DNA of 64,000 nt from Aureibaculum sp. 2308TA14-22 (GTDB taxonomy: Bacteria > Bacteroidota > Bacteroidia > Flavobacteriales > Flavobacteriaceae). Where the stretch lies: assembly GCF_040538665.1 (NCBI RefSeq), contig NZ_JBEWXT010000001.1:2816501-2880500 (forward strand), written 5' to 3'. The notes below the pieces were generated by a model. It was given only the letters and a program-made list of their open reading frames with translations. It searched no databases and had not been told where the DNA came from. This document shows, piece after piece, positions 1-64,000 of this stretch; within the stretch, counting starts at the first letter, position 1, and the number at the start of each line of letters is the position of its first letter. A program made the translations under genes and the position numbers.

Positions 1-18
1 AGTTTTTTCTTGGTTTTT

Positions 19-396
19 TTATTCTGCTTTTTTTAACTGATTTACTTTGTACAAGTCTCCGCCTGCAATTTGCTCAACAATTTTAACTATCTGATTTTCA
101 GATATTTTGTTCGAATCATATTCAACCATTCCGCTTTTTTCTTCAAAACTTATTTTAGCAGATTTAACTCCATCCGCTTTAGAAAGTTTGGATTGAATGG
201 TTCTGGCACAGCCAATTTCACAAGTCATTCCGTCAATTTTTAAAGAAACCTTTTCAAAATTTGCAATTATTTCTTTATTATTCTGACTAGTTTTTCCATT
301 TTCTAGCTTAGAATTTTCACTGGCATTAGAATTGGTTCCACAAGAAAATAGCAAACCTATGACAGACAGTAATGACATTATTCTTATTACTTTCAT
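19..396 (-). CDS. Heavy-metal-associated (HMA) domain lipoprotein
   Basis: This 125-residue protein starts with a lipoprotein signal (SLLSVIGLLFSC, Cys at about residue 19). A low-complexity Asn/Ser/Lys linker follows, then one HMA fold at about residues 48-118. The metal-site loop reads GMTCEIGCA, so the two cysteines are separated by three residues (CxxxC) rather than the CxxC of classical HMA domains. HMA domains bind soft metals such as copper or mercury. The lipid anchor implies a periplasm-facing metal-binding or delivery role. No metal ATPase is visible beside it, although the gene lies at the window edge, so its partner may be outside. The family call is firm; the metal is not known. 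Confidence 0.8.
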   Translation of the reverse strand: MKVIRIMSLLSVIGLLFSCGTNSNASENSKLENGKTSQNNKEIIANFEKVSLKIDGMTCEIGCARTIQSKLSKADGVKSAKISFEEKSGMVEYDSNKISENQIVKIVEQIAGGDLYKVNQLKKAE

Positions 397-542
397 TTTT
401 TATTGATTTAAAAACGTAAAATTAATGAAAATAATAGCACTAATTATATAATGTTATCTTAAAAAACGAATAATTTTATTTACTAAATCAGCAATAAAAA
501 CTGACAAGGTCAAATCGTTAAATAAATTTTAAACTTCAGTTG

Positions 543-572
543 TTGATTATTTATAAAATTGAAGTATATTTG
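543..572 (+). promoter_or_regulatory. Promoter of rplU-rpmA
   Basis: A TTG at 543-545 is followed after 19 bases by TATATTTG at 565-572. This fits the Bacteroidota housekeeping promoter consensus TTG-N17-23-TAnnTTTG. It lies 52 bases upstream of the rplU start, leaving a short leader. It is the only good match in the 228-bp gap before rplU. Confidence 0.65.
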
Positions 573-624
573 CACCCGCTTATTATAAAAATAAGCTTAT
601 TTAAATAAAATAAAACATTAATTT

Positions 625-1323
625 ATGTACGCAATTGTAGAGATAGCAGGGCAGCAATTTAAAGTTGCTAAAAACCAGAAGGTTTTTGTACATCGTTTAC
701 AAGATAAAGAAGGATCAAAAGTTACTTTTGACAATGTTCTTTTATTGGATGATGGCAAAGTAACCCTAGGTGCCCCGGCTATAGAAGGTGCAGCAGTAAC
801 TGCTAAAATCCTTAAACACCTTAAAGGTGACAAAGTAATCGTTTTTAAGAAAAAACGAAGAAAAGGTTACAAAGTAAAAAATGGACATCGCCAATATTTA
901 TCTGAAATTCAGATTGAGAATATTGTAGCTAGCGGTGCAAAAAAGGCCAAAAAGGAAGAACCAAAAAAGGAAACTCCTAAAAAAGCTGAGCCAAAGAAAA
1001 AAGCAGCTCCAAAAGTAGCAGCTACTCCTAAACCTGCGGCTAAAAAAGCTCCTGTAAAAACAGCTAGTGCAGATGATTTAAAGAAAATAGAAGGTATTGG
1101 CCCAAAAATTGCTGAAATTTTTGCAGAGGCTGGTATTGACACTTTTGCCAAATTAGCAAAAGCCTCTCAAAAAGAATTGAAAGCTATTTTAGAAGGTGCC
1201 GGTTCAAGATATGCATCAAAAAATCCTGGTTCATGGCCAAAACAAGCTAAAATGGCTGCTGAAGGTAAATGGGACGAGCTAAAGAAATGGCAAGACGAAA
1301 CTAAAGGTGGTATTGAAAAATAA
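625..1323 (+). CDS. rplU: 50S ribosomal protein L21 with C-terminal helix-hairpin-helix extension
   Basis: Residues 1 to about 103 are a normal ribosomal L21 (MYAIVEIAGQQFKV start, KKRRKGYKVKNGHRQ RNA-binding stretch), which binds 23S rRNA in the large subunit. Bacterial L21 is usually about 103 residues; this one has 232. The extra part is a Lys/Ala/Pro-rich linker (about 104-150) and a small helix-hairpin-helix-like domain (about 150-200, DDLKKIEGIGPKIAEIF). Long L21 tails are known in flavobacteria; their role is not established. rpmA follows 38 bases downstream, the standard rplU-rpmA order. The ATG was chosen because it begins the conserved L21 N-terminus. Confidence 0.95.
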   Translation: MYAIVEIAGQQFKVAKNQKVFVHRLQDKEGSKVTFDNVLLLDDGKVTLGAPAIEGAAVTAKILKHLKGDKVIVFKKKRRKGYKVKNGHRQYLSEIQIENIVASGAKKAKKEEPKKETPKKAEPKKKAAPKVAATPKPAAKKAPVKTASADDLKKIEGIGPKIAEIFAEAGIDTFAKLAKASQKELKAILEGAGSRYASKNPGSWPKQAKMAAEGKWDELKKWQDETKGGIEK

Positions 1324-1361
1324 CGCTTCAGAAAATATTTAACAATTTAAAACTATAAATT

Positions 1362-1622
1362 ATGGCACATAAAAAAGGTGTAGGTAGTTCTAAGAACGGT
1401 AGAGAATCAGAATCGAAACGACTTGGCGTTAAAATTTTTGGAGGTCAAGGTGCTATTGCGGGTAATATAATTGTTCGTCAAAGAGGTACAAAACACCATC
1501 CGGGCGAAAATGTATATATGGGCAAAGATCATACTTTACATGCTCAAGTTGACGGTATTGTAAAATTTACTAAGAAAAAAGACAATAGATCTTATGTTTC
1601 TATTGATCCAATAGAAGCTTAA
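1362..1622 (+). CDS. rpmA: 50S ribosomal protein L27
   Basis: This 86-residue protein matches L27 along its length: [16 protein letters not shown] at the N-terminus, then [22 protein letters not shown]27 sits near the peptidyl-transferase centre. The N-terminus begins directly with the conserved MAHKKG, so no cleavable extension of the Firmicutes type is present. It is co-transcribed with rplU and followed by a strong terminator. Confidence 0.97.
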
Positions 1623-1645
1623 CCATTTTTCAAAATAGAATATAC

Positions 1646-1675
1646 AAACCCTTACCATTTTGGTGAGGGTTTTTC
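1646..1675 (+). terminator. Rho-independent terminator of rplU-rpmA
   Basis: AAACCCTTACC and its inverted partner TGGTGAGGGTTT form an 11-12 bp stem with a four-base loop, followed by TTTTC. It lies 24 bases after the rpmA stop. Confidence 0.85.
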
Positions 1676-1707
1676 TTTTATATTTGTTGTTGTTATAAAA
1701 ATTAGAT

Positions 1708-3159
1708 TTGAGTTCGTTACAACGCTTTTTTAAAGACACAATTATTTATGGAGTTGCGGCAGTGCTGCCCAAAGCCATTAATATACTTTTAACAAAATTA
1801 CATACCGAAAAGCTTGAAACCGATAAGTTTGCCGAAAACACTTGGTATTTTGTTTTTGCTGCTTACTTCATTGCTTTCTTAACTTTTGGATTGGAAACCG
1901 CATTTTTCAGGTTTTTTTCTAAAGAAAAAGAAAAGGGCAAAATCGTTTCTACATCTTTTATAACCCTGCTAACATCAATAAGTTTATTTTTAGTTGTTTT
2001 ACTGGTCTTTAACAATCAATTATCTGATATACTAGGGTTTGACAACCCGTTGCATTTAAAAATACTGACTTTTGTTACCGCTTTTGATACGCTTGTAGTA
2101 ATTCCTTATGCTTATTTACGAGTAACCAATAAACCAATTAAATTCGCTTTTTACAGAATATCGAATATTTTAATATACGCATTTTTCAATTTGTTTTTTT
2201 TATGGTTTATACCATATGCCATAAAAAATAGCATTGCTTTGCCAGCATCTGTAGTTGATTTTTATAACTCAACACCAACAGTAGTCTTCATTTTTATAGC
2301 CAATTTAATTGCCAGTTTTGTTACGTTCTTACTTTTATTGCCGTCAATGTTTAAATTCGGTTTTGCTTTTGACAAAAAAGTCCTCCTGAAAATGTTGGCT
2401 TACGGCATCCCGATTATGATCGGTAGTTTGGCCTATGTTACCAACGAAAACTTAGACAAACTTTTATTAGGCGATATGATAGGTAAAGACCAAATGGGTA
2501 TTTATGCAGCCTGTTACAAGTTAGGGGTTTTTATGACCTTGTATATTACCGCTTTTAAATTGGGGGCAGAACCTTACTTTTTTAATCAGTCCGATAAAGC
2601 GAATGCCAAAGAAAATTATGCTAAAATCCTAACGTGGTTTACCATAATCGGGGCATTTTTTATGTTGTTTGTTGTTGTATATATCGATTTTTTAGCAAGT
2701 TTTATCATTGCCGATGAATATTTTGGGGCATTGGCCATTGTGCCCATTATTTTATTAGCGAATTTATTACTCGGAGTTTACAATAATTTATCGGTCTGGT
2801 ACAAGTTAACCGACAGAACCAAATACGGCATGTATTTTTCGATATTCGGAGCGGTTATCACAATTGCCTTAAATCTTATTTTTATTCCCAAATATGGGTT
2901 TATGGCATCGGCCTGGGCCACCTTGACGGCTTATGGGGGCATGACGTTAATATCTTATTTTTATGGCAAAAAATATTATAAAGTACCTTATAAAATGAAG
3001 AAGGTACTGTTTTATATTTTGCTGTCTTTTGGCCTGTCAATGCTCTCTTATTACCAATTTAAGGACAATTATTATATTTCAACATTCTTTATACTTGCAT
3101 TTTTAACTTTTATATTTATCAACGAGAAAAACGAAATCAAAACCATCTTAAAAAAATGA
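1708..3159 (+). CDS. Polysaccharide/lipid-linked oligosaccharide flippase (MOP superfamily)
   Basis: A 483-residue polytopic membrane protein with about 12-14 hydrophobic helices. The N-terminus ([26 protein letters not shown]) and overall pattern match the Wzx/MATE-like polysaccharide biosynthesis family in the inner membrane. These proteins flip lipid-linked glycans for cell-surface polymers or peptidoglycan. The start is a TTG at 1708. The stop overlaps the dut start by four bases (ATGA), a translationally coupled arrangement. The glycan carried cannot be told from sequence. Confidence 0.85.
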
Positions 3160-3587
3160 TTGTAAAAATTATCAATAAATCAAAACACGCATTACCTAAT
3201 TACGAAACCGTTGCTTCTGCAGGTATGGATTTACGAGCAAATTTAGATGAATCTATCACCTTAAAACCATTAGGTAGAGCAATTATTAAAACTGGCCTTT
3301 TTATAGCGTTACCTGTGGGTTATGAAGCACAAGTCAGACCTAGAAGTGGGTTGGCAGCAAAAAAAGGAATTACTGTATTGAATGCTCCAGGAACTATCGA
3401 TGCTGACTACCGCGGCGAAATTGGTGTTATTTTAGTCAATTTATCAAACGAAGATTTTAAGATTAAAGATGGAGAGCGTGTTGCCCAATTAGTTATTGCA
3501 CAATTTACCCAAGCTAAATGGGAAAAAGTTGAAATTTTAGATGAAACAAAGCGTGGTGCCGGTGGTTTTGGGAGTACGGGTGTTTGA
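3156..3587 (+). CDS. dut: Deoxyuridine 5'-triphosphate nucleotidohydrolase
   Basis: A 143-residue trimeric dUTPase that hydrolyses dUTP to dUMP and pyrophosphate, keeping uracil out of DNA and supplying dTMP synthesis. All family motifs are visible: AGMDLRAN (motif 1), [12 protein letters not shown] (motif 2), [17 protein letters not shown] (motif 3), GERVAQLV (motif 4) and the C-terminal glycine-rich arm GAGGFGSTG (motif 5). The length is normal. It overlaps the flippase stop by four bases. Confidence 0.97.
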
Positions 3588-3619
3588 TTCAATTTGAGAC
3601 TAACAAATAACACTTTTTG

Positions 3620-4303
3620 TTATCTTTCCGAACTGTCAATCTTATCCTCAATTACACTATCAATCTTATCCATCGTTTTATCGGGCAATAAGCCTTGAGC
3701 AGCCAAAAAAAGGCCAAATATCATTAAAGCGATACCCATTCCTCTTTTAATTTTTCTGATAACAATTGGCGTTAACTTATTTTTTAATTGTTTAGCCAGT
3801 ACTATTTTAAGTAAATCAGTAGCAAAATAAGCTAATAATACAACTGTAAAATACGTAAAAATCCGTGAATCGTCCATCTCCAATTTCGGACTAACAACTA
3901 CAATCATTCCCAGCCAAAAAGCCAATACTCCTATATTAATGAAGTTTAACAGAAATCCTTTAAAAAATAAGCCAAAATAGTTGTTCTTTTCTACCACTAC
4001 CAAATCGTCATCAGTAATGATCGGCTTTCTCCTCTTGAAAAAGATAAGCAGCCCATAAACAAATAATATACCACCGCCCAATAAAAACAATCTGGGGTCG
4101 TCTTTAATTTTTTCCAATAGTGTACGGCTTCCAAAATAGGCAAAATAAATAAAAATTATATCTGCAATAATTACCCCAATGTCAAAAACCAATGCCGCCC
4201 TAAATCCTTTTGTGGCACTTGTTTCCAACAATACAAAAAAGACAGGGCCTATCATAAACGCTAAACCGATTCCTATGGGTATGGCATTTATAATATCGTT
4301 CAT
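3620..4303 (-). CDS. LysE-family amino-acid exporter
   Basis: A 227-residue inner-membrane protein with about six hydrophobic helices. The N-terminal part (AIPIGIGLAFMIGPVFFVLLETS) carries the G-x-GPVFF signature of LysE/RhtB exporters. These pump basic amino acids or other small metabolites out of the cell. It lies 18 bases downstream of the ferredoxin-reductase gene on the same strand and may be co-transcribed. The short acidic C-terminal tail is not a known domain. The substrate is unknown. Confidence 0.85.
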   Translation of the reverse strand: MNDIINAIPIGIGLAFMIGPVFFVLLETSATKGFRAALVFDIGVIIADIIFIYFAYFGSRTLLEKIKDDPRLFLLGGGILFVYGLLIFFKRRKPIITDDDLVVVEKNNYFGLFFKGFLLNFINIGVLAFWLGMIVVVSPKLEMDDSRIFTYFTVVLLAYFATDLLKIVLAKQLKNKLTPIVIRKIKRGMGIALMIFGLFLAAQGLLPDKTMDKIDSVIEDKIDSSER

Positions 4304-4321
4304 TTATCTAATCTTGTTATT

Positions 4322-5374
4322 TTAAACATCATCGTAATCAATGCTTATATTAGCAGTAGTTGGATGTGCTTGGCAAGTTAAAATAAGACCATCTTCAATC
4401 TCATCATCCGTTAAAATAGAATTTTTATCCATTACCGCCTCTCCTTCTGTAATCTGAGCCAAACACGTACTGCAAATGCCTCCTTGACAGGAATATGGAG
4501 CATCTAATCCTTGCTTTAAGGCTACTTCTAAAATAGTTTTCCCTCTTTCCATTTCAAAACTGTGTTCATCATCATCTAACAATACTTTAACTGTAGTTCT
4601 CCCATCTATATCGGCATCACCCACTTTATCATCAACTGTAGTAGAAAACAACTCAAAATGAATATTTTTTTCTTCCACTCCCTTTTCCAATAAATTTGAT
4701 TTTATCAAGTTTATCATGGGTTCAGGACCGCACAAAAAATAATCGTTAAACATTACATCTTTACATTTGTTATTTAAAATGAAGTTTAACACTGATGAGT
4801 CTATTCGTCCAAAAAGTGTACCATTTTCTTCGTACTGGCTAAATACATATTGTACTAAAAAATTATTCGGATACGCATCTACCAAATCATCTATTTCTGA
4901 CTTAAACATTACATCAGCCACCGATTTATTTCCATATACCAAGACAAAATAACTTTCTTTTTCTTCTTCCAACACCGACTTTATCATTGACAAAACTGGT
5001 GTAATGCCACTTCCGGCAGCAAAAGCTGCATAATTCTTTTTATGATTACTATTGGGCATTAAATCGAAACGGCCTTCAGGTCTTGAAACCTCTAAAATAT
5101 CTCCAACCTTTAACTCATTTACTGCATATTTAGAAAACAAGCCTTTTTCAACCTTTTTTACTGCTATCTTAACAGAATTACTCTGTAATGAAGAACAAAT
5201 GGAATAGGCACGTCTAACCTCATTTCCATCTAATATTTTTTTGATGGTTATATACTGACCCGGTATAAATTTGAATTTTTCTTGAAGGTCTTCGGGTATA
5301 GTAAAAACAATAGAAATCGAATTTTTTGTTTCTTGCTGAATCTCTTTTACGGAGAGCTTATAAAATGTTGACAT
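4322..5374 (-). CDS. PaaE-like ferredoxin-NAD(P)H oxidoreductase (FAD, 2Fe-2S)
   Basis: A 350-residue three-domain electron-transfer protein. It has an FAD-binding barrel (about 1-100, with RRAYSICSS binding FAD), an NAD(P) domain (about 105-235, AAGSGITPVLSMIKS and a CGPEPM motif) and a C-terminal plant-type 2Fe-2S ferredoxin (about 260-350, SCQGGICSTCLAQ plus a later LTCQ cysteine). This order is that of the phenylacetyl-CoA epoxidase reductase PaaE and related phenol-hydroxylase reductases. No paaABCD genes lie nearby, so the oxygenase partner is unknown and the specific paaE name is withheld. Confidence 0.85.
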   Translation of the reverse strand: MSTFYKLSVKEIQQETKNSISIVFTIPEDLQEKFKFIPGQYITIKKILDGNEVRRAYSICSSLQSNSVKIAVKKVEKGLFSKYAVNELKVGDILEVSRPEGRFDLMPNSNHKKNYAAFAAGSGITPVLSMIKSVLEEEKESYFVLVYGNKSVADVMFKSEIDDLVDAYPNNFLVQYVFSQYEENGTLFGRIDSSVLNFILNNKCKDVMFNDYFLCGPEPMINLIKSNLLEKGVEEKNIHFELFSTTVDDKVGDADIDGRTTVKVLLDDDEHSFEMERGKTILEVALKQGLDAPYSCQGGICSTCLAQITEGEAVMDKNSILTDDEIEDGLILTCQAHPTTANISIDYDDV

Positions 5375-5431
5375 TAATTACTTTTTTGTAATTACAAAAT
5401 TACAAAAAACTTATCGAAGAGTGTAATTCTA

Positions 5432-5869
5432 CTAGCTTAAAGATATGGAATCTGGCAATTCGTTTTTATCATTTTCTTGATAAGGAAAATAGTGTTTTAA
5501 CTTAAGCCCCGTTTCTAAAATGCCTTGCTTTAAGCCTTGAGCGTAATTACCCTTTTTAAATTGATTTATAACAGTATCTCTAACACTGTCCCAAAAATGG
5601 TTTGGCACTGCAGTATCAATTCCTTTGTCACCTAAAATGGAAAATTTTTTATCGTCAACAGCTACATAAAACAACACTCCATTTTGCTGTTTTGTTGCAT
5701 CCATTTTTAAGTAATAAAAAACTTCTTTTGCTCTTTCTAAGGGCTCTTTATCAGTAGTTTTTTCTAAATGCACACGAATTTCACCAGAAGTATTTTGCTC
5801 TGCGGAACGTATAGCTTCAATAATCTCCTGTTCTTGTGCTGATGTTAGAAAGTCTTCTACTTTAGACAT
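5432..5869 (-). CDS. TPM-domain protein (TLP18.3/Psb32/MOLO-1 family)
   Basis: A 145-residue TPM domain covering most of the protein (about 6-130). TSGEIRVHLEKTTDKEPLERAKEVF and KFSILGDKGIDTAVPNHFWDSV are typical of this fold. No signal peptide or membrane helix is evident, so it is the short cytoplasmic-type member of the usual LemA-TPM-TPM set. The larger membrane-anchored TPM that often follows is absent: the next gene is the ferredoxin reductase. It lies 87 bases downstream of lemA. The function of TPM proteins in bacteria is poorly defined; envelope stress or membrane-protein turnover is suspected. Confidence 0.85.
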   Translation of the reverse strand: MSKVEDFLTSAQEQEIIEAIRSAEQNTSGEIRVHLEKTTDKEPLERAKEVFYYLKMDATKQQNGVLFYVAVDDKKFSILGDKGIDTAVPNHFWDSVRDTVINQFKKGNYAQGLKQGILETGLKLKHYFPYQENDKNELPDSISLS

Positions 5870-5956
5870 AATTTTTAAGTACTAAGTTTTAGGCACTAAA
5901 AAAATACAAACACCAAATTCCAAAATCTATATTTTTACTGCCAACTGAAGAGTAAA

Positions 5957-6571
5957 CTATTCTTTCTTATCACTGCCAAAATCAAAATCTACATCTGGAG
6001 CATTTTCGGAACCTGGATCAGCTTGGTAACGAGACATTTCGTCAAATCCAAATAATCCCGCTAATAATTTGCCTGGGAATTTAGTAGTATGGATATCGTA
6101 AATATTTACTTTTTCGTTAAAACGATCACGAGCAACATTTATTCTATTTTCTGTACCTTCTAATTGACTCTGCAATTCCAAAAAGTTTTGATTGGCTTTT
6201 AATTCAGGGTATCTTTCTACCACAACCATTAATTTACTCAATGCACCAGTTAAGCCGCTTTGAGCCTGTTGAAATTTGGCCATATTTTCTGGAGTTAAAT
6301 CTCCAGCATTTATTGTTGTTTTGGTAGCCTCTGCTCTCGCTTGTATAACCCCTTCCAACGTTTCTTTCTCAAAATCAGCAGCACCTTGCACGGTTTTTAC
6401 CAAATTCCCAATCAAGTCATTTCTACGTTGATAAGAACTCTCTACATCAGACCAAGCCGTTTTCGCGTTGGCCTCATACTCTACTGCAGTATTGTTAAAT
6501 CCAACCGCCCATTGGTAAAGTGCAAATCCGATTACAGCCAGTATTATAATAGGAATCAATAATTTTTTCAT
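5957..6571 (-). CDS. lemA: LemA family membrane protein
   Basis: A 204-residue protein with one N-terminal transmembrane segment (LLIPIIILAVIGFALYQW) and a helical LemA domain (NAKTAWSDVESSYQRRNDLIGNLVKTV, AYPELKANQNF-like YPELKANQNFLELQSQLEGTENRI, ARDRFNEKVNIYDI). The acidic tail DVDFDFGSDKKE is family-typical. LemA is an envelope protein often linked to TPM-domain proteins, as here. It sits 10 bases after the MerR gene, suggesting an operon M23-merR-lemA-TPM. Confidence 0.93.
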   Translation of the reverse strand: MKKLLIPIIILAVIGFALYQWAVGFNNTAVEYEANAKTAWSDVESSYQRRNDLIGNLVKTVQGAADFEKETLEGVIQARAEATKTTINAGDLTPENMAKFQQAQSGLTGALSKLMVVVERYPELKANQNFLELQSQLEGTENRINVARDRFNEKVNIYDIHTTKFPGKLLAGLFGFDEMSRYQADPGSENAPDVDFDFGSDKKE

Positions 6572-6581
6572 GATATTCAGT

Positions 6582-6911
6582 TTATAGTTGATTTTTAATT
6601 TTTATGAGTTCTCCTTTTATAGATTCTAAACGAGAAATAATATCGTAATTCCCTTTTATTTCCTCTGGTTTAGATTTTAATTTTTTACGAGCACCATCTA
6701 GTGTAAAGCCTTTTTCTTTTACCAAATGATAAATCATCTGAAGATTTTTAATATCATTAGGCGTAAACATCCTATTCCCCTTTTTATTCTTTTTAGGTTT
6801 GAGTACGTCAAATTCCTTATCCCAAAATCGAATTAAAGAAGCGTTTACATTAAAAGCTTTGGCAACCTCGCCAATTTTATAATATCTTTTATCTGGTAAG
6901 TTTACATTCAT
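6582..6911 (-). CDS. MerR-family transcriptional regulator
   Basis: A 109-residue DNA-binding protein with a MerR winged helix-turn-helix at about 8-75 (RYYKIGEVAKAFNVNASLIRFWDKEF). A short helical C-terminal part follows, too small for an effector-binding domain. Its ATG overlaps the stop of the M23 gene by one base (TAATG), so the two are translationally coupled. This short MerR next to an M23 peptidase and lemA is a common flavobacterial arrangement. Its target and signal are unknown. Confidence 0.88.
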   Translation of the reverse strand: MNVNLPDKRYYKIGEVAKAFNVNASLIRFWDKEFDVLKPKKNKKGNRMFTPNDIKNLQMIYHLVKEKGFTLDGARKKLKSKPEEIKGNYDIISRLESIKGELIKIKNQL

Positions 6912-7882
6912 TAATCAAAAGATTGTCCTTCTTGAGCAGCCATTTTTAACATTTGTTCAAACTCATCTGGTGTTAAGTTTCCGTAATAGAAATTAATCGG
7001 GTTAATGGGTTTTCCATTTTTATGCACTTCGTAGTGTAAATGTGGTCCTGAAGACCTTCCTGTATTTCCAACAAAACCAATAAGATCGCCACGTTTTACT
7101 TTCTGACCTCTCTTTACATTATATTTACTTAAATGAGCATAAATTGTTTTATAACCGTAGCCGTGATCTATTTCTATATGTTCACCAAAACCTGAAGCTC
7201 TATTATCTGCTCTATCCACAACACCATTCCCTGAAGCATAAACTGGAGTCCCTGTTGGTGCAGTAAAATCCATTCCTTTATGCATCTTCCGTGCTTTCGT
7301 AAACGGATCCGAACGCCAACCATAACCAGATGCCATACGCGTTAAGTCCTCATTTTTAACAGGTTGAATTGCTGGAATGGAGGCCAATAATTTTTCCTTA
7401 TCCTCTGCCAAATCAATAATCTCATCTAAAGATTTTGATTGAATATAAAGCTGTTTTGATAGGATATCCATTTTTTTGGTAACATCAATTATCATTTCAG
7501 AATTTTCAAAACCCTCCAAAGATTCATATCTGTTCACACCACCAAAACCTGCTTTTCTTTGCTCTTCTGGTATTGGGTTTGCCTCAAAATACAAACGATA
7601 AATATCATTATCTCTATGTTGAATGCCGTCTAAAACATTTTCAATTTGTGCCATCTTTTTGTCCAACAAGCCATAACGTAATTTTAAATTTTCTAATTCA
7701 CGTTTTTGAGCTTTTTCCTTAGGGGATTCAATAAACTGAAATGAAATAAACATAAAAATTAGACCAAAAGAAATTGCCCCTAAAAAAAACACTAGGAATT
7801 TTTTAAATTTATCGCGTTTTCGTAATACTACCTTTTTATAAGATAAAGTATCAGAATCGTAATAATATTTTACTTTCGCCAT
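6911..7882 (-). CDS. M23-family zinc metallopeptidase (LytM-like)
   Basis: A 323-residue envelope protein with one N-terminal transmembrane segment (about 29-50), a coiled-coil stretch (about 55-180) and a C-terminal M23 peptidase domain (about 195-300). Zinc-site motifs are present: HKGMDFTAPTGTPV (HxxxD) and GPHLHYEV (HxH). M23 enzymes cleave peptidoglycan cross-bridges, or activate amidases when degenerate. Here the zinc ligands are intact, so it should be active. It is divergent from alaS and leads the merR-lemA-TPM string. Confidence 0.92.
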   Translation of the reverse strand: MAKVKYYYDSDTLSYKKVVLRKRDKFKKFLVFFLGAISFGLIFMFISFQFIESPKEKAQKRELENLKLRYGLLDKKMAQIENVLDGIQHRDNDIYRLYFEANPIPEEQRKAGFGGVNRYESLEGFENSEMIIDVTKKMDILSKQLYIQSKSLDEIIDLAEDKEKLLASIPAIQPVKNEDLTRMASGYGWRSDPFTKARKMHKGMDFTAPTGTPVYASGNGVVDRADNRASGFGEHIEIDHGYGYKTIYAHLSKYNVKRGQKVKRGDLIGFVGNTGRSSGPHLHYEVHKNGKPINPINFYYGNLTPDEFEQMLKMAAQEGQSFD

Positions 7883-8004
7883 AGTTTAAAATATGCTATT
7901 TTTGTAGCATTAAAAGACGCTTGTTAATTTGCTTAACAAACAAAGTTACAAAATGTTTTGCAAATTAAAAGTACTTAATTTTTTTTGTTAATAATCAGTA
8001 CCAT

Positions 8005-10614
8005 ATGACTTCACAAAAAATCAGACAACAGTTTTTAGATTTTTTTAAAGACAAACAGCATAAAATAGTTCCGTCAGCACCTTTAGTTTTAAAGAACGAC
8101 CCTACGCTAATGTTCAATAATGCAGGTATGGTGCCTTTTAAGGAATTCTTTTTAGGAGAAAAAACTATTAAAGATAAACGTGTAGCCGATACCCAGAAAT
8201 GCTTACGTGTTTCAGGTAAGCATAACGATTTAGAGGAAGTAGGTATAGATACCTACCACCACACATTATTTGAAATGTTAGGTAACTGGAGTTTTGGTGA
8301 TTACTTTAAAGAAGAAGCTATTGCATGGGCTTGGGAATTACTTACCTACGTTTATAAAATTGACATAGACAAGCTATATGTTACCGTTTTTGAGGGGGAT
8401 AAAGAAGACAACTTGAGTTTTGACCAAGAGGCTTACGATTTTTGGAAAAAACACATTAGTGAGGATAGAATCATAAATGGAGACAAAAAGGATAATTTTT
8501 GGGAAATGGGGGCTCAAGGTCCTTGTGGTCCATGTTCAGAAATTCATGTTGATCTAAGAACTGATGAAGAGAAAGCTAAAATACCTGGCAAAGAATTAGT
8601 AAATAAAGACCATCCACAAGTTGTAGAAATTTGGAATCTGGTTTTTATGCAATACAACCGAAAAGCTGATGGTTCATTGGTAGATTTATCCGCAAAGCAT
8701 ATTGATACTGGAATGGGTTTTGAGCGACTTTGTATGGCATTACAAGGTGTTACTTCTAATTACGATACCGATGTTTTTACACCAATAATTCGTGAAATTG
8801 AAACCATTACCAATAAAAGTTATGGAAAAGATGAAAAGACAGATATTGCTATTCGTGTGATTTCTGACCATGTTCGAGCCGTTGCATTTTCTATTGCTGA
8901 TGGTCAATTACCTAGTAATACTGGAGCAGGATATGTAATTCGTAGAATTCTACGTCGTGCAGTGCGTTATGGTTTTACTTTTTTAGAGAAGAAAGAACCT
9001 TTCATCTACCGATTAGTAGAGGTACTTGTTAAAAAAATGGGAACAGCTTTTCCCGAATTAAAAACACAAAAACAATTGATTGAAAATGTGATTAAAGAAG
9101 AAGAAACTTCTTTTTTAAGAACACTTGATCAGGGTTTACTTTTACTTGACGGCATAGTTTCTAAAGCAAAATCTAAAGAAATATCAGGTAAAAAAGTGTT
9201 TGAATTAAAAGACACTTATGGTTTTCCAGAAGATTTGACTGACCTAATTCTACGAGAAAAAGGCTATACTTATAATTCCGATGAGTTTCAAGAAAAATTA
9301 AAAGAACAGCAAGAACGTGGTAAAAAAGCTTCCGAATTAAAATCTGATGATTGGACTATTTTAATAGAAGATGATGAGCAGGAATTTATAGGTTATGATA
9401 CAATTGAGGCTAATGTTAAAATAACCAGATACAGAAAAGTTACCTCTAAAAAAGATGGTGAAATGTATCAGTTAGTTTTTAATTTAACCCCCTTTTATGC
9501 AGAAGGTGGTGGACAAGTAGGTGATAAAGGGTATTTAGAAGATATTCATGGAGATGTTATTTATATATTAGATACTAAGAAAGAGAATAATGTAATCATT
9601 CATTTTACTAAAAATTTACCAAAACACTTAAATGAAACATTTAAAGCCGTTGTAGATTCAAAACAACGTTATAGAACGGAATGCAATCATACGGCAACGC
9701 ATTTGTTACATCAGGCATTAAGAGAGGTTTTAGGAGAACATGTAGAACAAAAAGGATCCGCAGTACATTCAAAATATTTACGTTTTGATTTCTCTCATTT
9801 TTCAAAAGTTACCGTAGAACAATTACGTGAAGTAGAAAACTTTGTAAATCGAAGAATTGAAGGCAAATTACCATTAGAAGAAAACAGAAATGTACCCATG
9901 GATAAAGCTATATCAGATGGTGCTATGGCTCTGTTTGGCGAAAAATATGGCGATACTGTACGCACCATACGTTTTGGACAATCGATAGAGTTATGTGGTG
10001 GCACCCATGTAAAAAACACAGGTGATATTTGGCATTTTAAAATAAAATCAGAAAGTGCTGTTGCAGCTGGAATAAGGCGTATAGAAGCTATTACCAATGA
10101 TGCGGTTAAAGATTTCTATTTTGAAAACAATAGAGCTTATTACGAAATGAAAGATTTGCTTAATAACTCAAAAGAACCTGTTAAAGCACTTCAAAACCTT
10201 CAGGAAGAAAATGCTAATTTGAAAAAACAGATAGAAGACCTCTTAAAAGACAAAGCTTCTAATCTTAAAAGCGAATTAAAACAAAAAGTTGAGCAAATAA
10301 ATGGTATAAACTTTATTAGTGCTGAAGTAAATTTAAATGCCAATAGTGTTAAAGATTTAGCTTTTCAGCTTGGTGGAGAAATTGACGACCTCTTTTTTAT
10401 AGCGGGGTCAAATAATAGTGAAAAAGCTATTTTAACTATTTATATCTCTAAAAATATTGCCAATGACAAATTACATGCTGGCAATATTGTTAGGGAGCTT
10501 GGCAAACTGATTCAAGGTGATGGTGGTGGACAACCTTTCTTTGCAACTGCTGGTGGTAAGAATCCTGCTGGGATTAAAGACGCGTTGGAAAAGGCGAAAA
10601 TGTACATCGTTTAA
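8005..10614 (+). CDS. alaS: Alanyl-tRNA synthetase
   Basis: An 869-residue class II synthetase that charges tRNA-Ala. The N-terminal catalytic domain begins with the conserved [15 protein letters not shown] and has [13 protein letters not shown]. The editing domain has the zinc motif [11 protein letters not shown] and [10 protein letters not shown]. The C-terminal part has a coiled coil and a DHHA1-like domain ending [16 protein letters not shown]. Length and order are normal. It is transcribed divergently from the M23 gene. Confidence 0.98.
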
Positions 10615-10641
10615 TTGTTGATTTGTTTAAGCATTGAACTA

Positions 10642-10712
10642 TCATTCCGACGTAGGAGGAATCTATTAAAATCATACTTCTAATTCAAGAGATTCCTCGT
10701 GCCTCGGAATGA
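10642..10712. repeat. Palindromic intergenic element
   Basis: TCATTCCGACGTAGGAGGAATCT at the left is matched by an imperfect inverted copy at the right (AGATTCCTCGTGCCTCGGAATGA). Together they form a long hairpin of about 71 bases with an AT-rich loop between alaS and the GSCFA gene. No U-run follows. I have seen this kind of CATTCCGA-type palindrome scattered between genes in flavobacterial genomes, where it behaves as a REP-like element. That is recollection, not shown by this sequence alone. Confidence 0.6.
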
Positions 10713-10748
10713 CAAATATTGTAAAGTATTCTAATCAATTCTTACTTA

Positions 10749-11687
10749 ATGAAACTCAAAACCGAAATACCTATACAAAAACAGAGTAATCCTATTACTT
10801 ATAATAGTAATATCATTCTTATTGGTTCTTGTTTTTCGGATAATATTGGTAAGCAGTTGGATTATTATAAGTTTAATACTATTGTGAATCCTAATGGTAT
10901 TTTATTTAATCCTGTTTCTATTGAAAACGTGATTAAAGATGCTGTAAACAAAAAGCAATATACCGAAGACGACCTAATTACTCATGATGGATTATGGCAC
11001 AGTTTTAACCATCACTCCAAGTTTTCTAGACCAACTCCTGAATTCAAAGAGCAAAACGAAAATGTAATCGAATTTTATGAAGTCTTAAAAGCTTCTACCC
11101 ATATTTTTATAACATTGGGTACAGCTTGGGTATATCGATATTTAGAAACGAATACTGTTGTTGCCAATTGCCATAAAATACCTCAACAGGAATTTAAAAA
11201 AGAATTACTCTCAATAGCGGAAATAGAAAAAAGTTTGCTTTCAACTATTAAGCACGTTAAAATAGTAAACCCAACTATCTCAATAAGTTTTACTGTCAGC
11301 CCAGTACGACATTTAAAAGACGGTTTTATAGAAAACCAACAAAGCAAAGCCCATTTACTGTCTGCTATTCATAAAATAGTAAATGGTGGCGATGCTACTT
11401 ATTTTCCTGCTTATGAGATTATGATGGACGACCTACGCGATTATCGCTTTTATAAGAAAGATATGATACATCCAAACGAATTAGCCATCAATTATATTTG
11501 GGATAAATTTACTAGGGCTTTTATGTTGGAAAACACATTAAAAATAATGTCAGAAGTTGACCAACTTAAAAAAGATCTAGCACATAGACCCATTCATCCA
11601 ATAAGTGATAGTCACAAAAAGTTTATGGAGGCAACGGAAAAGAAATTGGAAAATTTTAGAAAAAAATATCCTAATATCGAGTTTTAG
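10749..11687 (+). CDS. GSCFA-domain protein
   Basis: A 312-residue protein with the family-defining motif ILIGSCFSDNIG (Gly-Ser-Cys-Phe) near residue 25. Conserved IMMDDLRDYRFYKKDMIHPN, near residue 225, recalls an SGNH-type esterase catalytic Asp/His block. GSCFA proteins are widespread in Bacteroidota and probably act as esterases or acyltransferases; the substrate is unknown. No signal peptide is seen, so it is likely cytoplasmic. It follows alaS after a 134-base gap that holds a palindromic element. Confidence 0.85.
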   Translation: MKLKTEIPIQKQSNPITYNSNIILIGSCFSDNIGKQLDYYKFNTIVNPNGILFNPVSIENVIKDAVNKKQYTEDDLITHDGLWHSFNHHSKFSRPTPEFKEQNENVIEFYEVLKASTHIFITLGTAWVYRYLETNTVVANCHKIPQQEFKKELLSIAEIEKSLLSTIKHVKIVNPTISISFTVSPVRHLKDGFIENQQSKAHLLSAIHKIVNGGDATYFPAYEIMMDDLRDYRFYKKDMIHPNELAINYIWDKFTRAFMLENTLKIMSEVDQLKKDLAHRPIHPISDSHKKFMEATEKKLENFRKKYPNIEF

Positions 11688-11692
11688 ACTTT

Positions 11693-12001
11693 TTAAGCAA
11701 TATGCTTTGCCACGTTTTGCCAAGGACCTCCGTTAATGCAATCAATATCATGTGCCTTTAAAATATTTGCGGCATTTCCACTTCTAGCACCACTTCTACA
11801 ACAGGTAATAACGGGTTTGCCAAAAGCTCTTATTTCGTCAATATGATTTTGAATAGTATCTAATACAATATTTTTTGAACCTTCTACATGTCCATCGTTA
11901 TATTCGGCAACAGTTCTTACATCAATAACAACTGCACCTTTTTCAAGATACTGGCTTACATTATCTGTTTTATCCGATTTGAAAATATTAAATAATCCCA
12001 T
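11693..12001 (-). CDS. Rhodanese-like sulfurtransferase domain protein
   Basis: A 102-residue single-domain rhodanese. GAVVIDVRTVAEYNDGHVEGSKNI is the start of the fold, and CCRSGARSGNAANIL is the active-site loop with its catalytic cysteine. Small rhodaneses carry sulfane sulfur for thiolation reactions. It is convergent with the GSCFA gene with a five-base gap. The specific sulfur acceptor is unknown. Confidence 0.9.
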   Translation of the reverse strand: MGLFNIFKSDKTDNVSQYLEKGAVVIDVRTVAEYNDGHVEGSKNIVLDTIQNHIDEIRAFGKPVITCCRSGARSGNAANILKAHDIDCINGGPWQNVAKHIA

Positions 12002-12073
12002 AATTTTGGTCTTTAAAATTTAGGCAACAAATGTAATTAATAATTCTTTTTGTTAAGTAACAGAAGTTACGCT

Positions 12074-13357
12074 TTACTTTTTATTCAAATAATCTAAGGT
12101 CAGATTAACAAAGGTTTTTACGCCTAATTTCATACCACTTTCGTCGATAAAGAAATCGGGGGTATGATGGTCAGAAGCATCTTCTGGTTTTACATCTAAA
12201 GGTTTACCACCTAAGAAAAAATAAAGCCCTGGAACTTTTTTTTGAAAAAAGGAAAAATCTTCAGCACCAGTAATAGCGTTAATCAATTCGACATTTTCTT
12301 TACCAGCAGATTTTTGCAACGTTGGCAACATTTTATTTGTTAATTCAACATCATTATAGGTTATTGGATAGCCTTCAGCAATTTCAATAGTTGCTTTTGC
12401 CCCAAAAGCCTCCGCAATAGCCGGGACTCTCCTTTCCATTTCGGCATTCAGTTTTTTTTGCATGTCATAATCTAAAGTTCTAATGGTGCCAATCATTTCA
12501 ACTTCTTCGGGAATGATGTTATACCGGACTCCCGCTTTTACAACTCCAACAGTAATAACTGCGGCTTCCTTAGTTAATTCGGTATCCCTACTAATTATGG
12601 TTTGCAGACCATTAATTATTTGAGCAGCAATAACAATTGGATCATTGCCCTGCCACGGACTAGAACCATGAGCTTGTTTTCCCTTAATTTTAACCACAAA
12701 ACGTTGTGAAGCTGCCATTATTCCTCCAGTTTTATAATTAATTTTACCAACATCCGTCCCTGCACTTATATGCAAACCGAAAATAGCATCTACGTCGGGG
12801 TTCTTCAAGACTCCTTCTTCCACCATCATTTTTGCCCCTCCTTCTTCGCCTGGTGGTGTGCCTTCTTCTGCAGGTTGAAATATAAATTTTACTGTGCCTT
12901 TTATGTCCTTTTTCATTTTAGAGAGTACCTCGGCAGTTGCCATTAAAATAGCAATATGTGTATCATGGCCACAGGCGTGCATTACGCCCGTTTCTTTATC
13001 ATTATAGGTGCTTTTTACTTTTGAAGCAAAAGGCACGGGTGTTCTTTCAGTAACTGGTAAGGCATCAATATCCGCACGTAATGCAACGGTTGGCCCAGAC
13101 TTTGATCCTTTTAAAATACCTACAACGCCTGTATGTGCAATTCCTGTTTGCACTTCAAGACCCAAGCTCTTTAAATGTTCTGCAATTTTTTCAGCAGTTT
13201 TAAACTCTCTGTTTGACAATTCAGGATTTTGATGAAAATGTCTCCTCCACTCTATCATCTGTGGTTCAATATCATCAATAAGTTTTACTATTTTTTGGTT
13301 TTGGGCAATTAGTCCAAAAGTTGATAATGCGAGGAATAAGGTAATTAGTTTGTTCAT
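12074..13357 (-). CDS. M20-family metal-dependent amidohydrolase (exported)
   Basis: A 427-residue M20 peptidase of the N-acyl-amino-acid/hippurate hydrolase type. It has a cleavable signal peptide (MNKLITLFLALSTFGLIAQ), unlike many cytoplasmic relatives, so it should act in the periplasm. Metal-binding motifs are visible: HACGHDTH, PAEEG and a late GAEDFSFF. ALRADIDALPV is also conserved, and the dimerisation lid is at about 210-320. Such enzymes release an amino acid from an N-acyl or peptide conjugate. The substrate cannot be specified. Confidence 0.9.
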   Translation of the reverse strand: MNKLITLFLALSTFGLIAQNQKIVKLIDDIEPQMIEWRRHFHQNPELSNREFKTAEKIAEHLKSLGLEVQTGIAHTGVVGILKGSKSGPTVALRADIDALPVTERTPVPFASKVKSTYNDKETGVMHACGHDTHIAILMATAEVLSKMKKDIKGTVKFIFQPAEEGTPPGEEGGAKMMVEEGVLKNPDVDAIFGLHISAGTDVGKINYKTGGIMAASQRFVVKIKGKQAHGSSPWQGNDPIVIAAQIINGLQTIISRDTELTKEAAVITVGVVKAGVRYNIIPEEVEMIGTIRTLDYDMQKKLNAEMERRVPAIAEAFGAKATIEIAEGYPITYNDVELTNKMLPTLQKSAGKENVELINAITGAEDFSFFQKKVPGLYFFLGGKPLDVKPEDASDHHTPDFFIDESGMKLGVKTFVNLTLDYLNKK

Positions 13358-13386
13358 CTTGATTTAATTTTCATTAAAGATATAAA

Positions 13387-13410
13387 AAATCCCGCTCAAG
13401 GCGGGATTTA
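13387..13410 (-). terminator. Terminator of the glutamine synthetase gene
   Basis: The perfect stem AAATCCCGC/GCGGGATTT has a five-base loop. Read on the minus strand it is followed by TTTTTTATA, 19 bases after the glutamine synthetase stop. Confidence 0.85.
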
Positions 13411-13428
13411 GTTTTATTATAAGAAATC

Positions 13429-15612
13429 TTAACGCGTAAAAAGCATTTCTCTGTATTTAGTTAAAGTCCAAAGTTCATCATCTATCATTATTTCTAATTT
13501 ATCACAATGGTATCTTATTTTATCAAAATAAGGTTTTACTTTATTACAATAAGCATTTGCAGCCTTTTGCCCTTCTAATTTATTTGCCTTTTTACGCTCT
13601 TCAATCATTGCTGTAATATTTGAATTTATTTCAGCAATATGCAAAGAAATTTCTTTAATCAATTCAATTTGCTCACCAGCCACTTTTTTGTAGTCGTGCT
13701 CAAAAATTTCTTTAAGCCCTTGTACATTCTCTATTAATGTGTTTTGATATTGTACAGCTGTTGGAATAACATGATTTCTAGCAATATCACCCAAAACTCT
13801 ACCTTCAATTTGAATACGCATAGTATATTCTTCTAACTCTATTTCATGTCTAGCTTCTATTTCAATTTTACTCATTACCTCCATTTCGTCATATAAATCA
13901 ACCGTTTTTTTAGAAATTTGAGCTTTTAAAGCTTCTGGAGTGGTTTTATTATTGCTCAATCCTCTTTTCTTAGCTTCTTTTTCCCATTCCTCACCATAAC
14001 CGTTTCCTTCAAACAATATCCTTTTGGAAGCTTTAATATACTCTCTTAGCACATTAAATATAGCTTCATCTTTTTTCAAGTCTTTCTTTTTGATCAAAGC
14101 GTCAACTTCTACTTTAAAATCCTTTAGTTGTTTGGCTACTATTGTATTTAAAACCGTCATTGGTATAGCACAGTTCGCAGTAGAACCTACGGCTCTGAAC
14201 TCAAACTTATTTCCCGTAAAGGCAAATGGCGAAGTTCTGTTTCTATCTGTATTATCCAATAATACATCAGGAATCTTACCAACTACATTCAGTTTTAAAT
14301 CCGTTTTCTCTTGTGGAGAAAGCTTACCATTGGTTACACTTTCCAACTCCTTTAAAACTTTTGTTAGTTGCTCACCAATAAATACCGAAATAATAGCTGG
14401 TGGTGCCTCATTTGCACCTAATCTGTGATCATTACTTGCAGAAGCAATAGTAGCTCTTAACAACTCTTCATTATCGCAAACTGCTTTTATGGTATTCACA
14501 AAGAAGGTCAAAAACTGTAGATTGCTCATCGGCGTTTTTCCAGGAGCCAATAAGTTTACACCTGTATCGGTAGAAAGTGACCAGTTATTATGTTTACCCG
14601 AACCATTTACACCTGCAAATGGCTTTTCATGAAATAGCACTTTAAAATGGTGACGTGAAGCAACCTTGCCCATTACGTCCATGAGCAATGAATTATGGTC
14701 AACTGCTAAATTAGACTCTTCATAAATAGGTGCCAATTCAAATTGATTGGGAGCTACTTCATTATGACGTGTTTTTACGGGAATACCTAATAACATACAT
14801 TCAGTTTCCAAATCACGCATAAAGTTGAGGGCTCTTGTAGGTATAGATCCAAAATAATGATCATCTAATTGTTGTCCCTTAGCAGGAGAATGACCCAATA
14901 AAGTTCGTCCTGTTAAAATAATGTCTGGTCTTGAAATTGCTAATGATTTGTCAATTAAAAAATATTCTTGTTCCCATCCTAAAGAAGAGGTAACCTTTTT
15001 TACATTTCTATCAAAATACTTACAAACTGCCGTAGCGGATTTATCAACGGCCTGCAATGCTCTAAGTAATGGAGTTTTATTATCTAAGGCCTCACCCGTA
15101 TAGGCCACAAATATTGTAGGAATAGATAAAGTCGTACCGTATATAAATGCAGGAGAAGTTGGGTCCCAAGCAGTATATCCTCTTGCCTCAAAAGTATTTC
15201 TAATTCCGCCATTAGGGAAACTGGAAGCGTCTGGTTCTTGTTGTACCAACTCAGATCCTCCAAACTTTTCAATAGCCATGCCATTACCAACTGTTTCAAA
15301 AAAGGCATCATGCTTTTCAGCTGTACCTCCGGTTAACGGCTGAAACCAATGCGTATAATGCGTTACACCTTTAGATAAAGCCCAGTCTTTCATTGAAGCA
15401 GCTACTTGATCTGCAATTTTCCTATCAATTTTTGTACCGTGCTCTATAGCACTCTTAACACCTTTGTAAGCTTCTTTGGTTAAATACTGACGCATTGTAT
15501 TTTCGTTAAACACATTTTGTCCGAATAACTCAGAACGCTTTATGCTCTCATCAACCTCAACTGGTTTTCTATTTAAAGCTTCTTTTAAAGCATTGAATCT
15601 AATTTCTGCCAT
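13429..15612 (-). CDS. glnA: Glutamine synthetase type III
   Basis: A 727-residue GSIII (GlnN type), much longer than the 440-470 residues of GSI. It makes glutamine from glutamate, ammonia and ATP. Typical GSIII stretches are seen: THYTHWFQPLTGGTAEKHDAF near the N-terminus, GWEQEYFLID, KTRHNEVAPNQFELAPI (ATP/glutamate site), VNGSGKHNNWSLST and NRTSPFAFTGNKFEFRAVGS. GSIII is the common form in Bacteroidota. It is a single gene with its own terminator. No ammonium transporter or PII gene lies beside it. Confidence 0.97.
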   Translation of the reverse strand: MAEIRFNALKEALNRKPVEVDESIKRSELFGQNVFNENTMRQYLTKEAYKGVKSAIEHGTKIDRKIADQVAASMKDWALSKGVTHYTHWFQPLTGGTAEKHDAFFETVGNGMAIEKFGGSELVQQEPDASSFPNGGIRNTFEARGYTAWDPTSPAFIYGTTLSIPTIFVAYTGEALDNKTPLLRALQAVDKSATAVCKYFDRNVKKVTSSLGWEQEYFLIDKSLAISRPDIILTGRTLLGHSPAKGQQLDDHYFGSIPTRALNFMRDLETECMLLGIPVKTRHNEVAPNQFELAPIYEESNLAVDHNSLLMDVMGKVASRHHFKVLFHEKPFAGVNGSGKHNNWSLSTDTGVNLLAPGKTPMSNLQFLTFFVNTIKAVCDNEELLRATIASASNDHRLGANEAPPAIISVFIGEQLTKVLKELESVTNGKLSPQEKTDLKLNVVGKIPDVLLDNTDRNRTSPFAFTGNKFEFRAVGSTANCAIPMTVLNTIVAKQLKDFKVEVDALIKKKDLKKDEAIFNVLREYIKASKRILFEGNGYGEEWEKEAKKRGLSNNKTTPEALKAQISKKTVDLYDEMEVMSKIEIEARHEIELEEYTMRIQIEGRVLGDIARNHVIPTAVQYQNTLIENVQGLKEIFEHDYKKVAGEQIELIKEISLHIAEINSNITAMIEERKKANKLEGQKAANAYCNKVKPYFDKIRYHCDKLEIMIDDELWTLTKYREMLFTR

Positions 15613-15740
15613 TTTTTACAATTATTTTGATTTTTAAGTAGCAAAAATAAAAAAAATATTGTTTTAAAGGGTTGTGCCCCCTAAAAAAATAGGGGTAAAA
15701 CTTTATTTTTAATTAAAATTCAAAATACACCCTCAAATAT

Positions 15741-16694
15741 TTAAGATACCTTAAAGGAAAGGTATATAAAAATGATATATGCTAATAATAGTATTAACCC
15801 TTTGTAACGGGATATTTCTAACTTTTTTGGCAAGAAAACTAATGGTAGAAGCACTATCGCTATCGCTAACATCCAAAAAATATCATTTGAAAGTATTTTT
15901 GGTTCTGTTACAGGAATTGGTTTAACTATAGATGTAATACCTAATACCGAACCAATATTGAATATATTAGATCCAATCAAATTACCCAAAGATATTGCTT
16001 TCTCTTTTTTAACTACTGCAATAACCGATGCAGCCAACTCAGGGACACTAGTCCCAATTGCAATTACAGTAACACCAATTACTCCTTCGCTAACACCAAT
16101 TGATGCTGCAATAGCTTTGGCTCCTTCAACTAACCATACACTACCAAAATAAAGTGAAGCTGATCCAATAACTAACCATCCAAATATTTTCAAGTTAGAA
16201 ACCGTAGCCAAACTTTCGTCTACTTCTTCAATAACGGTATCTTTCTTAGCACCTCTGATTAATATGATTAAAAATAGAATAAGTCCGCCAAATAATATGA
16301 CACCTTCAACAAGTGTAAGTATACTATCATTTTGAAGAAAATAATACAGCAACAAGGAAAAAAATACCATTACTGGCCAATTTAGCCTATAAAAAGACTT
16401 ATCGACCCCAATAGCTCCTATTGAAGCTGTAACTCCTAATACCAAAGCAATGTTTGCAATATTAGATCCGACAACATTATTAATTGCAATAGCAGGAGAA
16501 CCTGTTAGAGCAGCTTGCAAGCTAACCAATAATTCTGGTGCTGAGGTAGCAAAGGATACTACCGTCATACCAATTACCATTTTAGAAAGGTTCAGTTTAA
16601 AAGAAAGACCAACTGAAGATCTAACTAAAAATTCACCTCCAACTACCAATAATATAAATCCAGCTATTAAATAAAAAATGCTCATATTTTTCAA
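15741..16694 (-). CDS. Calcium/sodium antiporter (CaCA family, YrbG-like)
   Basis: A 317-residue inner-membrane protein with about ten helices and the two internal alpha-repeats of the Ca2+:cation antiporter family. The repeat signatures are VVSFATSAPELLVS with VVGSNIANIALVLG, and VIAIGTSVPELAASV with LIGSNIFNIGSVLG. These carry the acidic and Asn ion ligands of Na+/Ca2+ exchangers. It probably exports calcium in exchange for sodium or protons. It is divergent from blaI. Confidence 0.93.
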   Translation of the reverse strand: MKNMSIFYLIAGFILLVVGGEFLVRSSVGLSFKLNLSKMVIGMTVVSFATSAPELLVSLQAALTGSPAIAINNVVGSNIANIALVLGVTASIGAIGVDKSFYRLNWPVMVFFSLLLYYFLQNDSILTLVEGVILFGGLILFLIILIRGAKKDTVIEEVDESLATVSNLKIFGWLVIGSASLYFGSVWLVEGAKAIAASIGVSEGVIGVTVIAIGTSVPELAASVIAVVKKEKAISLGNLIGSNIFNIGSVLGITSIVKPIPVTEPKILSNDIFWMLAIAIVLLPLVFLPKKLEISRYKGLILLLAYIIFIYLSFKVS

Positions 16695-16765
16695 TTTGTC
16701 GCAAATATACCACTAGATTTCATAATTAACCATTAACCGCAAAACGTGTTAAAAATTTATTAAAT

Positions 16766-16809
16766 AACTATTTTTATAGTTACAAAACTAAATTAATAGT
16801 TTACATTTG
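16766..16809 (+). promoter_or_regulatory. blaI promoter with two inverted-repeat operators
   Basis: Two dyads lie just upstream of blaI: AACTAT-TTTT-ATAGTT at 16766-16781 and AAACTA-AATTAA-TAGTTT at 16785-16802. The -7-type box TACATTTG at 16802-16809 overlaps the second. BlaI-type repressors bind such dyads, so autorepression is the likely meaning. The start codon is at 16827. Confidence 0.6.
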
Positions 16810-16826
16810 CCTAAATTATAAGGTAA

Positions 16827-17189
16827 ATGGAAAAACTTACTACTAAAGAAGAGGAACTTATGCAGGTTCTATGGAAGCTTGAAAAAGCTTTTGTTAAAGA
16901 GGTAATAGCCGAAATACCTGAGCCTAAACCACACTACAATACCGTTTCTACCGTAATACGTAAAATGGAAGATAAAGGTTTTATAGATCATGAGGCTTTT
17001 GGTAATACACATAGGTATTATCCAAAAATTTCAAAAGAAGAATACAGAAAGCGTTATTTTTCTAATGCTATTGATAATTATTTTGAAAATTCATATAAAA
17101 GCGTCGTTTCATTTTTTGCTAAAGAAGAAAAGATAAGTGCAGATGAATTAAGAGAGATTATCAGCATAATCGAAGCTAAAAACAACTAA
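16827..17189 (+). CDS. BlaI/MecI/CopY-family transcriptional repressor
   Basis: A 120-residue winged-helix repressor. The N-terminus LTTKEEELMQVLWKLEKAFVKEV and NTVSTVIRKMEDKGFIDHEAFGNTHRY form the BlaI DNA-binding domain, and the C-terminal helices dimerise. It pairs with the BlaR1-like sensor gene four bases downstream. In the classical system the sensor's protease output inactivates the repressor. No beta-lactamase gene is next to it, so the regulated target is unknown. Confidence 0.92.
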   Translation: MEKLTTKEEELMQVLWKLEKAFVKEVIAEIPEPKPHYNTVSTVIRKMEDKGFIDHEAFGNTHRYYPKISKEEYRKRYFSNAIDNYFENSYKSVVSFFAKEEKISADELREIISIIEAKNN

Positions 17190-17193
17190 GACG

Positions 17194-18813
17194 ATGGAAT
17201 ATTTTTTAAAGGCCAACGGATTGGTTATTTTACTGTGGTTGTTTTATAGTCTAGTTTTAAAAAACGAAACTTTTTTTAAAGCGATACGTGGTTATTTTTT
17301 GTTAGGGTTAGTAATTATTATTGCAATACCTTTAATTGAAATTCCTGTTTATGTAGAAAAAGCTGTATCAAATTTTAATGGGTATGTTGTAGAGGGTATG
17401 CAAACTACGAATACATATGTAGCACAAAAGTTTGATTGGTTTAACCTTTTAATGATTTTATATTTTGCTGGTATCGTTTTTTTTAGTTTTAAATTTATTC
17501 TTCAGTTATTTTCTCTGGGAAAATTATTGACAAGTCATAAAATAACCAGACAGGGAAGGTATAAATTGGTAGAAACCGATAAGGAAATCTCTCCTTTTTC
17601 ATTTTTAAATTTTATAGTTTACAACAAAAGTAATTTTACCGTAGAAGAAATTAGCCATGTGCTTAATCATGAAAAAACCCATGTAAATCAATGGCATTCT
17701 ATAGACACTCTGCTTACCAATATATTTCAAATTGTTTTTTGGTTTAATCCGTTTGCTTGGTTATATAAAAAAGCTGTACAACAAAATTTAGAATTTTTAA
17801 CGGATAATCATGTGTTCAACATATCAAAATCACAACAATCCTATCAAAAATTATTAGTAAAAACAAGCACGCCTAATTATCAAATGGCATTGGCCAATAA
17901 CTTTTATAATTCATTCTTAAAAAAACGAATACTCATGTTACATTCAGAAAAATCAAATAGAAAATCGCAGTTGAAATTTGCACTAGTACTTCCCTTACTT
18001 ATAGCTTTTATTTTCGCATTTAACACAAAAACAATTGCCCAAGAGAAAGAAAAAGAACACAAGACCATTGTCAAAAAAGTTGAAATTCATGCAATGATTT
18101 TAACCAAAACAACTCATTCGGATGATTTAGACAAGATCAGTAAATCTTTTGCAGAAAAAGGGCTTAAAGTTGAATTTAAAGGAATTAAAAGAAACAAAGA
18201 CAACGAAATAACGTCCATTAAAATTGATGCCAAGGCCAATAACGGGAAAACTTCAGCCTCATATTCAGCTGATGAAAACGAAGGTATTAACCCAATTAAA
18301 ATAGAATATGATAGTGAAAACAATAGCTTAAGTATAGGATCGTCTAATTCCAACTATTCTCGTGGTTATGCTTTTTCCAAAGAAGGAAAAAAGAAAATAA
18401 TAAAACAAAAAGGCAAGGGTAAAAGTTATGTATTTATCTCCGATGACGGGGATAGCGAGGAAAATAAATCTACCAAAATTTGGGTAACCAAAGATGGAGA
18501 TACAGTAAAAATTCAATCCAAAAAAATAATTATTGAAAATGAAGAAGACGAAGATGGAGAGCATGAAGATGCATATGAAGTTATAATTGATCAGGGTGAC
18601 GAAGAATCTTGGGGCAAATTAAAAATACAAGCCTCGGGTAAAGATGAACCTATATACATTTTGAATGGCGAAGAAATAACAAAAAAAGAAATAGACAAAC
18701 TTAGTCCTAATAAAATTAAAAGTATGAATATTATAAAAGGTAAAAAAGCCGAAGAAAAATATGGAGACAAGGGGAAAAATGGAGTTATTGAAATTACCTT
18801 AAAAAAAGAATAA
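17194..18813 (+). CDS. BlaR1-type M56 membrane metallopeptidase with extended C-terminal domain
   Basis: A 539-residue protein. Its N-terminal half has about three transmembrane helices and an M56 zinc protease with HEKTH at residues 159-163. A fourth transmembrane segment is at about 262-278. The remaining periplasmic part is highly charged and lacks a penicillin-binding sensor domain. It ends in a segment (PIYILNGEEITKKEIDKL ... KNGVIEITLKKE) resembling a TonB-receptor plug, which is common in Bacteroidota BlaR1 proteins. It probably senses an envelope signal and cleaves the BlaI partner. The signal is unknown. Confidence 0.88.
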   Translation: MEYFLKANGLVILLWLFYSLVLKNETFFKAIRGYFLLGLVIIIAIPLIEIPVYVEKAVSNFNGYVVEGMQTTNTYVAQKFDWFNLLMILYFAGIVFFSFKFILQLFSLGKLLTSHKITRQGRYKLVETDKEISPFSFLNFIVYNKSNFTVEEISHVLNHEKTHVNQWHSIDTLLTNIFQIVFWFNPFAWLYKKAVQQNLEFLTDNHVFNISKSQQSYQKLLVKTSTPNYQMALANNFYNSFLKKRILMLHSEKSNRKSQLKFALVLPLLIAFIFAFNTKTIAQEKEKEHKTIVKKVEIHAMILTKTTHSDDLDKISKSFAEKGLKVEFKGIKRNKDNEITSIKIDAKANNGKTSASYSADENEGINPIKIEYDSENNSLSIGSSNSNYSRGYAFSKEGKKKIIKQKGKGKSYVFISDDGDSEENKSTKIWVTKDGDTVKIQSKKIIIENEEDEDGEHEDAYEVIIDQGDEESWGKLKIQASGKDEPIYILNGEEITKKEIDKLSPNKIKSMNIIKGKKAEEKYGDKGKNGVIEITLKKE

Positions 18814-18839
18814 TATAAGATATTTAACTCAATTTGTTT

Positions 18840-18867
18840 AGCTCTCTGTTTTACAGGGAGCTTTTTT
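18840..18867 (+). terminator. Terminator of blaI-blaR1
   Basis: The stem AGCTCTCTG/CAGGGAGCT (one G-U pair) with a five-base loop is followed by TTTTT, 27 bases after the BlaR1 stop. Confidence 0.85.
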
Positions 18868-18882
18868 GTTTAATTTTGTATT

Positions 18883-19041
18883 GTGAAGAAAAAGTTTTTC
18901 AAAATATTGGCTAGACTAAACAAATGGTTGCTACCTAGTTTATCAAAAAATGATTTTGATATGGATAAAGCCACCAAGGCACAATTGACTTTAATTGGTT
19001 GGCGGTATTATGTTACTAAAAACAGTTTAGATTCAGATTAA
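18883..19041 (+). CDS. Conserved 52-residue flavobacterial small protein
   Basis: A GTG-started ORF gives a 52-residue basic peptide beginning MKKKFFKILARLNKWLLPSL. A middle DMDKATKAQLTLIGWRYYVT and a short tail follow. I recall very similar short proteins in Flavobacteriaceae, some of them labelled SsrA-binding protein. That label is doubtful because the OB-fold of SmpB is absent. It starts 16 bases after the blaR1 terminator and ends 31 bases before the DUF2007 gene, and its composition looks coding. Function unknown. Confidence 0.6.
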   Translation: MKKKFFKILARLNKWLLPSLSKNDFDMDKATKAQLTLIGWRYYVTKNSLDSD

Positions 19042-19072
19042 ACTTTTGTATCTTTACTCAAAACCATCTCTT

Positions 19073-19312
19073 ATGGACGATAATTCAAAACATATAAAAT
19101 TCTTTACAGGTTCGTTAATTCAAATTCAACGTTTACAATTAGATTTAGACGACCAACAAATACCTTCTTTGGTAAAAAATAATTTTGAATCAGGCTTACG
19201 ATCAGGTTTTTATGGAGGTTCTCCATCTCAAGTACAATTGTTTATCTATCAAGAAGACCTAGAAAAAGCAAAGCCTATTCTTGAAAATTTCAAAACGGAT
19301 TTAGGACTTTAA
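19073..19312 (+). CDS. DUF2007-domain protein
   Basis: A 79-residue protein of the DUF2007 (putative signal-transducing) family. Its core is KFFTGSLIQIQRLQLDL, LVKNNFESGLRSGFYGG and PSQVQLFIYQEDLEKAKPIL. The domain resembles a ferredoxin-like alpha/beta fold of about 70 residues, so this is the whole protein. The ATG at 19073 was chosen over an upstream in-frame TTG at 19046 because the family starts just before the KxFTG stretch. Function not established. Confidence 0.8.
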   Translation: MDDNSKHIKFFTGSLIQIQRLQLDLDDQQIPSLVKNNFESGLRSGFYGGSPSQVQLFIYQEDLEKAKPILENFKTDLGL

Positions 19313-19375
19313 ATTTGTTGTCCATATTCTTTTATTAACTTAAAAAAAGAAATATATTTGCCTCCCATTAAAAAT

Positions 19376-19449
19376 GGCCTCGTAGCATAACTGAATAATG
19401 CACTTGATTACGGCTCAAGAGATTACAGGTTTGAATCCTGTCGAGGTCA
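19376..19449 (+). tRNA. tRNA-Arg (anticodon ACG)
   Basis: The 74 bases fold as a cloverleaf. Acceptor GGCCTCG pairs with CGAGGTC, D-stem GCAT with ATGC, anticodon stem CTTGA with TCAAG around loop TTACGGC (anticodon ACG), and T-stem ACAGG with CCTGT around TTTGAAT. The discriminator is A. CCA is not encoded, as is usual in this phylum. The D-loop lacks the usual GG pair. The ACG anticodon reads CGN arginine codons after A34 deamination. Confidence 0.88.
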
Positions 19450-19463
19450 CATAGAGCACAAAG

Positions 19464-19490
19464 TCCATTCCTCTTTTGGAATGGATTTTT
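19464..19490 (+). terminator. Terminator after tRNA-Arg
   Basis: The perfect eight-base stem TCCATTCC/GGAATGGA with loop TCTTTT is followed by TTTTT, 14 bases after the tRNA. Confidence 0.85.
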
Positions 19491-19501
19491 AGTTTTATGT
19501 A

Positions 19502-19624
19502 ATGTCAAAAGCAAAAGCTTTTGAAAGTGCAATAGAATTAAAAAACAATCGCTTTTGCGATTGGACTTTGTATTATAAAGATAGGAGTTTATTCAGGATT
19601 ATAAAATAATCCTATCGAGATCAC
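19502..19624 (+). other. Possible mobile-element remnant with partial tRNA-Arg 3' repeat
   Basis: A 35-codon ORF (ATG 19502 to TAA 19609) encodes SKAKAFESAIELKNNRFCDW. Its AKAFExxIxLK stretch faintly resembles the C-terminal part of GIY-YIG endonucleases. It is followed by AATCCTATCGAGATCAC at 19608-19624, which matches the tRNA-Arg 3' end (19434-19450) at 15 of 17 positions. A 10-bp inverted pair, ACAAAGTCCA at 19458-19467 and TGGACTTTGT at 19562-19571, also frames the segment. The layout suggests insertion next to a tRNA end, followed by decay. The endonuclease assignment is tentative. Confidence 0.4.
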
Positions 19625-19958
19625 TTCACTTACAAAATCACCCTCCTTATATTATTATCAACTAAAAAGAAGACGGTCAGGTAAATATGCTAAGTTTCTT
19701 TACACATGATTTCTTATTCTGAAAAGCCATCTACATTTTGTTCAATTAATTAGCTTGTTATTTTTTATTACAAATACATTTTATAAAACAAATATTTTTT
19801 AATTCTTCTTTATTAAGTCAATTCTAAACTTCTTTAAAAAGTAAAAAAACTGCTTTGGATGTTTAGTTGTATCCTTTTGAATTTTTAATGCTTCTAAGCA
19901 TATTAAATTTGTCTTTAAAATAAATATAATATTATTTTTTTTAACTAAAAAATTATAA
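19625..19958. other. AT-rich intergenic stretch, nothing recognised
   Basis: About 330 bases between the tRNA-associated remnant and the first susC promoter. It is strongly AT-rich. I see no ORF with family features, no good hairpin with a U-run and no further operator copies. It may carry upstream promoter elements. Confidence 0.5.
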
Positions 19959-20000
19959 TATATTTGGCGAACCAGTTTGGTTCACCAGTTTGGTTCACCA
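19959..20000 (+). promoter_or_regulatory. First susC promoter with triple tandem TGGTNNACCA operator
   Basis: The -7 box TATATTTG (19959-19966) runs directly into three decamers at exact 13-bp spacing: TGGCGAACCA (19965-19974), TGGTTCACCA (19978-19987) and TGGTTCACCA (19991-20000), each separated by GTT. The array ends 28 bases before the susC start. The same arrangement occurs at 44630, 49381 and 59030. It is a likely binding array for the GntR/FadR-type regulator encoded at 35138-35857, placed where it would block transcription initiation. Confidence 0.75.
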
Positions 20001-20028
20001 ATTAAATACTAACTTAAGTTAAATAATT

Positions 20029-23000
20029 ATGACGAAAAACAAAGTGAAATTAGTCAGGGCTTACTTTTTGATATTTCTGCTCTTTGCGGCAACAATTGTA
20101 AATGCTCAAGAAAGCATCACTGTTACTGGTACAGTAACAGATGCTAAAGATCAGACACCCATTCCAGGTGCAACTGTGTTAATTGTGAACACTACTAAAG
20201 GTGTAACAACAGATTTCGATGGGGTTTATGAAATTGAAGCAAATAAAGGAGATGTGCTTCAATTTTCATTTATTGGGTATGTTACTCAAAACGTTACCGT
20301 TTCAGATCAAACAACTATTAATGTGGTGTTAGTGGAAGATGCCGCAGAATTGGATGAAGTTGTCGTAGTTGGTTATGGTGCTCGTAGGAAAAGTGATGTA
20401 ACAGGTTCAGTTTCTTCTGTAAAATCGGATGAATTAACTGCTTTTCCAGTATTAGATGCTGAACAAGCACTTCAAGGACGTGCCGCTGGTGTAGTCGTAC
20501 AATCTAATAATGGTGGTGAGCCTGGTGCTCCTATTAGCATTTCTATTAGAGGTAATACCTCTATTAATGCAAGTAGTTCCCCGCTTATTGTTGTAGATGG
20601 TTTTGTAGGTGCTGCTATGCCCCAAGCAGGGGATATTGAATCCTTACAGGTTTTAAAAGATGCCTCTGCAACCGCTATTTATGGTTCTAGAGGATCTAAC
20701 GGTGTTATTTTGGTAACTACTAAAAAAGGTAGAAGTGGCAAATTAAATGTTGAATTAAATTCTACATATGCTGTTCAAAATACTGCAAATAGTTTAGATT
20801 TATTGAATGCAAGTGATTTTGTAGATTACCAAAACCAGATAAGAGCAAATCAAGGCAACACTACTCCTTTTCCTCAAGGATCAGCGGATATAGATTGGCA
20901 AGACGAGATTTATAGATCAGGTAGTACTCAAAATCATCAACTATCTTTTTCAGGAGGTTCTGAAAAAGTAAACTATTATGCTTCTGGTACTTATTTTCAA
21001 CAAGATGGTATTCTTGTTAATTCTAGTTATGAAAGAGTAAATTTCTTATCAAATTTAGATGCACAAGTAACCGATAAATTAAAACTGGGGCTTAATTTAA
21101 CTGGTGCGTTAAGTAAGAAAAATGGCGTTGCCACGCAATCAACAGGTGCAAACGGTGTTGGTGCTGGTGGTGATGATGTTGTGGCTTTAGCAATGCGATT
21201 TCCTTCTGACCAAGGCATTTTTAATGATGATGGATCCTTTTCAATAAACGATAGAATAGGGGATCAAGTTGATAATCCATGGGCTGTTGCCACTCAAAGG
21301 GATGATGACACAGAAACGGAAAGATTCAGAGCAAACTTTTATGCAAATTATGAAATTATAGAAGGCCTTACTTTTAAAACAACCTTTGGTTTAAGTAGTC
21401 GTAACGATTTTAGAGGACTTTATTTGCCTCGTACTTTGCAAGTTTCTGCTGGAGGTGTTGGCGGAAGAGCTATTATAACGGAAGATAAAACTAGAGGCAT
21501 CTTGAGTGAAAATTACTTAACGTATACTAAAGAAATAGGGAAAGGAGATTTAACTTTATTGGCTGGTTATTCGTATCAAAAAACAACTAGAAAAGGGTTT
21601 TATAGCGAAGGTACTGGAACTATTTCAGATTCTTTTTCTTACTACGGTTTATGGACTGCTACAACTTTAATAAACGGTCAGTCTGGTGATATTTATACAA
21701 ACGATACAGAAATCCAATCTCAATTTGGTAGGGTAAATTTTGATTGGGACGATAAATATTTATTTACTGCTACAGTAAGACGAGACGGAGCTTCTAACTT
21801 TGCTGAAAATGAAAAATATGCTATTTTTCCTTCAGCAGCTATAGGTTGGAAAATCTCTAATGAAAGCTTTTTACAAGACAGTGAAACCATTTCTAATTTA
21901 AAACTAAGAGCTAGTTATGGTGTTACTGGTAACCCATCAATTGGTGCTTACGAATCTTTAGCAAGCTTGGCGAGTATTTATGCCTCTAACAATGGTATAA
22001 CGGTACCAGCCGTTACACCAAACCAACCTTCTAACCCAGATTTAAAATGGGAATCGTCTTACCAAACAAACATTGGTTTAGATTTAGGGTTGTACAATAA
22101 TAGAGTATCTCTTTCTTTAGATTACTATAATATCGATACTAAAGATTTAATTATGATTGATAGAGGTCTACCGTGGTATTTAGGTTTCTACAATGATGAA
22201 ATATTAAAGAATGTTGGAGAGATTAACAATAAAGGGTTTGAAGTTTCTCTAAATACTAGAAATATTTCTAACGACAATTTTAGTTGGACTACAGATTTAG
22301 TTTTCGCTAAAAACAAAAATACGGTCGAAACCTTAATAAACGGTGATGATTATTTTCAAAATGGTGCTCCAAGTTATTTTAGTGTTAGCAACAATGCTAT
22401 CTTAAGAGAAGGTGAAGAAGTAGGGTTATTTTATGGATTTGATTATGCAGGTGTTTATCAAGGTGGTGCTTTACCAACTGGCACTGCTACCATAGCGGGT
22501 GGTGTAGCTGGTGACCCGTTATTTTTAGATATAGATAATAGTGGTGATATCACTAATGATGATAGACAAATTATTGGTAATCCAAACCCTGATTTCACAT
22601 GGGGTATTACAAATAGCTTTAGCTATAAAAACTTTGATGCAAACATCTTTTTTCAAGGTTCTCAAGGTGGCGAAATTTTTAACATGACAAATGTGCAGTT
22701 AGCAAATGGTGATGCTAATACTACTTACGATTATTTTAATAATGCGTGGACACCAACAAACACAGACACAGATCAACCTCGTGTAGGAAATAATAGCTTT
22801 AGAGAAATTTCTTCACGTTTTGTCGAAGATGGAAGTTATATTAGATTAAAAAATATAGCTTTAGGTTATAACTTTGCTCCTGAAGTGGTTGAAAAGTTTG
22901 GTATGGAAAAATTGAGACTGTCAGTAAGTGCACAAAACCTATTTACAATTACAGATTACTCTGGTTTAGATCCTGAAGTTAATTACTATGGCTCTGCTGG

Positions 23001-23097
23001 AAATAACAACACAGCGAGTAATACTGTTAGAGGTTTTGATTTTGGAAATTACCCAACGGTTAAATCGGTAAGTTTCAGCCTTAATTTAACATTTTAA
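20029..23097 (+). CDS. SusC/RagA-type TonB-dependent outer-membrane transporter
   Basis: A 1022-residue SusC-like protein. It has a signal peptide (about 1-27, ending VNAQ), a carboxypeptidase-regulatory-like beta domain (about 30-105, TGTVTDAKDQTPIPGATV), a TonB box region (DEVVVVGYG), a plug (about 120-230, LKDASATAIYGSRGSNGVILVTT) and a 22-strand barrel ending in FSLNLTF. With its SusD partner it imports oligosaccharides across the outer membrane. Its promoter carries the same operator as the alginate genes, so the substrate is probably alginate-derived or another uronic-acid polymer. It is distinct from the second SusC at 41231. Confidence 0.95.
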   Translation: MTKNKVKLVRAYFLIFLLFAATIVNAQESITVTGTVTDAKDQTPIPGATVLIVNTTKGVTTDFDGVYEIEANKGDVLQFSFIGYVTQNVTVSDQTTINVVLVEDAAELDEVVVVGYGARRKSDVTGSVSSVKSDELTAFPVLDAEQALQGRAAGVVVQSNNGGEPGAPISISIRGNTSINASSSPLIVVDGFVGAAMPQAGDIESLQVLKDASATAIYGSRGSNGVILVTTKKGRSGKLNVELNSTYAVQNTANSLDLLNASDFVDYQNQIRANQGNTTPFPQGSADIDWQDEIYRSGSTQNHQLSFSGGSEKVNYYASGTYFQQDGILVNSSYERVNFLSNLDAQVTDKLKLGLNLTGALSKKNGVATQSTGANGVGAGGDDVVALAMRFPSDQGIFNDDGSFSINDRIGDQVDNPWAVATQRDDDTETERFRANFYANYEIIEGLTFKTTFGLSSRNDFRGLYLPRTLQVSAGGVGGRAIITEDKTRGILSENYLTYTKEIGKGDLTLLAGYSYQKTTRKGFYSEGTGTISDSFSYYGLWTATTLINGQSGDIYTNDTEIQSQFGRVNFDWDDKYLFTATVRRDGASNFAENEKYAIFPSAAIGWKISNESFLQDSETISNLKLRASYGVTGNPSIGAYESLASLASIYASNNGITVPAVTPNQPSNPDLKWESSYQTNIGLDLGLYNNRVSLSLDYYNIDTKDLIMIDRGLPWYLGFYNDEILKNVGEINNKGFEVSLNTRNISNDNFSWTTDLVFAKNKNTVETLINGDDYFQNGAPSYFSVSNNAILREGEEVGLFYGFDYAGVYQGGALPTGTATIAGGVAGDPLFLDIDNSGDITNDDRQIIGNPNPDFTWGITNSFSYKNFDANIFFQGSQGGEIFNMTNVQLANGDANTTYDYFNNAWTPTNTDTDQPRVGNNSFREISSRFVEDGSYIRLKNIALGYNFAPEVVEKFGMEKLRLSVSAQNLFTITDYSGLDPEVNYYGSAGNNNTASNTVRGFDFGNYPTVKSVSFSLNLTF

Positions 23098-23120
23098 GAA
23101 ATATTATAAAAACATATAAA

Positions 23121-24659
23121 ATGAAAAAAACAAAATATATATTTTTATTGATACTAGGATTATCAATAATAGGATGTTCCGACTTAGAAGAAGAGCCTGT
23201 AGGGTTATTGTCTCCAGAAGGATTCTTCTCAACTCCAGAAGATATACAATTAGCTGTAAATGCTTCTTTTACGCATGCGATTAATGAAGAGGTTTGGGGA
23301 AGAAAACTATCTGTAGCACTAATGTTACGTTCTGATATGGTAAATCTTAATTCTACTCAAACAAGAAGGGTAGAGATGAATATGCATACTATTACAGGAG
23401 ATAATGAAATGGTATTTGATCCTTGGACAAGAATTTATCTAGGAATTGCTGCTGCCAATAACGCTATTGCAGGAGCTGAACAAGTAGATGCAGATGAGGA
23501 TGCTAAAAACCCAGTGATTGCACAAGCATATTTTGCAAGAGCATTTTATTATTTTCATTTGGTAAGACTATTTGGTGATGTTCCTTATTTAGATTCTCCT
23601 GTTTCTGATATAGATGCCGCTACTAATTTAAGTAATACTCCAGAAGCTGAAGTATACGAAAGAATTATTTCAGATTTGGAATATGCTGAGCAGTGGTTGC
23701 CGAATACAGTATCTACAAGAGCAACACCTTCCAAAGCAGCTGCAAAGTCATATTTAGCATTAGTATATTTAACGAGGGCGGGTAACAACTCGGGAAGTCC
23801 TGATTTTCAAATGGCTTATGATAAAGCCAAAGAGGTAATCACCAATAAAGGTACTTATGGAGTAGATTTAGATCCTGATTTTCAGACTTTATTTAATGCA
23901 AATAAAATTGACGGTTCACCAGAACCAATCTTTGTATTAGATTATAATAATAATGAAGCTCCTGATAATGCTTATGACCAAATAGCTCCTATGACGGGCA
24001 TAAGAGGTGATAATGATGGTGGAAATGGAGGTTGGTCGGTTGCAACTCCTACTATGGCTGTATACGATTCTTTTGATCCAGACGATTATAGAACACGTGT
24101 TAGTTTCCAAACAGAAGCTTTAATTAATGATACTACTGTAGATTATACAAATTTTCAGAGTAGTGGACACGAGCATGCTGTTAACGCACCATACATAGCT
24201 AAATATATACGCTTTCCTGGAGAATATGCCAGAGGAAATAAAAGAGCAACAAGTCATAATTACTCTATGATACGCTATGCAGAAGTATTGTTAATTGCTG
24301 CAGAAGCAGGTGTAGAAATAGGTGCTGTGGACGCTTTAGATCTTTTAAATGAAGTAAGAGGAAGAGCGAGAAATGGTGGTGAATCTACAAACGGAGGATA
24401 TGTAGCAGAAACTATTGCACCAAGTGCAGTTCCTGCGGACCTTACTTCAATAACTGTTGCTGATGTACTAGAAGAGCGTAGAATGGAATTTGCTTTTGAA
24501 TGTAAAAGATGGTATGACATTAAGAGAAGACAGTTAGGTGACCAAGTCTTTAGTGCTACTGGTTACGAAGGAGAAAAACCGGACTGGAATTCTTCTGTAG
24601 ATTACGATACACCAATACCACAAGATGAGATAGATAGAAATCCTAATCTTGCTAACTAA
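23121..24659 (+). CDS. SusD/RagB-family surface glycan-binding lipoprotein
   Basis: A 512-residue SusD-like lipoprotein. The signal LILGLSIIGC ends at a Cys near residue 19 and is followed by SDLEEEP, an acidic lipoprotein-export-type signal for surface display. It has the tetratricopeptide-like helices of the family (AQAYFARAFYYFHLVRLFGDVPY, SYLALVYLTRAG) and the C-terminal RRMEFAFECKRWYDIKRR block. It caps the SusC transporter 23 bases upstream and binds the incoming glycan. A terminator follows, ending this pair. Confidence 0.95.
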   Translation: MKKTKYIFLLILGLSIIGCSDLEEEPVGLLSPEGFFSTPEDIQLAVNASFTHAINEEVWGRKLSVALMLRSDMVNLNSTQTRRVEMNMHTITGDNEMVFDPWTRIYLGIAAANNAIAGAEQVDADEDAKNPVIAQAYFARAFYYFHLVRLFGDVPYLDSPVSDIDAATNLSNTPEAEVYERIISDLEYAEQWLPNTVSTRATPSKAAAKSYLALVYLTRAGNNSGSPDFQMAYDKAKEVITNKGTYGVDLDPDFQTLFNANKIDGSPEPIFVLDYNNNEAPDNAYDQIAPMTGIRGDNDGGNGGWSVATPTMAVYDSFDPDDYRTRVSFQTEALINDTTVDYTNFQSSGHEHAVNAPYIAKYIRFPGEYARGNKRATSHNYSMIRYAEVLLIAAEAGVEIGAVDALDLLNEVRGRARNGGESTNGGYVAETIAPSAVPADLTSITVADVLEERRMEFAFECKRWYDIKRRQLGDQVFSATGYEGEKPDWNSSVDYDTPIPQDEIDRNPNLAN

Positions 24660-24723
24660 GTCTTAATAAATTTAGTTACCTAAGGTATTAGGATAAGAAA
24701 ATATTATTTGAGTTAGTTGAATT

Positions 24724-24764
24724 AAAAGGCGTATATACTTGTAAAGAGTTATACGCCTTTTTTT
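24724..24764 (+). terminator. Terminator after the first susC-susD
   Basis: GGCGTATA (24728-24735) pairs with TATACGCC (24750-24757), extended by AAAA/TTTT and followed by a U-run. It separates susC-susD from the GH88 gene, so the two may be separate or partly read-through units. Confidence 0.85.
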
Positions 24765-24845
24765 ATTGACTAAAATTTACTTACATTTAAATGAAAATAT
24801 AAAAGAATCAAATATCCGCTTCAAAAATTTTAATTCTAGAACTAT

Positions 24846-26054
24846 ATGGGCAATAATCGGAAAAATCAAAATGTTTCAATAACAATACAATTATTACTCT
24901 GCATTACCTTATTTTTCACTTCTTGTAAAAATTCTACCAAAGAGAATAATGCGAATGAATCGATTGATATAGATTCACTCTTAGCAACAAGGTATCAAAA
25001 GATATTAGACTACCCTGTTAAAAAAGATGGTTTCCCTAGGAGCATGGATGCAAAAACTGGAGAAGTAAGAGAAGTACCTTCCAAAGATTGGTGCAGCGGA
25101 TTTTTTCCAGGCAGTTTATGGCAATTGTATAAACTGACTGATAATGATGTCTATAAAGAAAAAGCTACTAAATGGACTACCAATATGGAAGACCAAAAAT
25201 TCAATGGTGGTACCCATGATATGGGTTTTAAAATGTATTGCAGTTTTGGTGAAGGTTATGAAGTAACAAATAATGAAAGCTATAAAGATATTTTAATTAC
25301 TAGTGCAAATACACTGCTTACCCGTTTCAACAAAAATGTGGGTTCATTGCGGTCATGGGATTTTAATCAGGATATTTGGGAATTTCCCGTAATTATTGAT
25401 AATATGATGAATTTGGAATTGCTATTTGAAGCAACAAAAATATCGAGAGATAGTATCTATCATAAACTTGCAATAACGCATGCTAATACAACGTTAAAAA
25501 ATCAATTTAGGGCAGATAATAGTGCCAACCATGTAGTTGTTTATGATACTATTAACGGCAGTGTTAAAATGAAAGTTACCCATCAGGGAATAAACGATGA
25601 ATCCTCCTGGGCTAGAGGGCAAAGTTGGGCTATCTATGGATATACAATGGCGTATAGATATACTAAAAATCCTGCATACCTTGCACAAGCAGAAGCTACT
25701 GCAAAGTTTTTTATGGAACACCCTAATTTGCCTGAAGATGGTATTCCTTATTGGGATTTTAATCATCCTGATATTCCAAACGTACCCAGAGATGTTTCCG
25801 CAGCGACAATTATAACTTCTGCTTTATTTGAAATGCATAATTATACAAAAAACACAACCTATCTCGATTTTGCCAATAAGGTATTAAACACTTTGCTATC
25901 GACTAATTACCTCTTAGCTAAAGATATTGATGCACCTTTCATTCTAGATCACAGTACTGGAAATGGCCCTAAGGATGATGAAATGGATGGTCCAATTTCG
26001 TATGCCGATTATTATTTCCTTGAAGCTCTTTTGAGAAAAAAAGATCTTAAGTAA
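24846..26054 (+). CDS. GH88 unsaturated uronyl hydrolase, lipoprotein
   Basis: A 402-residue (alpha/alpha)6-barrel enzyme of glycoside hydrolase family 88, preceded by a lipoprotein signal (LLLCITLFFTSC). The two Asp residues essential in characterised GH88 enzymes are both in context: GGTHDMGFKMY (about 122-132) and PVIIDNMMNLELL (about 180-192). ARGQSWAIYGYTMAYRYT is also conserved. GH88 enzymes remove the 4,5-unsaturated uronic acid left at the non-reducing end by a lyase. The residues after Cys (KNSTKE) lack an acidic export signal, so it probably faces the periplasm. It is next to a lyase-family gene, which fits. Exact glycan uncertain. Confidence 0.88.
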   Translation: MGNNRKNQNVSITIQLLLCITLFFTSCKNSTKENNANESIDIDSLLATRYQKILDYPVKKDGFPRSMDAKTGEVREVPSKDWCSGFFPGSLWQLYKLTDNDVYKEKATKWTTNMEDQKFNGGTHDMGFKMYCSFGEGYEVTNNESYKDILITSANTLLTRFNKNVGSLRSWDFNQDIWEFPVIIDNMMNLELLFEATKISRDSIYHKLAITHANTTLKNQFRADNSANHVVVYDTINGSVKMKVTHQGINDESSWARGQSWAIYGYTMAYRYTKNPAYLAQAEATAKFFMEHPNLPEDGIPYWDFNHPDIPNVPRDVSAATIITSALFEMHNYTKNTTYLDFANKVLNTLLSTNYLLAKDIDAPFILDHSTGNGPKDDEMDGPISYADYYFLEALLRKKDLK

Positions 26055-26064
26055 ATGTATACTT

Positions 26065-27241
26065 ATGAAATACTCATATATCAAACTTATTCTTATATCA
26101 TTTATAAGCTTATTTTTTATAAATAGCTGCAATGACCAATTATCAAATTTTGACCTTGTTACCATTGAAAAAGAAAGGGTCTTAGAATTAGCAGATACTT
26201 ATTTCAATGTAAAACCCATAACCGTTGCAAATTTTGCTTGTGAGAGAAGTGCAGGAAGCATTAACGATTTTTATTCGGAGGGCGATTATTGGTGGCCAGA
26301 TCCAGGCAATCCCAATGGACCCTATATTAGAAAAGACGGCTTAACTAATCCTGAAAATTTTACTGAACATCGAAAAGCAATGATCCGGTTGAGTCAAATT
26401 TCGGGTTCTTTAGCTTCTGCCTATGTTATTACAAAAGACGAGAAATATGTAAATCAATTAATTCCTCACTTAAAAGCTTGGTTTATTGACGAGGCCACTA
26501 AAATGAATCCTAATTTATTGTTTGGACAAGCAATTATGGGTAAAGTTACTGGTCGAGGTATAGGTATAATTGACACTATTCATTTAATGGAGGTGGCCTT
26601 AGCCATAAAAGCAATTCAAGACTCAGCAGCTATTTCAAAAGAAAATAGTGCTCAATTAAAATCTTGGTTTAGCGAATATTTGATATGGCTTACCACCCAC
26701 GAATTCGGTATAAAAGAAAAAAATAATGGTAACAACCATAGCGTTTGCTGGGCTACACAAGTGGCTGTTTTTGCTGATGTGACAGATAATGATGAAATTT
26801 TAGAAGAATGTAGAACATTTTATAAAAACAACCTCTTGCCTAATCAAATGGATAAAAAAGGTGCATTTCCATTGGAATTAGCTCGTACAAAACCTTATTG
26901 GGTATTCTTTATTTAATTTAGACGCGATGACTACATTATGCCAAGTTTTATCTTCAAAAGATGATAATCTATTTAATTACCAAACCAAAGACGGAAAAAG
27001 TATTGGATTGGGTATCTCTTTCTTATTTCCTTTTATTGAAAATAAAGAGTCATGGCCATATAAACAAGATGTTATGTATTGGGAAGATTGGCCAGTAAGG
27101 CAACCTGCTTTGCTCTTTGCGGGTCTAGCTTTACAAAACAATGAATATTTAAATACTTGGCAGTCGTTAGATGCCAATTTTACTGAACAGGAAATCATAA
27201 GAAATATGCCTGTTAGGTATCCTTTACTTTGGATAAAGTAA
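26065..27241 (+). pseudogene. Alginate_lyase-family (PF05426, PL38-like) lipoprotein, frameshifted
   Basis: Two adjacent ORFs (26065-26916 and 26927-27241) are pieces of one gene. The first has a lipoprotein signal (ISLFFINSC) and family blocks YWWPDPGNPNGPY, LIPHLKAWF and NNGNNHSVCWATQVAVFA. It ends at ARTKPYW. Removing one T at about 26898-26899 restores ARTKPYGYSLFNLDAM and joins directly to TTLCQVLSSKD of the second ORF. The whole would be about 390 residues, the normal length. The second ORF lacks its own plausible start. The gene is a pseudogene or a base-call error. The family degrades alginate or glucuronan; the neighbouring GH88 fits such a product. Confidence 0.8.
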
Positions 27242-27374
27242 TTGTTTTAAATTAGGATCCATCTCATTCGAAAATATTACGATTTTATGATACTTTTTTA
27301 AAGTTTATACTTTTGAGTATCTAGGGAATAAATAGGAGTTGAATTATATCAACAACATCTTTATCAATAAAAAG

Positions 27375-28478
27375 TCAAGTTGGTGGATAACACAATAACA
27401 TTTTTGATTTAATTTTTGATTTAAACGTAATTTCCTCAATTGCTGCAGAAAAGAAAATTTCATCACCTTGTTTATAATCATATATTTTTCCGTGACAAAT
27501 AATTGAGCCTTCACCAAAATAAATGACTACTACATAAAAACTTCCATTCTCTTTTATTTTATAATCTCCGTCTAAATAAAGTTCTTTAAGTCCAAAACAA
27601 CTAGTATGAACTTCATTAAAAATTGATTTTAATTTGTAGGTACTAGAACTATCTATAACTTCTGGTTCCACTTTCCAGCGTCTAATCGCTTCATCGTATG
27701 AATAGTTATCATAATGAAAACATGTTAACATTTTATCTACACCAACTCCTTGATGAATGAGTTCATCAGAAATTTCTAACCCAGCAGGGGTTATTTTCTC
27801 AACACGCATGGTATAATCTGTTGGTTCTTGTACTTCCATTAAAAAGCAACCACTACCAATGGCATGTGGTACGCCACCATAAATCATAAAAGCATCACCT
27901 GGCTTTACTACTATTTTATGAAGACAACTTAACATCCCATCAATATCCTGATTTACAAAATGCTCTTTCCATAGTTCTTGAGTAACTCCTTCTTTAAACC
28001 CCATATATACAACACTCTTTTCACCATTTATCTCACGTGTATTTAACACATACCAAGATTCTGTTTTACCAAAAACAGAATTTAGTATTGTACTTGAATA
28101 TTCTTTGTCAGGATGAACTTGTATAGTTAACCGTTCTTTTGAGTCCAGCATTTTAATCAAAACACCTGTAGTTCCATACTTTTTAGCAAGTTTTTCTCCT
28201 AAGAAAAGTTCTTTATCATATTCAACTAATTCCTTAAGTGATTTTATACCATCAGGCGTATCTAATAAGGTTAAGCCTTCATTTTCAGGTCTCCCATCCC
28301 CTCTAGCCGTAACTGTAGACATAATCCATTCTTCAGGAAAACTACCATCAATTTCTGGTGTATCCTTTTTCCATTGATCAATCAATGCTCCACCTTCATA
28401 AGTACGCCAAACTCTATTTGATTTCTGTTTTAATGGCATATAAGCATATTGCCCTAAATCATCACTATTAGTTTGCAT
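27375..28478 (-). CDS. manA: Type I phosphomannose isomerase
   Basis: A 367-residue cupin enzyme interconverting mannose-6-phosphate and fructose-6-phosphate. Zinc-ligand motifs are present: IQVHPDKEY (Gln and His), KTESWYVL (Glu) and GGVPHAIGSG (His). EPTDYTMRVE is also family-typical. It sits four bases after the NRAMP-like transporter gene on the same strand, so the two are probably one operon. Its place in a uronate-catabolism block is not explained by the known alginate pathway, which does not pass through mannose-6-phosphate. A specialised isomerase substrate is possible but not indicated by the residues seen. Confidence 0.85.
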   Translation of the reverse strand: MQTNSDDLGQYAYMPLKQKSNRVWRTYEGGALIDQWKKDTPEIDGSFPEEWIMSTVTARGDGRPENEGLTLLDTPDGIKSLKELVEYDKELFLGEKLAKKYGTTGVLIKMLDSKERLTIQVHPDKEYSSTILNSVFGKTESWYVLNTREINGEKSVVYMGFKEGVTQELWKEHFVNQDIDGMLSCLHKIVVKPGDAFMIYGGVPHAIGSGCFLMEVQEPTDYTMRVEKITPAGLEISDELIHQGVGVDKMLTCFHYDNYSYDEAIRRWKVEPEVIDSSSTYKLKSIFNEVHTSCFGLKELYLDGDYKIKENGSFYVVVIYFGEGSIICHGKIYDYKQGDEIFFSAAIEEITFKSKIKSKMLLCYPPT

Positions 28479-28482
28479 AATT

Positions 28483-29736
28483 CTAATTGATTAATTGAAT
28501 TACTCCTTTAATTCCTATAAAAGAAGTGAAAATTGAAAACAATAAAATTAAAACCAAAAACACATTAGTTAAGGTTGAATTTTTATATTTTCCCATTAAG
28601 TCTTTTCTATTACTTAGGTAAAGAATACCTCCAACAGTTGCTGGTAGAATCACTGAGTTTAATGCCTGAGAAATTATCATTACAAAAACAGGACGGGCAT
28701 TAAAAATTGGTACAATTAAACCCAATAAAGAGATTAATAGTACCATAATACGGTATTTTGGAAGCGTCATTTTACGCTCTGTATTATTATAATCGCATAA
28801 TAACCATGGTAACATTAATATATTTGGAAATTGAGATGAAACTCCTGCGGAGATAATACCAATAGCAAACACAGATGTTGCGAAACTACCAGCTAAAGGT
28901 TTTAATAATTCAATCATTTGAGATGCTGTAGATAAACCAATACCTTCTACATATAAAGTTCCTGCTGCAGCTGCCATTATTGACGCACTGATAACAAACA
29001 TGAGGGTTACAGATATAATGGCATCATTTCGTTGTTTTTTAAAATCGGTTACTTTCCATCCAGCTTCTTTTACTAAAGTAGTACGAATAATAAATAACCC
29101 AGAAAAAACCGTAGTTCCTACTAAAGATGCTATAATTAAAAATGGTTTATCACCTGAATCAAGTGTGTCCGGAATATTAGGAATAAGTCCTTTTATTATA
29201 TCCATTGGTGGTGGCATCATTATAAAAAAGTTTAGCAAAAAACTTGCAGACATAATAGCTACAATTATTGCTAAGGCTCTTTCAAAAAATTGTGTTTTCC
29301 CATTCCAAAAAATGTAGTATACCAATGCTATAAATATACTTGCCCAATAAATGGGAGCTATACCACCTTCAACTGCACTTTTAGACCATACATAACAAAT
29401 ATCAGCCACAATACCCATTACACCCATAACGCTACCACAGACACCTGCAGTTAATGCCACAATAAAGAATATACCAACCCAGGGATGAATATGTTTTCTA
29501 AAAGCCTGCAGGGCGGTTTCACCAGTTACTAAGGTATAACGCCCATATAAATTAATCATAAAATAAGTTGTTAAACATGATGCCACTATGGTCCATAATA
29601 ATTCCATGCCATAAGTAGCTCCTGCTTTCGCCATTGTGGTAACGCTACCCGTACCTATATTTAGGCCAAGTAAAAATATTCCCGGTAAAAACAAGGCTAT
29701 CCATTTTAAAAACCTTTTACGAAAAGTTGTTTTCAT
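28483..29736 (-). CDS. NRAMP-fold transporter lacking metal-binding motifs
   Basis: A 417-residue inner-membrane protein with about 11 helices and an NRAMP-like layout. The first-helix DPGN metal motif of NRAMP proteins is replaced by NIGTGS (residues 26-31). In helix 6 the MPH motif aligns with FSG in VGTTVFSGL (206-214), so the Asp, Asn and Met metal ligands are all missing. It is therefore unlikely to carry Mn2+ or Fe2+. It shares these changes and the PxPxDxxKGLIPxxP loop with the paralogue at 51420-52694, also in an alginate operon. A role in moving uronates or other small acids is my inference. Confidence 0.75.
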   Translation of the reverse strand: MKTTFRKRFLKWIALFLPGIFLLGLNIGTGSVTTMAKAGATYGMELLWTIVASCLTTYFMINLYGRYTLVTGETALQAFRKHIHPWVGIFFIVALTAGVCGSVMGVMGIVADICYVWSKSAVEGGIAPIYWASIFIALVYYIFWNGKTQFFERALAIIVAIMSASFLLNFFIMMPPPMDIIKGLIPNIPDTLDSGDKPFLIIASLVGTTVFSGLFIIRTTLVKEAGWKVTDFKKQRNDAIISVTLMFVISASIMAAAAGTLYVEGIGLSTASQMIELLKPLAGSFATSVFAIGIISAGVSSQFPNILMLPWLLCDYNNTERKMTLPKYRIMVLLISLLGLIVPIFNARPVFVMIISQALNSVILPATVGGILYLSNRKDLMGKYKNSTLTNVFLVLILLFSIFTSFIGIKGVIQLIN

Positions 29737-29838
29737 ACTATTTTGTTCTCAATTTAATAACGATATGAAAAAACAAAAGAATTACTTTTGTTTCTATCAG
29801 AACATTACAAACTTTAGGCGACATTACACAAGAATATT

Positions 29839-29862
29839 CAAGATTAAATATTTTTAATCTTG
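29839..29862. repeat. Perfect 10-bp inverted repeat
   Basis: CAAGATTAAA, a TATT loop, then TTTAATCTTG, in the 258-bp gap between the NRAMP-like gene start and the KDPG aldolase stop. It could be a terminator hairpin for the aldolase operon or an operator for the NRAMP-manA promoter. No clear U-run decides between them. Confidence 0.4.
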
Positions 29863-29994
29863 ACCTGGTTTTCGAGAGGAAAGTAGAGGAATAATTAAGT
29901 TTACAGAAAACTCTGGATACCTAGATTAAGCTTTTGAGTAAGATTATAATTTAAGCATATAAACAAGATATATTCCATTTAGTAAAATTCATTA

Positions 29995-30663
29995 TTACTT
30001 TCGAACCAATTTAATAATTTCTAATGCTTCTTTGACTTTATTCTCCAATCCTTCAAAATCTCTATTGGCCAATATCTCTTTTGAGATTAATTTAGAGCCC
30101 ATACCTACACAAGTTACCCCTGCATTAAACCAACCTGATAAATTTTCTTCTGTTGGTGACACGCCTCCAGTTGGCATTATGCTAGTCCATGGTTGAGGGC
30201 CTTTTACCCCTTTTACAAATTGAGGACCGTAAATATCTCCTGGAAACAATTTCACAATCTCACACCCTAATTCTTCAGCTCTTGTAATTTCCGTCAATGT
30301 ACCACAACCTGGAGACCATAATACTTTTCTTCGGTTACAAACAATAGCTATGTCTTCTCTTAAAACTGGTGTTACTATAAAATTAGCACCCAATTGCATA
30401 TACAATGAAGCGGCTCCCGCATCGGTTACTGAGCCCACACCCATAATCATTCCAGGTAATTCCTTTATGGCATATTTTGTCAATTCACCAAATACCTCAT
30501 ATGCAAAATCACCTCTAGATGTAAACTCCATAAGCCTTGCACCACCATTGTAACACGCTTTTAAAACTTTTTTACTCAATTCAATATCAGTATGGAAGAA
30601 TAAAGGAATCATTCCAGTATCTTTCATTACTTGTGCTACTTCTAGTCTTGAAAATTGTGCCAT
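29995..30663 (-). CDS. eda: KDPG/KHG aldolase
   Basis: A 222-residue class I aldolase that splits 2-keto-3-deoxy-6-phosphogluconate into pyruvate and glyceraldehyde-3-phosphate, the last step of alginate and Entner-Doudoroff catabolism. The Schiff-base lysine lies in CEIVKLFPGDIYGP. The supporting Glu and Arg are in LMEFTSRGDF, and the phosphate loop is IMPTGGVSP. It is slightly longer than the E. coli enzyme. It lies 45 bases downstream of the KDG kinase in the same operon. Confidence 0.94.
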   Translation of the reverse strand: MAQFSRLEVAQVMKDTGMIPLFFHTDIELSKKVLKACYNGGARLMEFTSRGDFAYEVFGELTKYAIKELPGMIMGVGSVTDAGAASLYMQLGANFIVTPVLREDIAIVCNRRKVLWSPGCGTLTEITRAEELGCEIVKLFPGDIYGPQFVKGVKGPQPWTSIMPTGGVSPTEENLSGWFNAGVTCVGMGSKLISKEILANRDFEGLENKVKEALEIIKLVRK

Positions 30664-30708
30664 TATTTTAGATTTAATCGTTTTGGAATTTGTTTTTGTA
30701 ATAATTCA

Positions 30709-31749
30709 TTATCGTGCTACCCTTCCGGATGCATCACCACCCATTAATTTTTCTACTTCCGATACCTTTACTAAATTAGCATCACCTTTGATGGTGTGTT
30801 TTAAACAAGAAGCGGCAACTGCAAAATCCAAGGCGTTTTGATCATCCTCAGGGTATTTTAATAACCCATAGATTAAACCGCCCATAAATGAATCACCTCC
30901 ACCTACTCTGTCTACAATATCTGTAATTTGATATTGACGGGTTTCATACATTTTTTTGCCATCATACAATACGCCAGCCCATGTATTATGTGATGCAGAA
31001 ATAGATCCTCTCAAGGTTGTAATTACTTTTTTAGCTCTTGGAAATTTTTCCATCATCTGTTTACATACTGATAAAAAAGCTTCTGCTTTAACATCGTGCC
31101 CGTGTTTATGAACATCCAATCCTTCTGGATGAATACCAAAGTGTTTTTCAGCATCTTCTTCATTACCTAAAATGATATCGCAGTAAGAAGTTAATTCAGT
31201 CATAATCGCCTCTCTATCTCCTCCATAGTTCCATAATTTCGCTCTATAATTTAAATCTGTAGAAATTGTTATTCCTTTTGTGCTTGCAGCTTTTACCGCT
31301 TCCAAACATACGTCAGCTGCTCCTTGAGAAATTGCGGGTGTAATGCCAGTCCAATGAAACCATTCAACACCATCAAAAACAGCATCCCAATCAATCATAC
31401 CTGATTCAATTTCCGAAATTGCAGAATGTGCTCTATCATAAACCACTTTACTTCCTCTACTTACCGCTCCAGTTTCTAAAAAGTAGATTCCTAAACGATC
31501 ACCTCCATAGACAATTTTATCTACACCTACACCACGTTTACGCATTTCCATCATGGCACATTCGCCAATATCATTTTTAGGCAATCGGGTTACAAAATCA
31601 ACCGAAACACCATAATTGGCCAATGATACTGCAACATTAGATTCACCTCCTCCGTAAACAACATCAAAATTATTGGCTTGTGAAAATCTTAAAAACCCCT
31701 GAGGAGCCAATCTTAACATGATTTCTCCGAAAGTAACTACTTTACCCAT
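30709..31749 (-). CDS. kdgK: 2-keto-3-deoxygluconate kinase (PfkB family)
   Basis: A 346-residue ribokinase-type sugar kinase. The N-terminus (VVTFGEIMLRLAPQGFLRF) and GGGESNVAVSLANYG are typical of KDG kinases, and IVDRVGGGDSFMGGLIYGL is the PfkB signature with its catalytic Asp. It phosphorylates KDG to KDPG, feeding the aldolase just downstream. Its promoter region is shared with the divergent lacI gene, and a copy of the putative LacI operator lies 35 bases upstream of the start. Confidence 0.94.
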   Translation of the reverse strand: MGKVVTFGEIMLRLAPQGFLRFSQANNFDVVYGGGESNVAVSLANYGVSVDFVTRLPKNDIGECAMMEMRKRGVGVDKIVYGGDRLGIYFLETGAVSRGSKVVYDRAHSAISEIESGMIDWDAVFDGVEWFHWTGITPAISQGAADVCLEAVKAASTKGITISTDLNYRAKLWNYGGDREAIMTELTSYCDIILGNEEDAEKHFGIHPEGLDVHKHGHDVKAEAFLSVCKQMMEKFPRAKKVITTLRGSISASHNTWAGVLYDGKKMYETRQYQITDIVDRVGGGDSFMGGLIYGLLKYPEDDQNALDFAVAASCLKHTIKGDANLVKVSEVEKLMGGDASGRVAR

Positions 31750-31783
31750 TTTGTTTAAATTTAGTTCTATTAATTAAGTTTGG

Positions 31784-31795
31784 TTAATCGTTTAA
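31784..31795 (-). promoter_or_regulatory. Putative LacI operator in front of kdgK-eda
   Basis: TTAATCGTTTAA is the reverse complement of the TTAAACGATTAA motif found at 31873-31884 before lacI. The central CG and near-dyad symmetry are typical of LacI-family operators. Confidence 0.6.
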
Positions 31796-31841
31796 GCAAG
31801 AAATGAAAATAAAATCAAAATGGAAGCATTTAGCTAAAATT

Positions 31842-31884
31842 TTGATTATTCGTACAAAGGCATTACATTTGTTTAAACGATTAA
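31842..31884 (+). promoter_or_regulatory. lacI promoter with overlapping putative operator
   Basis: TTG at 31842-31844, 19 bases, then TACATTTG at 31864-31871 is a perfect flavobacterial promoter. TTAAACGATTAA at 31873-31884 follows at once, in position for autoregulation of lacI. The lacI start is at 31904. Confidence 0.7.
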
Positions 31885-31903
31885 GCAAATATATAAAAAA
31901 TTT

Positions 31904-32938
31904 ATGAAAAAAAAGAAAACCACGATAAAAGATATTGCTAATGTTTTAAATATATCTGCTGCCGCCGTTTCAAAAGCTTTACATAATGATTCTCGTATTA
32001 GCGAGAAAACGAAAAAAGCGGTTAAACAAGTTGCAAAAAATCTAAATTATCAACCCAATCATTTAGCAAGTGCCTTAAGAAGTGGTAAAAGTAAATTAGT
32101 TGGTGTTATTGTTCCTAGAACAAATAGTAATTTCTTTTCGTCAGTTATTCAGAATATTGAGGAGGTATTAAATAAAAAGGGGTATAACATTATTATTACC
32201 CAATCTAACGAATCCTATAAGAAAGAATGTGATAGTATAGATACACTACTTTATACGCAAGTTGATGGAATAATTGCTTCAATGGCTAATGAAACTGTTG
32301 ATTTGAGTTACTATGAGAAGGTGAAATCTAAAGGTATTCCTTTAATATTATTTGATCGTGGTGAGAATGATTTAAATGTTGATTACATTGGTATTGATGA
32401 TTATGACAGTAGTCACTTAATTGTTGAACATTTAGTAAACAAAGGATGTAAAAGAATTGCTCACATTGGCGGATATAAACGAACAAGAATTTATAATAAC
32501 AGAATTCGAGGTTATAATGATGCTTTAAAAAAGCATAATTTACCATTAGATAAAGAATTACTTACCGAAAGTGGCTTAACTATTGAAAATGGGAGGAAAA
32601 TGATGCATCAGTTATTAAATCTCGAGAAAAAACCAGATGCCGTTTATGCAGCTGGGGACTATGCGGCTTTAGGGGCTTTACAAGTTTTAAATGAAGAAAA
32701 TATAAAAGTTCCAGAAGAAATTGCCTTAGTTGGTTTTGGTAACGAGCCTTTTACCGATATGGTTACACCAAGAATAACAAGTGTTAATCAGCATAGCGGA
32801 GAAATAGGAAAACGAGCCGCAAAAGCATTTTTAAAATATAATAAAGAAGAAATAGTGCAACAAACTTTGAATAAAAATATTTTAAATGCTGAATTAATTG
32901 TAAGAGATTCTTCAAACAAAAAAACCTCTCTTCAATAA
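31904..32938 (+). CDS. LacI-family transcriptional regulator
   Basis: A 344-residue regulator. It has an N-terminal LacI helix-turn-helix (TTIKDIANVLNISAAAVSKALHND) and hinge (NYQPNHLASALRSG), then a periplasmic-binding-protein-like effector domain (about 62-335, LVGVIVPRTNSNFFSSVIQNIE, PDAVYAAGDYAALGALQVL). It is divergent from kdgK-eda with matching operator-like sites on both sides, so it probably controls those genes and itself. A KDG-type intermediate is a reasonable effector but is not shown. It is convergent with the SDR gene. Confidence 0.93.
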   Translation: MKKKKTTIKDIANVLNISAAAVSKALHNDSRISEKTKKAVKQVAKNLNYQPNHLASALRSGKSKLVGVIVPRTNSNFFSSVIQNIEEVLNKKGYNIIITQSNESYKKECDSIDTLLYTQVDGIIASMANETVDLSYYEKVKSKGIPLILFDRGENDLNVDYIGIDDYDSSHLIVEHLVNKGCKRIAHIGGYKRTRIYNNRIRGYNDALKKHNLPLDKELLTESGLTIENGRKMMHQLLNLEKKPDAVYAAGDYAALGALQVLNEENIKVPEEIALVGFGNEPFTDMVTPRITSVNQHSGEIGKRAAKAFLKYNKEEIVQQTLNKNILNAELIVRDSSNKKTSLQ

Positions 32939-32957
32939 AAAGAAAGGCTTTTTAAAC
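32919..32957. terminator. Probable terminator between lacI and the SDR gene
   Basis: AAAACCTCTCTT and AGAAAGGCTTTTT form an imperfect stem around the lacI stop region, in the 35-base convergent gap. The stem has one or two mismatches, so it is a weak call. It could serve both directions. Confidence 0.4.
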
Positions 32958-32973
32958 TCAAAAAAATATTTTT

Positions 32974-33738
32974 TTATATCCCTAATGCCTGTCCGCCACC
33001 AATTTGAATAGTTTCAGCTGTTAAGAAAGATGCATCATCACTCGCTAAGAAAGAAACAACAGACGCTACTTCTTCGGGTTGCCCTAACCTTCCTAACATG
33101 ATACTGTTTTTCCAAGTGGCAAATACTTCTGGCTTAGTTGATTTTATTTGAGCATGGAAAGGTGTATCAATAGTACCTGGTGATACTGCGTTTACCCTAA
33201 TTCCATATTCGGCCAAATCTTTTGCTAAAGCTCTTGTTATTGCATGTACTCCAGCTTTAGATGTTCCATAGATTCCGGCTCCTGGTCCACCTGCATTCCA
33301 CCCTGCATTTGATGTATAGTTAATGATTGAGGAATTTTCTCCTTTTTTAAGGAAAGGAATAGCTGCTCTTGAAGCAAAAAATACAGAGTCAAGGTTTAAT
33401 GCCATTACGAATCTGTAAAATTCAGTGGTCATTTCTTCAAATCGAGATCTTCCACCTAATCCACCAGCATTGTTTACAAGCACATCAATTCTTCCATACT
33501 TCTTGCCAATTTTGTTAATATTTGCAGTTACTTCTTCCTCTTTAGTAACATCGAATCCATAATACTCAGCAGTGATTCCTTCCGCGGCAAGCTCTTCAAC
33601 TCTTTTAGCCCCTGCTTCATCTTCAATACCATTTAGTACAACCGTATATCCATCTTTGCCAAGACGTTTTGATACTTCGAACCCAATTCCACCAGTTGCT
33701 CCAGTAATTACTGCTACTCTTCCTTTATTTTTACTCAT
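32974..33738 (-). CDS. SDR-family oxidoreductase, probable DEH or KDG dehydrogenase/reductase
   Basis: A 254-residue classical short-chain dehydrogenase. It has cofactor motif TGATGGIGFEVSK, structural VNNAGG and active site YGTSKAG (Tyr-xxx-Lys). The loop after beta-2 (VVLNGIEDEAG) selects the cofactor. In alginate users such an SDR reduces 4-deoxy-L-erythro-5-hexoseulose uronate (DEH) to KDG. It is 37 bases downstream of the MFS transporter in the gntR-MFS-SDR operon, which supports that role. A second SDR at 49532 could share or split this job. Confidence 0.85.
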   Translation of the reverse strand: MSKNKGRVAVITGATGGIGFEVSKRLGKDGYTVVLNGIEDEAGAKRVEELAAEGITAEYYGFDVTKEEEVTANINKIGKKYGRIDVLVNNAGGLGGRSRFEEMTTEFYRFVMALNLDSVFFASRAAIPFLKKGENSSIINYTSNAGWNAGGPGAGIYGTSKAGVHAITRALAKDLAEYGIRVNAVSPGTIDTPFHAQIKSTKPEVFATWKNSIMLGRLGQPEEVASVVSFLASDDASFLTAETIQIGGGQALGI

Positions 33739-33775
33739 TTTAATATTATTTTATTTATTATTCAATATGCTTATG

Positions 33776-35077
33776 TTATATTTTTTTTGCTATTGGCTCA
33801 ACCTTCGGTACTAATATCCAAATACTAGCCAAGGTTAAAATAGCTAAGGCAGCTCCGATAACAAAGGCTGGAGTATAATTCCCGCCGCTTGTCAACCATG
33901 GCACTAGATATGTTAAACCCGCGGCGGTAAGTTTAGCTGCCATACCAGAAAATCCTGCCAACGTACCTACGGTTTTACCGCTAAAAAGATCACTGGGTAA
34001 AGTTTGAACATTTCCTATTGCAGTTTGGAATCCGAATAAAATTACTGCCATAATAATTACAGCCATTGTAGGTCCTCCAGGACTAGCCATTGCAAGAAGT
34101 GCTGGTAACATTATTACACATCCAAGAGTAATTACCATTTTACGTGTTCTATTAATACTCCAACCTACCTTTAATCTATTTTGTGCTAATAGTCCCCCAA
34201 ACCAAGCTCCCAGCATGGCTCCAACATACGGAACCCAACCATAAAGACCAATAGATTTAACATCCATACCATATACCTCATTTAAGTAAATAGGTATCCA
34301 GAAAACGAATAGCCACCAAATAGGATCAATAGCTGCTGACGCCAGTATTACACCCCAACTCTGTTTATGAGATAGTAGCTCTGCAGTATTAGGGTCATAT
34401 GCTTGATCTTCAACCCCATCTCCATCAAAATCTTCATTTTTTTGACCCGTTAAAATATATTCTCGCTCCTCATCCGTAATCCAAGGATGCTTTTTAGGAG
34501 GGGCTTTTACAAAAATTAACCAGGGTATTAACCAAAGTAAACCTATTAAACCAATCAAAATAAATATTGATTTCCAGCTAAAATATATCGTTAAAAATGC
34601 GATTAGCGGTATAGAGATAATTCCACCTATGGCTGCTCCTGAATTAAAAATTCCTTGAGCGAGAGCACGTTCTTTAGTAGGAAACCACTCTGCATTTCCT
34701 TTGGTAGCTCCTGGCCAGTTACCGGCTTCCGCAACACCCAAAATTGCACGAAATATTCCAAAACTTAACACTCCTCTTGCTAAAGCATGCAATGCTGTCG
34801 CAATAGACCATACTCCAATAGATAATACAAATCCCATTCGTGTACCTATCCAATCGAAAATTTTACCAAATATTGCTTGTCCAAAAGCATAAGAAAATAC
34901 GAAAATGATTGAAATAAGAGCATAAATTGCCTTTGTCTCATCAGGTGTATGCCCAGGATATAGTTCATTAGCAATTTCTGGCCAAAGAACACTTAATGAC
35001 TGACGATCAATGTAATTAATAATAGTAGCAAGAGCAATTAACCCAACTATCCACCATCTTAAACCTTTTATTTTCAT
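33776..35077 (-). CDS. MFS transporter, hexuronate/anion symporter type
   Basis: A 433-residue, 12-helix major facilitator of the ExuT/GudP-like anion:cation symporter group. Conserved parts are IINYIDRQSLSVLWPEI in helix 1, GVAEAGNWPGATKGNAEWFP and ERALAQGIFNSGAAIGG. The acidic loop DFDGDGVEDQAYDP lies between helices 6 and 7. It probably brings DEH, KDG or hexuronates from periplasm to cytoplasm with protons. It lies 60 bases after gntR and 37 before the SDR gene, one operon. Confidence 0.92.
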   Translation of the reverse strand: MKIKGLRWWIVGLIALATIINYIDRQSLSVLWPEIANELYPGHTPDETKAIYALISIIFVFSYAFGQAIFGKIFDWIGTRMGFVLSIGVWSIATALHALARGVLSFGIFRAILGVAEAGNWPGATKGNAEWFPTKERALAQGIFNSGAAIGGIISIPLIAFLTIYFSWKSIFILIGLIGLLWLIPWLIFVKAPPKKHPWITDEEREYILTGQKNEDFDGDGVEDQAYDPNTAELLSHKQSWGVILASAAIDPIWWLFVFWIPIYLNEVYGMDVKSIGLYGWVPYVGAMLGAWFGGLLAQNRLKVGWSINRTRKMVITLGCVIMLPALLAMASPGGPTMAVIIMAVILFGFQTAIGNVQTLPSDLFSGKTVGTLAGFSGMAAKLTAAGLTYLVPWLTSGGNYTPAFVIGAALAILTLASIWILVPKVEPIAKKI

Positions 35078-35137
35078 TTTGTATAAATTTTTACATTATT
35101 TTGTTAATAATACAGAGCGTATAAATTTCATTTTTGA

Positions 35138-35857
35138 TTATTCTTCTTTACCATTATAGCAATATTGATATAACGTTTTAAAATGGTCTTTCATTTTTTG
35201 TTTTGCTAATTGTGAGTCCTGATCTTTAATCGCATTATAAATATCGGTATGCTCCTGTATTCCCAAAAAAGCTTGGTTTTCATCACAGACATGATACTTT
35301 TCGAAATTTGTTATAATCTCAGGAGTTATTATTAACATTAAGGTATTTAAAGTACTGTTGCCACTTGCTTGAGCTATAGTCAAATGAAATAATAAATCTT
35401 CTTGTACGGCATCTTCACCTTTCAACACTTTTTCACTATAAGCATCAAGAGCATCTTTAATTTTATCTAAATCCTTATCAGATCTTCTAGTAGCCGCTAA
35501 TCCAGCAGTTTTTAATTCCAACAAAATTCTGGTTTCAACCAATGATTTAAAATCAGGTGCTTCTAAACTTAAAATATCATCTATCATCCCATTCAAAGCC
35601 GTAATTCCAATGTTTGCTACAAATGTTCCGCTTTGAGGTATAGATCTTAATAAACCATAAAATTCCAATTTCTGAATGGCTTCTCTTACGTTACTCCTAC
35701 TCACTTCAAACTTTTCAGATAACATGCGTTCAGAGGGTAATTTCTCACCAGGTTCTAAATTTTTGTAATTAATTAGGTCCCTTATTTTTGAAATAATACC
35801 ATTTAGAGCATCTTGATTATCATTTTTTGTAATTACTTCTAACTTCATGTGTTGCAA
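35138..35857 (-). CDS. GntR/FadR-family transcriptional regulator
   Basis: A 239-residue regulator. It has a GntR winged helix (about 25-85, LPSERMLSEKFEVSRSNVREAIQKLEFYGLL) and a C-terminal all-helical FCD effector domain (about 105-230). FadR-type regulators bind short palindromes of TGGTNNNACCA kind. A perfect 18-base palindrome containing TGGTTAACCA lies 18 bases upstream of its start, and tandem copies of TGGTNNACCA precede four other transcription units here. It is therefore the best candidate for the master regulator of the alginate genes. The effector is probably a pathway intermediate; which one cannot be read from sequence. Confidence 0.93.
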   Translation of the reverse strand: MQHMKLEVITKNDNQDALNGIISKIRDLINYKNLEPGEKLPSERMLSEKFEVSRSNVREAIQKLEFYGLLRSIPQSGTFVANIGITALNGMIDDILSLEAPDFKSLVETRILLELKTAGLAATRRSDKDLDKIKDALDAYSEKVLKGEDAVQEDLLFHLTIAQASGNSTLNTLMLIITPEIITNFEKYHVCDENQAFLGIQEHTDIYNAIKDQDSQLAKQKMKDHFKTLYQYCYNGKEE

Positions 35858-35871
35858 ATTTTTATTTTTCT

Positions 35872-35889
35872 AAACTGGTTAACCAGTTT
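35872..35889 (-). promoter_or_regulatory. gntR autoregulatory operator
   Basis: AAACTGGTTAACCAGTTT is a perfect 18-base palindrome with the core TGGTTAACCA at 35876-35885. It is a single copy, unlike the tandem arrays elsewhere, and lies just upstream of the gntR start codon. Confidence 0.7.
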
Positions 35890-35957
35890 TCAGTGATAAA
35901 TCTATAAAAAAAACCTCACCTAATTGTTGATTTATCTATTTCTTTTAAAAATTTAGA

Positions 35958-35988
35958 TTTAACCGACCCTGTTCACGAGTCGGTTAAA
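35958..35988 (-). terminator. Hairpin after the second susC-PL7 operon
   Basis: TTTAACCGAC and GTCGGTTAAA form a perfect 10-bp stem with an 11-base loop in the 184-bp gap between gntR and the PL7 gene. Read on the minus strand, where the PL7 operon ends 54 bases earlier, it is followed by TCTAAATTTTTAAAA. It is therefore a plausible terminator, though the U-run is imperfect. Confidence 0.55.
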
Positions 35989-36041
35989 GTCTAAAGGAAC
36001 TAACTCAACTATTTATCTTCTAATAAATTCTATTTTTTAGA

Positions 36042-36968
36042 TTAATGACTTACTTCTAATTCATAAAACCTAACCTTTGAAAACGAACCTTCATCTCTTG
36101 ATTGAAAGTAATTACCAGCCTTAAAGTAATTCTCAAATACACCCCATCTTCTAATATGAACATTCTCATAAACTTTATATTCACTTCCATTTAGAATAAT
36201 TACCATTTTACCTTCAGAAACCTTAACTTCTAAGGTGAATTTTCTAAAACCTACTTCTTGTTCAAAATTAAACCCGTCATCATTATCCCATGCATCTTCA
36301 TGTAAAATTTCCTCATCAGTAGCGTTCAAATTTTTAAGGATTTTAGTTTTTACACGAATTTTACCTTTATCCCAATAAATCTTTAAAATGGGAGGAGCGT
36401 TATTGTCTTTAGCTCCAATTAAATCACGCTGTTCATCTGTTAAACGCCCATGTATTTGCATAATAATGGTTCTATGGTATTTACCGTCAGAATCTCTTGT
36501 TGTTTGATCCATAGCCAACTTACCTTTCATTATTCCACCTTGTTTAAACGTCCAATTAACATTATTTTCTCCTGGTACCATTTGTTCTCTTAATTCTGAC
36601 CGCGTATACTTCGTATTTGCAGTCTTAGAATTAGTTGGCATAGCATGAAAAACAATAGCTCCTTTTGTAGAATCTATATACATATAAGGTTGAGCTTTTT
36701 GATTTTTTGCAAAATCAAGAATCTCTGGGGGCTCAATTTCATAGGGTTTTCCCTTTTCATTCAATACTGGTAAAGTCACTTTCCAATGGCTTAAATCAAT
36801 ATTAGGAAGCTTAACTTTTTTCTTCCTCTTTTTTTTCTTCTTTTTATCTTGTTTTTCAATTTTACTATCCGATTCTGAAACGCTACTTCCCTTATTTTGA
36901 GCAGTAGCGTTAACAGATAAGAATATTGTTAATACAATAACTAATAGTTCTTTTCGGAAGTTTTTCAT
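36042..36968 (-). CDS. PL7 alginate lyase with lysine-rich linker
   Basis: A 308-residue polysaccharide lyase family 7 beta-jelly-roll enzyme that cleaves alginate by beta-elimination. All three signature motifs are present: RSELR (123-127), QIH (171-173) and YFKAGNYFQ (281-289). These hold the catalytic Arg, Gln, His and Tyr. The signal peptide ends at about 24 (NATAQ) and is not of lipoprotein type. Between it and the domain is a very basic run (DKKKKKKRKKKVK, 41-53), which is unusual. QIH rather than QVH has been associated with G-block or mixed specificity in this family. It is the last gene of the second susC operon. Confidence 0.93.
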   Translation of the reverse strand: MKNFRKELLVIVLTIFLSVNATAQNKGSSVSESDSKIEKQDKKKKKKRKKKVKLPNIDLSHWKVTLPVLNEKGKPYEIEPPEILDFAKNQKAQPYMYIDSTKGAIVFHAMPTNSKTANTKYTRSELREQMVPGENNVNWTFKQGGIMKGKLAMDQTTRDSDGKYHRTIIMQIHGRLTDEQRDLIGAKDNNAPPILKIYWDKGKIRVKTKILKNLNATDEEILHEDAWDNDDGFNFEQEVGFRKFTLEVKVSEGKMVIILNGSEYKVYENVHIRRWGVFENYFKAGNYFQSRDEGSFSKVRFYELEVSH

Positions 36969-36977
36969 GATAATATT

Positions 36978-38726
36978 TTACTGTGCTGGATAAACTTTAA
37001 CATTATCTACAAAAGCATCTACATCTGTAAATGCGTAAATAAATATAGATACTTCACCTACAGAATTAGATCTAAACTGAAGTTTAACTGTTGTACCACC
37101 TGAACAAGAATTGTCAGCAAACTTTCCTTTAGCCTCAGTCCCAACATGCTCTACCAAAGCATTGCTAGCAAGGGCAACATCGCTATCACTAAAATGACCA
37201 TTTAAGATTGCCGCAACTACACTGTTAGTTTCAGCCCCTCCAGTTTTTATAGCATATTCATACTCAAAAATGTAATCTGTATTAGGGCTTAATGTAACTG
37301 CTTGGTATGCATATCTAGTATCACCAGGGTCAGCAGTACCGTCTGCATCATCAGCACTATTGCCAGATGACCATTTTGCTCCTCTTGTTTTAGAACCAGT
37401 TTCTGTTCCGTCATATTCTGTACAAGATCCATCAGAACTACCACTAAAAGGGTTTGAACTTCCCGGAGTGTTAGCTATTTTCCAAGGAGGGTATACGTCA
37501 CTAGAACCTCCATTAAAATCTCCCCACAAAATTTCTGGATTAATAGGACCCGCTGGTCCACCAACAATAACTTCTTTTGTAACAGAAGTGGGTTTATTAA
37601 GAGAATTTGTAGTTGTTAACGTAACCATGTATGTCTTTTCCAAACCATCATTATTATAACTATGTGTTGGGCTTGCATCTGTTGAGCTATTACCATCTCC
37701 AAAATCCCAACTATGACTAGTTGCAAGTTCAGAAGCATCTGTAAAGGTAACATCATAATCACTAGCTACCTCATCAAAAGTAAATTCAGGAACTGAAAGT
37801 GGAGCCCTATAAAGATAAATGTTATCTACATTAAGAGTTGCCTCATTACTTGCAGTACCGCCTGTACCTAATTCTAATTTTATGTCGTCAATTTGAGTAA
37901 TTCCTTCAGAAGCAAAATCAATATCGACACCTGTCCAAACACCATTCGTTAAAGTTTGTTCAAAAGTTTTACCTCCCAATGTTATTTTTACTTTATCAAC
38001 ACCTATATCATGTAAAGAATGAAGGTCTAAGTGAATGGAATCTGCAGAAGCACCAGTTCCAAAAACATCTGCAATAACTATAGCAGGGTCAAAAGAAATA
38101 GATGCAGCAACAGTACCATGAAGCCTAGAATACTGAATTACTTTATTTTTTATATCTCCAACCTCTACTTCATTATACTCTGCATCACCATCATCAAAAT
38201 TAGAACTTGAAAATTTGTTTGAATAGGGAGCAAAAACACCACCAGTTTCAATACCATCACTGAAAATAACATATGCATTTTGATCAAGTATAGTTGGTGA
38301 TAAAGGTACCGAAGATATATCAGTAACTTTATGTGTAATTGTTACATTCTTAGTCTGAGTAACACTCGCAAGACCTTTATTTGATATTGCAGTTACTGTT
38401 ACCGTATATGTAACTTCTTCAACGTCATTAGGATAATCGTAAGATGCCGTACCTGCATCTTCTGTAATTGTTATTACATCAGTTGTGCTATTTGGGTCTC
38501 CAAAATCTACCTCATAAGAAGTTGCTCCCAAACCTTGCGGACGTACGGTAACCATAGTTCCGTCTCCATCTTCTACTTTTAAAGTTATAGCATGACTTGG
38601 AAATGTAATTTCCGTAAGCCCTGTTCCTTCTAATGACGTTGGAGATTCTTTTACAAACTCATCTTCACATGAGACTGCAAGGCCTGTTATAAGTAAGGCA
38701 AATATTCCTTTTTTTAATAAATTCAT
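36978..38726 (-). CDS. PKD-domain surface glycan-binding lipoprotein (large)
   Basis: A 582-residue lipoprotein with signal LLITGLAVSC and an acidic export-type sequence after Cys (EDEFVKES), so it is probably surface exposed. It has an Ig/PKD-like domain at about 45-135, a jelly-roll-like region at about 140-310, a PKD domain at about 320-390 (SHSWDFGDGNSSTDASPTHSY) and a C-terminal beta-sandwich at about 395-582. The last two domains are shared with the 309-residue neighbour. No catalytic motif is seen. Its place after susD argues for an alginate-binding accessory role. Confidence 0.8.
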   Translation of the reverse strand: MNLLKKGIFALLITGLAVSCEDEFVKESPTSLEGTGLTEITFPSHAITLKVEDGDGTMVTVRPQGLGATSYEVDFGDPNSTTDVITITEDAGTASYDYPNDVEEVTYTVTVTAISNKGLASVTQTKNVTITHKVTDISSVPLSPTILDQNAYVIFSDGIETGGVFAPYSNKFSSSNFDDGDAEYNEVEVGDIKNKVIQYSRLHGTVAASISFDPAIVIADVFGTGASADSIHLDLHSLHDIGVDKVKITLGGKTFEQTLTNGVWTGVDIDFASEGITQIDDIKLELGTGGTASNEATLNVDNIYLYRAPLSVPEFTFDEVASDYDVTFTDASELATSHSWDFGDGNSSTDASPTHSYNNDGLEKTYMVTLTTTNSLNKPTSVTKEVIVGGPAGPINPEILWGDFNGGSSDVYPPWKIANTPGSSNPFSGSSDGSCTEYDGTETGSKTRGAKWSSGNSADDADGTADPGDTRYAYQAVTLSPNTDYIFEYEYAIKTGGAETNSVVAAILNGHFSDSDVALASNALVEHVGTEAKGKFADNSCSGGTTVKLQFRSNSVGEVSIFIYAFTDVDAFVDNVKVYPAQ

Positions 38727-38753
38727 AATTTCTACTTGTTTATTATTATTTTG

Positions 38754-39683
38754 TTATGGTTTTGGATATACTTTAACATTATCGATATACGCGTCTTGAT
38801 CTGTATCACCAAAAATCCAAATCGAAATTAAACCGCTTGCATTAGACGTAAATTCCTTTTTAACTATTGTAAAGTTTCCTTTGCCATTAAGTTCATTAGC
38901 AACTGACTCTGCCAAAGGCGTACTCGCTAAAGCATCAGCTCCATCTTCAAAGTGACCATCTAAAATTTGCACCGTTATGTTACTTCCAGGAGAAGCAGCC
39001 ACCTTTATAGCATATGCGTATTCTATAATATATTTAACAGTGCGATCAGCTGTTGTGGGCGATACAGTTAATGCCTGATATGCATATCTTCTACTACCTG
39101 GATTTCCAGGATCAGAAGTGCCTGCAGCAAATTTCATACCTTTCGTTTTAGAACCCGTATCTACCTCATCATAATTTATAGGAGAACCATCACTAGAAGT
39201 GTTAACTGTCGTTGTAGTTCCGCCCGTAAATTTATCTATTTTCCAACTAGGAGTAAAACCTGTTTCCATATCTCCATTAATAACAATTGGATTGATAGGA
39301 ACAAATACATCTCTCACTTCTACCATTTGTGTAGTAATTCCTGACGCATTATTTGCATCAAGAGCTGTTAATGTTACTTCGTAATCACCTTCACCAGCTT
39401 CAAAAATATAGATAGGATCTTTATCTGTTGACGTATCTCCTCCGCCAAAATCCCAGATATAATTTGTAGCTTCACTTGATGTATTGGTGAATTTAATTTT
39501 TCTAAAGTTCTCAGCGTCTGGAGTGGTACTAAAGTTTGCTTGTGGTAAAACCAAATCAGGTATAGAACCTGCCTCTGGCAAATCAAACTCAAAAGCTTCT
39601 TCGCAGCTTACCACGAAAAATATCGCTGATATGCCTAACACAATCTTTATAGCACTCTTCAAAGTATTCAATTTTTTTTTCAT
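38754..39683 (-). CDS. PKD-domain surface glycan-binding lipoprotein (small)
   Basis: A 309-residue lipoprotein with signal IFFVVSC followed by EEAFEFDLPE, an acidic export-type sequence. It has one PKD domain at about 45-125 (NYIWDFGGGDTSTDKDP) and a C-terminal beta-sandwich at about 130-309 ending DAYIDNVKVYPKP. The C-terminal domain is clearly homologous to that of the 582-residue neighbour (ETGSKTRGAKW against DTGSKTKGMKF, RYAYQA in both). The pair is probably a duplication with domain gain. Likely binds alginate chains at the surface next to SusD. Confidence 0.8.
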   Translation of the reverse strand: MKKKLNTLKSAIKIVLGISAIFFVVSCEEAFEFDLPEAGSIPDLVLPQANFSTTPDAENFRKIKFTNTSSEATNYIWDFGGGDTSTDKDPIYIFEAGEGDYEVTLTALDANNASGITTQMVEVRDVFVPINPIVINGDMETGFTPSWKIDKFTGGTTTTVNTSSDGSPINYDEVDTGSKTKGMKFAAGTSDPGNPGSRRYAYQALTVSPTTADRTVKYIIEYAYAIKVAASPGSNITVQILDGHFEDGADALASTPLAESVANELNGKGNFTIVKKEFTSNASGLISIWIFGDTDQDAYIDNVKVYPKP

Positions 39684-39703
39684 GTTTTCTAATTTTTGTA
39701 TTA

Positions 39704-41212
39704 TTAATAACCAGGATTTTGTGTTAAAAGTCCCTTACTTAAATTAATTTCTCTTGATGGAATTGGCAATAGTAAGGCTCTGGCATTATAACTAGGATAA
39801 ACTGATATGTCATCATCGTCATCTTCGTTAGCATGATTTTGCAATACAGCATCCGCAACTCCAAACCTTAACAAATCAAAGAAACGCTGATTTTCAAAAG
39901 CCAATTCTACTCTTCTTTCCAATAATAATTCCTCCTTTGATATTACCCCGTCTGCATCATTAGGTAAACCTGCACGATTTCTAACAGCGTTGAATGAACT
40001 TAATGCCTCTGCAGTATTAGCATTACCAGTAGCTCCCATAATTGCTTCTACATGCATCAACAATACATCAGCATAACGTAACACTATCCAATCATTACCC
40101 GCATCTTTAGGACTAGCACCATAAGTTGGAGCGGCTGGATCTGTAGTAATATCAGAGCCATCAGGTAAAAACTTCGTTACTTCAATTTTCGGATCATCTG
40201 GATCACCAAAAACAGCATAAGAAACTGCTGTTCTATTCCCTCCATTTGCATCAAAAGCAGCTACCAAATTAGGATTAACATAGTTTAAACCATCCTGTCT
40301 ACCTTGACGTTTAAACCCCGTGAACTCAGCCGAGAAACCTTGACTTTCATTTGGATTTCCAAACTCATATCGAATAGCAAAAATAATTTCGTCATTCAAT
40401 TCATTATAAAATACATCGTTAAAATCAGCCTGTAAATTAAAATTTCCACTGGCTACAATAGCCTCGCATAACTCTTTAGCTCCAGCATAGTTAGGGGTAG
40501 GCTGTGATAAATATACTTTTGCCAAAATGCCTTGTGCCGCCGCTTTTGAAGCTCTGGCCTTATAACTATTATCTAAATTGGCAACAGCTTCTTGTAAGTC
40601 TGCTACAATTTGTTGATAAACTGTTGCTTTAGGCACTCTGGTAAAAAGTAATTCATCTTGATCAGAGGATACCACCTCGGTTACCAATGGAACAGCACCA
40701 ATTGCATCATCATCACTTCCATATAATCTAACCAAATTAAAATAGGCATAAGCTCTTAAAAATTTAGCTTCTGCTGTGTATTTTGAAATGTTTGAAGCAT
40801 CTGCGGCATCAATATAATTAAGAATATTATTTGCTCTAAAAATAATTTCGTACATAGATTGATAATAATCTTCTGATTGAATGTTGTTTGCATCGGTTAC
40901 ATACCTATGAAAATCAGCTCTTGAACCTTCGAGAGTAGCACTTCTTGTATTGTCAGAGCGGTGCTCTGTCAAAAGATATTCAAATTGTACACCCCTATTG
41001 AAATCTGAGTTGCTCGATTCTGTATTTTCATTAACTCCCTGTATAGCGTCATAGATTCCATAAATTCCAGCCAATACATCTGCGTCTGTTTTAAAGAATC
41101 CATCCGAAGCAACAGCAGTATCTGGTAGTGGATTTAAAAACTCATCTACATCACAAGAAACAAAAATAGCTCCTATTGTTAATGCAAAAATTAAAAATTT
41201 TATATATTTCAT
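39704..41212 (-). CDS. SusD/RagB-family surface glycan-binding lipoprotein
   Basis: A 502-residue SusD-like lipoprotein (signal IGAIFVSC, then DVDEFLNPLPDTA). Family blocks are present: EAKFLRAYAYFNLVRLYG, ASKAAAQGILAKVYLSQP, DWIVLRYADVLLMHVEAI and the C-terminal RRVELAFENQRFFDLLRFG. It partners the SusC 18 bases upstream, and both lie in the operon with two PKD proteins and a PL7 lyase. Alginate oligosaccharide is therefore the expected ligand. Confidence 0.95.
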   Translation of the reverse strand: MKYIKFLIFALTIGAIFVSCDVDEFLNPLPDTAVASDGFFKTDADVLAGIYGIYDAIQGVNENTESSNSDFNRGVQFEYLLTEHRSDNTRSATLEGSRADFHRYVTDANNIQSEDYYQSMYEIIFRANNILNYIDAADASNISKYTAEAKFLRAYAYFNLVRLYGSDDDAIGAVPLVTEVVSSDQDELLFTRVPKATVYQQIVADLQEAVANLDNSYKARASKAAAQGILAKVYLSQPTPNYAGAKELCEAIVASGNFNLQADFNDVFYNELNDEIIFAIRYEFGNPNESQGFSAEFTGFKRQGRQDGLNYVNPNLVAAFDANGGNRTAVSYAVFGDPDDPKIEVTKFLPDGSDITTDPAAPTYGASPKDAGNDWIVLRYADVLLMHVEAIMGATGNANTAEALSSFNAVRNRAGLPNDADGVISKEELLLERRVELAFENQRFFDLLRFGVADAVLQNHANEDDDDDISVYPSYNARALLLPIPSREINLSKGLLTQNPGY

Positions 41213-41230
41213 AATTAATGTTTTTTTATA

Positions 41231-44200
41231 TTAAAAATTAATGTTCAAACCAACTGAGTAAGTACTAAACAAAGGCGTACCTGCTCTTTGAGAGCCATAA
41301 GTTATAGGCGTATTATTGGAGTCAATATATTCAGGATTAAAACCGTGATAATCATCAGAAGTAATATAGAGTACATTCTGTCCACTTGCATACAATCGCA
41401 ATGATGATATCCCTAATTTTGATACAGCATCCTTTGGTAAATTATAACCAATATTTACATTACGTAATGAAAAATATCCTGAATTTTGAACAATATCGTT
41501 TGTAAAAATTTTCGGTTGAAGAAAAGAGACATCAGAAATAATTCCTTCAGCCACCATTTGTTCTGCACCGCCATCAATAGTGGCACCACTAAAATGATAG
41601 AAATATTGATCTCCAACGTTTCTTACTTGCCCCCCTTGACTCCCTTGAATCATAAAAGAAAAATCCAAGTTTCCATATTTAAAATCATTGGTCAAACTCC
41701 AAACGATATCTGGATAAGGGTCTCCCAAAATGGTCTTATCACCATCTGTAATTAAACCATCTCCATTCAAATCTTTTACAATAATATCCTCAGCCTGTCC
41801 GTTAATTCGATTATAAGGCGTATCCCAATATTGTGTTGATATTTCCTTATCAACAACATAGCCATAAAAGGAAGAAATAGGATTACCAACCAAGTTTATC
41901 CATTGTGTATTTCTATCAAATCCATCTACGCCAAGGTTTCCATTGTCATTTCCAAAATCAATTAATTCATTCGTGTTGGTTGATGCGATAAATGTTGAAC
42001 TCCACGAAAACTTTTCCATGGCAACATTTTTGGTTCTCAATTCAAGTTCCCAACCTCTATTTTCTACTTCTCCTTTATTTACGATTCCTCCACCAAATCC
42101 GGTAACATAAGAAACATCTTGATTTAACAATAAGTTATCACTTGTTCTCTTGTAGTAATCTAAGGATCCCGTTATCCTATTGTTAAAAAACCCAAAATCT
42201 ACTCCGGGATTAATTTCCTCAGAAGCTTCCCATTGTAACAATGCATTGGCAATATTTCGCGGAGAAAAACCTGAAGCGACAGCACCATCATCCGTAACCG
42301 CATTGGCACCTTGTAATAGTGCCAAATAAGGCCAAGTATTGGTTAAACCATCTCCTACATTAAAATTTTCAGCACCCGTAAGACCATAACTAGCTCTGAA
42401 CTTTAATGTACTTAAGAAATTACTATCACTTAAGAAATTTTCATTGTGTACATTCCATCCTACAGATACTGCAGGGAAATTACCCCACTTAGAATCTAAA
42501 CCAAAAACTGAACTACCATCTCGTCTAATTGAAGCATTCAATAAATATTTATCTGCATAAGCATAGGTAAACCTGCCAAAATAACCAATCTTTCTAATAC
42601 TAAGATTGATTTCGCCATCTGCAGGTTTGGTAATAATTGTTGCTCCTTGTAAGTTTTTAAGCAAATCATTAGAATATCCACTGGCATTAACAGTACTAAT
42701 TTCATCATTTCTCTTTTGAATTGTTGCACCCGCTAATACATTAATTTCATGATTACCAATTACCTTATTATAAGACAGGGTATTATCTGAAATTAATCTA
42801 GTTCTAAATCTATTTCTCAACTCATAATCTGCTCCATTCGAATGATGATACTTTGTCCCATTCCATCTTGTTCTTTTACTCTGTTCTAAAGTAACCCCAA
42901 AACTTGTTTTTGCTGTTAAACCATCAAAAAGTTCATAACTTAAATAAGTAGAACCTAATAATTTAGTCTTAAACTCATAATGTTCTCTTTCAACATATTG
43001 TGCATAAGGATTTTGATCTCCTGAAGTACGAGGTGTTGTATTACTGCCATCACCATTTATGTCTAACTCATCCAAATGATCTTCTCGAAAATAATCACCC
43101 ACCCCAACATCTGGATAAGCATCTCTATCAATAAACTGAAGCGTTTCTTCTGTATGATAAATAGGTAACCAAGGTGATTGTCTTATTGGGTTATGTATAG
43201 ATGTAGGTAATCTTCTTTGTTTTGAATAAGAAGGTGTCGCACTCAATCCAAATTTAAGCTTTTTGCTCAATTTGGTATCTACTTTAATTTTTGCAGAATA
43301 CACCTTATAATCATCCGTTATCACCACACCTTCATCATGAAGATATCTTAAAGCCGTACTAAATTTTGTATTTTCAGTACCCCCTCTTGCTGAAAGAGAA
43401 TGACTTACAATATTACCTCCATCAAAGAAAACATCTTGCCAATCTCTATCAATACCGGTTACCTCTATTAGTTTTAGTGCGTACAAGTTACCATTACTAA
43501 TGGAACCTGTTTCTGCCAATTCTTTAGCTGCCCAATCGGTAGCATTTCTCCTATAATCATCACTCCCGAAAGCTGATTTATAACCCGTGTAAACCTCATA
43601 ACCAAATTTTGTTTTTCCTTCTTTTCCTGTTTTTGTAGTAATTAGAATTACCCCATTAGACCCTTCACTACCATAGATAGAAGCAGATGCTGCATCCTTT
43701 AAAACCTCAAAAGATTCTACATCATTCATATCTAGAGTTCCAAGAAAGTCAGAATCTACTATCACCCCATCTACAACTACTGCAGGTCCTGCATCAGATG
43801 ATATCGACCCTGTACCTCTAATTCTAATAGTAGGTGCTCCGCCAGCTTCTGCATTTGACGCAGAAATGTTTACCCCAGATACTTGCCCTATTAAAGCATC
43901 ATCAACCCTTGCTACCGCTATTTGGTCTAAACTTTCGTTTACAACTTTTGAAATAGAACCAGTAAGGTGAGATTTTTTCTGAGTTCCGTAACCCACAACA
44001 ACAACTTCATCCAATTGGTTGCTGTCCTCAGCCAAAGATATATTGATTGTTTTTTGGTCTTCGATTATAATAGTTTGAGATACATACCCTATAAATGAAA
44101 ATTGTAGCACATCGCCACTTTTAACTTCTAAAGAATAATTACCATCAAAATCCGTAGTGGTACCCTTACTGGCACCCACAATTAATACAGTTGCACCTGG

Positions 44201-44323
44201 AATTGGCGATTGATCAGCCTCAGCTATAACTGTACCCGTTAATGTATAGCTATCTTGAGCAAATAATGTAATATTTACAAGCAAAGCTATCATTAGAGCT
44301 AGTATTGATTTAAATTTCATCAT
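41231..44323 (-). CDS. SusC/RagA-type TonB-dependent outer-membrane transporter
   Basis: A 1030-residue SusC-like protein. It has a signal peptide (about 1-22, ending LFAQ), a carboxypeptidase-regulatory-like domain (about 25-100), a TonB-box region (DEVVVVGYGTQKK), a plug (about 115-235, LKDAASASIYGSEGSNGVILITT) and a barrel ending in FSTYSVGLNINF. It is the probable alginate-oligosaccharide importer, being followed by susD, two PKD genes and a PL7 lyase. Its predicted operator lies about 310 bases upstream, implying a long leader that contains two hairpins. Confidence 0.95.
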   Translation of the reverse strand: MMKFKSILALMIALLVNITLFAQDSYTLTGTVIAEADQSPIPGATVLIVGASKGTTTDFDGNYSLEVKSGDVLQFSFIGYVSQTIIIEDQKTINISLAEDSNQLDEVVVVGYGTQKKSHLTGSISKVVNESLDQIAVARVDDALIGQVSGVNISASNAEAGGAPTIRIRGTGSISSDAGPAVVVDGVIVDSDFLGTLDMNDVESFEVLKDAASASIYGSEGSNGVILITTKTGKEGKTKFGYEVYTGYKSAFGSDDYRRNATDWAAKELAETGSISNGNLYALKLIEVTGIDRDWQDVFFDGGNIVSHSLSARGGTENTKFSTALRYLHDEGVVITDDYKVYSAKIKVDTKLSKKLKFGLSATPSYSKQRRLPTSIHNPIRQSPWLPIYHTEETLQFIDRDAYPDVGVGDYFREDHLDELDINGDGSNTTPRTSGDQNPYAQYVEREHYEFKTKLLGSTYLSYELFDGLTAKTSFGVTLEQSKRTRWNGTKYHHSNGADYELRNRFRTRLISDNTLSYNKVIGNHEINVLAGATIQKRNDEISTVNASGYSNDLLKNLQGATIITKPADGEINLSIRKIGYFGRFTYAYADKYLLNASIRRDGSSVFGLDSKWGNFPAVSVGWNVHNENFLSDSNFLSTLKFRASYGLTGAENFNVGDGLTNTWPYLALLQGANAVTDDGAVASGFSPRNIANALLQWEASEEINPGVDFGFFNNRITGSLDYYKRTSDNLLLNQDVSYVTGFGGGIVNKGEVENRGWELELRTKNVAMEKFSWSSTFIASTNTNELIDFGNDNGNLGVDGFDRNTQWINLVGNPISSFYGYVVDKEISTQYWDTPYNRINGQAEDIIVKDLNGDGLITDGDKTILGDPYPDIVWSLTNDFKYGNLDFSFMIQGSQGGQVRNVGDQYFYHFSGATIDGGAEQMVAEGIISDVSFLQPKIFTNDIVQNSGYFSLRNVNIGYNLPKDAVSKLGISSLRLYASGQNVLYITSDDYHGFNPEYIDSNNTPITYGSQRAGTPLFSTYSVGLNINF

Positions 44324-44450
44324 TGATTTTATTATGTTAGTAATATTTGATTTTAGTACTATTAAAAAGTACTTCTAAATGAGAATATTTCTTCTCATTT
44401 CTTAACATAACCTTAGACAAAGTTTAGAACTAAAAATCAACTGATTTTTG

Positions 44451-44561
44451 TATTTTTGTAGAAAGCATGTTTTTAGCAAAGTAATTTCATGTATTTAATA
44501 TTACTTCCCCGACAAAAGAAGTAATACAAATGGAGGATAGGCATATGTCTATCCTTTTTTT
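44451..44561 (+). ncRNA. Candidate small RNA antisense to the second susC leader
   Basis: On the plus strand a -7-like box TATTTTTG (44451-44458) is followed by about 100 bases with two hairpins. ATTACTTC/GAAGTAAT spans 44500-44525, and GGATAG/CTATCC (44535-44554) is followed by a seven-T run, a good intrinsic terminator. No plus-strand ORF precedes it. The segment lies opposite the predicted leader of susC. The -33 element is weak. Alternatively the hairpins are leader structures of the susC mRNA, but the U-run favours the plus strand. Confidence 0.4.
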
Positions 44562-44629
44562 ATTAAGTAGAGTTTTTCATTGTTTATTGAGTTGAGTTAG
44601 TATTAATATTGTTAAGAACACTATTTAAT

Positions 44630-44671
44630 TGGTTTTCCAAACTGGTAAACCAAATTGGTTTTCCAAAGATA
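44630..44671 (-). promoter_or_regulatory. Second susC promoter with triple tandem operator
   Basis: Three decamers lie at exact 13-bp spacing: TGGTTTTCCA (44630-44639), TGGTAAACCA (44643-44652) and TGGTTTTCCA (44656-44665). On the minus strand the box TATCTTTG (44664-44671) runs straight into them, as in the other arrays. The outer copies deviate at one core position (TCCA for ACCA). The array lies about 310 bases upstream of susC in the 541-bp gap to kdgF. Confidence 0.7.
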
Positions 44672-44864
44672 TGTTATTTTTTCGTTAAAAAAAATATTTT
44701 TTCAATTTTACTCCATAAAAACTCTCTAATAGGGCAATATATATCTATTAAAATGCCTGCTTTAGTACATTTTTCTCCGTGTAATACGTGAGGTAGAATG
44801 TATAAAGAATTTCCATAAAAAAATAAAACTGTACTATTCTCTCGTAATATCTAACAGAATTATT

Positions 44865-45242
44865 CTATGACTTATCTCCAAAATAAGATACTCCATCACC
44901 ACTTAAGAAATCTTCTCTTACTGGACTAAAGGTGTCAATTAGCATCCCTTCTTCTAAGCAAACTGCACTATGCAATAAATTAGGTTCGATATATACTCCA
45001 TCTCCTGCTTCTACAATTTGTTTTACTCCATCAATTTCAAATTCAAATTTACCAGAAACACAATAGGTAGCTTGTGTGTGAAAATGTTGATGTGGAGCAC
45101 CTAATGCTCCTTTTTCAAATTTTACTTTTACCATCATGATTTGGTTATCGTAACCTAAGAATTTTCTTGATACTCCACCACCAAGTTCTTCCCATTGCAT
45201 GTCTTTTGTAATGATATACTTTTCACTAAATCGTTGTTTCAT
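44865..45242 (-). CDS. kdgF: KdgF-type cupin, unsaturated uronate ring-opening
   Basis: A 125-residue single-domain cupin. PHQHFHTQATYCVSGKFEFEIDG holds the metal-binding His/Gln set, and EPNLLHSAVCLEEG the last His. KdgF converts the cyclic 4,5-unsaturated monouronate released by exolyases into linear DEH. The ATG at 45242 was chosen over one 17 codons upstream (45293) because the family starts near here and the longer form would overlap the PL17 stop. It is the last gene of the PL6-PL17-kdgF operon, 19 bases after PL17. Confidence 0.9.
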   Translation of the reverse strand: MKQRFSEKYIITKDMQWEELGGGVSRKFLGYDNQIMMVKVKFEKGALGAPHQHFHTQATYCVSGKFEFEIDGVKQIVEAGDGVYIEPNLLHSAVCLEEGMLIDTFSPVREDFLSGDGVSYFGDKS

Positions 45243-45261
45243 ATGTTTATTTTTTTTGTTT

Positions 45262-47547
45262 TTATTTAAAATAATAAGAACCTGACCACTCATAATTCTT
45301 ATTGTTAATGTTTAAGTTATGTTTTGCTTCTTTTGAAGCATTAGTATTTGCTGTTATAAATATCTTGGTGTTATCACTTATAGTTGTTATTGCAATTGCT
45401 GTGTAATCTACTGTATCTAAAATTACTCGAATTTCTTTAATACTACTTTTTGAATTTACAGCAGATTCTGAAACCGGACTATAACTACCATGAGATTCAA
45501 TAATTGAAACAAAAGTTGTATTTTGTGAATTTTTTCTTCTTAATAGCATAGCAGGATCTCTTCTTAAATTAAATTCTGGGTCATTTGCTCCGATTCTTGT
45601 AAAAAACATTGCATCTTCAGTAGTAGTTAAAGTTGTTAAAGTGTAAAACTTGTTATTATTTAACCAAGAGAACTTTGAACTGTTGTTATCAGCTTTAGCA
45701 ATACCTTCCACAAATAAATGTTGGTAACCATTTTTGGTTCCTAATGGTTTTAATATTTGAGGTGTTGTATATTCAAAATTGGTTTGTAACACCTGTCCGA
45801 AATAGTAAAACGGCAAGTCATATTGATTCGATTTTTCTGAAATTACCTTCATAATATCCAACATAAAAGGCTTTTCAAATTCATCATCTTTAATGATTGC
45901 CATAGTGCGAAGCATTTCGGTTCCAGGGTATGCATTCTCTTCTTTTGCACTCACAACTTGCACACTTTCATTTTCTGATGAAAAATAATGTAAAACGGAA
46001 TGATATTGACTCCCGATTTCATACTTTCCATTAAAATGAGAGATTTCATTTTGTGTTACTGTATTATGAGCGATAGTTTGTTTTGCCCATGTTTTATTTT
46101 CCTTTAAGTAATTTCCACCACCTTTTTGTTCAATATTTACAAAACGTGCCAACCCATAATCTTGAATTACTTCTTCTCCATTTTCATATAATGAGTACGA
46201 TAACTTATCATAATGACCATGACTAGACCCTTGAGCAGCGTATTTAAAAACAAGTTCTAGCTCTTCGTTTCTTAATATACCAACTCCACCTTGTGTTCCA
46301 TCTGGTCCATCAGACAAATTAATTGATTTTTTATCAAATGGTTTGGCTTTCCCATTTTTTATACCCAATGCAACTGCCAAACCAGAATCATCTAATAAAA
46401 CCTGATTTTGTTCTTTTGCAATAGATAATAATCCTGGATCTTGTTCACCATAATGATAAGAAATATCTACGGCAGTAACTAAAGCATTATTATAATATGA
46501 CATTCCTTTTTGACCATCGTTGAGTGGAAAAAAATCGCCGTCTGCATCAGATAAATTAAGTAGTGCATTTATTGATTTTAAAAGTACACCATCTTTATAT
46601 TCAAAAATCTTTAATTCTGGTTTTACGTTATGTAATCCTTCAGCAAAAATTAAAAAAGGATACATTGCATAACGCTGATAATAGGGTCCTTCATTGTAAT
46701 AACCATCTGGCGAAAAAGGCTCTTCTATATTCGCTAAAAAACCCGCTTTTCCATCTTTATTTAAAAATCCACCATCATCATCTTTAGCCTTTGAATCCAA
46801 TTTTAAGTCCTTTATACCATACAAAGCACGATCTATTAATTCTTGGTCATCCATTACCAAACCAATCATACCAACTGCTGCATTACCCCAAGTACTATGA
46901 TTATGGACTCTCTGATAAAATTGTGGACTATCTACTGAAATATGGTCTGCGAAAGGTCTGAATAGATTAGTTTCAAGTTTGTTACGCTCTTCTTCAGATA
47001 AATAATTATAGATACAATCGTAAGCTTGGCTCACATAAACTAACCAATTAGAATCGTTTAAACATTGCCAGAATAATTTCCCTCTTGCATATGATCTTGT
47101 TTTTGGGTGTAATGGCAAGGTTTTATAAAGTTCCTCATATTGCATCAGCATATCTTTTACATACTTTGCATATTTTTCATCGTCCAAAATTTGATATAAA
47201 AGACCTGCTTTTTGTAGTACAAACCAATTACGTTTGTGTCTTACATGCGTGTAACCTCCAGAATAATCTTTAGGAATAGGCACCTCTATTCCTAAAGCAA
47301 TTTCGGCATCAATTTCTTCTTGAACTGCTTTCAGTGTGTTATCAAAAATTGGAATACTACCCAATTGTGCTCTAATATCTTTTACACCTTCAGAAGTAAG
47401 GATTAAACTTGGATGCTGAGACTCAGAATTTGCATTTGTTTTTTCATTTGCATTCGTTTTATTAGAAACATCTTTTTTACAAGAAAAAAGAATTAAGACT
47501 AAAAAAAGAATTAAAAACCTTGGTTTTATACATTTTGATGTTTTCAT
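45262..47547 (-). CDS. PL17 oligoalginate lyase, lipoprotein
   Basis: A 761-residue exo-acting lyase. The N-terminal (alpha/alpha) barrel (alginate-lyase domain, about 60-390) has the catalytic-site RVHNHSTWGNAAVG and YYNEGPYYQRYAMYP stretches. The C-terminal heparinase II/III beta-sheet domain has SSHGHYDKLSYSLYENG and AHNTVTQNE. PL17 releases unsaturated monouronate from alginate oligosaccharides. The start at 47547 puts a clean lipoprotein signal (FLILFLVLILFSC) near the N-terminus; an in-frame ATG eight codons upstream at 47571 is possible. KKDV after Cys lacks an acidic export signal, so it probably faces the periplasm. Confidence 0.92.
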   Translation of the reverse strand: MKTSKCIKPRFLILFLVLILFSCKKDVSNKTNANEKTNANSESQHPSLILTSEGVKDIRAQLGSIPIFDNTLKAVQEEIDAEIALGIEVPIPKDYSGGYTHVRHKRNWFVLQKAGLLYQILDDEKYAKYVKDMLMQYEELYKTLPLHPKTRSYARGKLFWQCLNDSNWLVYVSQAYDCIYNYLSEEERNKLETNLFRPFADHISVDSPQFYQRVHNHSTWGNAAVGMIGLVMDDQELIDRALYGIKDLKLDSKAKDDDGGFLNKDGKAGFLANIEEPFSPDGYYNEGPYYQRYAMYPFLIFAEGLHNVKPELKIFEYKDGVLLKSINALLNLSDADGDFFPLNDGQKGMSYYNNALVTAVDISYHYGEQDPGLLSIAKEQNQVLLDDSGLAVALGIKNGKAKPFDKKSINLSDGPDGTQGGVGILRNEELELVFKYAAQGSSHGHYDKLSYSLYENGEEVIQDYGLARFVNIEQKGGGNYLKENKTWAKQTIAHNTVTQNEISHFNGKYEIGSQYHSVLHYFSSENESVQVVSAKEENAYPGTEMLRTMAIIKDDEFEKPFMLDIMKVISEKSNQYDLPFYYFGQVLQTNFEYTTPQILKPLGTKNGYQHLFVEGIAKADNNSSKFSWLNNNKFYTLTTLTTTEDAMFFTRIGANDPEFNLRRDPAMLLRRKNSQNTTFVSIIESHGSYSPVSESAVNSKSSIKEIRVILDTVDYTAIAITTISDNTKIFITANTNASKEAKHNLNINNKNYEWSGSYYFK

Positions 47548-47573
47548 TCTTATTGTGTAACAAGTTTTCATAC

Positions 47574-49328
47574 TTACTGTATTAGTATTCTTTTAAATCC
47601 ATTATTAACTTTTAATATATACATGCCCTTAGAAAGGTTCGTTACATCTATTTTTCCGGTAGGTGAAGCGATATAATTTTGCTGTACAGTTCGTCCGAGT
47701 AAATCAAGAACTTTAATGGATCCTATATTTTCATTTTTTTTTGATAAGGTCAAATAGTTACCTTCTACTGGATTGGGAAATATTTTCAATTCTTCGTCTA
47801 GATTAAATTCAACTAGACTCAAGGTTTGATATGCACCAAAACCAATTTTTACACCTACATCAGCTTGCGAATAAGGCAGGTTTGTACCTACTGAATTAAA
47901 CTCTTCTGCACCAGCATCAAAGTCTGATGGTCTTAAGCCACCAAGGATGTCTACTGTTAAAAATGAGTATGACCCCAGTCCAGAATTTATGGCAGCACTT
48001 CCTGTTGCTAACCTATAAAAATTACTTCCACTAGATAGTAGCCCAGAAGTAACAGTTTGGTTAGAATTCACTCCATCTATTAAATCCCAATCTCCGTTCT
48101 GAGTTATGTTTCCTTCATAAATTGAAATTAAGGTAGGTGCTGTAGTTTCTTCTAAAGCAGAATCGCTAGAATTTAGCATTATATTATTTGCAATCACTAA
48201 GTTTTCTGGAGCTAATGTTAAATCGCTTTTAACCTTAGTTCCTACTCTTATTGCCAAGTCACAGTTAACTAGTGTATTATTTACTATTTGTACGTTTTTA
48301 ACTTGGTAATACTCATTTAATTCTGAATTCAGTTTTCCATTACTAACATTTATACCTCCTGTAGCACCAGAGCTATTACCATTTGGTTTTCTATGATTAA
48401 CACCTTCAATATAGTTGTTATATATTTTATGATCTTCACCTATAACTCGAATTCCACCTGAGAATGAATTATTATTGGCAAAAAAATAGTTACCATAAAC
48501 TTCAGTATTATTACCATGCCTTAAAGTTAGGGTTCCTTGATAATCTCTAAAAGTGTTGTTATAATATTTATTACTACCGCATTTGTTTGAAATGATTTCT
48601 ACTTCACCTGACCAATTATAGAAAAAATTATCATAGACTTCTGTAAATGAATCTGAAAGGGAAGTTGTACTCACCCCAATTCGTATAGCATCTTGATCAT
48701 TTAATCCATTAATATCATTACCTACAGGAACTCTATCGGCAAAATAGTTATGATGAATTTTAGAATAATCGGGAGTTGAGTTATTATGATTATCATTAAT
48801 AATACTGCCAACGCCATTTTTTCCAATGAAGGAAGAATAACTTACTTCGTTATATTCCCCATAAATAATAATCCATTTAAATTTAAGTGTTTCTTGACTT
48901 GCAGTACCATTATATGAATCAATCTTGATATTTCTAACGAGGCAATTTACGCAGTCATTATTACTCGTATCCCTAAACTCAATAATGGGTTCAATTTTGT
49001 CACCATCGGTTATAAGACCAGATGCATTTTGAAAAACAACGCCTTCAAAAATAATGTAAGAACCTCCCAAACTAATATTTGATCGACCTTCAAAAAATAC
49101 ACTTCCAGGAGTTTCTGCCTTAATCGTTATCGGGTTTGATGCCGTTCCAGTTTTATTGATATTAATTTGAACATCGGTCCATGTTTGGTTTGCCAATATG
49201 ATGGTTGTACCAGCTGAGGCATTGGATATAGCTGTGTTTAATTGAGAACTTGTTTCAACAAGTTGACCGTAAACCGACATACAGCATAAACAAATAATGA
49301 TACAAAAAGAAAGTAAAGATTTACTCAT
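47574..49328 (-). CDS. PL6 alginate lyase with type IX secretion sorting domain
   Basis: A 584-residue right-handed beta-helix enzyme of polysaccharide lyase family 6. The signal peptide is at 1-21 (SVYGQ). Catalytic Lys and Arg are at 249 and 270 (IISNKCGSN, TLTLRHGN), the 21-residue spacing known for PL6. The last 75 or so residues (LKIFPNPVEGNYLTLSK ... KGMYILKVNNGFKRILIQ) are a type A T9SS sorting domain, so it is secreted or displayed outside. It is the only gene here with such a tail. It is first in the PL6-PL17-kdgF operon behind a tandem operator. Confidence 0.93.
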   Translation of the reverse strand: MSKSLLSFCIIICLCCMSVYGQLVETSSQLNTAISNASAGTTIILANQTWTDVQININKTGTASNPITIKAETPGSVFFEGRSNISLGGSYIIFEGVVFQNASGLITDGDKIEPIIEFRDTSNNDCVNCLVRNIKIDSYNGTASQETLKFKWIIIYGEYNEVSYSSFIGKNGVGSIINDNHNNSTPDYSKIHHNYFADRVPVGNDINGLNDQDAIRIGVSTTSLSDSFTEVYDNFFYNWSGEVEIISNKCGSNKYYNNTFRDYQGTLTLRHGNNTEVYGNYFFANNNSFSGGIRVIGEDHKIYNNYIEGVNHRKPNGNSSGATGGINVSNGKLNSELNEYYQVKNVQIVNNTLVNCDLAIRVGTKVKSDLTLAPENLVIANNIMLNSSDSALEETTAPTLISIYEGNITQNGDWDLIDGVNSNQTVTSGLLSSGSNFYRLATGSAAINSGLGSYSFLTVDILGGLRPSDFDAGAEEFNSVGTNLPYSQADVGVKIGFGAYQTLSLVEFNLDEELKIFPNPVEGNYLTLSKKNENIGSIKVLDLLGRTVQQNYIASPTGKIDVTNLSKGMYILKVNNGFKRILIQ

Positions 49329-49380
49329 GTTTTAAAGCAAAAAAGTTAAATGTATAATGATATCAGGTATATCATATAAT

Positions 49381-49409
49381 TGGTTTACCAGTTTGGTTTA
49401 CCAAAAATA
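49381..49409 (-). promoter_or_regulatory. PL6-PL17-kdgF promoter with double tandem operator
   Basis: TGGTTTACCA at 49381-49390 and again at 49394-49403 (13-bp spacing, GTT between). The minus-strand -7 box TATTTTTG (49402-49409) overlaps the first. It is 53 bases upstream of the PL6 start. Confidence 0.75.
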
Positions 49410-49531
49410 CAAATATTTTTTGATTTATCGCTTATTTAATTTTTTAACAAAAAAATAATCAGAATAATCTTTAAAACTAATACTTTTTCACTTTCAATTG
49501 CATAAGATCCAATATACAATTTAACAATTAA

Positions 49532-50299
49532 CTACATGTTGTAAACACCGCCATTGATATCCAGTGTAGCACCATTAATGAAGCCGTCATACTCGGATGC
49601 TAGATATAAAACCGCTCGTGCTACGTCAGCTGGGTTACCTGCTCGCCGGATTGGAATACCAGCAGTTGTTTCATTTGCGGATTCTTTTGTTGTATGAGTA
49701 TTGTGAAATGAAGTTCCAAGGATAAGACCCGGAGCAACGGCGTTGACCCGAATTCCTTGTGGTCCCAATTCTGAAGCTAATGCTCTTGTAAAAGTTAAAA
49801 TTGCACCTTTACTTGTTGCATAAGCTAATGATCCTGGATGACCACCTTTACGACCAGCCAATGATGCCAAATTAACAATACTGCTGTTCTTTTTTTTTGC
49901 CAAATATGGTGAGGCTGCTCTGGTAACAAACATCATGGAAGTTAAATTAATATCCATGACTTTATGCCAAAATTCGGTATCCATTTCACCAATCATTTTA
50001 CGTGCGACTAAAGATCCTGCATTGTTGATTAACACATCTAAACTACCAAATACGTCAACTGTTTTTTCTACAACTGCATTAGCATCTGTTTCATTGGTTA
50101 AATCACCACTTATAGCTATAGCTTGTTGACCATTACTTTTTGCATAATCCACTAATGCATTTGCTGAATCTGCACTAGAAAAATAGTGAATGGCAACATT
50201 TGCTCCGCTATCAATAAAGTGTTTAGAAATGGCTTCGCCAATACCTTGTGCACCAGCTGTGACTAATACGTTTTTAACTTTTAGTTTATGAGTTATCAT
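49532..50299 (-). CDS. SDR-family oxidoreductase, second probable DEH reductase
   Basis: A 255-residue classical SDR. It has cofactor motif TAGAQGIGEAISK, INNAGS and active site YATSKGA. The beta-2 loop (VAIHYFSSADSAN) differs from that of the SDR at 32974 (VVLNGIEDEAG), so the two may prefer different cofactors. It is the last gene of the seven-gene operon starting at the TIM-barrel gene. DEH reduction to KDG is the expected role; other keto-sugar acids are possible. Confidence 0.83.
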   Translation of the reverse strand: MITHKLKVKNVLVTAGAQGIGEAISKHFIDSGANVAIHYFSSADSANALVDYAKSNGQQAIAISGDLTNETDANAVVEKTVDVFGSLDVLINNAGSLVARKMIGEMDTEFWHKVMDINLTSMMFVTRAASPYLAKKKNSSIVNLASLAGRKGGHPGSLAYATSKGAILTFTRALASELGPQGIRVNAVAPGLILGTSFHNTHTTKESANETTAGIPIRRAGNPADVARAVLYLASEYDGFINGATLDINGGVYNM

Positions 50300-50310
50300 A
50301 GGATTAATTA

Positions 50311-51408
50311 TTATTTTGCTTTATCGTTTTTACTGAAATAACCTTCGTTAGACACCGTATTTTCGCTAACTTTAATGCTTCCTGACTTAAACCAAACCTC
50401 AGCATAGTTGCCATCTGCATATTGTTTTTTAACATCACCTCCATGAGTCTCTGCACCAGAACACCAGTTTCTATTTTCTTCAGGTGATTTACCATTCGTT
50501 TGATTATAAGCACCAAGTTTAAAAAAACAACCTTCGCTCGCATAAGCCTCTTTTCGTTCCACACCATCTTGACCAATTGGAAAAAATAATTTCTGAATTT
50601 GTTCTGGGATATCTGCTTTTGTTGCGTATTCCGATTCGATTAAGTTTTTGGTAAAGGTTTTGGTTTCGTGTCCTTCACTAGTAAATGTTAAGTGCATGAT
50701 GCCATCTTTTACTTCAACTTCATAACTAAATTCCTCACCCAAAGCAATTCCATCTTTTGGTTCTTCGGGATAGGTATTTGCTGAATCTCCAACTACTGAA
50801 AAATCGTGTCCCCAAACGGCTGTTGAAAAATCCCATCGTCCTGAATTATCATCACCTCTTGTATTGATTTCATAATGCCAAAACACTGAGCCTTTAGTAT
50901 GACCAGGAAACTTTTTGTAGAATATCTTTAATGGTTCGTTTTCATGTCCATCTGCACTATGGATTTGACCTACTACTACTGAATGCGAAGCTGCAACGCG
51001 AGCATCACCAGTTGCAGAGACATTCATTACTTTTAATGTTGCTGATAATTTATCGTTAGCAGCCTTAGGATACCATTTTTTGATTTGTGCTAATTCTGTT
51101 CTGGTATTATTAGATGTCCCATGTGTGTTTCCACCATTTGGTGTTTTAAACACGACCCAATCTCCTAGGCTGTCTGTTGCTGTGTAAAAGTAATCTTCAT
51201 GTTCAAATGAATTAGCGATGCCGACATTAGCTCCATCTCCTAAAATTAATTTCCAATGATCAAAAAACGGAATCACATTACTTGCATATAATGTTTCCTC
51301 TTTTTCTTCGATTATATCTTCTACTTTCTTATCTGTGTTTTTACAACTATTCAAAATAAAAAAAGCACTTAGAATAATAAGTGATGATATTGTGATTTTT
51401 TTTTTCAT
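50311..51408 (-). CDS. PL7 alginate lyase, lipoprotein (paralogue A)
   Basis: A 365-residue PL7 enzyme with lipoprotein signal ILSAFFILNSC. PL7 motifs: NTRTELAQ for the Arg motif, VVVGQIHS for QIH, and CFFKLGAYNQ for the YFKAG-type motif. GHTKGSVFWHYEINTRG and the surrounding parts match the second lipoprotein PL7 at 54598 closely, so the two are paralogues within one operon. The QIH form suggests G or mixed alginate. KNTDKK after Cys argues against surface export. Confidence 0.92.
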   Translation of the reverse strand: MKKKITISSLIILSAFFILNSCKNTDKKVEDIIEEKEETLYASNVIPFFDHWKLILGDGANVGIANSFEHEDYFYTATDSLGDWVVFKTPNGGNTHGTSNNTRTELAQIKKWYPKAANDKLSATLKVMNVSATGDARVAASHSVVVGQIHSADGHENEPLKIFYKKFPGHTKGSVFWHYEINTRGDDNSGRWDFSTAVWGHDFSVVGDSANTYPEEPKDGIALGEEFSYEVEVKDGIMHLTFTSEGHETKTFTKNLIESEYATKADIPEQIQKLFFPIGQDGVERKEAYASEGCFFKLGAYNQTNGKSPEENRNWCSGAETHGGDVKKQYADGNYAEVWFKSGSIKVSENTVSNEGYFSKNDKAK

Positions 51409-51419
51409 TTTTATATAAT

Positions 51420-52694
51420 TTAAAAATACTCTGTTAATGCCATTATTCCGTTATACGAAATTACTAGTGAAAAGAACAATGCAGCAAACAAGCCTATATT
51501 TATCCAAAATCCAGTTTTATGACCTTTCATAACCTTTTTGTTATTCACAATTAAAATAATACCTAAGACTACAGCTGGTAAAACAAATACATTAAATACT
51601 TGTGATAATATTTGAACTTCAATTGGATTAGCTCCAAAAGCTGGACCAATTAAAGCGACTAAACAGGCTATAAACGTAATAATTCTGAATTGCTTTGAGT
51701 TTGTATCTAATTCACCAGATTGATAATCAGCAATTAATAAAGGAGCAATTAATAAACACGGAAAAATAGAAGATAAACCAGCACTCAAAGCACCAAAAAA
51801 GAATATTGTCACTGCCCATTTACCTGCAACTGGCTCCAATGTATTTGCCATGTCTAAGACTTGTGTTACCTCTTTTCCTTGATAATACAACGCTCCAGCA
51901 GCAACTGCCATAATTACACCACTAATCATAAAAATTAAAATGGCAGCTGTAATAGAATCCTTTTTTTGCTGATCCAAATTTTTAATGGTCCATCCTTTTC
52001 CTTTCACAAATAATGGTCTAGACAAAAATGTAGCGGAAGCCATAGTAGTACCTACAAAGGCGGCTACCAACATTTTACCACCTGGAATATCTGGAACAGT
52101 AGGTATTAATCCTTTAACAACATCTAACGGCAAGGGTTGCACAAAAAACAATGATAGCACAAACGAGAGCCCCATCATGGTTACAAAAATAACGAGAATC
52201 TTTTCGAAAAAGGTGTACTTTCCTACCAACAATAGTAGATAAAATATTACAATTACCGTAATGGCAATTATTAGTATCGTTTCATATTCATAAGCTCCCA
52301 AACCTTCAAAATTCAATGCTAAAATCTCGTAGATAATGTTAGCTGAAATACCTAAGATTCCCATTAAAGAATTCCATTGTCCAAATGTGACTCCTATTAT
52401 AATTAATATTGCTAATGTTTTACCATATTTTAAATGTTTTTTAAATCCATAAAGTGCAGTTTGGCCAGTTATTAATCCGTAATTTCCGTATACAAACATC
52501 AATATTCCTGAAAACAAACAACTTAAAAAAAGCACCCATAATAACTGCATATTAAACTTACTACCTGCAACAATCATAGAGGTAACACTACCTGTTCCAA
52601 TAGTATATCCAATAGCAAAAATACCAGGACCAAACCCTAATATTATGTCCATAATTTTTTTAAGAAATGATGCTTTTGTTCGATTGGCTTCCAT
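51420..52694 (-). CDS. NRAMP-fold transporter lacking metal-binding motifs (second copy)
   Basis: A 424-residue polytopic protein related to that at 28483-29736. The helix-1 DPGN motif is replaced by TIGTGS (31-36) and the helix-6 MPH by ASA in VGTTMASATF (214-223). It keeps PLPLDVVKGLIPTVPD (about 188-203), also found in the first copy. With no metal ligands it should not transport Mn2+ or Fe2+. It lies between a PL7 lyase and the gluconokinase/6PGDH fusion in an alginate operon, spaced 11 and 15 bases, so a sugar-acid substrate is likely. That is inference. Confidence 0.75.
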   Translation of the reverse strand: MEANRTKASFLKKIMDIILGFGPGIFAIGYTIGTGSVTSMIVAGSKFNMQLLWVLFLSCLFSGILMFVYGNYGLITGQTALYGFKKHLKYGKTLAILIIIGVTFGQWNSLMGILGISANIIYEILALNFEGLGAYEYETILIIAITVIVIFYLLLLVGKYTFFEKILVIFVTMMGLSFVLSLFFVQPLPLDVVKGLIPTVPDIPGGKMLVAAFVGTTMASATFLSRPLFVKGKGWTIKNLDQQKKDSITAAILIFMISGVIMAVAAGALYYQGKEVTQVLDMANTLEPVAGKWAVTIFFFGALSAGLSSIFPCLLIAPLLIADYQSGELDTNSKQFRIITFIACLVALIGPAFGANPIEVQILSQVFNVFVLPAVVLGIILIVNNKKVMKGHKTGFWINIGLFAALFFSLVISYNGIMALTEYF

Positions 52695-52709
52695 AATATT
52701 GGTTCGTAT

Positions 52710-54593
52710 TTAGTTCCAGTTGGTGTGATAATTTTTTCCAGAAGAATCATCTAAACGTTGATAGGTATGTGCTCCAAAATAATCACGTTGTGCTTGTATG
52801 ATGTTAGCGGATGCATACTTTGTTGTTATTCCGTTTAAAAATTGAATAGCTTCACTTAACGCTGGAATTGTTATTTCATTAATCACACATTGCGACACTA
52901 CTTTTTTAGCTGAATGATTGTATTGATTTATGCGTGAAATGAATTCTTGATGTGCTAATATATTTGTGGTGTTTTTAAAAACTTTAACCAGCTCATACAT
53001 TAATGAAGATTTTATAATGCAACCGTTGGTCCAGATTCTTGCAATTTCACTAAAGTTTAAATCCCATGAAAATGTAGCTGACGCCTCAGCAATCAATTTA
53101 AACCCTTGATAATGATTAATAATTCTAGCAAATTGGTAAGCTTCTAAAATGTCTTTGGTTGTAAGATTTAATTCTGAAGTATCTGATTTTTTAAATATTG
53201 AATGTAACTGAACTCGTTCCTCTTTATAAAAAGACAAGTATCTTGAAAATAAAGCTGAAGCAATTAACGTACTTGGCACGCCTAATTCTGCTGAAGCAAT
53301 GGTCATCCAGTTTCCTGTCCCCTTATTACCAGCTTTATCTAGAATTTTATTTACCAACCAATCATCACCTTCCTTTTTCCTGAAAACGGTAGATGTAATA
53401 TCCAATAAGTAACTACTTGCAGTATTTTTCCAACTTTCAAAAATATTAGCAATATCGTCTGGATTGTTGCCTAAAGCTTTTAAAATTGTAGCAACTTCAG
53501 TCAATAATTGCATTTCTACATACTCTATACCATTGTGCACCATTTTTATAAAATGACCACTGCCCTCTGGTCCAACATAGGTACAACACGGTAAGTTGTT
53601 TTGGTCTTTTGCTGCAATTTTTTCTAAAAAAGGCTTCACCTTATTATAAGCTTCTAAATCTCCACTTGGCATGATAGATGGTCCATTTAACGCACCTTCT
53701 TCACCACCTGAAACACCTGCTCCAATAAAATGAATGCCTTTATTTTTTAAATAATTATTTCTTTCTTTCGTATTTTGATAATTTGAATTTCCGCCATCAA
53801 TTAATATATCGTTTTCAGATAAATGTGGTAGTAAGTCTTCAATCACATAATCAATAGTTTTACCAGCATTTACCATAAACATGATGCGTCTTGGTTGTTG
53901 TAAAGAATTTACAAAAGCTGAAATATCATCAAAAGCAGAAGCTTCAGATAATTCAGGATGATTGGCTTTAAATTTTTTAGCAACGTTGACCTCAACATCT
54001 TCTAAATGTCTGTTAAACATGGAGATTTTAAATCCGTTATTGGCTAGATTTCTGCACAAGCTTTTTCCCATAACGCCAAGTCCAAATAATCCAAATTCTG
54101 AGGTGTATTCTAATTGATTTTTCACTTGGTCTATAATTTCTTTAGATTTTAGACTGACATCTATTGTTATAGCATTTTCTGGGTTTTCGAGAGTATCAAA
54201 TTGAGATTTCAGTAATTCTGAAGGCATAAAATGACCTGTTCTATTGTTCAACCTTTTAAAAATCTGATCGAATGTCCCTGACAAATGCACCCATTTGGTT
54301 TGACTTTCAATACCTGAACTCAGCGTATCACGATACTTTTGCTTTAACGCAGAACAGCCAATAACACAACTGTTTTTTGCTAGTTCTTGTTTTGCCAGAT
54401 CATTTAAAGTTTCTAACCAACCTTGTCTGTCATTATCATTTAACGACTGTCCTTTAGACATTTTTTTGATATTACTTTCTGGATGAAAGTCGTCACCATC
54501 AAAAAAAGGAATACTTAATTCTTCTGCAAGTAATTTTCCTATAGTGCTTTTTCCACTTCCTGAAACGCCTATGATGAAGATTACTTCGTTCAA
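52710..54593 (-). CDS. Gluconokinase / 6-phosphogluconate dehydrogenase fusion
   Basis: A 627-residue bifunctional protein. Residues 1-160 are a GntK-type kinase: P-loop GVSGSGKST (9-17), FDGDDFHPESN, and GHFMPSELLKSQFDTLE. Residues 165-627 are a full-length decarboxylating 6PGDH: GLFGLGVMG (168-176), cofactor-selecting FNRH, GGNSNYQNT, GVSGGEEGAL and catalytic GHFIKMVHNGIEY. Together they would turn gluconate into ribulose-5-phosphate with reduction of NADP. Both halves keep their key residues. In this operon it may supply NADPH for DEH reduction, or act on another aldonate; both are inference. It begins four bases after the PL7 at 54598. Confidence 0.92.
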   Translation of the reverse strand: MNEVIFIIGVSGSGKSTIGKLLAEELSIPFFDGDDFHPESNIKKMSKGQSLNDNDRQGWLETLNDLAKQELAKNSCVIGCSALKQKYRDTLSSGIESQTKWVHLSGTFDQIFKRLNNRTGHFMPSELLKSQFDTLENPENAITIDVSLKSKEIIDQVKNQLEYTSEFGLFGLGVMGKSLCRNLANNGFKISMFNRHLEDVEVNVAKKFKANHPELSEASAFDDISAFVNSLQQPRRIMFMVNAGKTIDYVIEDLLPHLSENDILIDGGNSNYQNTKERNNYLKNKGIHFIGAGVSGGEEGALNGPSIMPSGDLEAYNKVKPFLEKIAAKDQNNLPCCTYVGPEGSGHFIKMVHNGIEYVEMQLLTEVATILKALGNNPDDIANIFESWKNTASSYLLDITSTVFRKKEGDDWLVNKILDKAGNKGTGNWMTIASAELGVPSTLIASALFSRYLSFYKEERVQLHSIFKKSDTSELNLTTKDILEAYQFARIINHYQGFKLIAEASATFSWDLNFSEIARIWTNGCIIKSSLMYELVKVFKNTTNILAHQEFISRINQYNHSAKKVVSQCVINEITIPALSEAIQFLNGITTKYASANIIQAQRDYFGAHTYQRLDDSSGKNYHTNWN

Positions 54594-54597
54594 TGGT

Positions 54598-55626
54598 TTA
54601 ATTTTTATTTGGTTCAGTACTTTTGCCTACAGTTGCTTCTTTAAACCAAACTTCTGCATAGCTTCCGTTTTTATATTGTTTTGTAATGTCTCCACCATAG
54701 GTTTCTGATTTGGTAGATTCACCATTTGCTTGATTATACGCACCCTGTTTAAAGTAATTGAGTTCACCCGCATAAGCTGTCTCACGTTCAACTCCACCTC
54801 CTTTTTCTCTATTTTCATACACTTTGATTACTTGTTCAGGAATATCTTCTTTTGTTGCAAATTCTGATTTAACTAGGCTTTTAGTGTACTTAATAGTTTC
54901 ATGACCTTCACTTTTAAAAGTTAAATACATTATGCCTTGATGTACGTTGACTTCGTAACTAAACTCTTCACCTAAAGTGATTCCATCATTTGGCTCTTCT
55001 GGATATTCTGTTGGACTTGAACCAACTACAGAAAAATCGTGTCCCCAAACTGGTGATGAGTAATCAAATCTGCCAATATTGTCGCCTTCTGTATTAATCT
55101 CATAATTCCAAAACACAGAACCTTTTGTGTGTCCAGGAAATTTTTTGTAATAAATTTTTAGTGGTTCGTTTTCATGACCTTCGTCACTATGTATTTGTCC
55201 AATGACCACTGAAAAGGAAGATGCTCTAGTAGCATCTCCTGTAGTGGAAACATGCCGTACTTTTAACGTTCCTGTTAATTTTCCTCCAGTCTCTGGTATC
55301 CAATGAGCTTTTTGACCTAATTCTGTTCTGGTGTTACTTGAAGTTCTTGAAGTGATACCTGAATTTGGTGCTTTATAAACTACCCAATTCGTTTTTCCAT
55401 CGTTTTCCACATAAAAGAAATCGTCTTTTTGGTAATTTACCAAATCATCAACATATGTTCCATCACCTAAAAGAACTTTCCATTGATCCATAAACGGAAT
55501 GACTTCACTTGGGTATTTTACTGTTTTTTCAGTTTCAACTTCAGCTTTTGTTTCCGTTTTTTTTGCTTCGCTTTTACATGAAAAAACTGTAAAAATTATG
55601 AGTATAATGTATAATGCTTTTTTCAT
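54598..55626 (-). CDS. PL7 alginate lyase, lipoprotein (paralogue B)
   Basis: A 342-residue PL7 lipoprotein (signal LIIFTVFSC). Motifs: NTRTELGQ, SVVIGQIHS and NYFKQGAYNQ. It shares its length, domain limits and most sequence with the PL7 at 50311, apart from a shorter insert before the third motif. It should be an alginate lyase with QIH-type preference. KSEAKK after Cys suggests a periplasmic face. It lies 65 bases after the PL6 gene; the gap holds a short palindrome. Confidence 0.92.
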   Translation of the reverse strand: MKKALYIILIIFTVFSCKSEAKKTETKAEVETEKTVKYPSEVIPFMDQWKVLLGDGTYVDDLVNYQKDDFFYVENDGKTNWVVYKAPNSGITSRTSSNTRTELGQKAHWIPETGGKLTGTLKVRHVSTTGDATRASSFSVVIGQIHSDEGHENEPLKIYYKKFPGHTKGSVFWNYEINTEGDNIGRFDYSSPVWGHDFSVVGSSPTEYPEEPNDGITLGEEFSYEVNVHQGIMYLTFKSEGHETIKYTKSLVKSEFATKEDIPEQVIKVYENREKGGGVERETAYAGELNYFKQGAYNQANGESTKSETYGGDITKQYKNGSYAEVWFKEATVGKSTEPNKN

Positions 55627-55660
55627 TTTTAGTGTTTTATTGTAGTATTTACGATTCCTT

Positions 55661-55676
55661 CCCGATAGCTATCGGG
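55661..55676. repeat. CCCGATAGCTATCGGG palindrome
   Basis: A perfect 16-base palindrome in the gap between the PL6 and PL7 genes. I recall this sequence as a frequent intergenic palindrome in flavobacteria; its role is unknown. With no U-run, it is not a clear terminator. Confidence 0.6.
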
Positions 55677-55691
55677 GTTCATAGGAATAAA

Positions 55692-58028
55692 TTAATACAT
55701 TAGAGTCATAACTAAATTTTCTTCACTCTTAATTTGTCCCGAATTGATTATTGTGTTATCTGAGGCTACATTGTTTTTAGCTCCCCAAAGAATAGAAATA
55801 AATTGTACAGGATTGTTTTTAAACGTGTTTTTTGTAATATTTACATTCACAATACCATTATGATTAAATAGTCTTTTGTTTTTCTCTTTTACACCACAAT
55901 TGGTAAAAGTGCTGTTAGATACTAAAAGGTTTCCTCCAATAGTAGACTCGTCATAGCCACCTCTATAATAATCAATAACATTTTGTTTTACGTTATTGAA
56001 ATTACAATTGTCAATCGTTAAATATTCAGTGTTATAATCACCTCTATCGTTTGTTTCTTCAGATAATTCTATTCCATTTTCACAATTTGAAATGGTAGTG
56101 TTTTCAAAAGTTACACGTTCAGAAAAGGATTGTTTATACACTTTTAAAACATAATTAAAATCGCTTATATCAGAATTTGAAACCGATAATCCGAAATGGT
56201 TAGACATATTCTCTTTTAAACTAGCAAATGCATAATTAGAAGCGTTTCCTTTAAGTTTAACGTTTTTTAGAGATAATTTTCCATAAGGATTCAAAGAAAA
56301 AGCTGGTGTGTTTGCGACTCCTTCATATATAATTTCGGTATTCCCTTTAGATTGAATTGTTATTGTTTTATCAATAATTAAAGATTCTGAAATCTCGAAA
56401 ACTCCATCGTTCAATTCTAAAACATCTTCACTTTCAGCTTCTTGAAGTTTAGCTATTAATTCGGAAGTATTAGAAACCTCATGTGTCTTAGCCTCTTTGG
56501 TTTCTATTTCATTTGAATACCAATCAGCACCATAATTGGCTTTATTTAAAATATCTAAATTGATATTTTCTACATTTAAAATCGCACCTATTTGATTTGA
56601 TTTACCTCTCGAATTTCCTAATAAATCATGAGTAATTGTTTCAAAATCAAAACCTTTATAAACTTCTATATCTTCGAAACCAGAAGTTGGAACAGAAATA
56701 TTTGTACCAATATCTGTTAAAGATAATTCTTTAGAAATTAAACCATGACCGTTTGTAATTTCAACACCGTTATTGTAAATAATATTACTTGCAAAAGTTA
56801 CACCATCGGCTTTGTCGTATTCTATAATTGGATTGGCATCACCAACAGAATTATATATTACATTATTTACAACTTCTGTTCTTAATGGTCTGGCCGAACG
56901 AATTTCTGATTTAGGCAAAACATCCGCTTGCGAAATGTTTGTACCAACTCCAAACTGCCAAGGCGAATCTGAATCTACAAAAGTATTGTAAGCAACTACC
57001 ACATCTGTAACCTGATTATATCTATTTAATGGCGACTTTGGAATTCCATTCATAATTGCTATGGGACTTCTAAAGTTCTTTCCTTTTATTTTATAAAAAA
57101 GATTATTTATAACCCAATGGCCTGTGTTAATAATTCTAATTCCACCATATTGATCATTCTCGCCATCACCAATAAAATAATTACCATCCACCGTAACGTA
57201 GTTGCCATGACGTGTTACCACAGAACCTTCACTTTTATAAAACACATTGTTTTTTATGATGTTGAAATTAGTCTTGCTCGATATAATTTCTACTTCTCCG
57301 TTACATTCTTCAAATAAATTATTGGCAATCGTTGTATTACTAGGTGACATAGATGTGAAACTACTTCCTAATTGAATTGTTTCTCCTCTTGCTCCACCTT
57401 TTCTTGGTCTTGGGCCAAAATGATTATTTATAATTTTATGATAGTTTCTTATACTTTGGTTTCCCTTTAAATCTACCCTAACTGTTGGCCCGCCATTAGT
57501 TTTACCAGCAATATAACAGTTGCTTAACTCATTGTATTTTCCGTAGAATTGTACCCAAAGATTATCTTGATCTCTTTCTAAATTATTGAAATCTAGAATG
57601 ACACAATTTGTAACTTTAGAGTGATTTGCAACTTCTTTGTCACTGGTTCTAAAAGCAATTACGTTAGTTTTAGGCGAATAACCATTTCTAAAAAACAAAC
57701 CACTTACTTCTAAATAATTTCCACTAAGTTCTAAACTAGAAACACCTTCAATAAAAACTTTTCCAGGTGTTTCAGCCTTAATTGTGATTGGGTGTGCTTT
57801 TGTGCCATCTCCAGTAAATTTTATTTGAATATCTTTCCAAATACCATTGGCCATTACAATATTATCTCCGGGTTCGGCGTCCAAAATTGCTGATTCCAGT
57901 TCGGAAATATTCTTTACAGTGTTTGTTTTAGTCTCAAGTTTATCTTTACAGCTAAACATCAAAATCATTAAACTTACAAAAATTAGGTTCCTATTAATAC
58001 ACATTTTATAATTTGAAATATTATTCAT
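55692..58028 (-). CDS. PL6 alginate lyase with second beta-helix domain, lipoprotein
   Basis: A roughly 778-residue lipoprotein (signal LIFVSLMILMFSC). The N-terminal PL6 beta-helix at about 40-480 has catalytic Lys in IISSKTNFN and Arg in VVTRHGN, 21 residues apart as in other PL6 enzymes. The rest, about 510-778, is a second parallel beta-helix (SNTSELIAKLQEAESEDVL start), the two-domain layout of PL6 enzymes such as AlyGC. Three in-frame ATGs are possible (58043, 58028, 58004); 58028 is chosen for its A-rich upstream site, but 58004 gives the shortest signal. KDKLETK after Cys suggests a periplasmic face. Confidence 0.9.
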   Translation of the reverse strand: MNNISNYKMCINRNLIFVSLMILMFSCKDKLETKTNTVKNISELESAILDAEPGDNIVMANGIWKDIQIKFTGDGTKAHPITIKAETPGKVFIEGVSSLELSGNYLEVSGLFFRNGYSPKTNVIAFRTSDKEVANHSKVTNCVILDFNNLERDQDNLWVQFYGKYNELSNCYIAGKTNGGPTVRVDLKGNQSIRNYHKIINNHFGPRPRKGGARGETIQLGSSFTSMSPSNTTIANNLFEECNGEVEIISSKTNFNIIKNNVFYKSEGSVVTRHGNYVTVDGNYFIGDGENDQYGGIRIINTGHWVINNLFYKIKGKNFRSPIAIMNGIPKSPLNRYNQVTDVVVAYNTFVDSDSPWQFGVGTNISQADVLPKSEIRSARPLRTEVVNNVIYNSVGDANPIIEYDKADGVTFASNIIYNNGVEITNGHGLISKELSLTDIGTNISVPTSGFEDIEVYKGFDFETITHDLLGNSRGKSNQIGAILNVENINLDILNKANYGADWYSNEIETKEAKTHEVSNTSELIAKLQEAESEDVLELNDGVFEISESLIIDKTITIQSKGNTEIIYEGVANTPAFSLNPYGKLSLKNVKLKGNASNYAFASLKENMSNHFGLSVSNSDISDFNYVLKVYKQSFSERVTFENTTISNCENGIELSEETNDRGDYNTEYLTIDNCNFNNVKQNVIDYYRGGYDESTIGGNLLVSNSTFTNCGVKEKNKRLFNHNGIVNVNITKNTFKNNPVQFISILWGAKNNVASDNTIINSGQIKSEENLVMTLMY

Positions 58029-58064
58029 TTTTATTAAAATCATTAAGTTTAAAACTAGTCTTTG

Positions 58065-59015
58065 TTATGCATTTTTCCAAAATTCTTGAATGGTCGATAA
58101 ATCTTTTTTCATAGCGTTAAATACCTCTTTTTTATCAATTGAAATTTTCTTTTTTCCTTTTTCCGCACCTCCCAAATCGTATTCAAGATGAAGTGACACA
58201 GGTGGATTTAATTGATATTTCTTAAGGAGCTTAAAATATTTGTCAAAATCAACCATACCTTCACCTATAGGTGTATTAACAGCTTTCCATTTACCGTTTA
58301 TCTTACCCCATTTAAAATCTTTTAATACTATAGTTTTGATATGAGACTTAAGAAGTTGTAAGCCGTTTTCCCAGGAAAATCCACCTTCAACCATGGCATG
58401 GCGGATATCATATTGTGTGCCAAAATAATCTGATTCTACGGTTTCTAAAATTTTCTTTATTTCCCAAAATGAAGCACCTACACTAGTTCCCGCATGATTT
58501 TGATAACATCCAATCAATCCCAACTCTTTATTTACTTCACCTAATTCCTTAATTTGAGTTTGGTATGTTTCTAGTGCTTCTTGCAATAATTGGTCATTAG
58601 GATATTTAAACCAATTGGTTCTATAATATTTTACTCCCGACGCTGAAGTCGCCTCCAACACATCCATATCAAGAGGATTGTTGACACTTTCAATACTCGT
58701 AGTAATGAGTTCACAATTTGAACCGCCTTCTTTAATCTCTCTTACTGCTTTGGGTAAATCGGTTTTAACTGAATGTGGTAATACATGACCTTTTGGCCTA
58801 ACCGTTAAATCAACACCAGAAAATCCCATTTCAGCTGCCATTTCACCGGTATTTCTGTAATCTAAAAATTGGAGGTGTTTAGAAAAAATATTGACTGAAA
58901 GTTCTTCTTCTGAATTTGTTTCGGCCCATAATTCTAGAGGTACACTCATAAAGGGAATTAGACTTGCCGATAAGCAAGTTTTCTTAATAAAATCTCTTCT
59001 TGAAGTAGGGCTCAC
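58065..59015 (-). CDS. Tat-exported TIM-barrel sugar isomerase/epimerase-like protein
   Basis: A 316-residue protein with a twin-arginine signal (TSRRDFIKKTCLSASLIPF) and a xylose-isomerase-like TIM barrel at about 40-300. Features: MGFSGVDLTVRPKGHVLP, GCYQNHAGTSVG, GTQYDIRHAMVEGG and LKDFKWGK. Metal-ligand-type acidic and His residues are present. Such proteins act on sugars or sugar acids outside the cytoplasm. It is the first gene of the seven-gene alginate operon and follows a double operator. The exact reaction is unknown. Confidence 0.8.
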   Translation of the reverse strand: MSPTSRRDFIKKTCLSASLIPFMSVPLELWAETNSEEELSVNIFSKHLQFLDYRNTGEMAAEMGFSGVDLTVRPKGHVLPHSVKTDLPKAVREIKEGGSNCELITTSIESVNNPLDMDVLEATSASGVKYYRTNWFKYPNDQLLQEALETYQTQIKELGEVNKELGLIGCYQNHAGTSVGASFWEIKKILETVESDYFGTQYDIRHAMVEGGFSWENGLQLLKSHIKTIVLKDFKWGKINGKWKAVNTPIGEGMVDFDKYFKLLKKYQLNPPVSLHLEYDLGGAEKGKKKISIDKKEVFNAMKKDLSTIQEFWKNA

Positions 59016-59028
59016 TGTAAATTATAAA

Positions 59029-59080
59029 TTGGTTTACCAGTTTGGTTTACCAAATATATGTATATTTGTTTGTTACACAA
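59029..59080. promoter_or_regulatory. Bidirectional promoter with double tandem operator
   Basis: TGGTTTACCA at 59030-59039 and 59043-59052. On the minus strand a full promoter is present: TTG (plus-strand CAA 59078-59080), 19 bases, then TATATTTG (59051-59058) running into the operators, for the TIM-barrel operon. On the plus strand TATATTTG at 59061-59068 serves the RraA-family gene, with the operators over its -33 region. One array could control both directions. Confidence 0.78.
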
Positions 59081-59107
59081 TGGTTTTATATCAATAATTT
59101 ACAAAGT

Positions 59108-59824
59108 ATGCCAACATTATCAAAAAATTCTCGTGAAAAATTACAAAAAATAAGTACTGCAACTATTGCAACATGCCTTTTTAAAAAAGGGCTAAAAAAT
59201 CAGTTTATTCAGAATGTAGTACCACTTAAAAAAGGCAAACTTAATATGGTAGGAGAAGCATTCACCTTAAGATATATTCCTGCGAGAGAAGATTTAAACC
59301 ATATTGGTGTTTTTACTGACCCAAAACATCCACAACGCGTTGCGGTAGAAACTTGTCCTAAGGGAGCTATATTAGTTATGGATAGTAGAAAAAATGCAAG
59401 AGCAGCTTCTGCGGGTTCTATTTTAGTTACGAGATTAATGAAACGCGGTGTTGCTGGAATTGTTACGGATGGAGGATTCAGAGACTCGGCTGAAATAGCT
59501 GAATTAAATATTCCTTCTTATCATCAACGTCCTTCTGCTCCTACAAATTTGACTTTACATCAAGCTTTAGATATAAATATTCCTATAGGCTGCGGAGATG
59601 TTGCTGTATTCCCTGGTGATGTTTTGGTTGGTGATGATGATGGCGTAATGGTAATTCCTTCAGAAATAGTAGATACTGTTGCCAATGAGTGTACAGAAAT
59701 GACGGTTTATGAAAATTTTGTGTTGGAAAAGGTAAATGAGGGTCAGTCTATTATCGGTTTGTATCCACCAACAAATGAGGAAACTCTGGTTGCATTTGAA
59801 AATTGGAAAGCGGACAAATCGTGA
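59108..59824 (+). CDS. RraA-family protein (HMG/CHA aldolase-like)
   Basis: A 238-residue protein of the RraA/class II pyruvate-aldolase family. Features are ISTATIATCLFKKGLKNQ near the N-terminus, GAILVMDSRKNARAASAGSI, GIVTDGGFRDSAEI (the DGGxRD metal/substrate motif) and GDVLVGDDDGVMVIP. Members include 4-hydroxy-4-methyl-2-oxoglutarate aldolases and a regulator of RNase E. The DGGxRD motif supports an aldolase or decarboxylase here. The ATG at 59108 is used; an upstream start at 59042 would lie inside the operator. Its shared regulation suggests a keto-acid side step in uronate catabolism. Confidence 0.82.
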   Translation: MPTLSKNSREKLQKISTATIATCLFKKGLKNQFIQNVVPLKKGKLNMVGEAFTLRYIPAREDLNHIGVFTDPKHPQRVAVETCPKGAILVMDSRKNARAASAGSILVTRLMKRGVAGIVTDGGFRDSAEIAELNIPSYHQRPSAPTNLTLHQALDINIPIGCGDVAVFPGDVLVGDDDGVMVIPSEIVDTVANECTEMTVYENFVLEKVNEGQSIIGLYPPTNEETLVAFENWKADKS

Positions 59825-59901
59825 ATATTATAAATATCTTTAATTTTTAAATTAGATTTGAATTTTTCCAAAAAGAGAAATACAAATAAAATAAGTAATG
59901 G

Positions 59902-60618
59902 TCACTTCGCAATATCCCCGTGAGCAGGCTTTATTATTATATCTTTGAAATAAACTACCATATTAGGTCCTTTATGAACTTGTAAAGCGATAACACCTCC
60001 ATCCGATTTCTTACTAATTTCCCTGTCAATAACATCAATGGTCTTTTTACCATTAATAAAATGTTGTAAATGGTTTTCTTTAGCAACGATTCTATAATTA
60101 TTCCATTGATCTTGATTAATTATAGCCTGGATATTTTCACTCTTTTCAAATTGCTCAACTGTTTTCTTTCCATCTTCATTAATAGTAATTTTCTCTCCCC
60201 TTAATGCCATTATCCCTCTCCCATTTTCCTCATATAAAATTCCTGAATATTGAATTCCTGCCTCCATGTCTGCCTGATACCCAGCCACAGCAAAATCATC
60301 TTCACCCAAAACTTTAGCACGGTATTGAATGCCGCTATTGCCGCCTACAATTTTATATTTTAAGTTCAATTCAAAATCAGAAAACGAAGATTCATAAATT
60401 AAAAATGTGTTCTTATCTATCTTAATCTCATCGGTAGTTCGACCTACAATGCTGCCTTCTTCAACAGACCAAACACGAGCATCTCCTCTCCAATTATCAA
60501 GATTCTTTCCGTTGAATAAGGAAATGGTTTTTGAATCAACTTCTTCTTTTGCCTTTTCAGATTTACATGATACCGTGATGACACAAATCAATAAAACGAT
60601 CAACTTTAATTTTTTCAT
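59902..60618 (-). CDS. DUF1080 (3-keto-disaccharide hydrolase-like) lipoprotein
   Basis: A 238-residue lipoprotein (signal LKLIVLLICVITVSC) with a DUF1080 concanavalin-like domain at about 30-235. Features are SLFNGKNLDNWRGDARVWSVEEGSI, NSGIQYRAKVLG and GVIALQVHKGPNMVVYFKDI. Some members hydrolyse 3-keto-glycosides. The ATG at 60618 is chosen because it gives a clean signal; a longer frame reaches 60687 but would overlap the upstream gene by 62 bases. It lies seven bases after the cytochrome-bearing gene, one operon. Confidence 0.87.
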   Translation of the reverse strand: MKKLKLIVLLICVITVSCKSEKAKEEVDSKTISLFNGKNLDNWRGDARVWSVEEGSIVGRTTDEIKIDKNTFLIYESSFSDFELNLKYKIVGGNSGIQYRAKVLGEDDFAVAGYQADMEAGIQYSGILYEENGRGIMALRGEKITINEDGKKTVEQFEKSENIQAIINQDQWNNYRIVAKENHLQHFINGKKTIDVIDREISKKSDGGVIALQVHKGPNMVVYFKDIIIKPAHGDIAK

Positions 60619-60625
60619 TTCATAT

Positions 60626-63259
60626 TTATTTTTTGTAAATCTCATGATTTTCATCCCCTCCAGAAAGTAAATAGGCAATAAAATCATTCAGTTCTTGCTC
60701 ATTAAACCTATTTATTAGACCCAGTGGCATTGGTGAAATAGCAGATTCTTTTTCTGCTTTTATATTGCTTTTTTTGATGGTAGTAGTTATACTTGGAGAA
60801 AATGCACTCGTACTTATTTCAATTGCATCATCAGGCTCAGCTACCACTCTTCCAGTAACTGTATTTCCATTATTAAGAAGGTATTCATGGTATTGATATC
60901 GGTCTGAAATGGTTGATGAAGGATTTACAATGGCCTCTGCTAAATCTGTTAAAGAAAATCGAGTACTAATTTGCGTTAGATCTGGGCCTGTATCACCACC
61001 AATGCCTTTCATTGTATGACAATTAATGCATAGAGCTGCACGGTAAAGACCTTCTCCATTTTTAAAATTAGCCTTAGAAGAGTTCTTGCTGTAAGCAGAC
61101 TTCACAGCTGCAACGGTCCAATTTTGACCAGGGCCTTTGGGTTGTTCCACACCTTCCATCCAATCTTTTGTTGCCTTAATGTCTTGATTGGCCAAAGATT
61201 CGTAATACGATGCTAATTCTTTAGGAGCATTTTTTATAGCATTATCTTGAATAGCTTTAATAAACTTAACATAAGAACGTCCTCCAGATTTTTTACGGGC
61301 AATATTGAACCACTTAAAATATCTAAATCGTAACTCATCATTCCATCCACTTCTTATTACACTTAAACTATTGGCATAACTTATGTTTTGTGCGTTAGGC
61401 ATATTGGCAAGCATATTTTCTACATCTACGCCGTACTGTTCACTCCTTTTTGAAATATCTTCCGATAAGTATATTGACTTTAGATCTGAAGTAACGGTAT
61501 CATTTTCCATACGCTCCAAGGTAGATTCAATAATATCTGACGCTTGTAAAAAGCTTAATGTTTTGCCCAACTCTTCATTGATAATTTTTGAACTCGCTAA
61601 ATAGGAAGGCAATAAAATTGTTTTTATCCGTTTCTTTATACCTTCAGAAATAGGTTTTTTTTGCCTATTCAAAATCAACTGTAACGTTCTTACAAAATCG
61701 ATTTTATTGGCATCAGTCAATGCAGACCAATCGATAGTTAATACTTTATTTAAGGCATTTAATCGATCAATATCATCTCCAAATCTAGCCGTAGATAAAG
61801 CCAATACAATAGTTTTTAAAGAAGTATTGTCTTCTTTTATTTTATCCTTCCAAAGGTTATAATCTTGATTTTCCAATGCAACTCTAGCTGCAAAACGTGT
61901 AAATCGATCTGAATGATCTAAATTTTCCAAAATAAAATCTAATTGGTCTGCATCTTTTTTAGCATGTAAAGCTTCTAATTTTTGACGAAATTCTCTTTCC
62001 CTTTTTCCTTCTGTGTTTTGAACGAATTCAATTTCATTTGTAGAAGTGTTGCCAACGTAACTTAATTTATACAAGGCTGATTCTAATCTTCTTCCTCCAG
62101 TTAGAAAATATAATGCTCCGTCATCTCCTACAATTCCGTTAGTTAGTGGCAGCGGAACTCCTGATAAAAACTCTGTTACTTCGGCCTCATAACTGCTCCC
62201 TTTTGGTTTTAAGTTGGCAAAATACATTGTACCATAACTCCAATCAAAAAGAAAAAGTCCATTCTTGTATTTTTCTGGAAATTTAAGTCCTTTAGAACTA
62301 AGTAATCCTGTTGGAGATCCTTGCCCTAAATTTGCTATTCCGGGCAAGTTATCTGGGTATTCTGCCATGAATTTTCCCGTTCCAGTACGCCAACCAAATT
62401 CCGCTCCACTAGTAAAATGACATAAACGAATTGGTCTATACCAAGGCATCCCGATATCATATTCCATATCAGAATCAAAACCAAATAATTCACCATCATC
62501 ATTAAAAGCAATATCATAAGTGTTTCTCGTACCTACACTATGCAATGTCCATTTTTCTGTATCAATATCCACCTTTGCGACCCATCCACCAGGTGCCTTT
62601 ATATCATTAGCATGCCCGCTTGGGTCCTTAATAATAGGCAACAAATTATCTTCTCCCCAAACTCTAGGCACAAGACTATTCATATCTTTCGGAATTTCAA
62701 CATGGTTACCTACAACTAGATACATAGATTTCTTATCAGGTGATAGTTCAATATTATGTGGGCCATGTTCTCCAAAACTCCCCTTAAATATCATAAGTGT
62801 ATCTACTTTATCAAACTCACTGTCATCATTACTATCAGTCATTTTGTAGAATCCACTATATATCTTTAAATCACGTTCAATATTTGCATTAACCATAGCA
62901 TAAAGTGCTTCATTGTGCCATAGCAACCCCTGAGCCTGACCTATATTCATATCTAATTTTTTTACCGACGCACTATCTAACTTGTTCTTGGCATTGGGTA
63001 AAGTAACATGATATAAATGACCAAATTGGTCTGAAGTGTATAATCTTCCTTCATCATCTTTGGTAATACTCACCCAAGAACCTTGCTCGTGGTTGTTGGG
63101 ATGATATAATATTTCAAGTTCAAACCCTTTAGGAATGGTTACATTGTGCATAATAATGGGTTCATCAGAAACATGTTCCTTCTCCTTTTTACATGAAATA
63201 AAAAAGAAGCTTATTAGGGCTATAAAAATGGCTTGATAACAATTGCTTTTAAGGTTCAT
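60626..63259 (-). CDS. Beta-propeller lipoprotein with C-terminal cytochrome c (PVC-type)
   Basis: An 877-residue lipoprotein (signal FIALISFFFISC). It has an N-terminal six-bladed glucose/sorbosone-dehydrogenase-like propeller (about 40-400), a helical HEAT-like middle (about 420-720) and a c-type heme domain with CINCH at 744-748 and a likely axial Met at 844 (ISPMPLG). These proteins oxidise sugars or related alcohols, or take part in electron flow, in the periplasm. With the DUF1080 gene beside it, a keto-sugar pathway is plausible. No alginate-type operator is visible upstream. Confidence 0.85.
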   Translation of the reverse strand: MNLKSNCYQAIFIALISFFFISCKKEKEHVSDEPIIMHNVTIPKGFELEILYHPNNHEQGSWVSITKDDEGRLYTSDQFGHLYHVTLPNAKNKLDSASVKKLDMNIGQAQGLLWHNEALYAMVNANIERDLKIYSGFYKMTDSNDDSEFDKVDTLMIFKGSFGEHGPHNIELSPDKKSMYLVVGNHVEIPKDMNSLVPRVWGEDNLLPIIKDPSGHANDIKAPGGWVAKVDIDTEKWTLHSVGTRNTYDIAFNDDGELFGFDSDMEYDIGMPWYRPIRLCHFTSGAEFGWRTGTGKFMAEYPDNLPGIANLGQGSPTGLLSSKGLKFPEKYKNGLFLFDWSYGTMYFANLKPKGSSYEAEVTEFLSGVPLPLTNGIVGDDGALYFLTGGRRLESALYKLSYVGNTSTNEIEFVQNTEGKREREFRQKLEALHAKKDADQLDFILENLDHSDRFTRFAARVALENQDYNLWKDKIKEDNTSLKTIVLALSTARFGDDIDRLNALNKVLTIDWSALTDANKIDFVRTLQLILNRQKKPISEGIKKRIKTILLPSYLASSKIINEELGKTLSFLQASDIIESTLERMENDTVTSDLKSIYLSEDISKRSEQYGVDVENMLANMPNAQNISYANSLSVIRSGWNDELRFRYFKWFNIARKKSGGRSYVKFIKAIQDNAIKNAPKELASYYESLANQDIKATKDWMEGVEQPKGPGQNWTVAAVKSAYSKNSSKANFKNGEGLYRAALCINCHTMKGIGGDTGPDLTQISTRFSLTDLAEAIVNPSSTISDRYQYHEYLLNNGNTVTGRVVAEPDDAIEISTSAFSPSITTTIKKSNIKAEKESAISPMPLGLINRFNEQELNDFIAYLLSGGDENHEIYKK

Positions 63260-63425
63260 TTTAGAAATTTATAAGGTTTAATAACAATATTACTTTAATT
63301 AATTGTTAAATTTATTGAATTCTCATTACAATTCTTCAAATACTATCAAGTTTCAGGTATTTTCTTTTGATTATTAAAAGAAACTTAAACTAATTGTTAA
63401 AAAGATTTGTAGTTAAAACTATTAC

Positions 63426-64000
63426 TTAATCTTGTAAGGTTGGTACTAACGAATTTCTGATTCCCATTTCCAATCCACATAATTCAGCGAGACCCTTCAT
63501 TCTCCCAAGCGTTGAGTAACCTGGGTAAAACTCATCTTTAATACCGACATCACTTAACAACAAATGACCATGATCTGCTCTTAGAGGTATAGCTACGTCT
63601 TTACTATTTTCATATTTTCTCCTAATCTGCTCCTTAACTATAAATTCCATGACTTTTGCCATAGGTGCACTACCTTCTAAATGGTTAGCCTCATAAAAAC
63701 TTCCATCCTTTTCTAATTGAACACTTCGCAGATGTAAAAAATGAACTTTATTTGCAAAAGCATTAAAAATTTTAATCAAATCATTTTCCTTTTTGGCTCC
63801 TAATGAGCCTGTACAAAATGTTAGTCCATTGTAATAAGATGAGGAACAGTTTAAAAGAAATTTAATATCACTGCTATTACTTACAATTCTAGGTAAACCT
63901 AAAATAGGATATGGTGGATCGTCTGGGTGGACGCACATCTTAACTCCTAGTTTTTCTGCTTCTGGAATAATAGCTTTTAAAAAATAAACCAAATTTTCTT
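63426..64000 (-). CDS. uxuA: Mannonate dehydratase, C-terminal part (truncated by window)
   Basis: The last 190 or so residues of UxuA, which dehydrates D-mannonate to KDG. Clear family parts are YFLKAIIPEAEKLGVKM, CVHPDDPPYPILGLPRIV, NGLTFCTGSLGA, HFLHLRSVQLEKDGSFYE and IPLRADHGHLLLSD, holding metal-binding His, Cys and Asp. The frame stays open to the window edge, so the N-terminal half lies beyond 64000. It would feed the same KDG kinase and aldolase used for alginate. Confidence 0.9.
   Translation of the reverse strand, partial: ENLVYFLKAIIPEAEKLGVKMCVHPDDPPYPILGLPRIVSNSSDIKFLLNCSSSYYNGLTFCTGSLGAKKENDLIKIFNAFANKVHFLHLRSVQLEKDGSFYEANHLEGSAPMAKVMEFIVKEQIRRKYENSKDVAIPLRADHGHLLLSDVGIKDEFYPGYSTLGRMKGLAELCGLEMGIRNSLVPTLQD

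Follow-up and report, generated by a model that had tools for sequence, protein, structure and literature searches.

The window analysed here is a 64,000-nucleotide stretch of the Aureibaculum sp. 2308TA14-22 genome. Positions 52710–54593 on its minus strand hold an open reading frame of 627 codons, with a TTG start and no internal stop, which the original prediction took for a gluconokinase joined to a 6-phosphogluconate dehydrogenase (6PGDH) in one 627-residue, two-step chain. Profile matches, with both halves above curated cut-offs, and an AlphaFold model bear this out. The N-terminal half (residues 1–158, positions 54120–54593, minus strand) is of the GntK/IdnK type: the NCBIfam gluconokinase model TIGR01313 spans residues 6–156 (172 bits, cut-off 113.75), and the main motifs are common to the solved gluconokinases 3t61 and 1knq, to which this half was aligned, the window enzyme differing in its fusion to 6PGDH. 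The C-terminal half (residues 164–627, positions 52713–54104, minus strand) is a full-length decarboxylating 6PGDH, for which the NCBIfam models TIGR00873 (525.8 bits, cut-off 426.7) and NF006765 (536.6 bits, cut-off 413) both span residues 165–627. It was aligned to 7cb0 and 2iz0, with about 40% identity and the catalytic residues kept, but unlike typical 6PGDHs it carries an N-terminal kinase, and no G6P dehydrogenase (G6PDH) was found in its genome. The AlphaFold model, built from 23 orthologues, has two folded domains (mean pLDDT 89.9, pTM 0.75), with a predicted linker of ∼5 residues at about residues 162–166. A Foldseek search with this model listed 50 matches, all of them 6PGDHs, the top 20 having 38–41% identity and a target TM of 0.90–0.93.

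As a homologue set I used the 80 best of 517 fusion relatives in GTDB genomes, with nearly full-length matches. The protein is a single frame in 77 of these 80, which rules out an assembly or frameshift artefact, and two adjacent frames in the other three (L070, L071 and L073). The kinase P-loop and residues D32, D34, H37, D55, R56, W59, K84, R88, H121, Q131 and E136 are kept in all 75 alginate-linked rows of the alignment, with some variation at other kinase motif positions, and the 6PGDH residues K350, N354, E357, R603 and H609 are kept in all 75 alginate-linked and all 37 GntP-side rows. The catalytic Lys and Glu and the C-terminal Arg and His presumably have the same roles as in sheep 6PGDH. 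At the positions inspected for NADP+ preference of the 6PGDH, N194-R195 is present in 75 of 75 rows and is followed by His in 61 and by Glu in 13. The tested residues of both active sites are intact, in line with the original proposal, and apart from rare deviations in GntP-type sequences they are the same in the alginate (75) and GntP (37) settings. Judged by its sequence, the fusion is almost certainly an enzyme leading from gluconate to ribulose-5-phosphate: it would phosphorylate D-gluconate with ATP, and then oxidatively decarboxylate 6-phosphogluconate to ribulose-5-phosphate, CO2 and NAD(P)H.

The fusion sits in an alginate operon, in agreement with the original prediction, with genes for PL6, PL7 and PL17-type lyases around it, all on the minus strand. 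The PL7-type alginate lyase PL7c (54598–55626; PF08787, 173 bits) lies 4 bp upstream, next to the PL6-type lyase PL6b (55692–58043; PF14592, 677 bits). On the other side are Nramp*, an Nramp-family membrane protein and candidate uronate or aldonate transporter (51420–52694; Pfam Nramp, 214 bits), a further PL7-type alginate lyase, PL7b (50311–51408; PF08787, 174 bits), and SDR2, a short-chain reductase (49532–50299; by profile and comparison), candidate for either an L-guluronate to D-gluconate reductase or a second DEH reductase. The gaps in the order PL7c, fusion, Nramp*, PL7b, SDR2 are 4, 15, 11 and 11 bp. These are followed by a second PL6-type lyase, PL6a (47574–49328; PF14592, 227 bits), an oligoalginate lyase which I take to be PL17-type (45262–47571; PF07940 88.5 bits, PF05426 59.5 bits), and a cupin with a presumably KdgF-like role (44865–45293; Cupin_2, 44.8 bits). 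The main-pathway genes, on the minus strand for the three located here, are found at 29995–36968, where KdgA, KdgK, SDR1, an MFS gene, an FCD/GntR regulator and a PL7 gene are present. KdgA is a KDPG aldolase (29995–30663; PF01081; NF005499, 386 bits, cut-off 275), KdgK a probable KDG kinase (30709–31749; PfkB, 105 bits; 489 bits on the kinase part of NF041633, which is a fusion model with a cut-off of 700, so that the kinase falls under it), and SDR1 (32974–33738), by similarity, a DEH reductase of FlRed type, using NADH, that serves the main pathway. The D-mannonate dehydratase UxuA (63426–63998, minus strand; PF03786, 185 bits) is truncated by the window end. GntP does not adjoin the fusion, whose neighbours are the PL7 gene and Nramp*.

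The same arrangement recurs in the 80 best-homologue loci, whose counts are tilted to the alginate type, these being the nearest fusion relatives. In 67 of them the pair is followed directly by Nramp*; 66 contain a lyase gene resembling one of the window, 48 contain SDR2 at a minimum of 75% identity and 4 contain GntP. One locus (L074) possesses the fusion, Nramp* and GntP together.

In the source genome (3.57 Mb, 99.7% complete), the fusion is the single PF00393 (6PGDH) match and the single TIGR01313 match, the latter search covering GntK-type gluconokinases. At the thresholds used there is no match to G6P dehydrogenase (zwf, PF02781), which rules out a canonical oxidative pentose phosphate role for the fusion, nor, at E ≤ 1e-20, to the GntP permease (PF02447), the one gluconate carrier covered by the searches.

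I then surveyed 199 Flavobacteriaceae genomes, evenly drawn from 198 genera. 6PGDH is present in 102 of these and a kinase–6PGDH pair in 52, as a fusion in 32 and split side by side in 20, as assigned by frame length and position. None of the 52 pair genomes has zwf, against 46 of the 50 other 6PGDH genomes (Fisher P about 1e-24). The 53 pair loci (two in G017), of which 41 were examined directly and 12 placed by coordinates, are beside GntP in 34 cases, Nramp* in 11, a PL7 gene only in one (G138) and neither in seven. Of the 12 alginate-locus pair genomes, 2 (G031 and G138) have GntP at any position, against 40 of the 40 other pair genomes. The pair is therefore normally part of an operon for gluconate use, whose permease most alginate-type genomes lack. 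Such GntK–Gnd–GntP operons, fused or split, share the two enzymes, the tested residues and the zwf-less genomes with the alginate-linked version, which in contrast has Nramp*, lyases and often SDR2 in GntP's place. The original prediction would be weakened by a fusion widespread outside uronate loci, and this is the case in part: 11 of the 32 fused genomes have it in an alginate locus, while in 18 of the 21 others it lies beside GntP. From the side of the kinase, GntP is lacking in 12 of the 98 genomes with gluconokinase; 11 of them, all but G085, have the kinase beside Nramp* in an alginate locus. PL6 lyases also occur in 9 of the 40 pair genomes that have no alginate-locus pair.

Individual genomes add to this picture. 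In one of them (G146), which carries zwf and a canonical gnd at other sites, the alginate locus still reads PL7c–X–Nramp*. Here X is a free-standing gluconokinase that shares 62% identity with the kinase half of the window protein, and an 18 kb stretch of the locus contains no trace of 6PGDH. In this one genome the slot holds the kinase alone, suggesting that the locus needs gluconate phosphorylation, and that the dehydrogenase can come from elsewhere. In another (G021) the slot is empty, PL7c being followed by Nramp* (L100), and a split pair is located beside GntP elsewhere (L101). In a genome of the same genus as the window (G103), the searches matched SDR1 and PL6 but none of gluconokinase, 6PGDH, SDR2 and Nramp*. 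GntK-like proteins in two alginate loci of zwf-containing genomes (L082 and L090) were rejected as stand-alone gluconokinases and excluded from the counts: they are without the GDxxHP and DxDR motifs, the first scores 66 bits, below the TIGR01313 cut-off of 113.75, and the second does not appear in the match list at E ≤ 1e-15. Frames of at least 600 amino acids occur in seven of 203 sampled Bacteroidota genomes, three within the family (G000, G109, G283) and four outside (G271, G314, G333, G383).

A quick tree was built from 119 pairs; it contains several long branches and has no inferred root. Only 3 label changes suffice for its 73 alginate/Nramp rows, which fall amid GntP-type rows, against a mean of 37 after shuffling. 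I infer that a GntK–Gnd–GntP operon for gluconate was the source of the pair recruited into alginate loci, the order with GntP first being that given by the midpoint.

The two short-chain reductases of the window differ in their predicted cofactor. SDR1 carries Glu39-Asp40, a signature given for NADH-type enzymes; it is described as a feature of the NADH-dependent DEH reductase FlRed (Inoue et al., PMC4306948), for which Km values of 0.037 mM for NADH and 0.98 mM for NADPH are reported (PMC8563752). SDR2 is, like the DEH reductases FlRed and A1-R, a member of the SDR family, and lies in an alginate operon, but has Ser-Ser at the position of the Glu-Asp pair in 59 of 59 sequences, the acidic NADH signature being missing, and is 39% identical to SDR1. 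SDR2 is therefore not FlRed itself, as the FlRed type is SDR1. SDR2 scores 222.6 on NF005559, a broad “glucose 1-dehydrogenase” subfamily model with a cut-off of 215; three plasmid relatives also pass it, and SDR1 reaches 205.5.

With thresholds of E ≤ 1e-80 for SDR2, E ≤ 1e-40 for a strong PL6 match and at least 67% identity for Nramp*, SDR2 was found in 21 of the 199 genomes. PL6 is present in all 21 (50 of 199 overall), as is gluconokinase (98 of 199 overall), and zwf in 8. SDR1 is itself enriched with gluconokinase, which 37 of the 51 SDR1 genomes have (P 1.6e-4, with genera that are not independent samples). SDR2 occurs in 20 of these 37 and in none of the 14 SDR1 genomes without gluconokinase (P 2.5e-4), and Nramp* in 28 of the 37 and again none of the 14 (P 6e-7), kinship being ignored in both tests. 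Eight genomes have SDR1 and gluconokinase but neither SDR2 nor Nramp*.

A RbsD/FucU-family gene, above the Pfam cut-off and under both NCBIfam equivalog cut-offs, immediately follows SDR2 in each of the 10 loci in which it was detected. This family includes mutarotases, and the position of the gene fits a cyclic aldose as SDR2 substrate. ManD-type D-mannonate dehydratases above cut-off adjoin the fusion in one locus (L023) and are found in one alginate locus (L036), the latter with copies 90% (L058) and 79% (L084) identical to it, and an IlvD/EDD-family protein adjoins the fusion in two more (L022, L041). Genes of 403–414 amino acids near KdgA were rejected as ManD, since the three scanned (L086, L088, L089) match phosphofructokinase-like models, below cut-off. 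SDR2 relatives with 47–49% identity are present on five alphaproteobacterial plasmids. In four of these a DUF4962 gene, presumably lyase-like, adjoins or neighbours the relative, together with a carbohydrate ABC transporter in three of the four; the fifth plasmid has neither. ManD is annotated near the relatives in two of the five, and for this reason they could be uronate reductases; alternatively they could be DEH reductases, and this possibility is the chief reservation about SDR2. A scan of viral contigs found no SDR2, and the Vibrio THAF64 stretch is without an annotated gene.

Nramp* belongs to the same sequence family as the Nramp/NRMT transporters (7qia, 10ky). Compared to 10ky, however, the TM1 motif DPGN is replaced by GTGS and the TM6 motif MPHN by M-A-S/A-A in all 79 homologues with 60% identity or more, in which Arg226 is invariant. 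I take DPGN in TM1 and MPH in TM6 to be the metal ligands of Nramp, and because these canonical motifs are replaced, Nramp* is unlikely to be a transition-metal carrier; that its cargo may be an anionic sugar is a guess. It is also found beside KdgA, KdgK and SDR1 in alginate operons without the fusion, and the plasmids gave a single distant match (36.8% identity). The alginate systems of Alteromonas 76-1 are drawn with an Nramp, labelled as a metal-ion transporter, and a second FabG-like oxidoreductase (PMC6431674).

Turning the Fischer projections reveals that reduction of the C1 aldehyde converts L-guluronate to D-gluconate, and D-mannuronate to D-mannonate. The same operation gives L-gulonate from D-glucuronate and L-galactonate from D-galacturonate, which is the accepted stereochemistry. 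The original prediction had stated that gluconate is not a known alginate product, overlooking this reaction, but its guess that saturated chain ends matter is in line with it. Farmer and Eagon, in 1969, reportedly described the reduction of D-mannuronate to D-mannonate, which is then dehydrated to KDG; that route is also a C1 reduction of a saturated alginate uronate, of the M residue there and, leading to gluconate, of the G residue here. The reverse reaction has been described in vitro for SpsADH (A1-R), an SDR DEH reductase of Sphingomonas A1, which converts D-gluconate to L-guluronate with 79%, and oxidises D-mannonate with 37%, of the kcat/Km for KDG (PMC6011931). These gluconate/guluronate figures are for the oxidation direction, with a Km of 12 mM and a Vmax of 2 U/mg, compared to 462 U/mg for DEH reduction (PMC6011931). 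FlRed is described as almost inactive with any other substrate that was tried (PMC4306948), although according to a suspicion voiced in PMC6011931 those assays were run at insufficient concentrations. Saturated M and G monomers are among the products of exo-lyases, and a Flammeovirga PL7 enzyme is reported to release both from saturated chains (PMC5809466). The phrases searched in the open-access literature gave no mention of a guluronate reductase, and keyword searches of it found nothing on a fused gluconokinase–6PGDH with alginate, or on 6PGDH with alginate lyase in polysaccharide utilization or Flavobacter.

The usual alginate route treats all residues as unsaturated DEH. As neither zwf nor GntP was found in the source genome, alginate is the likeliest source of gluconate, and the best single explanation, to which I give an even chance for the whole chain, is that the gluconate used by the fusion comes from L-guluronate by way of SDR2. 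Lyases would free saturated L-guluronate from alginate chain ends, Nramp* or another carrier would import it, SDR2 would reduce its C1 aldehyde to D-gluconate at the expense of NADPH, and the fusion would complete the route, returning NADPH. In parallel, D-mannuronate would be converted to D-mannonate, and then to KDG via UxuA or ManD. The absence of zwf from the pair genomes, the rarity of GntP among those with an alginate-locus pair, and the kinase retained in the G146 slot argue for this, as do SDR2 and Nramp* tracking gluconokinase in SDR1 genomes, ManD in fusion loci and near the plasmid relatives, and Ser-Ser in place of Glu-Asp in SDR2. Further support comes from the stereochemistry of the C1 reduction, the presence of PL6 and gluconokinase in all SDR2 genomes, gluconate oxidation by SpsADH, saturated G release by a PL7 enzyme and the RbsD/FucU gene after SDR2. 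Against it, the candidate reductase has plasmid relatives that could be DEH reductases, and SpsADH oxidises gluconate with a Vmax far below that of its DEH reduction. A chain has few saturated ends, and the flux may therefore be small. Gluconokinase is missing in 14 of the 51 SDR1 genomes, so alginate genes can be retained without the branch; SDR2 at 75% identity or more is confined to 48 of the 80 best-homologue loci, PL6 occurs in other pair genomes, genera are not independent, and SDR1 itself correlates with gluconokinase.

It is less likely, at perhaps one chance among several, that the fusion merely burns environmental gluconate, with Nramp* replacing GntP and the alginate operon serving as a site of co-expression. 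The 34 pair loci beside GntP, the active-site residues common to both settings and the locus combining fusion, Nramp* and GntP would suit such scavenging, but it does not sit well with Nramp* beside KdgA, KdgK and SDR1 where there is no fusion, with SDR2 and Nramp* following gluconokinase within alginate-pathway genomes, or with the interleaving of the fusion with lyases at gaps of 4–15 bp. I regard as similarly unlikely a role in NADPH supply, where SDR2 would act as an additional DEH reductase, one of NADPH type, with its NADPH regenerated by the fusion from gluconate of unknown origin. The lack of the acidic signature in SDR2, its relatives being the SDR beside lyase-like genes on the plasmids, and the proximity of SDR2 to the fusion (4 genes apart, gaps of 15 bp at most) all speak for it; yet one gluconate per DEH would be required with no source named, the main DEH reductase SDR1 is NADH-type, and the G146 kinase without 6PGDH in the same slot is left unexplained. 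The original suggestion of NADPH for DEH reductase hence survives only if SDR2 is such an NADPH-type enzyme.

SDR2 could also be a glucose 1-dehydrogenase, in which case glucose would be converted via gluconate to 6-phosphogluconate, replacing zwf. Its NF005559 score, those of its three plasmid relatives and the missing zwf point that way, but the model is not specific, given the score of SDR1, SDR2 is restricted to PL6 genomes, and 8 of these 21 have zwf; I consider this very improbable. Slightly more improbable still is an activity of the fusion on some other aldonate such as D-mannonate, as was also suggested originally: mannonate dehydratases are found nearby, but these would already handle mannonate, and the tested active-site residues equal those of the relatives in gluconate/GntP operons.

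The derivation of gluconate from L-guluronate by SDR2 would, in its fullest form, amount to a novel branch of alginate metabolism, which I propose tentatively, at somewhat less than even chances. L-guluronate would enter, perhaps via an Nramp-fold organic-acid carrier, be mutarotated, and be converted by SDR2 to D-gluconate and by the fusion to ribulose-5-phosphate, in a redox-neutral sequence that would be the only 6PGDH route in cells without G6PDH. Such a reductive guluronate branch appears unreported, a keyword search of the open-access literature having found none. If true, it would name the destination of saturated guluronate, provide a reason for the second SDR and the so-called metal transporter in alginate operons, and explain how many marine Flavobacteriaceae keep 6PGDH without G6PDH.

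The module of the gluconokinase–6-phosphogluconate dehydrogenase (6PGDH) fusion, the Nramp-family protein without TM1/TM6 metal motifs and the short-chain reductase SDR2 occurs in loci L043, L047, L060, L061 and L064, where lyase genes of the window type are absent from the stretch fetched around it; Kordia algicida is one example of this arrangement. In Vibrio sp. THAF64 (L142), a kinase-plus-6PGDH match in two pieces covers 97% of the fusion at 37.7% identity. It lies on a 1.8 Mb plasmid, and the host is from a marine aquarium.

A second, 40% identical Nramp-family protein is encoded in the window (28483-29736), likewise with GTGS at the place of DPGN, and only 4 of the 199 sampled Flavobacteriaceae genomes, the window's own included, possess matches (E<=1e-120). 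A ManA-like isomerase adjoins it, and the KDPG aldolase is close by. The cluster adjoining the alginate operon (58065-63998) comprises TIM-barrel isomerase-like, RraA-like, 3-keto-disaccharide-hydrolase and cytochrome c genes and a cut UxuA (D-mannonate dehydratase). The RraA-family protein at 59042-59824 belongs to the PRK08245 subfamily, seen repeatedly near alginate genes across related loci; FlDet is an RraA-family protein working in an oxidative DEH route (PMC8563752).

Divergent GntK-like kinases were identified in L082 (2722-3207) and L090 (17875-18375), and both sequences lack the GDxxHP and DxDR motifs. Gluconokinase hits below the cut-off in genomes G001, G010, G066, G089, G157 and G192 are grouped with them as one divergent GntK-like family. 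The host genomes have zwf, the glucose-6-phosphate dehydrogenase gene, and PL6 genes are often near. Phosphofructokinase-like proteins adjoining the KDPG aldolase KdgA in alginate operons (L086:15545, L088:7538, L089:16170) score under family cut-offs. Directly upstream of the fusion in L022 (8194-9906) and L041 (8202-9914), an IlvD/EDD-family dehydratase is encoded, which may act on gluconate or another aldonate.
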